Source: a virus. From it: DNA of 27,474 nt. The notes below the pieces were generated by a model, which worked only from the letters and a program-made list of their open reading frames with translations, was not told the origin of the DNA and searched no databases. Positions 1-27,474 of the stretch are shown here, in pieces. How positions within the stretch are numbered: position 1 is the stretch's first letter; each line of letters begins with the position of its first letter. The DNA lies in IMG/VR virus record IMGVR_UViG_3300020193_000646, positions 1 to 27,474 of that record; one strand, 5' to 3'. A program made the translations under genes and the position numbers.

Positions 1-178
1 GTGTCGGATGCTCGCTACCACTTTCGCTATTACTAGCGGAGTTACACAGGGTACAGCAATTGCATCCGACGCCAATAGCCTCAAAGAGTGGGCATACGAG
101 AGCAACAGAGGGTGCAGACCAAGAAACGAAAACAACGGCAAACAAGGCAATCGATACAAGTAGAAGGCGACGAATCAT
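1..178 (-). CDS. small exported cysteine-rich protein (partial, runs off left edge)
   Basis: An open frame starts at the ATG at 178-176 and is still open at base 1, giving 59 codons without a stop. The N-terminus is a textbook signal peptide: two arginines (residues 3-4), a hydrophobic core LLLVSIALFAVVFV, then a small-residue region ending APSVA. The mature part begins LVCPLFEA and is rich in cysteine (CNCCTLC), so it probably acts in the periplasm or outside the cell, with disulfides or a bound metal. The residue before the first mature cysteine is valine, so it is not a good lipobox. A near-consensus promoter ends only 6 nt before the ATG and no Shine-Dalgarno is present, which suggests a leaderless message. 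No family was recognised. A host-surface role (superinfection exclusion, envelope change) is possible but is inference only. Confidence 0.6.
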   Translation of the reverse strand, partial: MIRRLLLVSIALFAVVFVSWSAPSVALVCPLFEAIGVGCNCCTLCNSASNSESGSEHPT

Positions 179-184
179 ACTATT

Positions 185-212
185 AGTATATCACCACTAT
201 CCATACAATCAA
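185..212 (-). promoter_or_regulatory. promoter TTGATT-N16-TATACT for the left-edge peptide
   Basis: On the minus strand, TTGATT (212-207), a 16-nt spacer and TATACT (190-185) form a sigma70-type promoter. It belongs to a set of five in this window with the same 16-nt spacing. Only 6 nt separate the -10 box from the ATG at 178, so the transcription start should fall at or next to the start codon. The rest of the 101-nt gap between the gene at 280 and this one holds only a short GGCATGCC palindrome near 240, too weak to call a terminator. Confidence 0.7.
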
Positions 213-279
213 TAAAGATTTGCAGAATCTCACAAAATTGGCATGCCAAATCTTAAATCCATCGGTTATAGGTATGCAT

Positions 280-1167
280 CTAAATGCCAGTTTTGAGTAA
301 AGCCAACATGAACGCAAGGGGGTTATTCTCTTCTAGAAACTTACGCTTCACTTCTAACAATCCTTGTAAATTTGCACGGTATATCTCATCTGCATGATCT
401 CTAATATGAGCAAGTTGAGCAATAACTGCTGCATGATCTTTGATATCATCAAGCAAGATGTATCCACCACTAGGGTAGATATCTCTGATATTCTTGCATC
501 CAAAGTAGATTGGTATGGTGTTTGATAAAATGCAGTCGTGAAACTTTTCAGAAACATAGTCTCGCTCATTACTGTTTTCTATGGCAAGAGAAAACTTGTA
601 CTCTCGCAATCCATCAATTTTCTTATCCCACCCACCCGCATCTATTCCCAAATCTACTTCGTCCCGCAATCTGTTGGCTAGACTAAATCTTTGTGGATAC
701 AAACACTTGCTTCCATAATTATTGGATAGTGAAGAAACGATAGAAGACATGAATCTATTCTTGGGTCCTTTCAGGTTATGTAGATTCTTATAGCACCATG
801 TGCCCCATCCCTCGCGGTGAGGACCACACCCACCATAAAACATCAAAGAGTGCATCGGGATGATCCTAACAGAATCTGATACAGTATGCTCGGCATCACG
901 ATATCCATAAACTGTAAGATTTTTGACACCCATAAATGAATGCTGATAGTTTCCCGACCATGATGGTTCTTGTGGGAACAAATAAGCAGGTCGAGAACCC
1001 CAATCGCCTGCTGAATGGTCTATATGACCAAGAATAAACAGCACATCATATGAGTTATCATGGACAAACTCAACAGGGATAAATCTGTGGTGTCCAAACT
1101 GAAGCAATAATCTTTTTGTTACCTCCTCAGTAGAGGTCCAGTTGCAACACACCTTCACCCTCTTCAT
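280..1167 (-). CDS. glycosyltransferase family 10 (alpha-1,3-fucosyltransferase-like)
   Basis: 295 residues. The C-terminal half carries the GT10 donor-binding signature: YKFSLAIENS (about 190-199), then YVSEKFHDCILSNTIPIYFG (about 204-223), followed by a Y-P-like segment. In the family this region binds a GDP-sugar, classically GDP-fucose, and transfers it to a glycan. The N-terminal half (about 1-150) would be the acceptor side and is less conserved. There is no signal peptide or membrane segment, so it should act in the cytoplasm of the infected cell. The ATG overlaps the stop of the upstream gene as ATGA (1167-1164), with GGGAG upstream as ribosome site, so the two genes are translationally coupled. 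It is the last gene of a run of sugar-transfer genes. The acceptor (virion protein glycan, modified base or host surface glycan) cannot be told from sequence. Confidence 0.8.
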   Translation of the reverse strand: MKRVKVCCNWTSTEEVTKRLLLQFGHHRFIPVEFVHDNSYDVLFILGHIDHSAGDWGSRPAYLFPQEPSWSGNYQHSFMGVKNLTVYGYRDAEHTVSDSVRIIPMHSLMFYGGCGPHREGWGTWCYKNLHNLKGPKNRFMSSIVSSLSNNYGSKCLYPQRFSLANRLRDEVDLGIDAGGWDKKIDGLREYKFSLAIENSNERDYVSEKFHDCILSNTIPIYFGCKNIRDIYPSGGYILLDDIKDHAAVIAQLAHIRDHADEIYRANLQGLLEVKRKFLEENNPLAFMLALLKTGI

Positions 1168-2177
1168 AGTTTTATACGCTCCCAGTTGTTTCCATTAAAC
1201 TTGAATCCCAACACATCGTGATGAATCCAACTGTCTAAGTTTTTCCACTTATATCCTGCAAGGCTGGCAGAAACTCCAATCTCAAACGCCTCCATGTCTG
1301 CTGTTTGAAATGGAACAAATGTTCCAGTTTCATCTACTCTATCTTGAGTCTCGAACTTCTTGCAAAACTGCTTGAAGTGTTCGTAAAACAAAGGAAGTTT
1401 CTCATTGTTTCGCAGCATGAACAAATGCTCCTGTGGAGGATATGCCTCTAGCCAATCATCTGAGGAACTAGTGGTGCTAACTTCGTAAAATTTAAACTTG
1501 GGTGCAAAGAGGTGTTCCCACGAATACGGTTCTCTGTCGTGCTTATGGGTCAGCCATTCCTCATATCGTTCAACTAAAGGTCTGACTTTGCCATGACTAA
1601 TTGCACCTAATGCATCTTCTCCAACCGATTCCATGTTGGATATCATAGATTTGATCAAATCTAGTCTCATGGGGGCTATGATTCCGATATCACAATCAAC
1701 ATACATCGCCCAATCATAACGAGAATCAACTTCCCTGAACGCAATATGCTTCAGTAGTTGATTGAATGTCATTCCTGAATAACTCACCCATACTCTATTG
1801 TTCCGCAGATCATCATGTAGTACTGACACTCTACCGTTAGAATCTTTTACTACTTTATCAAACGCCTCTGGCTCATTTGTACAGATGCGAAAATCGTATG
1901 GTGTTTTTTGGAGTACATCATTTGCCAGTCTTTGAGCATACTTGAGATAAATCTCTGCGCCCGGCTTGTCTCGATTGATAAAGCATATGGTGTTAATCAG
2001 AATGTTCGTGTTACTCCTTCCTATCTTTTCTGAAGTAAAAGTTTGCTTTGGTACGGACTCTTTTATCTGCTCGGCTTTCTCTGTGTCTGTGGCTGGAGGG
2101 AGATATCTGGCGCGGCCGGGCCCCGCACGGTCATTTTTGCGGCGCCAGGCGCCACGAACACGGCGGCGATTACCCAT
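1164..2177 (-). CDS. putative glycosyltransferase (DxD-type), with a recently acquired Arg-rich N-terminus
   Basis: 337 residues. The body looks like a GT-A nucleotide-sugar transferase: a beta-strand INTICFINRDKPGAE (about 61-75) and a metal-site-like YVDCDIGI (about 159-166). It has no family assignment I can defend. The first ~45 residues are strange: MGNRRRVRGAWRRK and onward is arginine-, glycine- and proline-rich and is encoded by a GC-rich segment unlike the rest. This is followed by a region read, in another frame, as a copy of the carbamoyltransferase C-terminus. No ATG, GTG or TTG lies in frame between that copy and the conserved body, so the present start at 2177 (AGGGG as ribosome site) depends on the inserted DNA. 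An older start may have been a rare codon near 2003, which has AAGGAG 10 nt upstream. It overlaps its upstream neighbour by 8 nt and its downstream neighbour by 4 nt. Confidence 0.6.
   Translation of the reverse strand: MGNRRRVRGAWRRKNDRAGPGRARYLPPATDTEKAEQIKESVPKQTFTSEKIGRSNTNILINTICFINRDKPGAEIYLKYAQRLANDVLQKTPYDFRICTNEPEAFDKVVKDSNGRVSVLHDDLRNNRVWVSYSGMTFNQLLKHIAFREVDSRYDWAMYVDCDIGIIAPMRLDLIKSMISNMESVGEDALGAISHGKVRPLVERYEEWLTHKHDREPYSWEHLFAPKFKFYEVSTTSSSDDWLEAYPPQEHLFMLRNNEKLPLFYEHFKQFCKKFETQDRVDETGTFVPFQTADMEAFEIGVSASLAGYKWKNLDSWIHHDVLGFKFNGNNWERIKL
2020..2046 (-). repeat. direct repeat copy 1: relic of a carbamoyltransferase 3' end
   Basis: 27 bp matching 2185-2211 with three differences. 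Read in the carbamoyltransferase frame it gives A-N-FYFRKDR and then KE and a TAA stop at 2013-2011, so it looks like the original end of a carbamoyltransferase gene. It is now buried, in a different frame, in the N-terminal region of the next gene. Two of the three differences from the other copy are synonymous in the carbamoyltransferase frame. That suggests the copies diverged while coding, as by recombination between two related phages, rather than by a fresh duplication. Confidence 0.75.
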
Positions 2178-2184
2178 ACTTACC
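2047..2184 (-). other. GC-rich insert between imperfect direct repeats
   Basis: This 138-bp segment separates two copies of a 27-bp repeat. Its core is far richer in G+C than the surroundings: 41 of 60 bases in 2101-2160 are G or C. It contains clustered six-base palindromes (two GGCGCC, one GGGCCC, one CGGCCG, one GATATC). It supplies the stop of the carbamoyltransferase frame and the start and first ~44 codons of the following gene. I read it as foreign DNA brought in by recombination. Its source is unknown, and no recombinase or mobile-element gene is attached. Confidence 0.65.
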
Positions 2185-3813
2185 CCTGTCCTTTCTGAAG
2201 TAAAAGTCTGCCAGAACTAAGCAATCTAGTTGTGTCTTATCATATACAAGCAATGCGTCCGCATATTTAGAAAGTATTGGCTTTCCATTCACATTGAACG
2301 AAGTGTTCAGTAACACTCCGATGCCTGTTTTCTTCTCAAACTCGGTAAGTAAGTTGTAAAGCCAAGGATTTTGCTCCTGCGTTACAGTTTGAACTCTTGC
2401 TGTTCCATCCACATGGGTGATTGATACCAGTTTTTCTCTCCACTCCGGCTTTACCGTAGGACAGAAACTCATCCACCGCGATTCCCAATTCATGTCAAAG
2501 TATTTGGAAGCATCTTCCAATCGGCATACTGGAGCAAATGGTCTGTACCATTCTCTGTTCTTTACCTTGGCATTCAGTATATCCTTCATGGCAGGAAAAG
2601 CAGGATTGCAAAGAATGCTTCGATTTCCCAATGCTCTAGGGCCATGCTCGGAGTTTCCACGAACAACTCCAACAATTTTGCCTCTTGCAAGATCGCCCAC
2701 CAATTTGGTTGTTTCCAATGATTCTGCCCATCGGTCTTCCACATGAGACATGAGAACATTTCTGTCGATCACTTCGACTCCCGCATATGTCACATCAACG
2801 GCAGTTTTTGGTTTCATGTGATTGAGAATCATTCCTACTGCAAGACCGCAATCGTTTGGATTTGGAGGAACGAATACGGGTCTTCCAAGTTCTTGCTGTA
2901 GTTTGGTATTCAATAGGATGTTCAATGCACAACCTCCAACCATAAGCACAGGAATATCAGGATACTCGGCAAAGATTGACGCCATGTTTTCCATGAACAC
3001 ATTCTCGAAAGCAATCTGAGAAGTCTTGGCAACATCCCATCCAAGTTGTCCGTTCATTCTAGCATTGGTATCGAATGTTAGTCCTGTTTGTTGTCCTAAT
3101 TCTGTGAGAAGATGCAGATAGTTCTGTCCATGAGGTCTTGCTCTGTAATAGTTTTCAAAATGAGGAAGCCATTTATGGTTCGCAGTTCCATACGAGCAAA
3201 GTCCCATGATTTTGCCAGAGTACACCAAGTTACCAATGTTCAAGGCAGGTTCTTTGCGGATATCTCCAAGATAATCTCCGAAAGACATATACGGGAACCC
3301 CATGTCTAGGTTGATCTTCTTCACTAGAGTCATTGTGTTTCTATCAGATGCGTGATAGACATTGAAGAAACCATCGTTTCCTCCACCATCAAACGAAACA
3401 ATCAGCGCCTTATCATAATCTGTTTGATAGAACGCGCACGCCGCATGGGATTCGTGATGCAAACATTCCTTATACTCTTTGGCAGGAATCCGATTTTGAT
3501 AGAACACCTTTTCTGATCCTTCTATACTATCGGTGTTCATAAAGTAACAGGTATCGTACTCTTCTATTCCATGTTGCTCTTTGATGTACTGCAAGACATG
3601 GGTAAGAAGATATGGTCTACTGTAAGATGTAAGATATTGGGAGTATCCTGCATTCTTTACTGTGAGAAATCTCTCCATCTCAATCACAGTTACTAGTTTT
3701 CCATCATGTTCAACAGCAACTGCTGAGTTGTGAGAACCATAGAATGCAATGTTTGCTCTGACGGAGGCGGGGATAGTCGTGGTGGCGGTGGTCATGGGAC
3801 AATGCTTGACCAT
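2170..3813 (-). CDS. carbamoyltransferase, NodU/CmcH (TobZ-like) family
   Basis: 547 residues, the usual length for the family. These enzymes move a carbamoyl group from carbamoyl phosphate, through a carbamoyl-adenylate, onto a hydroxyl of a sugar or other small group. The N-terminal Kae1-like half carries the metal-binding HESHAA (about 120-125) and a phosphate loop FDGGGNDG (about 141-148). GGCALN (about 293-298), PNPNDCGLAVG (about 317-327), the C-terminal-domain SEHGPRALGNRSI (about 388-400) and REWYRPFAP (about 420-428) are all typical. It lies among glycosyltransferases, which suggests it carbamoylates the sugar they attach. Phage homologues are common in T4-like marine viruses, but their substrate is not settled. 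The start at 3813 adds about 18 residues before the first conserved strand; ATG 3795 is an alternative. The last four residues come from a GC-rich insert. Confidence 0.9.
   Translation of the reverse strand: MVKHCPMTTATTTIPASVRANIAFYGSHNSAVAVEHDGKLVTVIEMERFLTVKNAGYSQYLTSYSRPYLLTHVLQYIKEQHGIEEYDTCYFMNTDSIEGSEKVFYQNRIPAKEYKECLHHESHAACAFYQTDYDKALIVSFDGGGNDGFFNVYHASDRNTMTLVKKINLDMGFPYMSFGDYLGDIRKEPALNIGNLVYSGKIMGLCSYGTANHKWLPHFENYYRARPHGQNYLHLLTELGQQTGLTFDTNARMNGQLGWDVAKTSQIAFENVFMENMASIFAEYPDIPVLMVGGCALNILLNTKLQQELGRPVFVPPNPNDCGLAVGMILNHMKPKTAVDVTYAGVEVIDRNVLMSHVEDRWAESLETTKLVGDLARGKIVGVVRGNSEHGPRALGNRSILCNPAFPAMKDILNAKVKNREWYRPFAPVCRLEDASKYFDMNWESRWMSFCPTVKPEWREKLVSITHVDGTARVQTVTQEQNPWLYNLLTEFEKKTGIGVLLNTSFNVNGKPILSKYADALLVYDKTQLDCLVLADFYFRKDRGKYG
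2185..2211 (-). repeat. direct repeat copy 2: within the present carbamoyltransferase C-terminus
   Basis: This partner of the repeat at 2020-2046 lies 165 bp away in the same orientation. It encodes ADFYFRKDR near the end of the carbamoyltransferase. After it the frame continues only GKYG to a stop inside the GC-rich insert. Confidence 0.75.
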
Positions 3814-3826
3814 CTACGGCGAGGAT

Positions 3827-5464
3827 TCATCCTGCATTTTCTTTTCTAATTGATCCATCATAATGGTGAACCCGATTGTGATTGATTGGAGTTGCCAACA
3901 GACAACCAACCTTCAGGTTTCCCGCACTAATTAGTTGATGAGCGTGACTCATCCATGTTTGCTCATGTGGATACGCCCATTTGATGTCCAAGAACACCTT
4001 TCGGTTTCCTTGCTTGTTGAACATGACTGGCCAGTTGCAGTAGTGAAAGTCTCCAACAGCGTATGAAAGTCCTTCCACCGATCCTGTGTAGTGAATCTTG
4101 GTCTTGTTGCACACTCCCTTGATCTGTGGACCTGGAAAGAACTCTTCCTTTTTATCCATTGGAAGATTATGCCATGACCAGTTCAGGTGGTTGTCTCCGA
4201 AGAACTCGCTGAACGACAACTTCAGGTAATCCAAGGACTCCTTCTCCATGATGCTCATGCACTTCTGAAATAGTTTCTTATCGTAGCGAATCAACCCGTT
4301 TTTGCATGGTAGATCAGAACTTCCGCACAGAAGCATATCATCTTCAAAGAAGACCATGTATTCATGCTCAGACTCATCAAACATCTCTGCACTCAACTGT
4401 CTTGCTCCACATATTCCAAGATTATTTGGCTTCTTTATCTCTATCATCGAGTTATTGACAAAGATTTTCCTGAATTTGTCATCAGTCTTTGAATCGGTTG
4501 AGTTGTTAATCACATACTTGGTGGCAGCCTTGAATATAGATGCATGATTTTCCATGGACGCAACCCACAAAGAAAACTGCTCTGGCAGATTGAAACATAC
4601 AGAGAATGTGCATAGTTTAGTATTCTTTCTACTTTCTCTAGGCTCTTTGGTGATCTTCTCTATCCACGGCGCAATTAGTCCATTGGAACCAATCATCTCG
4701 TAATTACACAAATCAGGATGATTGTATGTCAGCAGGGTGAAAATACTCTCTTCAGTACCCATCAGGCCTTTGTTCAGACTATCACTTAGGTAGGAATAGT
4801 AGCGTGCGTTTAGTTTGTTGATGTCTTCTTTACTTCCTCCAAACAATCCGCCTCGCGCTACACGAACCACTTTGGCTCCGCGAGCGAAGTCATTCATCGC
4901 AGAAGACTTGAATCCGTGTATCTCTCCATCAGGTTCGTATGGGAAACATAGAAACAGCGCGCCATCTTCCATATACTTCACGACTTCACTTTCAAAACGA
5001 GATCCAAATAAACCATCGTGAACAGTATTAACAATACCACCATCTAACCAAAGAAAATACTTTGTATTATATGGGTTGAAAATTGTGGTGTCGTTCAACC
5101 AAAACATCTTGGACATCACCAACGGATTGTAAAGGTCTAGGCGTGCTTGTGTGCTTTCGGCCAACCATCCTTTCTGTTCATACCACTTGGGATCTGTCCT
5201 GATCTTCTGTATCTGATTGTAGAAAGGCATTTTGGTACGCAAATCTTCAGCGGTTACATACCGCAGAGTAGTGTTGCCTCTGTCTCTGTTCTGCCAAACA
5301 AACTCTTCCAAATCAGGACTGATAAACAGCATCATCGGACATTTTACTGCCCGAAGCAACTTGCCAAAGGTTTCCTTGTAATGATCAAATGATCGTGAGA
5401 AAGATGTTCCCATCTCTCCCCGGCCGATATTGATTAGCCCACTTACGATTGTGAGTGAGGACAT
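3827..5464 (-). CDS. HtrL/YibB-like domain fused to a GT2-like glycosyltransferase domain
   Basis: 545 residues in two parts. Residues 1 to about 280 match the bacterial HtrL/YibB (WlaTC) family: the opening TIVSGLINIGRG, the central LDLYNPLVMSKMFWL, and FLWLDGGIVNT (about 137-147), which looks like the sugar-nucleotide/metal site. Residues about 284-545 form a second transferase-like domain: a strand LCTFSVCFNLPEQ, then NNLGICGARQL (about 347-357), then an acidic EYMVFFEDDM (about 368-377) like the DxD site of GT-A enzymes. A two-domain enzyme of this kind could add two sugars in turn. It has GGAG before the ATG at 5464 and follows the GlcNAc-transferase-like gene by 19 nt. The first domain is assigned with reasonable confidence, the second by motif only. 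Confidence 0.7.
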   Translation of the reverse strand: MSSLTIVSGLINIGRGEMGTSFSRSFDHYKETFGKLLRAVKCPMMLFISPDLEEFVWQNRDRGNTTLRYVTAEDLRTKMPFYNQIQKIRTDPKWYEQKGWLAESTQARLDLYNPLVMSKMFWLNDTTIFNPYNTKYFLWLDGGIVNTVHDGLFGSRFESEVVKYMEDGALFLCFPYEPDGEIHGFKSSAMNDFARGAKVVRVARGGLFGGSKEDINKLNARYYSYLSDSLNKGLMGTEESIFTLLTYNHPDLCNYEMIGSNGLIAPWIEKITKEPRESRKNTKLCTFSVCFNLPEQFSLWVASMENHASIFKAATKYVINNSTDSKTDDKFRKIFVNNSMIEIKKPNNLGICGARQLSAEMFDESEHEYMVFFEDDMLLCGSSDLPCKNGLIRYDKKLFQKCMSIMEKESLDYLKLSFSEFFGDNHLNWSWHNLPMDKKEEFFPGPQIKGVCNKTKIHYTGSVEGLSYAVGDFHYCNWPVMFNKQGNRKVFLDIKWAYPHEQTWMSHAHQLISAGNLKVGCLLATPINHNRVHHYDGSIRKENAG

Positions 5465-5483
5465 AGTTTACTCCAAGATTGAC

Positions 5484-6812
5484 TCAATATCCTAAAGAAA
5501 TTGGTTTCTCAATTCTATTGAGCCATCCTTTGGACTTACTATAAGGCCAGAGAACAAACTTAGAGGGGTTGCTATCCACAGGACTCACAAAAGATACTGC
5601 CAGTTTAGAGTGCCCTTCGCGGAGATCGTCCTTAGACTTGATAGACTTGTCCCACATGATAGGCCTTGTATTGGGTCTGAAGTCTTCTCGCCAAAGAGTA
5701 TCATTGGCATCATTGTGAATAGCACACACAACAAATTCTAGGTCGCTCGCTTGATGAAACTGCTTTTCTTCCCAACTCAATAGTGTAGCATTTCTAATCT
5801 TACCTTCTGGCAGTCGCTCGCAACGGTTCTTGAAATCCAGTTGAGAATACTCTTCATACTGCTGAAGAGTTCTCTCAGTTCCAATTCCATACTTACCAAA
5901 CACGATGTTTGAATCTGTTTCCATTTCAAACAGGACTCGGTTTCGATGATGGCAGATATTATTGCGCTCAACCCAATTCATGCCATCAACTAGTTTATCT
6001 TTGTTCTGATCGACATGATCTACCCAATGCTTATGAGTTCTATAGTCGCGGGTATATTCATGCCACACCACATTTCTGTGTGGGGTGAACAGATCATATC
6101 CATGAGTAAAACACCGCATTGCCAATGAAATCTCTTCTCCGTGAAAGTAGTAGTTGGGATCATGCGGAACTTCTCGCACCATGTCTCCAATAGTGAAAGC
6201 AAAATGAGCAGAGAAGAATCGGCAAGGAATAGGAGAAGTCAACTCCGTATATCCTTTTCCATTGCCTGCCCAGTAGCAAGTACCATCAATGTAGTGCGGC
6301 TTAAAGAACACGCATCCCTCGGGGGTAAAACGGTCAAACTCCAAGTATAGTGCAACATCCTTTTCTAAGATATCATCATGCTGACGGCCGCGGTGCTTCG
6401 CAGGATTAAAAGAACACACATAACTAGTAAGAAGTGGTTTCTTGTGTCCTTTGGCCTGCAACTCCTTGATCCACCCGATCAGAGCCTCGTCCCAATCTTG
6501 GGCAAAACGATGATGCGAGTCCAGTTGAAGAGTGTATTCCTCTCCATCGTACAGTTGCTCTTGAATAGAGTTGCGTGCCCAACACGCTCCCTTGCTTTGA
6601 CTCCATGGAACATCAATGATCTTGAAGCGAGAATCTTTCTTGAACTCTAATAGTTCCGAGTCCCATGGATCTTTAGACTCATGCTGCCAGCAAATTCCAA
6701 AGCGTAGGCGTTCAGGATATTTGGCCTTGTCTAAGCAGTCCTTGATGGTGGGAACCAGTTCAGGATCACGATACGCTGCAATCTGAATGAAAATGCGATC
6801 ATCACTTGCCAT
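5484..6812 (-). CDS. GlcNAc-transferase-like glycosyltransferase (Skp1 GlcNAc transferase family)
   Basis: 442 residues. The N-terminus (IFIQIAAYRDPEL, about 7-19) and the central YTLQLDSHHRFAQDWD (about 93-108) are characteristic of the family that includes the Dictyostelium Skp1 N-acetylglucosamine transferase. The DSHHRF segment supplies the metal-binding acidic/histidine site. Further conserved elements are WAGNGKG (about 181-187), FFSAHFAFTIGD (about 199-210) and the acidic YYFHGEEIS (about 221-229). The family adds GlcNAc from UDP-GlcNAc to hydroxyl groups and is seen in several large phages. The protein is cytosolic by sequence. Its ATG overlaps the stop of the DUF1599 gene by 11 nt. 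The C-terminal ~100 residues are not recognised. The acceptor is unknown. Confidence 0.78.
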   Translation of the reverse strand: MASDDRIFIQIAAYRDPELVPTIKDCLDKAKYPERLRFGICWQHESKDPWDSELLEFKKDSRFKIIDVPWSQSKGACWARNSIQEQLYDGEEYTLQLDSHHRFAQDWDEALIGWIKELQAKGHKKPLLTSYVCSFNPAKHRGRQHDDILEKDVALYLEFDRFTPEGCVFFKPHYIDGTCYWAGNGKGYTELTSPIPCRFFSAHFAFTIGDMVREVPHDPNYYFHGEEISLAMRCFTHGYDLFTPHRNVVWHEYTRDYRTHKHWVDHVDQNKDKLVDGMNWVERNNICHHRNRVLFEMETDSNIVFGKYGIGTERTLQQYEEYSQLDFKNRCERLPEGKIRNATLLSWEEKQFHQASDLEFVVCAIHNDANDTLWREDFRPNTRPIMWDKSIKSKDDLREGHSKLAVSFVSPVDSNPSKFVLWPYSKSKGWLNRIEKPISLGY

Positions 6813-7134
6813 TTTGTACTCTCTCTTTCTCTTTCAAGTAAGCACTTAACAGAACCATGTAGTTAATTACATCCACACAAGTATCCATGAAACTTTCATT
6901 GGAAACATGAAGTTTACCAGACTCAACAAAAGAACTGAGTCTGCTCATTTTGTCGGTAAGACGAACCAAGAATCCCTGTTCGGTGGAGCAGATGCCCATT
7001 GATTCTACTCTTGTGAAGTTTGCGAACGGTTCTAGTCCGTCATTGCCTGCGTAGTCTCGGTTCTTTGCATCCATAAGGGTGCGGCCAGATTCGCAGATTG
7101 TTTTGTGCCATGCTAATAGTTCATCACGAGTCAT
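6802..7134 (-). CDS. nucleotide-modification-associated protein, DUF1599 (Nmad1) family
   Basis: 110 residues from the ATG at 7134. This start is preferred to an in-frame ATG at 7167 because AGGAAGG lies about 10 nt before it and it clears the dUTPase stop by 7 nt. The family pattern is clear: a helix with KNRDYAGNDG (about 28-37), then EPFANF, then a long helical half ending with MDTCVDVINYMVLLSAYL (about 82-99). This is an all-alpha fold reminiscent of MazG/dUTPase-type nucleotide hydrolases. Such domains occur in phage clusters that make or handle modified nucleotides, and the exact reaction is not established. The gene follows dUTPase and precedes sugar-transfer genes, which fits a nucleotide-related job. 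Confidence 0.75.
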   Translation of the reverse strand: MTRDELLAWHKTICESGRTLMDAKNRDYAGNDGLEPFANFTRVESMGICSTEQGFLVRLTDKMSRLSSFVESGKLHVSNESFMDTCVDVINYMVLLSAYLKEKERVQNGK

Positions 7135-7141
7135 AATGTAA

Positions 7142-7687
7142 TCACCTTCCTGTTGATCCAAACCCACCTATACGATCTGTGGTTTGTTCGGGTCTAGTAT
7201 GTATATGTTCTATCGGGAACCGTACATTTTGTACGAGTTCTCCCTGACAGATTCTTTCGCCATGTTTCACAGTAACCGTGGTACTTGATATGTTCCTGAC
7301 CATCAAGAACACCTCATCAAAGTAGTCTGCATCAATGATACCTTCTCCGTTCGGCAGAATAAGTCCACGCTTTAGTGCAACACTTGATCTCATATGCACT
7401 CGAACAGAATACCCACTAGGAATCTTGGCGATTAGTCCAGTTGGAATAAGAACTGTAGTGCCTGGAGAAATCAGTATGTTCTTATCATAGCGTGGCCACC
7501 AGCGCAGTAGGATCGGATCCAACTGCTGATCATCGATGATGACATTATTTTGATCGACCGACTTTATCATTCTGAAATTTCCCTCTGCATCAATCAGGTG
7601 TGCTGCCAAATCAAAACAAGCGGAATGTTCAGTTGCGTATGTGGGAAGTGATGCGTTCGCATACAGTTGATAAAAACCAAATTTCAT
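7142..7687 (-). CDS. dut: dUTPase (dUTP diphosphatase)
   Basis: 181 residues, longer than the usual ~150. It hydrolyses dUTP to dUMP and pyrophosphate, keeping uracil out of phage DNA and feeding dTMP synthesis together with the dCMP deaminase encoded at 24988-25533. All five motifs of the trimeric family are visible: I ACFDLAA (23-29), II MRSS (99-102), III GEGIIDADYFDEV (114-126), IV GERICQGELV (143-152) and the glycine-rich V RIGGFGSTG (172-180). Motif III has IIDADY in place of the more common VIDSDY, keeping the key aspartate. Extra residues between motifs I and II (about 33-70) explain the length. The ribosome site GGAG lies 7 nt before the ATG. The gene follows the GT25-like gene by 14 nt. 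Confidence 0.9.
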   Translation of the reverse strand: MKFGFYQLYANASLPTYATEHSACFDLAAHLIDAEGNFRMIKSVDQNNVIIDDQQLDPILLRWWPRYDKNILISPGTTVLIPTGLIAKIPSGYSVRVHMRSSVALKRGLILPNGEGIIDADYFDEVFLMVRNISSTTVTVKHGERICQGELVQNVRFPIEHIHTRPEQTTDRIGGFGSTGR

Positions 7688-7701
7688 TGTGTCTCCATTA
7701 C

Positions 7702-8382
7702 TTAGAGGGAATAGGGGGGAATAGGAATCAGTTCATTCAATGCTTGCACATGAGTCGGAACAAGTGGACGATCAGTAAGACTTTGCCATTTGTTTTGGCT
7801 TTCCCGTTCGGCGGACTGTATGAACATTGGGGTAGAGGCAGCAATCACTTTAAACTTACTCTGTGCTGCGGCAAATCCATTATCCATAGGAATTTTCTTG
7901 GTGTACAAACACATATGCGCTATGTCTACTGCATAGTTCTTGTATCTTTCGGACACATACAGTACTGCGTGTGCTGCGAGCATACCGAAGATTCTGTACC
8001 ATCCATTGTTCAAGTCAACAATTGCTTGATTCTTATTTCCATGAGAAATACCAAGATACACGGCATCAGTATCATTTGGCACTTCTATCACAGGTACGAA
8101 TGCTTCAGTTGCAAGAGCATCGTCCTCCAACACAAGAACAGATCCCTTGCTTGCTGATAGCAAGGCATCAATGTGCGCTTGTCCACATCCCATGTAGTGT
8201 TTGCCAAACGCTCTGAGTCTGGCGGCGGACAGGTCTTTTGGTGGTGGAATGATTCGGCCTGGGATTCGTATATGCGAAGTGAATCCCAAGCGATCAAATT
8301 GCTCAATCATTTGCTTGGCATTTAAAGTTGCTCGGTCTAGATTGATCCATCTAGTTTGTACATTACGAAGGTCAATTTTCAT
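7702..8382 (-). CDS. GT25-like glycosyltransferase
   Basis: 226 residues. The opening WINLDRATLNAKQMIEQFDR (about 12-31) is the N-terminus expected of the GT25 (LPS biosynthesis, LgtB/LpsA-like) family, followed by GCGQAHIDAL (about 65-74) and the catalytic-site motif VLVLEDDA (about 82-89). Family members transfer galactose or similar sugars from UDP-sugars. It is somewhat short, and the C-terminal part (NGFAAAQSKFKVIAA) still resembles the family. It directly follows regA (9 nt) and begins the accessory sugar island. The ribosome site is weak (AGAGAG). Confidence 0.7.
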   Translation of the reverse strand: MKIDLRNVQTRWINLDRATLNAKQMIEQFDRLGFTSHIRIPGRIIPPPKDLSAARLRAFGKHYMGCGQAHIDALLSASKGSVLVLEDDALATEAFVPVIEVPNDTDAVYLGISHGNKNQAIVDLNNGWYRIFGMLAAHAVLYVSERYKNYAVDIAHMCLYTKKIPMDNGFAAAQSKFKVIAASTPMFIQSAERESQNKWQSLTDRPLVPTHVQALNELIPIPPYSL

Positions 8383-8391
8383 GTCACTCTC

Positions 8392-8802
8392 TTAGAACTT
8401 TTTGCCGATATGATATTTGGGAACCAGTTCCCAATCTCCCTTTTCCTTGTGTGGAATAATCTTGATTTGAGCAAGACCCGATGCAACACTTGCAACTTGT
8501 GTGGGGTTCACAATCTTCAGCAGTCCCCAATCATCCAACAGAGTTACAATCGTATTGCGTCTGGCAATGTCTGCTTCTGTTAGAGTTGATGGAAGACCGT
8601 CAAGCGCAAACAGTTCTTTGAAATGAACGATGTAGTATTTGCCTCGCTTGTGTAGAATATGGCAAGACTGATATAGTTTCTTTTCGGTTTTAGAGGAAAT
8701 CCCAATGCGGGTCAGAGTTTCTTTTACCTTTAGGAAATCGTCTGGCTTTGCCAGCGTGATCTCTACTAGTTCTTCAACAGTAATCTTCGGTTGGTGTTCC
8801 AT
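8392..8802 (-). CDS. regA: RegA translational repressor
   Basis: 136 residues from the ATG at 8802. This start has GGAG 9 nt upstream, while the in-frame ATG at 8817 has none. The match to T4 RegA is strong over the whole length: VEITLAKPDDFLKVKETLTR near the N-terminus, LYQSCHILHKRGKYYIVHFK in the centre, and WELVPKYHIGK at the end. RegA binds the ribosome-binding sites of many early mRNAs and blocks their translation as replication gets under way, including those of the clamp and clamp loader and its own. It follows gp62 as in T4, after a gap of 63 nt. In T4 the DNA polymerase gene gp43 comes next; here it is replaced by the sugar island. Confidence 0.95.
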   Translation of the reverse strand: MEHQPKITVEELVEITLAKPDDFLKVKETLTRIGISSKTEKKLYQSCHILHKRGKYYIVHFKELFALDGLPSTLTEADIARRNTIVTLLDDWGLLKIVNPTQVASVASGLAQIKIIPHKEKGDWELVPKYHIGKKF

Positions 8803-8865
8803 GCTTATGCACTCCATGCCAATGAGTATGCTTCATGTTTTCCAGATATGTAGGAACCGGCTAAC

Positions 8866-9246
8866 TTAGACACCACCCCGATAGGTAGAGCGAACAATGT
8901 TCGCAACCTGTTCGGGTGTCAGCACTCGCATGATCTCTTTTGCCTTGGCGTCAGAACACCCATACCGCTCTTTGATAGATGCCAGATTTTCTGCTTCTTC
9001 TGCCTTAAACCACTTGCTGAACCGTTTCCTAGAGCGGATGCTATGCCGCAGAAAATCAAACTGCATTCGCTTACGCAGAGAACCATAACGATTCATCTCG
9101 TTTGCTTGCATGATGGTATCGGGAAAGTAAGACAGTCCTCGGTTCACTAAGAACGGAACATATCCCCTCTCAGCATACTCTTCATCACACAACGAGTTCT
9201 TGTTGACATTGATGGCGTTCAGATAATCAGACAGTCTGTAGGTCAT
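8866..9246 (-). CDS. 62: clamp loader small subunit gp62
   Basis: 126 residues, shorter than T4 gp62 (187) but similar to the versions in marine T4 relatives. It begins MTYRLSDYLNAINVNK and contains YVPFLVNRGLSYFPDTI (about 29-45), a pattern typical of these proteins. One gp62 joins four gp44 ATPases to load the gp45 clamp on DNA. Its ribosome site is GAGG before the ATG at 9246. Its 5' end is duplicated at 10022-10093 on the far side of the methyltransferase gene, showing that gp62 once followed gp44 or the GroES-like gene directly. Confidence 0.88.
   Translation of the reverse strand: MTYRLSDYLNAINVNKNSLCDEEYAERGYVPFLVNRGLSYFPDTIMQANEMNRYGSLRKRMQFDFLRHSIRSRKRFSKWFKAEEAENLASIKERYGCSDAKAKEIMRVLTPEQVANIVRSTYRGGV
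9199..9225 (-). repeat. 27-bp direct repeat, copy in gp62
   Basis: 27 bases identical to 10046-10072, inside codons for the Y-LNAINVNK region of gp62. The flanks beyond the exact match are still similar, as expected for two diverged gp62 5' ends. Confidence 0.9.
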
Positions 9247-9255
9247 GCGTGTTCC

Positions 9256-10035
9256 TCAAGTTTGTGGAACGGCTTCCTTGATCCGTGCTTCTGCAATTTT
9301 GAAATACTCTGGATCAAGTTCAATGCCGATGAAATTGCGGTTGAGGTTTCTACAAGATATTCCTGTGCTTCCTGAACCCATAAATGGGTCAAGAACCGAA
9401 TCTCCACAATAAGAGTAATACTGGATAACTCTATCTGACAATAAGACAGGAAATGGTGCGGGGTGTCCCTTAACTCTTACAGGAGACAATCGCCATATAT
9501 TTGTCCTCTCATATTTACCAGTTATCAGTGATTGCTGAATCGTTTCATCACTATGTTTTCTTATTCCCTTATCAATAAGGGGGGCATCTTTTTTCCTAAA
9601 AACAAACAGATATTCAGTTATCGTAAATGGTTTATATGCCATTGGTCTGCGATGGTGTGCAAATTTTATTGCCCTATTGCTTGCACCATCTGGTTTCTCC
9701 CATATAATATCATCAATATATTTGAACCCGCTGTTTTGGGCTAAATTAAATGCATCAAATGGGATTGGCAATCTACTGCTTTCAGCGTTTCTTGACTTTC
9801 TTTTAACCAATATTGGTGATGTATTGAAAACAAAAAAACCATCTTCGGATAAAACACGAAATGTCTGTAACATAAAATTCCCAATAAAATCTAAATAATA
9901 TTCATACGAATCAAAAGTCGAATATTCTCTGGCGTTAAAATACGGTGGAGATGTGAATACCAAATCAACACTCCCATCAGGAATATCCTTCATCTTCTCC
10001 AAACAATCACCTTGCATCAGTTCAATCTTTGACAT
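9256..10035 (-). CDS. DNA methyltransferase (N4-cytosine/N6-adenine, beta-type order), inserted
   Basis: 259 residues. The catalytic motif IV VFTSPPYF (about 26-33) is near the N-terminus and the SAM-binding motif I DPFMGSGSTG (about 216-225) is near the C-terminus, followed by NFIGIELDPEYF. This order is that of beta-class amino-methyltransferases, which methylate adenine N6 or cytosine N4 in double-stranded DNA. It has no partner nuclease, so it is likely a solitary methylase protecting phage DNA. The gene is AT-rich (18 of 60 bases G+C at 9781-9840, against 28 of 60 in gp62 at 9001-9060), a sign of recent transfer. The ribosome site AAGGAG lies inside the duplicated gp62 stub upstream. It splits gp62 from the clamp-loader operon. 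Confidence 0.9.
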   Translation of the reverse strand: MSKIELMQGDCLEKMKDIPDGSVDLVFTSPPYFNAREYSTFDSYEYYLDFIGNFMLQTFRVLSEDGFFVFNTSPILVKRKSRNAESSRLPIPFDAFNLAQNSGFKYIDDIIWEKPDGASNRAIKFAHHRRPMAYKPFTITEYLFVFRKKDAPLIDKGIRKHSDETIQQSLITGKYERTNIWRLSPVRVKGHPAPFPVLLSDRVIQYYSYCGDSVLDPFMGSGSTGISCRNLNRNFIGIELDPEYFKIAEARIKEAVPQT

Positions 10036-10093
10036 CTTTCAACTCCTTGTTGACATTGATGGCGTTCAGATAGTCTGTGAGTTTAAGCGTCAT
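10022..10093 (-). pseudogene. duplicated 5' stub of gp62 (23 codons)
   Basis: An ATG at 10093 opens a 23-codon frame reading MTLKLTDYLNAINVNK and ending at a TGA at 10024-10022. The first 16 residues match the start of gp62 (MTYRLSDYLNAINVNK). The stub overlaps the end of the GroES-like gene by 11 nt and contains the ribosome site of the methyltransferase, whose ATG lies inside it at 10035. It therefore may still serve as a leader peptide that couples translation of the methyltransferase. It is a relic of the original gp62 start, left when the methyltransferase arrived with its own copy of the gp62 5' end. Confidence 0.85.
10046..10072 (-). repeat. 27-bp direct repeat, copy in the gp62 stub
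   Basis: Identical to 9199-9225 and in the same orientation. The two copies bracket the methyltransferase gene, so recombination between them would delete it and restore an intact gp62 next to the GroES-like gene. Confidence 0.9.
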
Positions 10094-10355
10094 CTCGCAC
10101 CACCAATGCTATGTGATCTTGATGCACCAAGTCTAGATCACCGTAGTGATTATCATGGTTGACAGCCAACTCCCAATACACCGTATCTCCCACACGAATA
10201 TCCTCGGTGATTCCATATCCAACCGCAACCACTTCAGCAAGTACAAAGTGGCCCTTGGTCTTATCATCCTTGTAGATGATTCCACTCTCGGTTTTTTTCT
10301 CTTTGCCGAGATCGGTGCGTACAGCAACCCACTTACCAATAGGCCTCATGCTCAT
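10083..10355 (-). CDS. GroES-like co-chaperonin
   Basis: 90 residues from the ATG at 10355, which overlaps the gp44 stop as ATGA; an in-frame ATG at 10391 would overlap gp44 by 40 nt and is less likely. The small beta-barrel pattern of GroES is visible: an N-terminal RPIGKWVAVRT strand, a mobile-loop-like KKTESGIIYKD (compare TESG in T4 gp31), then VAVG, VGDTVYWE, and a C-terminal LDLVHQDHIALVV matching the last strand of GroES. It would cap host GroEL, perhaps to help fold gp23 as gp31 does in T4. Its place inside the clamp-loader operon is unusual. It lacks an obvious roof-loop hairpin. The family call rests on pattern, not on a search. Confidence 0.72.
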   Translation of the reverse strand: MSMRPIGKWVAVRTDLGKEKKTESGIIYKDDKTKGHFVLAEVVAVGYGITEDIRVGDTVYWELAVNHDNHYGDLDLVHQDHIALVVRDDA

Positions 10356-11299
10356 TTGAACTCGCACTCCATCATAATCTCGGTGAGGCAAGCAGTCATG
10401 TTGATTTCTGCATCGGCAACGAATGCTGCCTTATACTGGTACTCTGCCAGAATCAGAACCAACTTCGGAATGCTAGACGGAGCAAAGCAATCGTACATGG
10501 ACTCGTAAATCTTGCGGAACAGAGATGCTGAATCAGCATCAGAGTTCTCTACAACCCACTTGCGAACCGATGTAAAGTCCTTACCCTTCAAGGCAGAGAT
10601 GAGTTCCTTGATCTTGATCTCACCAAGTTGGATCAAAATACCAACATCAATCTTGCCAGACACCGAATACCGCTGCAACTCATTCAAGATGCGGCGGAAA
10701 TCGGGAAAGTGCTTCATTATGAGTTCTACAAGCACCTTGTCATCGTATGCGACACCTTCGGCATCCAAGATGCCTTTGACTCGCTGAAGCATTTGCTTGG
10801 CGAGTGTAGGGCGTTCTTTGGTTGGGATTTGGAAGTTAATGCAAGTACACCGCGAGTGCAGCGGTTCAATGATCCTGTTCTTGAAATTGCAAGTCAGGAT
10901 GAACCGGCAGTTCGCGCTGAACTCTTCCATGAATCCGCGCAGAGCAGGCTGTGTGCTTTGAGCATTCGAGTAATCAAACTCGTCAAGAATCACAACCTTC
11001 TTGTTGCCTGACATGGATACCGTACTAGCAAAGTTTCGGATGCGAGTACGGAGAGTATCAATGTTTCCGTCTTCTGAACAGTTAACAATGATGCAATCGG
11101 TATCTAGTTCGCTGCACAAGGCACGGGCAACCGTAGTCTTTCCGCATCCCGCACCACCTGATAGCAGTAGGTTTTGTACCTCTCCTGACTCCACCATATC
11201 GGTGAAAGTCTTTTTCATTGTGGATGGAAGAATACAATCCGCGATCACCTTTGGGCGGTACTTCTCCACCCAAAGGTATTCGGTTGCCGTAGCAGTCAT
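10352..11299 (-). CDS. 44: clamp loader ATPase subunit gp44
   Basis: 315 residues, the same size as T4 gp44 (319). AAA+ elements in order: WVEKYRPKVIADCILP (about 10-25), Walker A GGAGCGKTT (about 48-56), Walker B VVILDEFD (about 102-109), the arginine-finger-type SRC motif in LHSRCTCINF, and the C-terminal collar part. Four copies form the loader with gp62 and open the gp45 clamp using ATP. The ribosome site AAGGAG lies 6 nt before the ATG. The gene follows gp45 after 2 nt and overlaps the GroES-like gene by 4 nt. Confidence 0.96.
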   Translation of the reverse strand: MTATATEYLWVEKYRPKVIADCILPSTMKKTFTDMVESGEVQNLLLSGGAGCGKTTVARALCSELDTDCIIVNCSEDGNIDTLRTRIRNFASTVSMSGNKKVVILDEFDYSNAQSTQPALRGFMEEFSANCRFILTCNFKNRIIEPLHSRCTCINFQIPTKERPTLAKQMLQRVKGILDAEGVAYDDKVLVELIMKHFPDFRRILNELQRYSVSGKIDVGILIQLGEIKIKELISALKGKDFTSVRKWVVENSDADSASLFRKIYESMYDCFAPSSIPKLVLILAEYQYKAAFVADAEINMTACLTEIMMECEFK

Positions 11300-11301
11300 G
11301 T

Positions 11302-12021
11302 TTACTCCTTAGAGGCAGTACTTGAAGTTGCCTCAAGCGCAACGAAGTAAGTCAAATCCTTGCTGCAATGTGAGAACTTGGCGACAATGCTCTTGCTGAT
11401 ATGCACATCATAATCACCAGACATGAGTTTCAGATTGTCAACCTTCATGTGGATATCGAACTTGGTCTTCGCCTTGTTCTCTCCCACAACGATGGAATAA
11501 GTGTTGGACCCCTTGTCGGCCTTGTCGAACACAACAACCTCAATCTTGTCCTTTGTGCCACGCACAGAGATGTCACCAACTTGTAGCGCCGAACTGGCGC
11601 GCATGATCTCAGCAACATTGTCTGCGGTCAACTTGAATGACACAAGAATGTCGGGCATAGTAATGCTCTTCTTGGGAGCAGTCAACAGGCTAGGTTCGCA
11701 GTAGTAGTAGTTCACGCTCGGAGCGTTCTTGCGAGCCGCATCAGAGATTACCACAGACTTCTCTCCGAAAGTCAGCAGCGGTTCCTTGAACAAAGAAATC
11801 ACACCAAGAAATTTGTTCAAGTCCCAAATACCAAACTCGGTTTCAAAGGTTTCATCTACGGTTGCCTCAGCCATGACATTCTTCACAGGCGTCACGGTGG
11901 CAATGGTATTGCCTGGACGAATGAGAATGTTAGAGTTCAGAGAGGCGAAGTTCTTGAGAACCGCGAGAGTTTCTTGAGATAGTTTCATACCAGTTTCATT
12001 TTCAGTTGCAGTAGCATTCAT
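11302..12021 (-). CDS. 45: sliding clamp gp45
   Basis: 239 residues. It matches T4 gp45 from residue 12 onward (MKLSQETLAVLKNFASLNSN); the first 11 residues (MNATATENETG) are an extension. The start at 12021 is supported by GGAG 7 nt upstream. The trimeric clamp tethers the phage polymerase to DNA and, with gp55, is also the mobile activator of late transcription. A promoter lies about 30 nt before the start, inside the preceding small gene. It heads the run gp45-gp44-GroES-like-methyltransferase-gp62-regA. Confidence 0.95.
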   Translation of the reverse strand: MNATATENETGMKLSQETLAVLKNFASLNSNILIRPGNTIATVTPVKNVMAEATVDETFETEFGIWDLNKFLGVISLFKEPLLTFGEKSVVISDAARKNAPSVNYYYCEPSLLTAPKKSITMPDILVSFKLTADNVAEIMRASSALQVGDISVRGTKDKIEVVVFDKADKGSNTYSIVVGENKAKTKFDIHMKVDNLKLMSGDYDVHISKSIVAKFSHCSKDLTYFVALEATSSTASKE

Positions 12022-12050
12022 TATATGTCTCCATTATGTAGGGTGTGTCA

Positions 12051-12078
12051 AATATACAATCACTTTGATTTCTTGCAA
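12051..12078 (-). promoter_or_regulatory. promoter TTGCAA-N16-TATATT for gp45
   Basis: On the minus strand, TTGCAA (12078-12073), a 16-nt spacer and TATATT (12056-12051). The predicted RNA start leaves a leader of about 20-25 nt with a GGAG ribosome site, so this member of the promoter set gives a normal leadered message for gp45. The -35 box lies within the last codons of the small gene that ends at 12060. Confidence 0.65.
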
Positions 12079-12215
12079 CCACAACCTTTAGATTTTTGTG
12101 AATTCTGTGGGGTAGGTGGTGCAGAGTTTACTTGCCTTTCCTGACTGATTGCAGGTTTATTTGGCGATGGTGTTTGCCGAGTATCGATTCGGGTTGGACG
12201 ATTAACTCTTCTCAT
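12060..12215 (-). CDS. 51-residue basic protein ending in a Gly-Cys-Gly-Cys-Lys tail
   Basis: A frame of 51 codons begins at the ATG at 12215, overlapping the end of the gene at 12202 by 14 nt, and stops at a TGA at 12062-12060. It starts MRRVNRPTRIDTRQTP, is rich in Pro, Gln, Asn and Ser, and ends KSKGCGCKKSK. The paired cysteines resemble the CGC element of the neighbouring zinc-cluster-like protein encoded just upstream. The overlap, the orientation and the lack of any other use of the 180-nt gap favour a real gene. Shine-Dalgarno support is weak, so it may be translated by coupling. Function unknown. Confidence 0.5.
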   Translation of the reverse strand: MRRVNRPTRIDTRQTPSPNKPAISQERQVNSAPPTPQNSQKSKGCGCKKSK

Positions 12216-12756
12216 CTGTTTTCTTGATTGTCAGGTCTACTTGCCGTTCAATCTGCTCCTTTCGAGTAAAGTTATATTTCATTCTTCGCTCAACAGTTTC
12301 TTCCGATGCCGGAGTATAGTTTGAAAATCCAGGCATATTTAGAGGACAAACAACTTTTGGAAAGTCTAGTTTGGTGTAGTCTTCTGGCTGCTTGGCATTC
12401 AACCAAGTTGCTGCCCTGTCTCCGCAACCACACTCACCGCAGTAGAATCTTCCTTCTTCTGCCTTGCTGTCTCGTCTAGCCTCGCAAGGAGCAATTCCTC
12501 TTTCAGAGTCTCCATGGCATGAGATTGAACGAACCTTCTTGGTTTCTTCATCACACCTTTTATCTTGGGTGATTCCGCGTGAAGCGTATGACCCTACCGC
12601 ATTCTTTACCTTATTCAGTAGAGAAGGTGGGTGTTGAGGTCCTACTTCAGGTGTTGGAGCAGAAGGACGCCGAGCAGGCGCCCCTCCCTTTGCCCAACCA
12701 CCTGTTGCAACAATTTTCTTGCTTTTATTTGGTTTATTTGGTGCGGGGTCGCTCAT
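12202..12756 (-). CDS. hypothetical protein with zinc-cluster-like cysteines
   Basis: 184 residues from the ATG at 12756, which has GAGG upstream; an ATG at 12795 is the longer alternative. The first ~50 residues are Lys-, Pro- and Ala-rich and likely disordered. The central part has cysteines at SISCHGD, APCEARRDS and FYCGECGCGDRA, followed by a later VVCPLNMPGF. This is the spacing of a small zinc-ribbon-like domain that recurs in T4-like marine phages (often written C..C..CGCF..K....CP). The C-terminus is charged and helical. It overlaps the gene before it by 23 nt. Function unknown; metal binding and nucleic-acid contact are inference. Confidence 0.6.
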   Translation of the reverse strand: MSDPAPNKPNKSKKIVATGGWAKGGAPARRPSAPTPEVGPQHPPSLLNKVKNAVGSYASRGITQDKRCDEETKKVRSISCHGDSERGIAPCEARRDSKAEEGRFYCGECGCGDRAATWLNAKQPEDYTKLDFPKVVCPLNMPGFSNYTPASEETVERRMKYNFTRKEQIERQVDLTIKKTDEKS

Positions 12757-12931
12757 CACGATAATCCTCAAACGAATCGTCTTCGTAACGCTCAATATCA
12801 GAAGATGCTTCTCGCATCTTTTGCTTATGTGAGTGGCGATCTCCGCGCTTTTGCTTTTTCTTTATTCCGCGATCTTTGTGAAAGCGTTCAAAAGAACCTG
12901 CATCATCCCAATTATTCCATTCTTTACTCAT
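12734..12931 (-). CDS. small highly charged hypothetical protein
   Basis: 65 residues from the ATG at 12931, which follows the RNase H stop after one base (TGA-C-ATG), so translation is probably coupled. It opens MSKEWNNWDDAGSFERF, continues with a run of Lys, Arg and His (GIKKKQKRGDRHSHKQK), and ends with an acidic stretch (DIERYEDDSFEDYRDE). No domain was recognised. The mixed-charge character suggests a flexible nucleic-acid- or protein-binding peptide. It overlaps the next gene by 23 nt. Confidence 0.5.
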   Translation of the reverse strand: MSKEWNNWDDAGSFERFHKDRGIKKKQKRGDRHSHKQKMREASSDIERYEDDSFEDYRDERPRTK

Positions 12932-12932
12932 G

Positions 12933-13802
12933 TCAAAATTCCGAAGCAACCTCAACTAGATTTTTCATCTTGTGTTCCATTAAATATGAAAGGATATTTC
13001 CTCTACGAATCGGAATGAAATCTGCATAGTGTTGCAGAATGGATTGCTCCAACTCTATAGGTATGTATCTGAAGTCCACCATGCAGCGGTTGCGATCCCA
13101 GTTTCTTTTTACTTTGTCTGGCATAATTGCTGTACCATCAAACAGATTACCCACAATAAGAATCTGCTCTTGAATAGCAGCAGACTTCTTACTAGTCAGA
13201 GGCGTCTGACGCTTGCCGTCAGTAATGAAACAATCATCGTCCGACAGGATATTCGGAATGCCGTCACCCGAGTCTCCTCCAAGAATGTGGTTCACTAAGA
13301 ACTCGGTTGGATTCTTACACACCACAAATCCCTTTGTAATAGGACTCCATTGCCGAACATTCGGGTAAATTTGCAACTGCTGAAAGTCTTTGTCGCTAGA
13401 AACGATAATGACCTTTTCGTTAATAGAATGGTGCTTGGTCAAGATGGCGATCACATCATCTGCCTCTGCTCCTGGCACTCGCATATGGCGATACGGAAAC
13501 ACATCACGAATCTCTTCGCGGATTCCGTCAATCATGCTGTAGATTGTCTTCCAATCAACATCAGAAGACGCCTTTGCCTTGGCTCTGTTCTTTTTGTAAT
13601 GAGGAAACACAGAGTTTCGCCAACACTTACCACCCTCATGGCAAAGAACAATTTCGCCGGCATCTCGGAACTTCTGTCGATATGTGCGATAGATGTTTAG
13701 CACCGTATGCCGTAACAGATCTTCAGAAAACTGAGCGGCATCGCCCTTCGTAAGGGCGAACAGACTTCCTAACAGTACTTGGTTGTTATCGATTAGAATC
13801 AT
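12933..13802 (-). CDS. rnh: RNase H (T4 rnh type, FEN-1 family 5' nuclease)
   Basis: 289 residues, close to T4 RNase H (305). It removes RNA primers and some adjoining DNA from lagging-strand fragments. Visible catalytic acidic sites: MILIDNNQ (Asp 5), PGAEADDVIA (about 110-119) and IVSSDKDFQQL (about 133-143), then the helix-hairpin-helix region GGDSGDGIPNIL (about 174-185). CHEGGKCWRNSVFPHYKKNR (about 54-73) matches the arch region of the family. It overlaps the gene before it by 1 nt. Confidence 0.93.
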   Translation of the reverse strand: MILIDNNQVLLGSLFALTKGDAAQFSEDLLRHTVLNIYRTYRQKFRDAGEIVLCHEGGKCWRNSVFPHYKKNRAKAKASSDVDWKTIYSMIDGIREEIRDVFPYRHMRVPGAEADDVIAILTKHHSINEKVIIVSSDKDFQQLQIYPNVRQWSPITKGFVVCKNPTEFLVNHILGGDSGDGIPNILSDDDCFITDGKRQTPLTSKKSAAIQEQILIVGNLFDGTAIMPDKVKRNWDRNRCMVDFRYIPIELEQSILQHYADFIPIRRGNILSYLMEHKMKNLVEVASEF

Positions 13803-14908
13803 TAGTAGGCTCCAATGAGAATACAGTTCTCATTGATTCTCCCGCTTATCTTTGCGGGTTTGGTCTTGATGGAGTTCAGCGTGTTTTGCACCATACGAAC
13901 CCCTGTAAGTTTGTTCAGCACATCTTTTGGCCTGCGGAGTTTCTTGGATACAGACTTGGTTTCGTCATAGTTGATAACGGTGGTTCCCTTTACGCTGAGT
14001 CCACGCGGATCTTTTGCAAAGAGTACAGTTAGTGTACGATACTTCTCATTAAACACAACCACTATTTCACTGCCAATGATCTTCTCTGGCGATATGCTTT
14101 TGATATCGTACTCCTTTGACTCGGGCAAGTATTTCATTTTCTTAGTGATTTGGCTTGGAGTCTTCTGCTTTTTCTTACGAGGCTTCCGCTCAGATCGCTT
14201 TTCATCTGCAAAGGTGCGGAAAGCATTGGCGGTTTCAGACAGCATTTGTATGAGTTTCTTGAACCGCGGCCTGGTCAGAAAAGAATATCCCTCGACCAGT
14301 TGTTCGTCTTTGCCTGCATATGCTGTTGCCATCTCTTGCAGATAGGTGGTTTCAATGTAACTGGCAATTTTACCGCAATGCAATGCCTTGACTCCGTGGG
14401 TAGTTGCCCACCCGGCAGGATCAAACTTCATTTCATTCTTGTTTGTGCAGGCGTCTACCACCGAATCCACAATAGCATCAATGTCTCCCAAGTACTCGCG
14501 GTACTTCTGTTCGGTGCGCTCCTGAATGGACGGTATAGCGGTGCCCTGACGCTTGGCGAGGATGGCAGCACCAGTTCGCTTCATATCCCCAATCTCGCGT
14601 GTAATCTTCTGTTTAGTTTCATCTGGCAACGGCGCGCCACGGGTGAGCATTCTACACAGATATCCTATGCCAGAATAACTCTTGATGCCATTTTGTGCAA
14701 TGCACTTGATTGTTTCGGCATCCATCTTGGAATGCTTGCAGTAGTCTAACACCCACCGCTTTTTGTCTCGGTTGGTGCCTTTGCCCCAATACCAATTAAT
14801 AGCCCGTTGGAGAGCAGAGTCTTGCTCATCTTTTGTAGCGCAAGACGCTGCTCCCCAAACTGGCTCGGAGCCATATGCTCGCTGAAGCGTTTTGTTGTAG
14901 TCTTTCAT
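13802..14908 (-). CDS. hypothetical protein, 368 residues, operon leader
   Basis: No family was recognised. The N-terminal ~190 residues are helical and basic, with YGSEPVWG near the start and AINWYWGKGTNRDKKRWVLD (about 36-55). The middle (about 225-255) has a dense Lys/Arg stretch (KRSERKPRKKKQK) likely to bind nucleic acid. The C-terminal third is strand-rich (EIVVVFNEKYRTLTVLF; INENCILIGAY). It starts just 9 nt after the -10 box of a strong promoter, with no spaced Shine-Dalgarno, and overlaps RNase H by 1 nt. Co-transcription with RNase H suggests a replication- or repair-linked job, by inference only. Confidence 0.65.
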   Translation of the reverse strand: MKDYNKTLQRAYGSEPVWGAASCATKDEQDSALQRAINWYWGKGTNRDKKRWVLDYCKHSKMDAETIKCIAQNGIKSYSGIGYLCRMLTRGAPLPDETKQKITREIGDMKRTGAAILAKRQGTAIPSIQERTEQKYREYLGDIDAIVDSVVDACTNKNEMKFDPAGWATTHGVKALHCGKIASYIETTYLQEMATAYAGKDEQLVEGYSFLTRPRFKKLIQMLSETANAFRTFADEKRSERKPRKKKQKTPSQITKKMKYLPESKEYDIKSISPEKIIGSEIVVVFNEKYRTLTVLFAKDPRGLSVKGTTVINYDETKSVSKKLRRPKDVLNKLTGVRMVQNTLNSIKTKPAKISGRINENCILIGAY

Positions 14909-14917
14909 CTCACCGTA

Positions 14918-14945
14918 AGTATACGATGAATCAGATACGAGTCAA
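14918..14945 (-). promoter_or_regulatory. promoter TTGACT-N16-TATACT for the 368-residue gene and RNase H
   Basis: On the minus strand, TTGACT (14945-14940), a 16-nt spacer and TATACT (14923-14918). The -10 box ends 9 nt before the ATG at 14908, so the leader would be about 2-3 nt. It sits in the 38-nt gap after the glutamine synthetase-like gene. Confidence 0.8.
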
Positions 14946-14946
14946 G

Positions 14947-16122
14947 TCAATTCACAAGTTTAGGTTGAAATGCCTCATTCTTTGCAGATGGTTTCAAGGT
15001 TATAGCCTTGACAAGACTACGAGAAAGGGCAAGAACCCCTGCATATGGATTTATGTTGGCGCCTGGGCGTCGATCTTCGATATACAGCAGATGTGCTGCA
15101 TCCGTGTTCAAAGGAACAGTAGGCACAGACAAAGATGCAGTATGATCGCCAAATCCCCAAGTAAACTTGTTGTAGTCGCTGGTTCCACCAGTCTTTCCAA
15201 CTAGGCGTTGCTCGTTGCCGGCACCATATGCTACCATGTGTTCGCGGTGATCTTCTCCAATGGTTTCGCAGATTGCTTTGGCAAGTCCTGCATTTCCACT
15301 AGACTTAATGTAGTTGTCCATGTACAGGCGAATGGTGCATCCGTTACCATTCCAGTCTGTGCCAGGGAAACTCTTTGGCGCATAACTGACCACACAACGG
15401 GGCGTGTCTAGACCTTCTGCCGCATTCTCCAACAGATATCGAGAGATGATCAGATTGTCACACGCAGTCAGTAGATCGGTTTCTTGAATAACAAACGACC
15501 ACTGTGACAAGCAGATTCCTGCATTGTATGAACGCATTGCAATCTTCCCTTGCCATGCACACCGATTGTAGAAAGCATTAATCAGTTCCCTGCCTCGTTG
15601 AAAGTCGCCAGAACCACCATAGTACCTGCCTTGCGGACCAGGGAATACCACTTGGGTTTCTCCCTTTTCGTTCTTTCCAGTTGGCCAACGATACGGCTGG
15701 CGGGTGTCAGGATCAATTAATAGGATATCCTGCTCAAACCCAATCTTTACAGCGTTCAGGCCAGTGTTTGCTGAATTGTTGAGAAACTTACACAAATCAG
15801 CACGAGCATTAGATGCGTGAGGAGTTCCATCGGCAGTTTGCACTTCACATAGCACGATATTGCTCCGTCCGAGTGATGAATCTTTCGTAGTACGAACTGG
15901 AACCAAGAACAGATCAGCATTATCGGTTGACGCCTGCTTGCAAGCAGAACCATTAAACCTCTGTATCTTGGGAGTTTCGCCAAATGAAGTGTAGTTAGCA
16001 TTACGAATACCACCGTCAGCATCCAACCAAACATACACCCAATCCGCTATAAGTGGATATTCAACTGTTTCCGCATTCTCGGTATTCTCGGTATTCTCGT
16101 TCTCATGCTTATTCTTTGCCAT
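14947..16122 (-). CDS. class II glutamine synthetase homologue with eroded active site
   Basis: 391 residues, about the length of eukaryotic-type GSII. After a low-complexity Asn/Glu/Thr head (residues 1-20), the GSII pattern runs through: WVYVWLDADGGIR; RFNGSACKQA (55-64); SNIVLCEVQTADGTP; KIGFEQD (126-132); VVFPGPQGRYYGGSG (158-172); SQWSF (206-210); FPGTDWNGNG (252-261); YGAGNEQRLVGK (299-310); WGFGDHTAS (322-330); YIEDRRPGANINPY (347-360). Against plant or animal GSII the fold motifs remain but catalytic residues are gone: the ammonium-site Asp is Asn 56; one of the EQE pair is Asp 132; the metal Glu before QWEF is Gly; the Glu in QWEF is Ser 209; the His of GAGAH is Thr; the flap HET is GGT; the NRxASxR arginines are His and Ser. 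Ordinary glutamine synthesis is unlikely. A scaffold, an inhibitor of host enzyme or a changed ligase are possibilities. It overlaps the gene before it by 1 nt. Confidence 0.85.
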   Translation of the reverse strand: MAKNKHENENTENTENAETVEYPLIADWVYVWLDADGGIRNANYTSFGETPKIQRFNGSACKQASTDNADLFLVPVRTTKDSSLGRSNIVLCEVQTADGTPHASNARADLCKFLNNSANTGLNAVKIGFEQDILLIDPDTRQPYRWPTGKNEKGETQVVFPGPQGRYYGGSGDFQRGRELINAFYNRCAWQGKIAMRSYNAGICLSQWSFVIQETDLLTACDNLIISRYLLENAAEGLDTPRCVVSYAPKSFPGTDWNGNGCTIRLYMDNYIKSSGNAGLAKAICETIGEDHREHMVAYGAGNEQRLVGKTGGTSDYNKFTWGFGDHTASLSVPTVPLNTDAAHLLYIEDRRPGANINPYAGVLALSRSLVKAITLKPSAKNEAFQPKLVN

Positions 16123-17756
16123 TATGATTTCTCCTTTGGTTTGTAAAACACATAAACAGGTTCGTACTTCATGTAGTCACCACTAATCTTGCAATAGTTT
16201 TTACACTTGGGCAATCCTGTCTCTTCGTCAAGACGATTCTGTCCAGGCATAGATTCCATCGCCATCTTCACCTTGTATTTATACACAAGTCCAAACTCTT
16301 CAAGAAATCTTTTTGAATCTTCTTCAAGAGGAAGGTAGTCTCCTCCAATTTGGATATCGGCAATGTTCCATAACAAATACCGATCAGGCTTCAGAAACTC
16401 GGCACAGGTCTTTAGCGTTGGGCGCAAGAATCCATCTCGCCAACTCTCATACGAGGAACCGTACTTCTTGTACGATTGATTCTCGTCCTTAGAATAGGCT
16501 TCGCGGTTAAAGTACGGAGGACTTGTAAAGATCATGTCGATCTTGCCTTTGTACTTCTTGAAACGCGGATCTTTGCCAATCTCTTCAGAACCTAGTCTGT
16601 AGATTTCGTATGTGTTAGTTTCGCTGAAGAACGGATTGCCTCTGTATGTCTTGGTATTGTAGAAGTCTGCAACATCAGCGTAACGAGAACGCTCTTTACC
16701 TGTGTGTTCATCAATGTAGTACAGTTCAGGATTTGGATCAGTTCCAATGTAATGAATTTTGCGATCATCGCGCACACTCATGGCGCCAAGAATACGACCA
16801 CCCCACCCCGATGAAGGATCGTAGATCACAAGCGGAGTCTCCTGCTCCTTGGCGTGTTCTGTGAACCGCTCGTACAGATATTTGGCAGTCATCGGTGGGA
16901 AGTTGTGTGCCACCTGAATGTATCCGATACGGAATGCAGCAAATCCCTTCGGGAACACACGCTCACCCTTGTTGTAAATGCGAATAGTGTACACCCTATC
17001 ATCGGGCATGGCGCTCACATCAAATGTAGAGAAGTGTCGGTACTGTAATACCCCTTCATCTTTCAGTTGCTGCACCTGCTCTCGCGTGAGATTCAAAATG
17101 TCAGACTGATTCAGTTGAAAGTATCCTGTGTTGTTTCCCTCACGAATCTTCACCTGTTCAAGCATGAAGTCGTAACCCTTGAAGATTTCCTTGTTGGTTT
17201 GGAATGCCTTGATCCATGCCATTGCATCGGGTACAGATACGAGAGCAGGCTTCGGATTGTTACGCAAGCACGACAAGGCGTGCATATAGAGAGAGTCTCT
17301 ACGGAAGTGTCGCATTGATCCCTTCACCATGCGTTCAAGAAACTGATCTTCGGCAAATAGTTCGTAGATGGAATATCCATCATCCTTCTCGCTGTAGTTG
17401 ATACGAGTCTTCATCATGGTAGGGAACCATTGATCCGCTTCAGAACCAAGTCTTGCTTTGTTCAGAATCACATCCTTGCCAATATTTTCTAGTTCATCAT
17501 CGAATTCAAAAGACTTCACTGGATACTCCGCCATCTTGTTCCACTCTTCGATGATATCTTCTTCAATCTTTCCTATGCGTGGAGGACATCCCTTGTTGTC
17601 CCAAATATCCACAACTGTGTTACGCATATTGACAACCCACTCGCGGAACTTGTCTGCGTCCATCTCTAACAATTCTTCAAATGTGACATTTACTGGATGG
17701 GTGAGAAGATGCGTGTTCTTCTCAAAGAAAGTTTTATGTGCTTGTAGCGTTTCCAT
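16122..17756 (-). CDS. large methyltransferase-fold protein with intact TSPPY motif
   Basis: 544 residues. The C-terminal half is a Rossmann methyltransferase: SAM-binding VIYDPSSGWGGRILGAM (about 310-326), a strand YIGTDPNPE (about 336-344), and the catalytic motif IDMIFTSPPYFNREAYS (about 406-422), followed by FLKPDRYLLWNIAD. Motif I before motif IV is the order of alpha/gamma-type amino-methyltransferases. The N-terminal ~290 residues are a separate part, helical at first (LEELLEMDADKFREWVVNM), and would be a target-recognition or partner domain. The pattern recalls phage-encoded 'DNA modification methylase' proteins that attend other base-modifying genes. It is joined to its neighbours by 1-nt overlaps at both ends. 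Its target could be DNA, or a precursor already modified by the two genes before it. Confidence 0.78.
   Translation of the reverse strand: METLQAHKTFFEKNTHLLTHPVNVTFEELLEMDADKFREWVVNMRNTVVDIWDNKGCPPRIGKIEEDIIEEWNKMAEYPVKSFEFDDELENIGKDVILNKARLGSEADQWFPTMMKTRINYSEKDDGYSIYELFAEDQFLERMVKGSMRHFRRDSLYMHALSCLRNNPKPALVSVPDAMAWIKAFQTNKEIFKGYDFMLEQVKIREGNNTGYFQLNQSDILNLTREQVQQLKDEGVLQYRHFSTFDVSAMPDDRVYTIRIYNKGERVFPKGFAAFRIGYIQVAHNFPPMTAKYLYERFTEHAKEQETPLVIYDPSSGWGGRILGAMSVRDDRKIHYIGTDPNPELYYIDEHTGKERSRYADVADFYNTKTYRGNPFFSETNTYEIYRLGSEEIGKDPRFKKYKGKIDMIFTSPPYFNREAYSKDENQSYKKYGSSYESWRDGFLRPTLKTCAEFLKPDRYLLWNIADIQIGGDYLPLEEDSKRFLEEFGLVYKYKVKMAMESMPGQNRLDEETGLPKCKNYCKISGDYMKYEPVYVFYKPKEKS
16276..16283 (-). 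promoter_or_regulatory. possible late promoter TATAAATA inside a gene
   Basis: The minus strand reads GTATAAATAC, containing an exact T4 late-promoter octamer, 154 nt before the glutamine synthetase-like start. It lies in coding sequence and may be chance. If used with gp55 and gp45 it would give the downstream gene separate late expression. Confidence 0.25.
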
Positions 17757-18679
17757 TATGCTTCCATTCTTTGTTGTACTTCAGTTTCGCTTAGTCTGCG
17801 CCCAACTATCCAAAAACAAGTACGCTTTGTTAAGTCAAGGTTCTCACGCATCCACTTGTGTGCTTTTGCTTCGTACAGATCGTCAAGGATTGTACCATCT
17901 GCAATCTTTTCCACAAGGGGTTTTCCGTACACCGTATTTAGACAATGCAACTCATATTCTGGCAGAGGATATCCTGCCATTGGATTCACCCATTTGTTGA
18001 TGTTTTCGGTTCGTTTAGGCCCAACACACAATCCAATTACTTTGCCTACATTTATATTGTACCGATGAATGCCTCTGAGAATGGCGGCAAAATGAACCCC
18101 GCTACCCACAGGCACCACCAACTGATCCAACTCGTCTGGTAAATTTTCTACCTGATGTTCAATACTATTAATGATTGCGTCTTCTCTGTTTTCGATGTTG
18201 TGAGTAAAGACTGCATCGTATAGTTTTTCAGACTTTACAATCTCCCGCATCCGTGCAAGCACAGGACCGTGCATTCCCGTCCCGCACACATTACGAATAT
18301 CTGCACCCAACCACTTTGCATATCGCATCATGTGATGATTGTCGATGGTTTCTGGCGAACTGCCACCAATGCAGATGACACAAGGAATCTCTAACTCCTT
18401 GCATACTCTGGCAATAATTGCTCCTGTGGTAGAATGCACCTGTGTGTGAGTCGCTACCCCATTGGTGTGTTCCTTGAGAAAATTTCGTAAGGGATACAAC
18501 AAACTAATGGCCTGCCTTACCTTTCCTCCGCTCACATCTCCACCCCCATAAGGAGTGTACATATCATCTCTCTTGTACCATATTCCCCCAATAATCTTAA
18601 CGGGAGAGAGAATTAGAACATGGGCAGGAAATGCTTTGAGAAAGTCATGTTCCTGTTGCATATCAATTTGTTTATTCAT
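17756..18679 (-). CDS. PLP-dependent fold-type II enzyme (ACC deaminase / D-cysteine desulfhydrase-like)
   Basis: 307 residues from the ATG at 18679, which overlaps the stop of the previous gene as ATGA; a longer frame from 18751 is unlikely. The family signature is IWYKRDDMYTPYGGGDVSGG followed by KVRQA, with the lysine after SGG as the PLP-binding residue. Further elements are VHSTTGAIIARVCKEL (the substrate loop), CVICIGGSSPET, and VVPVGSGVHFAAILRGI, the glycine-rich phosphate cup. Fold-type II enzymes carry out beta-eliminations, replacements or ring-opening on amino acids. Here it is flanked on both sides by SAM-dependent methyltransferase-fold genes, which suggests a part in building an amino-acid-derived modification. 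Substrate not predictable from sequence. Confidence 0.82.
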   Translation of the reverse strand: MNKQIDMQQEHDFLKAFPAHVLILSPVKIIGGIWYKRDDMYTPYGGGDVSGGKVRQAISLLYPLRNFLKEHTNGVATHTQVHSTTGAIIARVCKELEIPCVICIGGSSPETIDNHHMMRYAKWLGADIRNVCGTGMHGPVLARMREIVKSEKLYDAVFTHNIENREDAIINSIEHQVENLPDELDQLVVPVGSGVHFAAILRGIHRYNINVGKVIGLCVGPKRTENINKWVNPMAGYPLPEYELHCLNTVYGKPLVEKIADGTILDDLYEAKAHKWMRENLDLTKRTCFWIVGRRLSETEVQQRMEA

Positions 18680-19341
18680 AGCGGAAGAGTTGTTTTGGAG
18701 TGGCTGAATGTTGGATCGTAAAACTTCTCTTCCAGTTCGCATCCCCACCATCTGCGCCCAGTAGTGCTGGCAGCAAGCAGAACAGGAGCAACCCCCGCGA
18801 ATGGATCGACAACCAAATCACCTGGCTTGGTAAGATTCTCAATCACATACTTGCAGAAATCTTGCGACCACACAGATTGATTCAGTACCTTCTCTTGCCG
18901 ATCCACATAAATGTCGCGCAACCAATCGCCCTTACGGTGAATCACTCCCTCGCTTGTGTATACGAGCATATGTTGGAAAGTGAAGTAGTACATATCGCGC
19001 TTGCCCACTTCGTTTCTTACCACAACCTTGTAATCTTTCAGGCGCAATCCTTCGTTCTCTAGGCATTGTGCATACCACATATGGTTCGACAGAATGAACC
19101 CGTTCACCCTGCGATCTGTCTGGCACACCACAACAAAGCCAGTAGGTTTCACAATACGAGCAAACTCTCGCATTGCTTTCTGCTGAAACTGCCGATATGA
19201 GTCAGTCTCGTCTTTGCTAAATGGTGTTTGGGACAGGTCAGGACATGAAGTGAATACTAAGTCTACCGATTCCGATGGAATGTTGGGCATATAGTCAAAG
19301 GCATCTCCCAACACATATGAGTTCTCTTGAAAGTTTGTCAT
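18676..19341 (-). CDS. methyltransferase-fold protein with altered catalytic motif (SCPD)
   Basis: 221 residues in beta-class order. It opens like a DNA methylase (YVLGDAFDYMPNIPSESVDLV), but motif IV reads FTSCPDLSQT (about 30-39) where active amino-methyltransferases have (D/N/S)PP(Y/F/W). The C-terminal SAM motif is DPFAGVAPVLLAA (about 179-191), followed by RRWWGCELEEKFYD. FVVVCQTDRRVNG (about 69-81) and YYFTFQHMLVYT (about 118-129) are normal in the family. Loss of the PPY stacking residues suggests that it does not flip and methylate an exocyclic amine in the usual way. It may use another target or another part of SAM, or bind only. It overlaps gp46 by 4 nt (ATGA) and the PLP enzyme by 4 nt. 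Confidence 0.8.
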   Translation of the reverse strand: MTNFQENSYVLGDAFDYMPNIPSESVDLVFTSCPDLSQTPFSKDETDSYRQFQQKAMREFARIVKPTGFVVVCQTDRRVNGFILSNHMWYAQCLENEGLRLKDYKVVVRNEVGKRDMYYFTFQHMLVYTSEGVIHRKGDWLRDIYVDRQEKVLNQSVWSQDFCKYVIENLTKPGDLVVDPFAGVAPVLLAASTTGRRWWGCELEEKFYDPTFSHSKTTLPL

Positions 19342-21062
19342 AGTGCAATCCTGCTGAAATTGTTCTTCCTCTCAAACAACATGGTATGTTCAAACTTATC
19401 TACCAACTGATCTGCCTTGTGGGAGATCACAAATACATTTGCATTGACACCAAAGGAGTAAAGAATCTTCATAAACTCCTCGGTTCCTGCGGTGTCGAGT
19501 GACGAATCAAACACCTCGTCCAAGATGAGTAGATTAGTATTTGCGCTGTTCTTAATGCGGGCAATCTCACGCCAAGCAAGTAGCAAAGCCAAATCAATAC
19601 GCATCTTTTCGCCTTCGCTGAAACTCATGTACGAGAAAGTGTCACGATGTCTGCTCTTAATGGTTTCGTTGAACTCTTCGTCAAGCGTAAAGTTTGCAAA
19701 GAAGTCCATTGTGTTCAGATACTTGTTGATAGTTTTATTGATGATGGGCAAATAGTAACGGATGATCTTTGCCTTGATACCGCTATCTTTCAGCAGCGAT
19801 GCCGCTACGCTGTAGTAGTGCATCTCTTCTACCAGGCTATTCTTGGATGCCTCATTCTTATTCAAGTCTCCCTCAAAATCCACCAATCGCTTTTGATGAT
19901 CTGTGTCTTCAGTTTCTTTGCTCTGAATGGCTTTGTTCTCTTTGCTGAGTTTGCCGATGTAGGAGTTGCACGCCGTAATGGTGCTGTTCGCCTCCATCGT
20001 ATGCGTGTTTAGCGTTTCTAGTTCGGTAGATACCTCTTCGTACTCTTCGATCTGCGTTCGCTTGGTTTGAATCTCGGTGACAATGGCGCCAACTGCTTCG
20101 TTCAGTTCACCCTGCTTGCTTTTCTTCTTGCATAGTAATCCGTGAATAGGCTGACTAGCCTTGTCGATGGATTGATGGCAAGTGGGGCATACCTCATTGT
20201 TGTCAAAGAATGACAACTCCTCGCCTATCTTTTTGCGATTGGACTCTAGTTGCTTCTGAAAGGTTTCCAGTTTGGTGATCTGTTTCAGCAAAGCAACTTT
20301 GCCTTGTAACTTGACCTTTACTTTCTCAATCTGCTCATTTAGGGCAACCAGTTCTTCCTGCCTCTCTTCAATCAGCGATTCAGAGCGGGCAATCTCTTTC
20401 AAGTTCCCCTGCACCTGTTCATCAGTCTTGCTCTTTAGTCCTGCGATTAAATCTTTTTGGGCGCGGATAGACTCGTGGAGAATAGCGATCTTGCGTTCGT
20501 TATCTGCAATCTCTTCTTTGAGAGTAGACATCTTCGCCTTGAGAATGGTGTTCATGGTAGAGAACACATTGATATCAAGGATATCTTCGATCACCGCGCG
20601 GCGATCAGATGCCGGCAACTGCATGAATGGTACAAATGAAGAACTACCTAGAATCACCACCTGAGTGAATGACTTGTAATTCATTTTCAGAATCTGCTCT
20701 TCAAGCATTTTCTGATAATCCTTTGTGGTGGCGTGCTGATCCAATAAATTACCATTCTTCCACACCTCAAACCGATTAGGTTTGATGCCGCGAACCACGC
20801 GGTAGGAATCATTGACGATGTTGAACTCCACTTCTACCAAACAATCTTTCTCATTGATGCTGTTCACCAACTGAGGAAGATTGATCTTTCTGAATGGCTT
20901 TCCGAACAATCCGAAAGTGATAGAATCAAGCAAAGCAAATGACTTACCATGTCCGTTGCTGCCCGAAACAAGAATCATTTTGGCTTTGTTCAGTTGAATC
21001 TCAGTAAAGTTGTTTCCAAACGATCCAAAGTTTTTGAATCGAACCTTCGTGAAGGTAATCAT
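19338..21062 (-). CDS. 46: recombination nuclease subunit gp46 (SbcC/Rad50-like ATPase)
   Basis: 574 residues (T4 gp46 is 560). Walker A is SGSNGHGKS (about 33-41). A long coiled coil runs about 170-400, broken by a zinc hook CPTC (292-295). The ABC signature is YMSFSEGEKMRIDLA (about 480), with Walker B LLILDEVFDSSLD near 515 and a D-loop. With gp47 it resects double-strand ends to feed UvsX/UvsY-dependent recombination and late replication. It overlaps gp47 by 4 nt (ATGA). Confidence 0.96.
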   Translation of the reverse strand: MITFTKVRFKNFGSFGNNFTEIQLNKAKMILVSGSNGHGKSFALLDSITFGLFGKPFRKINLPQLVNSINEKDCLVEVEFNIVNDSYRVVRGIKPNRFEVWKNGNLLDQHATTKDYQKMLEEQILKMNYKSFTQVVILGSSSFVPFMQLPASDRRAVIEDILDINVFSTMNTILKAKMSTLKEEIADNERKIAILHESIRAQKDLIAGLKSKTDEQVQGNLKEIARSESLIEERQEELVALNEQIEKVKVKLQGKVALLKQITKLETFQKQLESNRKKIGEELSFFDNNEVCPTCHQSIDKASQPIHGLLCKKKSKQGELNEAVGAIVTEIQTKRTQIEEYEEVSTELETLNTHTMEANSTITACNSYIGKLSKENKAIQSKETEDTDHQKRLVDFEGDLNKNEASKNSLVEEMHYYSVAASLLKDSGIKAKIIRYYLPIINKTINKYLNTMDFFANFTLDEEFNETIKSRHRDTFSYMSFSEGEKMRIDLALLLAWREIARIKNSANTNLLILDEVFDSSLDTAGTEEFMKILYSFGVNANVFVISHKADQLVDKFEHTMLFERKNNFSRIAL

Positions 21063-22120
21063 AGAGACATACTCTCCATATACAGATCGCGCACAATGCG
21101 CTTCAGCATGGGCTTGTCATGCACTTCTTCCATGCCATCAATCTCTTTGTTGATTAGACCAAGTGTGTCTAGTGCCATATCTGCTGCGGGTTCGCCTGTA
21201 CTGGTATCAGGGTTCTGCTCCACAATGGTTACACCCATGGCAGGGGCGGTATAGATGCCATCCAAGAACTTGTCAAACATATATGGCTTGGTCTTGGCGT
21301 CCACGAACACCTTTACAAAAGTGTTTGCATACCGCGAGAAGTCTGCGTTCTCTAGCAGTTTGCTGTAGTCATGCCGCGAATCATCGTATCGAATGGCATG
21401 AAACATTCTATGCGGGTTCTCTACAAACTCTAATTCGCGGGTTTCAGTATCAAGCACATGGAATCCTTTGCGGTCTTCCAAGTCACCAAAAGTGATCTGA
21501 TATTGTGTACCCAAGTACTGCACATTTCCTCCTCCATGCTTGTGATGAAAGTGGCCCGATAGAACCATTTCATAACGAGCGAGTAGACTAGCAGGCATAC
21601 CACCACCTTCAAACTTCACTCCACGCATAATCTGATAACCTTCCAGTTCAAAGTGTCCGCATATCACGGGACACTTGCTCTTCCTGATGAAGCGTAGAAA
21701 GCCTTCTTGATTGTTTTTGTTTATCCAAGGCACCATCGCAACGCGCAGGGAGTCAAACTGCAACTCAACCGGCTCTTCGTAAATGTTGAAATTGGTGTAG
21801 CGTTCTCCAAACAATTCTTTGGGAGCATTCACTAAGTTGGTATTCTTGTAGTACACATCGTGATTACCTAGAATGCAATGCACGGTCATACCGCGCTGTA
21901 ACAAAGGTTCCATGAAACGAGTGCGTACCTGATTCAGCGTTTGGAAGTTTACAAACTTACGGCGATCTAAAAGATCACCCAAGTGCAATATGGTATCGAT
22001 GCCGTGTTTCTCACAATAAGGAAAAAACACTTCATCAAAGAACTTGAAAAAGTACTCACCAAATACTGGCGAATCAGACCTGGCGCCAAAATGCGTATCG
22101 TTGATAATGGCTAGTTTCAT
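21059..22120 (-). CDS. 47: recombination nuclease subunit gp47 (SbcD/Mre11-like)
   Basis: 353 residues (T4 gp47 is 339). All phosphoesterase motifs are visible: NDTHFGARSD (about 7-16), ILHLGDLLDRRK, CILGNHDVYY, VICGHFE and LSGHFHHKHGG. It is the nuclease partner of gp46. The start codon lies 19 nt from the -10 box of a strong promoter and has no clear Shine-Dalgarno. It heads the chain gp47-gp46-methyltransferase-like-PLP enzyme-methyltransferase-GS-like, all joined by 1-4 nt overlaps. Confidence 0.95.
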   Translation of the reverse strand: MKLAIINDTHFGARSDSPVFGEYFFKFFDEVFFPYCEKHGIDTILHLGDLLDRRKFVNFQTLNQVRTRFMEPLLQRGMTVHCILGNHDVYYKNTNLVNAPKELFGERYTNFNIYEEPVELQFDSLRVAMVPWINKNNQEGFLRFIRKSKCPVICGHFELEGYQIMRGVKFEGGGMPASLLARYEMVLSGHFHHKHGGGNVQYLGTQYQITFGDLEDRKGFHVLDTETRELEFVENPHRMFHAIRYDDSRHDYSKLLENADFSRYANTFVKVFVDAKTKPYMFDKFLDGIYTAPAMGVTIVEQNPDTSTGEPAADMALDTLGLINKEIDGMEEVHDKPMLKRIVRDLYMESMSL

Positions 22121-22139
22121 AGCGAACTACTTACATAGA

Positions 22140-22167
22140 AGTATACACTCAATTCACACATCGTCAA
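22140..22167 (-). promoter_or_regulatory. promoter TTGACG-N16-TATACT for gp47-gp46 and the accessory cassette
   Basis: On the minus strand, TTGACG (22167-22162), a 16-nt spacer and TATACT (22145-22140). The -35 box overlaps the last codons of gp55. With no gap or terminator seen from here to 14947, it probably drives about 7.2 kb. Confidence 0.8.
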
Positions 22168-22786
22168 GCCGATTGCGTGTTACCTTCCTACTTTTTTTGC
22201 CTAATCTTCGCTTAGTATCTGATTTGGAAAACTTGGCAATATCTGTTGGTGATAGATGAAAGAACTCGGCAACAGGATCGTTGGTGTCGCCGTTTGATGA
22301 GTCCAATAAATTGCGTCTAACTTTGCCTGTTTTGTCTGCCGCTTCTAGCAATTTGTACCTGATGTACATTTGCTTTTTTTCTTTGGCAATTCTGCGTAGA
22401 AAGGCAAAGTAGATGATCTGAGTGAAGTATGAGAACGGATTCTTGGACTTGCCTGGATCGAAGTTACTGGCATACATCAGGCAATTTTCTACGCCGTCGC
22501 CAATCATTTCTTCTCGGTATGGATAGTTGATGAAATTTGGTCGATACGACAAATGATTGGCAATATCTAAAAAGCATTTGCCAATGTAGTCAGTTACAGG
22601 CGGCGTCTTTCTCTCTGCTGCTCGTTCAGTATCAACTAACGCCTTCCACTTCACCATCTCTGCATAGAACACTTTGTTATCAATGTAATGCCCAGACTGT
22701 GTTTCTTCTTCAACATCTTTCTCTATGTCTGCGGCATCTATATCAAGTTCATCTTCTGCTTTTGGTTTTACTTTACGCTTCTTCAT
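22154..22786 (-). CDS. 55: late-transcription sigma factor gp55
   Basis: 210 residues (T4 gp55 is 185). The conserved sigma-70-like region is clear: YIDNKVFYAEMVKW (about 34-47), YIGKCFLDIANHLSYRPNFI (about 67-86), YREEMIGDGVENC (about 89-101), then NPFSYFTQIIYFAFLRRIAK (about 116-135), matching gp55 of marine T4 relatives. gp55 directs host RNA polymerase to TATAAATA late promoters, coupled to DNA-loaded gp45. The N-terminal ~30 residues are Lys/Glu/Asp-rich. It has GGAG before the ATG at 22786. Confidence 0.92.
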   Translation of the reverse strand: MKKRKVKPKAEDELDIDAADIEKDVEEETQSGHYIDNKVFYAEMVKWKALVDTERAAERKTPPVTDYIGKCFLDIANHLSYRPNFINYPYREEMIGDGVENCLMYASNFDPGKSKNPFSYFTQIIYFAFLRRIAKEKKQMYIRYKLLEAADKTGKVRRNLLDSSNGDTNDPVAEFFHLSPTDIAKFSKSDTKRRLGKKSRKVTRNRLDDV

Positions 22787-22809
22787 AATATGTCTCCATT
22801 TCGATCAGA

Positions 22810-22818
22810 AGTATATCA
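22810..22818 (-). promoter_or_regulatory. possible extended -10 promoter (TGATATACT) for gp55
   Basis: In the 135-nt gap before gp55 the minus strand reads TGATATACT, an extended -10 box with the same TATACT as the other promoters but no recognisable -35 at 16 nt. The leader would be about 20 nt with a GGAG ribosome site. The rest of the gap holds a small GTGAA-ACC-TTCAC inverted repeat near 22896-22908 with no T-run, so no terminator is called. Confidence 0.45.
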
Positions 22819-22921
22819 CATTCTTCCACTGGCGCTAGTCTGTAAGAAAAGTATTAAATTTCTCGCAGGCATTGCTTACACCTGTACTACATAGAGTGAA
22901 GGTTTCACGGACCATAATATA

Positions 22922-23476
22922 TTAAAAGTAGTCACGCGGATCGGGCGACCAATCATTTGGTTTATTGCCATACTCTTTACCAGCACCACCATTCTTTTCA
23001 TCATTAGGGAGTTGCTCAGGGGTGGGGTCAGATGCGCGATTCTCTTCCATGCGTTCACTTTCAAGACGACTTTCTTCAATCATATCGGGTGTAATTTCAC
23101 CACGCTTAATTTGATCAAGCAATTCTTCCATGAATGAAGTTCCTGCTTCCAAATCAGCCTGTTCTTTCTTACTGATCTTAAAGATGCCACCATTCTTCAA
23201 TACCATGAGATAATGAGCAACTGCGCTATTACTTGGTGTCATACAATCCAAGATGTGCGATTTGGGCAAAGAGATGATTCCATCCTTTGTCCAATTTGTC
23301 CACTTTTTCATTAGCATCCGTTCTTCGCGGGGAATTCCATTTTGGTCAATCAGCGTAAGAGTTTCTAATGTGAATGGATTTTCTAATACCATTCGAGTCT
23401 TGGTGATACCACGCACAGTTGCAATGATATCATCACCTGTCTTTAGTTTGATTATGGTTGGATCGCTGTATTCCAT
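22922..23476 (-). CDS. hypothetical protein with Sm/SH3-like N-terminal barrel
   Basis: 184 residues. Residues 1-90 look like a small beta-barrel of the Sm/SH3 kind: PTIIKLKTGDDIIATVRGIT, MVLENPFTLE, then KWTNWTKDGIISLPKSHILD. Proteins with this opening are frequent between UvsW and gp55 in marine T4 relatives and have no settled function. A helical stretch (about 115-140) and a long acidic, Asn/Gly/Pro-rich tail ending DWSPDPRDYF follow. A strong AGGAGG site lies before the ATG at 23476, 9 nt after UvsW. RNA binding is a guess from the fold. Confidence 0.65.
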   Translation of the reverse strand: MEYSDPTIIKLKTGDDIIATVRGITKTRMVLENPFTLETLTLIDQNGIPREERMLMKKWTNWTKDGIISLPKSHILDCMTPSNSAVAHYLMVLKNGGIFKISKKEQADLEAGTSFMEELLDQIKRGEITPDMIEESRLESERMEENRASDPTPEQLPNDEKNGGAGKEYGNKPNDWSPDPRDYF

Positions 23477-23485
23477 TTGCGCCTC

Positions 23486-25000
23486 CTATAGTTTAATTGT
23501 GACTGTGCTGTAGTCAAACTTCTCGGTTGCGTAGATTTTCATACGCTCCAAAAAGTGATTCAAAGTGAAGTTCACTTTGGATTTCCACCGCAGATCATCT
23601 GCCACATCATATAGTTTGGCTTTTTCCTTATGCTCCGACTTGCGGAGTTGACGACCGATACTTTGAAGCACCCTGATCCTACTCTTGGATGGGGATGCGA
23701 ACACTATATTATGTAGTCTACGAATGGAAACTCCAGTACTGAAGGTTCCATAAGACGCTACAATTATGGCATTATCTTTGGTTTCTGCTAGTGTACGCAC
23801 ATACTCGCGTTGTTCCACCTCGGTTCCCCCATACACAAAAAATACTTCTTTCCCAAGAGGTTTACCCTGTGCAAGAATCATATCGTACAGAGATTTACCG
23901 TGTTTCTCCACATACTGAAACAGCACTAGCGTATTGCCTTTGGTGTTGCAAGCCAAGTTTACGATAAACCTGTTGCGCTTGGGATGCGAAACTAAGAAGT
24001 CTATTTCTTCCTGATAACGCATGGCTTTCACTGCCTTGCAGTCTTCGTCAGGATACTTCAGCGTGATACAGTCGATAGTAAACTCGCTGAGTAGTTTCTG
24101 CTTAATGAGTTCTGTGGTACTTGTGACCTTATGAACAGCACCAAATAGTCCTTCGATGATAAGACGATGCGTTTGAGTGCCGTCGAGCGTTCCAGTTGTT
24201 CCTACGCGGAACTCGCAGTCGATTAGGCGAGACATGATGGTTGACAGCGATTTTGCTTTGTATAGATGACACTCATCACCAAATACTGATCCAAACTGTT
24301 GAAACCACTTTACTGGTTGCTTGTAGATGCTCTGCCAGGTGGTAACGACCACTCGTTTTTCAGTAGTTTTGCTCTGTCCTGCGAAAATCTTGTGAATGTG
24401 CTTCTGCGCTTTCCAAGACTTGTCGCCAGAAGAGTAGTCAATGAAATCGTTTTCCATCTGCGCCACAAGTGATGTGGTGGGAACAATGATGAGAACCTTT
24501 CGTGTGTCTTCTTCCAAGCGTCTACGCATCAGCGTGTAAATGATGAGACTTTTACCCGAGCCAGTAGGAGAAAGTAACAGACATCTTGATCGGTTCAACG
24601 AATGGCATACTGCATCCACTTGGTGTTGGTGGGGATCAATGGGTTTACCGGCCGCTACCAATTTCAAGGTTTTCATGTACTTGCAGACATCTTCGTGTGT
24701 CCATATGTCTTGTGCTTCAGGAAACGAAACACCTATCCAATAATTCCGCTCATTCGCAAACGACTTTACATATTCAAGTAGTCCGCAGTACAGTTCTTGC
24801 GAATGCTGATTGTACAGTCTAATTTTACCATCCCACATTCTGCTGCGATACGCAGGCATAAATTGGAATCCAGGCACCTTGAATGTAAAGAAGTCTGTCA
24901 GTTCTTGTGCAACACTCTTGCTTCCACAATCAACCTTTAAATACACGGAGTTCTTTTTGCTGACAATAATGCTCTCCATAGTTGTATTTAGGGTGTCCAT
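23486..25000 (-). CDS. uvsW: UvsW helicase (SF2)
   Basis: 504 residues from the ATG at 25000 (GAGAGGG upstream; overlap of 13 nt with the dCMP deaminase gene). The longer frame from 25096 only reads through that gene. Motifs: DPHQHQVDAVCHSL (Q-motif region), Walker A LLSPTGSGKS (about 142-151), IIVPTTSLVAQM, Walker B VFGDECHLYK (about 240-249), VGTTGTLDG, and C-terminal LQSIGRQLRK (motif VI). The N-terminal ~110 residues match the small DNA-binding domain of UvsW (FQFMPAYRSRMWDGKIRLYN). UvsW unwinds R-loops and branched DNA, shifting replication from origin- to recombination-dependent mode. Confidence 0.95.
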   Translation of the reverse strand: MDTLNTTMESIIVSKKNSVYLKVDCGSKSVAQELTDFFTFKVPGFQFMPAYRSRMWDGKIRLYNQHSQELYCGLLEYVKSFANERNYWIGVSFPEAQDIWTHEDVCKYMKTLKLVAAGKPIDPHQHQVDAVCHSLNRSRCLLLSPTGSGKSLIIYTLMRRRLEEDTRKVLIIVPTTSLVAQMENDFIDYSSGDKSWKAQKHIHKIFAGQSKTTEKRVVVTTWQSIYKQPVKWFQQFGSVFGDECHLYKAKSLSTIMSRLIDCEFRVGTTGTLDGTQTHRLIIEGLFGAVHKVTSTTELIKQKLLSEFTIDCITLKYPDEDCKAVKAMRYQEEIDFLVSHPKRNRFIVNLACNTKGNTLVLFQYVEKHGKSLYDMILAQGKPLGKEVFFVYGGTEVEQREYVRTLAETKDNAIIVASYGTFSTGVSIRRLHNIVFASPSKSRIRVLQSIGRQLRKSEHKEKAKLYDVADDLRWKSKVNFTLNHFLERMKIYATEKFDYSTVTIKL

Positions 25001-25533
25001 AGTTTCCCTCTCACGCGCACGGAAACTGTTTGAACTTGAAACACCACTCCAGACCATAATGCACATTTGATTCCTGCTTCGCATAGCATATTCCATCCTT
25101 GCTCAATGCTCGCACGCCTATGCATTGATGCATCAGGAGCATACAAATCAAGCATTTCTCGGTGAGCGATCACCTGAGTGATTCCCGATTGAATCAATCC
25201 TCTGGCGCAGTCTATGCATGGAGCCAGAGTCACATACGCATGACATCCTGTGGTAGACAATACACTTTGGCAACAACGATAGAGAGCGTTTCTCTCAGCG
25301 TGTTCCATGTATATGTTTTTGTGTGAAGGATCGTCTAATCTTTCTTGTGTATGATGCAATCCTTCAGGTATAGAATTGGATGCTCCTGCGATAACTCCCA
25401 TCTTTGAATGTACAATGACACATCCAACTTGCGTTGATGGATCAGGACTATGTTGAGCAAAACGATATGCTTGCTTCAGATATGAAGCATATACCGCTCC
25501 TTCTCCAACAAATCCTGTGATTGTTTGCATCAT
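24988..25533 (-). CDS. cd: dCMP deaminase
   Basis: 181 residues. The zinc-dependent deaminase signature is HAERNALY (78-85) and PCIDC (105-109), with DPSTQVGCVIV (about 31-41) at the nucleotide site. It converts dCMP to dUMP for dTMP synthesis, working with the dUTPase in this window. The family also contains riboflavin-pathway and tRNA deaminases, but length, context and the QVGCVIV segment fit dCMP deaminase. The ATG overlaps the UvsY stop as ATGA. Confidence 0.9.
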   Translation of the reverse strand: MMQTITGFVGEGAVYASYLKQAYRFAQHSPDPSTQVGCVIVHSKMGVIAGASNSIPEGLHHTQERLDDPSHKNIYMEHAERNALYRCCQSVLSTTGCHAYVTLAPCIDCARGLIQSGITQVIAHREMLDLYAPDASMHRRASIEQGWNMLCEAGIKCALWSGVVFQVQTVSVRVRGKLWTP

Positions 25534-25964
25534 GCTCCGTGTGTGAACTTTTTCCAGTCAATCGCACTACGGATGTTCCAATGCAAATTTCCGACCGCTT
25601 TGATAACACCTGTAAGAAACTCCACCTTCTCTTCAGAGAAAGCAAGTTTGGTAAGAATGGCCGCCAAATCTGCATCGCTATCCAAGTACTTGTCCAAGTC
25701 TTGTCGTAGAATTTTCAGATGGAAAGGTTCCCATCCAAGTTCTCTAAGGCGTTCTTCGCTTATTCTGCCAGAGTAGTACTCCCACTTTTCGCGTTTAAGC
25801 GCAGAGAGTTCCAGTTTCAGTTTGCGAAGGATCAGTTTCTCATCCATCAGCAGATTCAAATACTTGGAGTGTAATTGAGGCACCAAGAGAGATGCAATGT
25901 CGAGTTCTGTTGGATCAACGGTCAAATCTTTTTTGACCATGGCACGAAGTTCTTCTAATTTCAT
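25530..25964 (-). CDS. uvsY: recombination mediator UvsY
   Basis: 144 residues from the ATG at 25964 (T4 UvsY is 137). The N-terminus MKLEELRAMVKKDLTVDPTE and central KREKWEYYSGR match UvsY (T4: MRLEDLQEELKKD... and ARLDYYSGR). UvsY helps UvsX displace gp32 and load on single-stranded DNA. An in-frame ATG at 25982 would place the promoter's -10 box inside the gene, so the start at 25964 is preferred. It begins 6 nt after the -10 box and has no Shine-Dalgarno, so it is another predicted leaderless gene. Confidence 0.88.
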   Translation of the reverse strand: MKLEELRAMVKKDLTVDPTELDIASLLVPQLHSKYLNLLMDEKLILRKLKLELSALKREKWEYYSGRISEERLRELGWEPFHLKILRQDLDKYLDSDADLAAILTKLAFSEEKVEFLTGVIKAVGNLHWNIRSAIDWKKFTHGA

Positions 25965-25970
25965 TATGAA

Positions 25971-25998
25971 AGTATACCTCAAACGGCAAACAAGTCAA
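25971..25998 (-). promoter_or_regulatory. promoter TTGACT-N16-TATACT for uvsY
   Basis: On the minus strand, TTGACT (25998-25993), a 16-nt spacer and TATACT (25976-25971). The -35 overlaps the stop region of the tail protein gene. The -10 ends 6 nt before the uvsY ATG, the same spacing as at the left-edge gene. Confidence 0.8.
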
Positions 25999-26525
25999 GG
26001 TGTTTCTACTGTAAAGTACTCAAATGCAATTGTGGCAGTTGCAGTCATTGCTTCAGGATTGTCGCTACCGCTATCGAAATCCAAAGAGGACAATTCCTTT
26101 GGAAACATATTGTGAAACTTGAATCTACGAACCACATTGTTGGCACTACTATAGACAAACATTGTGCCGTCGTCTAGTTGTCCGTTTAGGCTGTTCCTTA
26201 CATCTTTAACAAGGGGCTTTACGGTTTCCCAATCATTCACCACTCGCAAACTTTGAAGCCAGTTGTATATTTCTAGCCAGTTGTTCATGGTTTCGTCCAC
26301 CAAAAACTTGATCTGTAAATCTTCAAATTGCAGATTCTGAGAAGGAATCTTTAGTGTTCTACCGCTGCGCGGATTATTGGTAGTAACTTCTCCCACAGAC
26401 ACGCCTGGAATGTTTGCAGTTTGACAATTGTATATCACGCCTGGAATGCGCGTCATCGTGAACTTAAACGATGTGGGATACAGGTAGTTCTCTACTTGCG
26501 GTTTACTGCTGTTGAAGTTGGCCAT
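25995..26525 (-). CDS. tail-tube-fold structural protein (gp19/gp54-like; in the gp3 position)
   Basis: 176 residues. The pattern matches tube-fold proteins that follow gp23 in marine T4 relatives: YPTSFKFTMTRIPGV (about 16-30), QTANIPGVSVGEV, then LQIKFLVDETMNNWLEIYNW (about 70-89), and a C-terminal strand PEAMTATATIAFEYFTV. In T4 this fold occurs in tube protein gp19 and in gp54. The place between gp23 and uvsY is often annotated as gp3, the tail completion protein, and the length (T4 gp3 is 176) would fit that too. GGAG precedes the ATG at 26525. The exact role among these is open. Confidence 0.7.
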   Translation of the reverse strand: MANFNSSKPQVENYLYPTSFKFTMTRIPGVIYNCQTANIPGVSVGEVTTNNPRSGRTLKIPSQNLQFEDLQIKFLVDETMNNWLEIYNWLQSLRVVNDWETVKPLVKDVRNSLNGQLDDGTMFVYSSANNVVRRFKFHNMFPKELSSLDFDSGSDNPEAMTATATIAFEYFTVETP

Positions 26526-26547
26526 CGTTTCTCCATTCTATGTATCC

Positions 26548-26580
26548 AAAAAGAAAGCGGGGAGGATTTCTCCCCCCCGC
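26548..26580 (-). terminator. Rho-independent terminator after gp23
   Basis: On the minus strand a GC-rich hairpin, GCGGGG...CCCCGC with paired inner bases around a GAAAT loop, is followed by TTTCTTTTT. It lies about 30 nt after the gp23 stop and before the ribosome site of the next gene. This is the clearest terminator in the window. Confidence 0.85.
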
Positions 26581-26610
26581 CAGTTTAGTTTCAGTAACTT
26601 AACTTGGCAA

Positions 26611-27474
26611 TCAGCCAGAGATGTTGCTTACCGCAAAGATACGGAAGTATCTGTTGTTGCGGGTCAGCGCAGTCACTCCACCAACATTGATGTCGATGTT
26701 TCCATTGTTCGCCGAAACATTGTATGGGTTTGTTGCCATACCGTAGCGAGTCTTGAACGCGATCTTGGGCTGGAATGTGTTGGTGTCAACTGCACGCACC
26801 ATCTGTAGCGGCACATATGGGCAGTAGAACAAACCTGCGTCATAGGGGTTGCTTCCCTTGTAACCAACCATGCAATAGTCTGCGGTTACGAAAGGATCCA
26901 CATACACCTTGATGCGGCCGTTCAGAGTACCCACGAACAGATCACCTGTTTCGTCAGGCATTGCAACGCTTTTGCCGTTGAATGGGCTGCTGTAGTCAAG
27001 CAGACCGGCGAGCGACAGAGCGGATGCAACATTGGTGCTGCATACGAGGAAGTTGCCCTTGCCGCGGCGAGTTGCTCTGGCAATTGTGTTGGCTTCTTGC
27101 TCGATACGGAACACCAAGTGCTTGAAGCGTTCCACCATCCAACGACCGTTTCCTGTGTTGTTCGCATTGTTGTCAACATTTGAACCTGTGACGGCTGTGA
27201 GATAAGCAGTACGGATGATCTCGCGGTTGATTTCACCGAGAATTTCTGTCGAAAGAATGTTCGACAGTTCGCTCTCAGCGTCAAGTCCGTGAACGGCCTT
27301 GAGGTCTTGTGCGAGTTCTGTGGTGTACTCTGCTTTCAGAGCGCGAGCCTGTGCAGTTACCGTTCCCTTGTCAATGGTGAATGACATTTCCGAGAATGGA
27401 GTTGCTGACTCTCCACGCTTTTCAAGTTGCGAAGAGGTCATACCACCACCAACTGAGTAGTTGGCAGAGAGCGG
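26611..27474 (-). CDS. 23: major capsid protein gp23 (C-terminal part, runs off right edge)
   Basis: 288 codons are present and the frame stays open to base 27474. The 11 residues before the first internal Met (PLSANYSVGGG) continue the frame. The sequence matches the C-terminal part of gp23 in marine T4 relatives: AKEYTTELAQDLKAVHGLD-like in ALKAEYTTELAQDLKAVHG, ILSTEILGEINREIIRT, GLFYCPYVPL, and the near-terminal FKTRYGMATNPYN. gp23 forms the hexamers of the head, needs a GroEL/GroES-type chaperone in T4, and is cleaved by the prohead protease at its N-terminus, which is outside the window. The gene is followed by a strong terminator. Confidence 0.95.
   Translation of the reverse strand, partial: PLSANYSVGGGMTSSQLEKRGESATPFSEMSFTIDKGTVTAQARALKAEYTTELAQDLKAVHGLDAESELSNILSTEILGEINREIIRTAYLTAVTGSNVDNNANNTGNGRWMVERFKHLVFRIEQEANTIARATRRGKGNFLVCSTNVASALSLAGLLDYSSPFNGKSVAMPDETGDLFVGTLNGRIKVYVDPFVTADYCMVGYKGSNPYDAGLFYCPYVPLQMVRAVDTNTFQPKIAFKTRYGMATNPYNVSANNGNIDINVGGVTALTRNNRYFRIFAVSNISG

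Follow-up and report, generated by a model that had tools for sequence, protein, structure and literature searches.

An open reading frame in a 27,474-nucleotide stretch of phage DNA, here called the window, encodes a protein that descends from class II glutamine synthetase (GSII). Throughout the clade to which this protein belongs, core catalytic residues of the enzyme are gone; the gene is under purifying selection, and its translational coupling to the gene upstream is conserved. Judging from the residues that are missing, glutamine synthetase activity has almost certainly been lost. The explanation that best covers the observations as a whole, although it is held with slightly less than even confidence, is that an active phage GSII became a pseudoenzyme in place and now serves as a non-catalytic partner, scaffold or sensor.

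Homology and predicted fold

Positions 14947-16122 of the window contain many stops when read on the plus strand. The gene is read on the minus strand, from 16122 to 14947:

14947..16122, minus strand: GSII-fold protein of 391 aa, apparently dead as a catalyst (NCBIfam GlnII, maize GS, predicted fold, lost catalytic residues)

Searches of several kinds place the product among the GSIIs. A profile search with NCBIfam GlnII gives an E value of 6e-47, at a score (160 bits) that lies below the 500-bit equivalog cut-off; Pfam Gln-synt_C matches at E 2e-6, and sequence alignment with maize GS gives E 6e-44. Solved GSIIs from plants, animals, fungi (including yeast) and bacteria (including Streptomyces) match at E values of 1e-45 to 1e-31, and identity to cellular GSII is about 30%. 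An AlphaFold2 model built from an alignment with 35 phage sequences has a mean pLDDT of 86.8 and superposes on maize GS (2d3a) with a Z of 39.9 and an rmsd of 2.3 over 332 residues. This deeper alignment includes intact relatives, which helped to give the model its canonical look; a model from a shallower, 10-row alignment reaches a Z of 32.6 against the same 2d3a chain. Both parts of the GSII fold, an N-terminal beta-grasp and a C-terminal catalytic domain, are present in the predicted structure, and the matches indicate that the protein is, over its full length, a class II glutamine synthetase by descent. A spurious or chance reading frame is ruled out by the matches to solved GSIIs, the GlnII profile and the predicted fold. 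The original prediction, made from the DNA letters, had called a full-length GSII in which the fold and the EDRRP motif remain; the profile search and the overlay on maize GS that it proposed as checks uphold membership in the family, and EDRRP anchors the alignment.

The PHROGs assignment of the protein is phrog_21628, whose function label is "unknown". Every phage GSII scanned, intact or dead, matches this family, for which a GSII-like annotation is probably warranted. The C-termini of the clade (14947-15000 in the window) carry a conserved FxPKLV tail behind a variable linker, which could be an interaction motif; L019 and L021, whose GSIIs are intact, do not have the tail. Neither an Rfam scan nor a tRNA scan found anything in the window.

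Catalytic positions in the window protein and its clade

Residues of the enzyme are numbered below as in maize GS, through its alignment with the window protein. GS has six metal ligands, E129, E131, E192, E199, H249 and E330 (PMC3975887). Ammonium is bound by D56 and E297, H249 is essential, and R316 contacts ATP (PMC3430217); residues of the glutamate site have also been described (PMC8982429). Departures from this set in the window protein are encoded as follows:

15952..15954, minus strand: codon for N57 (maize D56, ammonium site); Asn in this phage only, Asp in relatives
15727..15729, minus strand: codon for D132 (maize E131, metal ligand)
15517..15519, minus strand: codon for G202 (maize E192, metal ligand); Gly, Ala or Ser in the clade
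15496..15498, minus strand: codon for S209 (maize E199, metal ligand); Ser or Thr in the clade
15334..15336, minus strand: codon for T263 (maize H249, essential metal-binding His); T, I, C, N or V in the clade
15322..15330, minus strand: codons for R265 and Y267 (maize N251 and S253, nucleotide site); Arg and Tyr fixed clade-wide
15175..15195, minus strand: former glutamate flap, KTGGTSD replacing KHETAD; catalytic E297 gone, one residue added
15142..15144, minus strand: codon for H327 (maize R311); His here only, Arg or Lys in relatives
15127..15129, minus strand: codon for S332 (maize R316, ATP phosphate); Cys in other members

Only E129 and E330 remain of the six metal ligands, E131 having been replaced by Asp. 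Neither ammonium-site residue is left: N57 stands in place of D56, and two glycines with a one-residue insertion (G312-G313) stand in place of E297, which is absent from all members of the clade. On the ATP and phosphate side, Arg, Tyr and Ser or Cys are found in place of N251 and S253, which contact the nucleotide in GSII structures, and of R316. The glutamate side is preserved, since N244, G245, R291 and R332 are invariant across the clade; the window protein retains R291 and R332 as well as E129 and E330.

These substitutions had been read by eye in the original prediction (D56N, E131D, E192G, E199S, H249T, the flap GG, R311H and R316S), and every one of them is real. Its "Asn 56" needs renumbering, however, since 56 is the maize position and the residue in the window protein is N57. 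The catalytic residues might have been present but merely shifted, as it also considered, but there is no Glu in the flap and no His near 249, and the motifs QW, WNG, NExRL and EDRRP anchor the flanking alignment. A glutamine synthetase that remains active by means of alternative catalytic residues is extremely improbable. The window protein still has E129, R291, E330 and R332, and L009 and L200 also keep E131; against this, neither the ammonium-site Glu of the flap nor the essential His that binds metal is left, two of the metal-binding Glu residues and the Arg for ATP have been lost as well, and the importance of several of these residues is documented (PMC3430217).

The extent of the loss was judged from syntenic relatives, gathered via the neighbouring gene for a PLP-dependent enzyme, and from GSII scans of viral contigs, which gave more than 150 loci among the matches listed, phage GSII being commoner than sampled. 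All 14 catalytic positions checked are kept by 112 of the 120 distinct phage GSIIs (among the matches listed), the sole exception within the 112 being a gap in one contig-truncated sequence. The other eight are exactly the sequences at the window's syntenic locus, and each of them has lost 5-8 of 12 catalytic positions. Further relatives, found by a clade-specific scan, all share the losses; L200 and the earlier match L050 are partial sequences. Wherever a member covers the site, E192 is lost (to Gly, Ala or Ser), E199 is Ser or Thr, and H249 is lost; N251R, S253Y, E297G and the change of R316 to Cys or Ser are likewise fixed where covered. The range of residues at the H249 position suggests that it is free to drift within the clade. 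Elsewhere the clade varies: E131 is kept in L009 and L200, E129 is Asp in L007 and L017, D56 is kept in seven of the eight members and is Asn in the window alone, and R311 is His in the window alone and Lys in L007 and L017. The idea that the substitutions are fixed in the phages of this clade therefore stands for the core losses and fails for D56N and R311H, which are private to this phage. A defect private to one phage is rejected on the same grounds.

Besides the glutamate-side residues, Q197, E330, Y158 and S58 are invariant across the clade, and the DGS loop of the neighbouring subunit is retained. Loss appears to have been directional: residues for metal and ATP have gone from one half of the pocket, and the glutamate end is preserved. 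A Fisher test finds weak enrichment of losses in active-site columns (p 0.14 when total loss is counted, 0.03 when loss in most members is), since changes on the long stem of the clade also affected other conserved columns; the case for direction comes from the identity of the lost residues, not from enrichment. Retention of the EDRRP residues may reflect a need in folding and not in ligand binding. One scan of genome contigs, which was not exhaustive, found no cellular GSII with the same losses and gave only a 27% partial match. No second GS is present in the clade's 44-60 kb contigs; these are pieces of what should be much larger genomes, in which an active GS could lie elsewhere.

Gene neighbourhood, origin and selection

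The genes that flank the GSII gene, and the signals for its translation, are these:

18676..19341, minus strand: methylase-like protein with an altered motif IV (SCPDLSQ), a motif seen in relatives; Pfam N6_N4_Mtase E 5e-16
17756..18751, minus strand: PLP-dependent enzyme of the tryptophan-synthase-beta/ACC-deaminase superfamily; Pfam PALP E 1.7e-12, GGKVR motif
16122..17756, minus strand: large DNA-methylase-like protein, 544 aa, motifs SPPY and DPSSGWGGR intact; Pfam N6_N4_Mtase E 6e-8
16131..16136, minus strand: ribosome-binding site AAGGAG, then TAATG, where the GS start and the stop of the gene before it overlap
13802..14908, minus strand: downstream gene conserved with the dead GS, function unknown; phrog_11903 E 1e-64

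The 544-aa methylase-like gene adjoins intact GSII at 24 other distinct loci among the matches listed; at all but one of these it lies upstream of the GSII gene, no more than about 530 bases away and on the same strand. This association suggests that phage GSII serves something specific to its methylase-like partner. In the tree, the window clade has an SH-aLRT support of 100 and sits on a long stem (1.67 changes per column); together with 34 intact sequences it makes up a larger set of 42 phage GSIIs, whose support is 98. All 24 of the intact loci with the methylase-like neighbour (among the matches listed) fall within this set. Only two of the intact loci listed, L019 and L021, also have the PLP gene and the other methylase-like gene upstream, in the window's order. 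These two have an intact GSII (that of L019 matches yeast GS at E 4e-72) in the same slot and the same four-gene order as the clade, and they share with the clade an insertion in the loop between WP and FPGPQG that is missing from the other sequences checked. Because slot, gene order and loop insertion are common to these intact sisters, the comparison supports the conversion of an active GSII into a pseudoenzyme in place. The shared slot and insertion also contradict independent acquisition of an already degenerate gene. The exact branching of the clade is uncertain because its stem is long.

Within the clade, dN/dS (Nei-Gojobori) of the dead GSII gene ranges from 0.09 to 0.23, and that of the intact L019/L021 pair is 0.137. 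Values for neighbouring genes are mostly 0.02-0.09, with 0.11-0.15 for the downstream ORF, in a comparison that leaves out the PLP gene and is rough, some synonymous distances being greater than 1. Among the nearby genes for which the estimate is usable, the dead GSII gene has the highest dN/dS. Its value exceeds that of most neighbours several-fold, and the constraint on it is therefore modest. Its frame is complete in all relatives that are not contig-truncated, with no frameshift or stop. The gene is under purifying selection; loss of catalytic residues combined with such selection is what would be expected of a pseudoenzyme, and a pseudogene is ruled out by the dN/dS values and the intact frames. 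The TAATG overlap, preceded by AAAGGAG, is found in the window and in L006, L010, L011, L013 and L014; the overlap is four bases in L007, and there is a gap of 11 bases in L009.

A functionless, decaying remnant of an auxiliary metabolic gene is largely refuted and has very little probability left. Such a remnant would account for the lost catalysis, the long stem and the top dN/dS among nearby genes, but it does not fit the absence of frameshifts and stops from every non-truncated member, dN/dS values close to that of the intact sister pair, or the conserved ribosome-binding site and stop/start overlap. The original proposal that the fold is kept under selection for something else is supported by the clade-wide losses, the dN/dS values, the complete frames and the conserved ribosome-binding site.

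Several other features of the neighbourhood were observed. The GSII-linked 544-residue methylase-like gene spans diverse T4-like phages (e.g. L065, L090, L127) at 62-71% identity, on the same strand and usually with the rnh gene after it. In more than 30 viral contigs a methylase-like protein whose motif IV reads S[CL]PD[LI]SQ, where an SPPY-type sequence is usual, adjoins the PLP enzyme (examples, besides the window pair at 18676-19341 and 17756-18751, are L022, L027 and L031). This pair looks like an undescribed two-gene unit, perhaps for a non-methyl base modification. L013 has a sugar epimerase/dehydratase-like gene (6444-7424, identity by eye) between gp46 and the methylase-like gene, an insertion absent from the other relatives examined. 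Elsewhere in the window, a glycosyltransferase cluster (280-8382; GT10, GlcNAc type) contains a NodU/CmcH-type carbamoyltransferase (2170-3813) and possibly decorates glycans or DNA. A dCMP-deaminase-like ORF (24988-25533) overlaps the start of a UvsW-like helicase ORF (23486-25096) by about 110 bases, and the true start of the helicase may lie further downstream. No psbA was found, a result that is uninformative on a cyanophage host.

Possible function and known systems

In the explanation proposed here, an ancestor of this T4-like phage group had an active GSII directly downstream of the large methylase-like gene. In the window clade, the side of the active site that handles metal and ATP phosphate was then dismantled and partly plugged (N251R, S253Y), leaving a pocket from which neither gamma-glutamyl phosphate nor glutamine would be expected. 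With its fold, its glutamate-end residues and the DGS loop of the neighbouring subunit retained, the dead protein presumably still assembles into a GSII-like ring, GSIIs being decamers of two pentameric rings. It is proposed tentatively, and at rather less than even confidence, that this ring would act as a non-catalytic partner, scaffold or ligand-binding sensor, likeliest with the co-translated methylase-like neighbour, and the partner or sensor role would have outlived the enzyme activity.

The window offers a context for base modification in its two methylase-like neighbours and one PLP enzyme (identified by Pfam). No hypermodification enzyme was recognised among the matches listed in a partial Pfam list for one relative's contig. 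In a bolder and unlikely version of the mechanism, the dead ring is an obligate non-catalytic subunit of a DNA-modifying complex. It would bind both the co-translated methylase-like protein and an amino acid, and would direct a base modification other than methylation, made with the help of the PLP enzyme and the second, altered methylase-like protein. If so, the intact sister phages would have the same complex as it was before the ring lost its own chemistry. Rather unlikely, too, is a neofunctionalised enzyme, whose remodelled pocket would catalyse, for example, an ATP-independent or differently activated amide formation in DNA modification together with both methylase-like proteins and the PLP enzyme. 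The conserved four-gene module, the newly fixed R265 and Y267 and the altered catalytic motif of one methylase-like protein would suit such an enzyme. However, few of the residues for metal, flap and phosphate are left, position 249 varies as it would if no chemistry took place there, and the vacated positions show no new set of fixed acids or His. An ATP-driven ligase is further disfavoured by the vacant metal sites and by the Arg and Tyr that have become fixed where the nucleotide would bind.

The original prediction had further suggested that the protein poisons or retunes a host GS, or that it is a decoy for GS regulators. GSII active sites form between adjacent subunits (PMC8982429). A dead subunit with a preserved interface (DGS loop, Y158) could therefore be taken up into the rings of a host GS, with the effect of inhibiting that enzyme or changing its behaviour. 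Most bacteria, however, rely on a dodecameric class I GS, which a class II pentamer is not expected to join; with identity to cellular GSII as low as it is, and with an intact sister lineage that speaks against poisoning as the original role, this explanation is unlikely. Mimicry of host GS to occupy its sensors or modifiers (PII-like or GlnR/TnrA-like regulators, modifying enzymes) is very unlikely. The best-known GS regulators act on class I GS, which counts against a class II decoy. Retention of the GS fold without activity would suit a decoy, and so would the separability of catalytic and regulatory roles in a fungal GS (PMC3829961).

Auxiliary metabolic genes of phages are usually annotated by homology and presumed to be active, and glnA has been listed among those of jumbo phages (PMC13037316). 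That a glutamine synthetase called by homology is apparently inactive across a whole lineage warns against counting such genes in nitrogen-cycle inventories. What appears to be new is that loss of the catalytic set is shared by all eight syntenic phage GSIIs and by further relatives; the expectation that no phage protein of this kind had been described agrees with the open-access literature, in which no catalytically dead phage GSII was found. The dead clade and the intact sister lineage, with the same gene order, form a before-and-after pair for the non-catalytic roles of a metabolic enzyme in phage, and the tight linkage of phage GSII to a methylase-like gene gives a lead to a role beyond bulk glutamine supply.

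Compared with the GSIIs of maize (GS1a, 2D3A) and Streptomyces (4BAX), the window protein shares homology along its full length, the predicted fold, the EDRRP and WNG motifs and the glutamate-side residues, whereas it is without the metal, flap and ATP-phosphate residues, has Arg and Tyr instead of Asn and Ser in the nucleotide pocket, and has a loop before FPGPQG that is 9 residues longer. Intact phage GSIIs, among them the IMG/VR relatives and those of the huge phages LR756502 and LR756501, belong to the same family but keep every catalytic residue. Lengsin is a class I GS that has been reused for another role; it resembles the dead phage GSII in this reuse of the GS fold and differs in being a class I, animal, non-phage protein of unrelated origin. 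In gln1 of Fusarium fujikuroi a regulatory role survives without glutamine formation (PMC3829961), as the result of a laboratory mutation, whereas the loss in the phage clade is natural.

Follow-up and report, generated by a model that had tools for sequence, protein, structure and literature searches.

A methyltransferase–PLP enzyme cassette of phages as a candidate pathway for S-adenosylmethionine-based DNA hypermodification

The DNA analysed here, referred to as the window, is the 27,474-nucleotide stretch covering positions 1-27,474 of the IMG/VR viral record IMGVR_UViG_3300020193_000646. Four genes on its minus strand follow the gene of a gp46-like recombination nuclease subunit (19338..21062, minus strand; phrog_77, E-value 3.2e-170), which is the 5' neighbour of the module and lies outside it. 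MT1 (18676..19341) encodes a protein of 221 residues with the beta-order N4/N6 DNA-methyltransferase fold (PF01555, E-value 5.4e-16). It is followed by PLP (17756..18679), a fold-type II PLP enzyme of the ACC-deaminase/D-cysteine desulfhydrase kind (PALP PF00291, 1.7e-12; phrog_3650, 6.8e-32, compared with 5.3e-35 for the protein of locus L048), by MT2 (16122..17756), whose 544-residue product carries a C-terminal N4/N6 methyltransferase domain (PF01555, 6e-8), and by the gene of a glutamine-synthetase homologue, the GS-like protein (14947..16122; Gln-synt_C, 2e-6; PDB 4is4, E-value 1.3e-45).

In ORF coordinates, gp46 and MT1 overlap by 4 nt, and the PLP/MT2 and MT2/GS overlaps are 1 nt each. 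The longest PLP ORF (17756-18751) starts at the most upstream ATG at 18751 and overlaps MT1 by 76 nt, while from an internal ATG at 18679 the overlap is 4 nt. The internal start agrees with locus L004, where the MT1/PLP overlap is also 4 nt (1962 vs 1965). With this start, the overlapping chain of the four genes and gp46 described in an earlier note on this DNA is confirmed, its junctions being 4, 4, 1 and 1 nt. The dN/dS values of each gene against three relatives were 0.02-0.04 for MT1, 0.03-0.05 for MT2, 0.09-0.13 for PLP (one of the three comparisons was saturated) and 0.12-0.14 for the GS-like gene, which is under purifying selection.

MT1 had been described in that note as an altered methyltransferase, which is correct and applies to the entire family. 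Its motif IV precedes motif I and in the window reads SCPD, with no aromatic residue. The S-x-P-D form is present in 57 of the 59 unique MT1 ORFs, the remaining two being 5'-truncated, and none has the aromatic residue. The SAM motif I, DPF(A/S), is retained in 59/59. The predicted structure (pLDDT 89.5) found its best PDB matches among N4-cytosine and N6-adenine DNA methyltransferases (8s9m, E-value 6.8e-16). MT1 thus has the fold and motif I of the beta-class N4/N6 DNA methyltransferases (8s9m, M.PvuII and CcrM), but the catalytic aromatic residue of their motif IV is replaced by Asp in all 57 sequences that span this motif, and the pattern (S/D/N)PP(Y/F/W) is absent.

The C-terminal domain of MT2 contains DPSSGWGG and then SPPYF. 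SPPY is kept in 67 of 75 unique MT2 ORFs, the other eight being interrupted by contig edges or a frameshift. The PF01555 match covers residues 406-543, and the N-terminal half has no assigned function; in the MT2-like partner of the Mycobacterium phage Vincenzo, the N-terminal region is ParB-like. A PDB sequence search with single MT2 and PLP proteins gave no match at the limits used.

The Schiff-base lysine of the window PLP enzyme resides in the motif GGKVRQ. Of 64 full PLP proteins, 62 have GGK.R and two have GSK at this site. The predicted structure (pLDDT 90.7) was superimposed on 1j0a by VIA-align with a Z of 26.1 and an rmsd of 2.9 over 269 aligned residues. The fold-type II core with its Schiff-base lysine, a feature of ACC deaminases and D-cysteine desulfhydrases, is therefore present, and the YE(A/G)K motif is common to both sides as well. 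We rejected YE(A/G)K as a signature private to the phage enzymes because ACC deaminases also have it. The score against TIGR01275, 27.9 bits, is far under the cut-off of 289.4 and places the enzyme outside this curated family. Furthermore, E. coli DcyD lacks both Q-(V/C)-x-(N/G)-(I/L)-P and (F/L)W-x-VG, which are common to the phage PLP sequences.

These properties have to be weighed against a rival explanation, namely ordinary epigenetic methylation next to an unrelated metabolic gene. MT2 would then be a plain m6A or m4C methyltransferase, MT1 its inactive partner or a variant methyltransferase, and the PLP enzyme would act on a free amino acid. The normal SPPY of MT2, the resemblance of MT1 to N4/N6 DNA methyltransferases and the proximity of the PLP fold to ACC deaminase and D-cysteine desulfhydrase are all in agreement with it. 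However, the conservation of motif I and the very low dN/dS speak against MT1 being a decaying partner, and the distribution of the genes is difficult to reconcile with an unrelated PLP enzyme.

This distribution was determined in loci retrieved by the PLP query only, which were grouped into 39 PLP lineages at 90% identity, and a methyltransferase gene was counted as linked if it was located on the same strand at most 3.5 kb from the PLP gene. MT1 and/or MT2 are near PLP in 32 of the 39 lineages (MT1 in 25, MT2 in 26), and seven lineages (L138, L139, L140, L141 and L207-L209) have no such methyltransferase gene. In a reverse search from MT1, PLP was present in 22 of 27 MT1 lineages. Two of the three flanked MT1 lineages without PLP retain the hydroxylase and MT2, and in G003 the PLP gene is distant from MT2. 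The association of the methyltransferase and PLP genes is beyond chance and is not an accident of one genome, and the conserved co-occurrence that the earlier note had set in advance as a check was indeed observed. As the order of the cassette genes differs among loci and phage groups while the PLP gene stays with the methyltransferase genes, the cassette genes move together as a module. In 13 of the 39 PLP lineages they are joined by an intact Fe/2-oxoglutarate hydroxylase, which the window cassette is without; the active-site HTD is found in 26/26 full-length hydroxylases. The coupling to gp46/47, with which the same note found an anti-restriction function in keeping, is not general: the module is behind a clamp-loader gene in L056, L061 and L063, and at the genome end in Vincenzo. 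A putative anti-restriction purpose is plausible. In bacterial genomes, we found three loci in two Bacteroidales MAGs, with PLP beside a recombinase in three and beside HsdM in two, which are too few to use.

Members of the PLP and hydroxylase families are also encoded by unrelated phages, within cassettes that attach amino acids to 5-hydroxymethyluracil (hmdU) DNA. To our knowledge, a hydroxymethylated pyrimidine is the starting point whenever phage DNA is hypermodified with amino acids. The ViI pathway employs PLP decarboxylases, and the homologous PLP enzymes of hmdU phages reportedly act on DNA-linked amino acids. The base-elaborating PLP enzyme of the Ackermannviridae (Salmonella phage ViI type) 5-hmdU pathway shares the phrog_3650 family with the cassette and, in the accessible part of one report, is counted among the conserved genes transforming 5-hmdU (PMC6336734). 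The PLP gene of the Glutamicibacter phage Montesquieu overlaps a gene that the depositors named aGPT-PPlase clade 2, and encodes a protein 34.7% identical to the Vincenzo PLP protein. Only one cultured relative of the hydroxylase was found, in LilMcDreamy; its gene follows a PF18724 'Amino acid:DNA transferase' (ADDT) gene (E-value 2.7e-12), so that hydroxylase-type tailoring is common to this cassette and to relatives of ours. The same genome position in the related Vincenzo is occupied by the ParB-methyltransferase and PLP, and these two near relatives appear to have exchanged the two systems. A tree uniting the methyltransferase-linked and hmdU-linked PLP enzymes had long branches and a support of only 88/96. 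The recurrence of both families in amino-acid-to-DNA cassettes upholds the link to DNA hypermodification made previously and supports the accompanying proposal of a PLP enzyme that trims an amino acid linked to the base, a role that we still infer. It also argues against plain methylation, which we regard as rather unlikely.

Searches for markers of the hmdU pathway covered records other than that of the window. Neither the 5-hmdU DNA kinase HMUDK (PF18723) nor the dUMP hydroxymethylase, a thymidylate-synthase homologue (PF00303), was found in any of 25 records including the complete Vincenzo genome, absences that are weak for any single phage because most IMG/VR records are fragments. ADDT (PF18724) was found in none of 14 (13 IMG/VR records and complete Vincenzo), with a model that misses the depositor-named transferase of Montesquieu and that a divergent transferase could escape. 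The controls W01 and W02 were positive for HMUDK and, like LilMcDreamy, for PF18724; profile searches of Coodle and Vibrio D506 were positive for HMUDK, ADDT and the thymidylate-synthase homologue. Given these controls and the absence of the markers from the records searched, an hmdU pathway encoded elsewhere was rejected. The cassette therefore differs from the ViI-type pathway in that the hydroxymethylase, the HMUDK kinase and the amino acid:DNA transferase were not detected and methyltransferase-fold proteins are present instead. In a literature search, judged by titles and abstract openings, we recognised no description of a methyltransferase and PLP DNA-modification cassette.

The methyltransferase/PLP linkage, the parallel cassettes, the absence of the markers and the intact PLP and hydroxylase sites support a hypermodification reading. 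From these sequence comparisons, we give about an even chance to the cassette encoding a pathway of DNA hypermodification whose starting point is S-adenosylmethionine (SAM) and not a hydroxymethylated pyrimidine. On the simplest reading, the methyltransferase-fold proteins would occupy the transferase's place. Adenine or cytosine of phage DNA would receive a SAM-derived amino-acid group on its exocyclic amine from MT2, and perhaps from MT1, with 3-amino-3-carboxypropyl ('acp') as the natural candidate for this group. The amino acid thus attached would be the substrate of the PLP enzyme, whose simplest reaction would be a decarboxylation that gives an aminoalkyl base. MT1, with its invariant Asp in place of the base-stacking aromatic residue, may act on the side chain, for example on its amine. 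In relatives, the Fe/2OG hydroxylase would decorate the side chain. We infer the DNA substrate, the acp group, the decarboxylation and the order of the steps alike. The folds nearest to the PLP enzyme are deaminases and desulfhydrases, not known decarboxylases, which counts against decarboxylation, and the SPPY of MT2, as noted, counts against the pathway. A more specific version is tentative, and we would sooner expect it to fail than to hold: MT2 and/or MT1 would be DNA (3-amino-3-carboxypropyl)transferases of the N4/N6-methyltransferase fold that move the amino-acid half of SAM onto an exocyclic amine of a base and create a third handle beside hydroxymethyl and carboxymethyl, and PLP, the Fe/2OG hydroxylase and MT1 would tailor it combinatorially in diverse phages.

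In the CmoX/CmoY system of Synechococcus phage S-B43, a precedent in favour of this pathway, a SAM variant supplies the DNA handle, 5-carboxymethylcytosine; CmoX is a cytosine-C5 enzyme with an SPPC motif that uses Cx-SAM from CmoA, and in the accessible part of that report the authors report no N6/N4 carboxymethyltransferase candidates with CmoA (PMC12783734). As far as this part of the report allows comparison, our cassette is similar in that a methyltransferase-fold enzyme would take a SAM-derived group as the handle for further modification, but its folds are of the N4/N6 type, no CmoA reached the cut-off, and a PLP enzyme takes the place of the ligase. Both MT1 (S-x-P-D) and MT2 (SPPY) belong to PF01555, and neither is a C5-cytosine methyltransferase with SPPC. 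CmoA (Cx-SAM synthase, TIGR00740) was over the cut-off in none of 20 records, with two weak sub-cut-off matches in G006 and G003, and the Cx-SAM route was rejected.

Alternatively, the PLP enzyme could act before DNA and make an unusual cofactor from SAM or a precursor (e.g. decarboxylated or deaminated SAM), the altered group of which is transferred by the methyltransferase-fold proteins. The same linkage data fit this, and decarboxylated SAM is a substrate of spermidine synthases, whose fold is of the same class. However, the hmdU-phage homologues are placed among the 5-hmdU-transforming genes and are said to act on DNA-linked amino acids. CmoA, judging from the accessible part of the report, is a precedent for a phage-made SAM variant (PMC12783734), but none was over the cut-off in our records. 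We consider this cofactor route decidedly unlikely.

The target may also be RNA or another molecule and not phage DNA. In tRNA and rRNA, acp groups that derive from SAM are a well-known modification, and our acp literature search yielded mainly RNA papers. However, MT1 is nearest to DNA methyltransferases by both sequence and fold, the MT2-like partner in Vincenzo bears a ParB-like region, and the sister cassettes act on DNA, which makes a target other than DNA very improbable.

If the SAM-based hypermodification reading is true, the cassette represents a route to modified DNA that is so far undescribed. Direct installation of an amino-acid group from SAM would require no special nucleotide pool and would make purines reachable, and many phage 'orphan methyltransferases' would therefore need a second look. 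The module, which we found in many phage contigs as well as in mycobacteriophages that can be cultured, would yield new DNA-alkylating tool enzymes. A direct test is possible in two carriers, as the Mycobacterium phages Vincenzo and AlanGrant can be propagated on Mycobacterium smegmatis, with mc2 155 as laboratory host, and Vincenzo (methyltransferase and PLP) and LilMcDreamy (amino acid:DNA transferase and hydroxylase) form a natural comparison.

The GS-like protein appears to stand apart from this chemistry. In the window it has NAGICLSQWSF and GNGCTIR for NGEVMPGQWEF and GAGAHTN of solved glutamine synthetases, and FNGSA, with FNGS for FDGS. Here and in the close relatives, NAEVM..QWE has become NA(G/A)IC..QWS or the like, and the His that binds the metal is missing. 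Both the window protein and its close relatives thus have other residues at the compared positions, which we take to be the metal ligands of the glutamine synthetase active site, contrary to the amidating role previously suggested for this protein, and in the window clade it is probably a non-catalytic pseudo-enzyme. Its degenerate site and patchy occurrence (8 of 39 PLP lineages) led us to reject it as a core enzyme for this clade. That it amidates or ligates a carboxylate in the window phage pathway would be consistent with the 1-nt overlap joining its gene to the chain, with the purifying selection and with the intact NAEVM..QWE in L044, L046 and L195, but given the lost residues and the many PLP lineages without it, we hold this to be extremely unlikely. 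Some loci with no PLP gene in the vicinity also have the GS-like gene next to MT2.

The window, an IMG/VR record of 27,474 bp, belongs to a T4-like phage, with genes for the sliding clamp, clamp loader, gp46/47, sigma, UvsY, tail tube and major head. Behind gp46, four genes run head to tail on the minus strand: the methyltransferase-fold MT1 (18676-19341), a PLP enzyme (17756-18751, likely start 18679), a second methyltransferase-fold protein, MT2 (16122-17756), and a glutamine synthetase (GS)-like protein (14947-16122). The ORFs and their Pfam domains (N6/N4 methyltransferase in MT1 and MT2, fold-type II PLP, and a weak glutamine-synthetase domain) confirm the cassette described in the earlier note. 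Its function is most likely a DNA hypermodification pathway, for which a specific chemistry is proposed below that can be tested.

Single-protein searches of IMG/VR found MT2 at 28 loci, PLP at 38 and GS at one, and MT1 adjoined PLP in all 38 PLP loci, many of them close kin. Profile searches widened the set to 63 PLP and 71 MT1 loci in IMG/VR and three loci in bacterial MAGs. Linkage was counted over lineages (90% identity) of loci fetched by PLP queries only, a gene being scored as a partner if it lay no more than 3.5 kb away and on the PLP strand. The conserved co-occurrence of the cassette families that the earlier note had proposed to look for is indeed present, MT1 and/or MT2 accompanying PLP in 32 of 39 lineages (MT1 25, MT2 26, hydroxylase 13, GS 8). 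The other seven (L138, L139, L140, L141 and L207-L209) have no same-strand MT1 or MT2 within that distance; some of these loci are short, and in L140 MT2 is present but on the other strand. Counted from the MT1 side, PLP occurs in 22 of 27 lineages, the remaining five being truncated (two), carrying the hydroxylase and MT2 (two) or lacking any partner (one). The hydroxylase and GS were found together in none of the 47 PLP lineages obtained by pooling all queries.

The cassette is a module that moves. The order is MT1-PLP-MT2-GS in the window group and hydroxylase-PLP-MT1-MT2, MT2-hydroxylase-PLP-MT1 or MT2-PLP-MT1 elsewhere, with reduced forms lacking MT1 (hydroxylase-PLP-MT2) or PLP (MT2-hydroxylase-MT1), and L137 has only PLP and a ParB-like/MT2-like protein. 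The genes are often joined through short overlaps, and the module may follow gp46 or the clamp loader, or sit at the end of the genome. In record G003, PLP is far from MT2, and none of the partners occurs in the surrounding 14 kb that were read. Some relatives carry a peptide deformylase gene between gp46 and the cassette (L052:5030-5908, L061:2127-2657; PF01327, E 1.5e-33 and 3.5e-39). In two Bacteroidales MAG contigs (L207:1781-4378, L208:5884-9661), PLP has, by eye, a tyrosine recombinase gene on one side and an HsdM-like type I gene on the other, with TIR-like genes downstream in L208.

MT1 keeps motif I in all 59 unique ORFs and reads S-x-P-D at motif IV in 57, the remaining two being truncated; the closest structures to its AlphaFold model (pLDDT 89.5) are N4-cytosine and N6-adenine DNA methyltransferases. 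SPPY is present in 67 of 75 MT2 sequences, the other eight being cut by contig ends or by a frameshift in L027. This frameshift, real or a sequencing error, splits MT2 in one contig (L027:7001-8634, L037:7978-9611).

The hydroxylase, absent from the window's cassette, is a protein of ~390 residues whose C-terminal domain is of the aspartyl/asparaginyl-hydroxylase type (PF05118, E 1.6e-12 and 8.4e-11; 4.6e-14 in L108). It looks intact: all 26 full-length sequences contain HTD, and the six C-termini inspected have a KPHxAxN...RxHL stretch. PF05118 exceeded the cut-off in G001, G023, G020, G019 and mycobacteriophage LilMcDreamy, and in none of G004-G006, mycobacteriophage Vincenzo and Glutamicibacter phage Montesquieu.

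Both the PLP family and the hydroxylase family appear in two contexts, with an amino acid:DNA transferase and with methyltransferase-fold proteins. The window PLP protein had matches in 343 phage records, none reaching 60% identity and most from Salmonella, Vibrio, Klebsiella, Escherichia and Dickeya phages, including Coodle and phiA8-29 of the Ackermannviridae. PMC6336734 counts a PLP enzyme as one of the genes conserved in this family for transforming 5-hmdU. In Montesquieu, PLP overlaps a gene deposited as alpha-glutamyl/putrescinyl thymine pyrophosphorylase clade 2, which PF18724 (amino acid:DNA transferase) did not match, near two PF18751 kinases and a thymidylate synthase/hydroxymethylase. 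In Vincenzo the product of gene 1 is instead a ParB-like/N6-N4 methyltransferase protein that is 22.6% identical to MT2 (E 6e-10) and matches PF01555 just under the cut-off (E 3.2e-5); gene 1 overlaps gene 2, the PLP enzyme. Gene 2 (L071:1406-2275) is deposited as 'nucleoside deaminase', yet is a PALP protein. LilMcDreamy is related to Vincenzo, with 59% identity in the first ParB region and 68% and 54-60% in the terminase subunits, and has in the matching place a ParB-like gene, a gene that weakly matches Tet/JBP (E 0.0022, under the cut-off), a PF18724 'Amino acid:DNA transferase' gene (E 2.7e-12, over it) and the hydroxylase. Its gene 2 (L218:855-1787), with weak Tet/JBP oxygenase as sole Pfam match, is deposited as a queuine tRNA-ribosyltransferase. 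In the PLP tree, phage enzymes of both contexts stand apart from four E. coli relatives (support 88/96) and Vincenzo groups with Coodle and Vibrio phage D506 (98/92); given its long branches, the tree is only suggestive.

PF00303 (thymidylate-synthase homologue), PF18723 (5-hmdU DNA kinase) and PF18724 all matched in the controls Coodle and D506, and none did in the Vincenzo genome (72,139 bp). Controls aside, PF00303 was found in 0 of 18 and then 0 of 7 more records, PF18723 in 0 of 18 and 0 of 6 more, and PF18724 in 0 of 13 IMG/VR records; in fragmentary records such absence is not provable. The largest negative records are G023 (178,609 bp), G003 (126,210), G002 (122,976) and G001 (109,563 bp), all searched with PF00303 and PF18723, and only G023 and G001 with PF18724; G002 and G003 have MT2 with no PLP gene nearby.

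Methyltransferase-fold proteins appear to replace the amino acid:DNA transferase. SAM, the methyltransferase cofactor, itself contains an amino acid. The economical reading, which we offer as a testable proposal, is that the 3-amino-3-carboxypropyl group of SAM would be transferred to the exocyclic amine of a base, and PLP-dependent processing would then take place on the DNA, with a hydroxylation step added in relatives. MT1 might act on the side chain, a role that would suit its Asp where a base-stacking aromatic is otherwise expected. Decarboxylation, reportedly part of the ViI pathway (work of Lee et al. in 2021), is the default PLP reaction on that basis. Elimination or deamination is a possible alternative, as the nearest solved relatives of the PLP model (pLDDT 90.7, lysine motif retained) are an ACC deaminase homologue (Z 26.1) and, tied with it, D-cysteine desulfhydrase (Z 26.0). 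Phage hypermodification through a SAM-derived handle is established for 5-carboxymethylcytosine (PMC12783734), and the authors of that paper report no CmoA-associated N6/N4 counterpart; CmoA was over the cut-off in 0 of our 20 records.

Compared with solved glutamine synthetases, the window's GS-like protein has lost both the glutamates of EVM..QWE and the metal-binding His, and the amidation step suggested earlier is therefore not supported in this phage. The window and its close rows (L004, L010, L011, L007) read (N/T)A(G/A)IC..QWS(F/Y), with similar losses in L005 and L009; NAEVM..QWE is kept in L044, L046, L195, L014, L016, L017 and L069, and L019 reads PEVMLSQWEYQ. Despite the loss of metal-site residues, purifying selection acts on the gene (dN/dS 0.12-0.14), which makes a non-catalytic role likely in the window and its close rows. 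Beside MT2 in L014:8600-10093 and L018:2548-4050, with no PLP gene nearby, the GS-like protein begins with a stretch resembling glutaredoxin/thioredoxin (LYIMNPGCGWC) in its N-terminal part. The window group also has a conserved unknown protein (window 13802-14908; phrog_11903, E 9.6e-65) encoded downstream of GS; its gene lies near MT2 in several loci too, on the opposite strand in L028.

The window also encodes a Nol-like carbamoyltransferase (2170-3813; phrog_1601, E 5e-123), of a family that includes a 5hmC carbamoyltransferase (PMC8670742). DNA may not be its substrate, since glycosyltransferases are nearby and the PF00303 search found no thymidylate-synthase homologue in the 18 related records. 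A third methyltransferase (9256-10035; phrog_67, E 4e-65) has the ordinary motifs TSPPYF and DPFMGSG.
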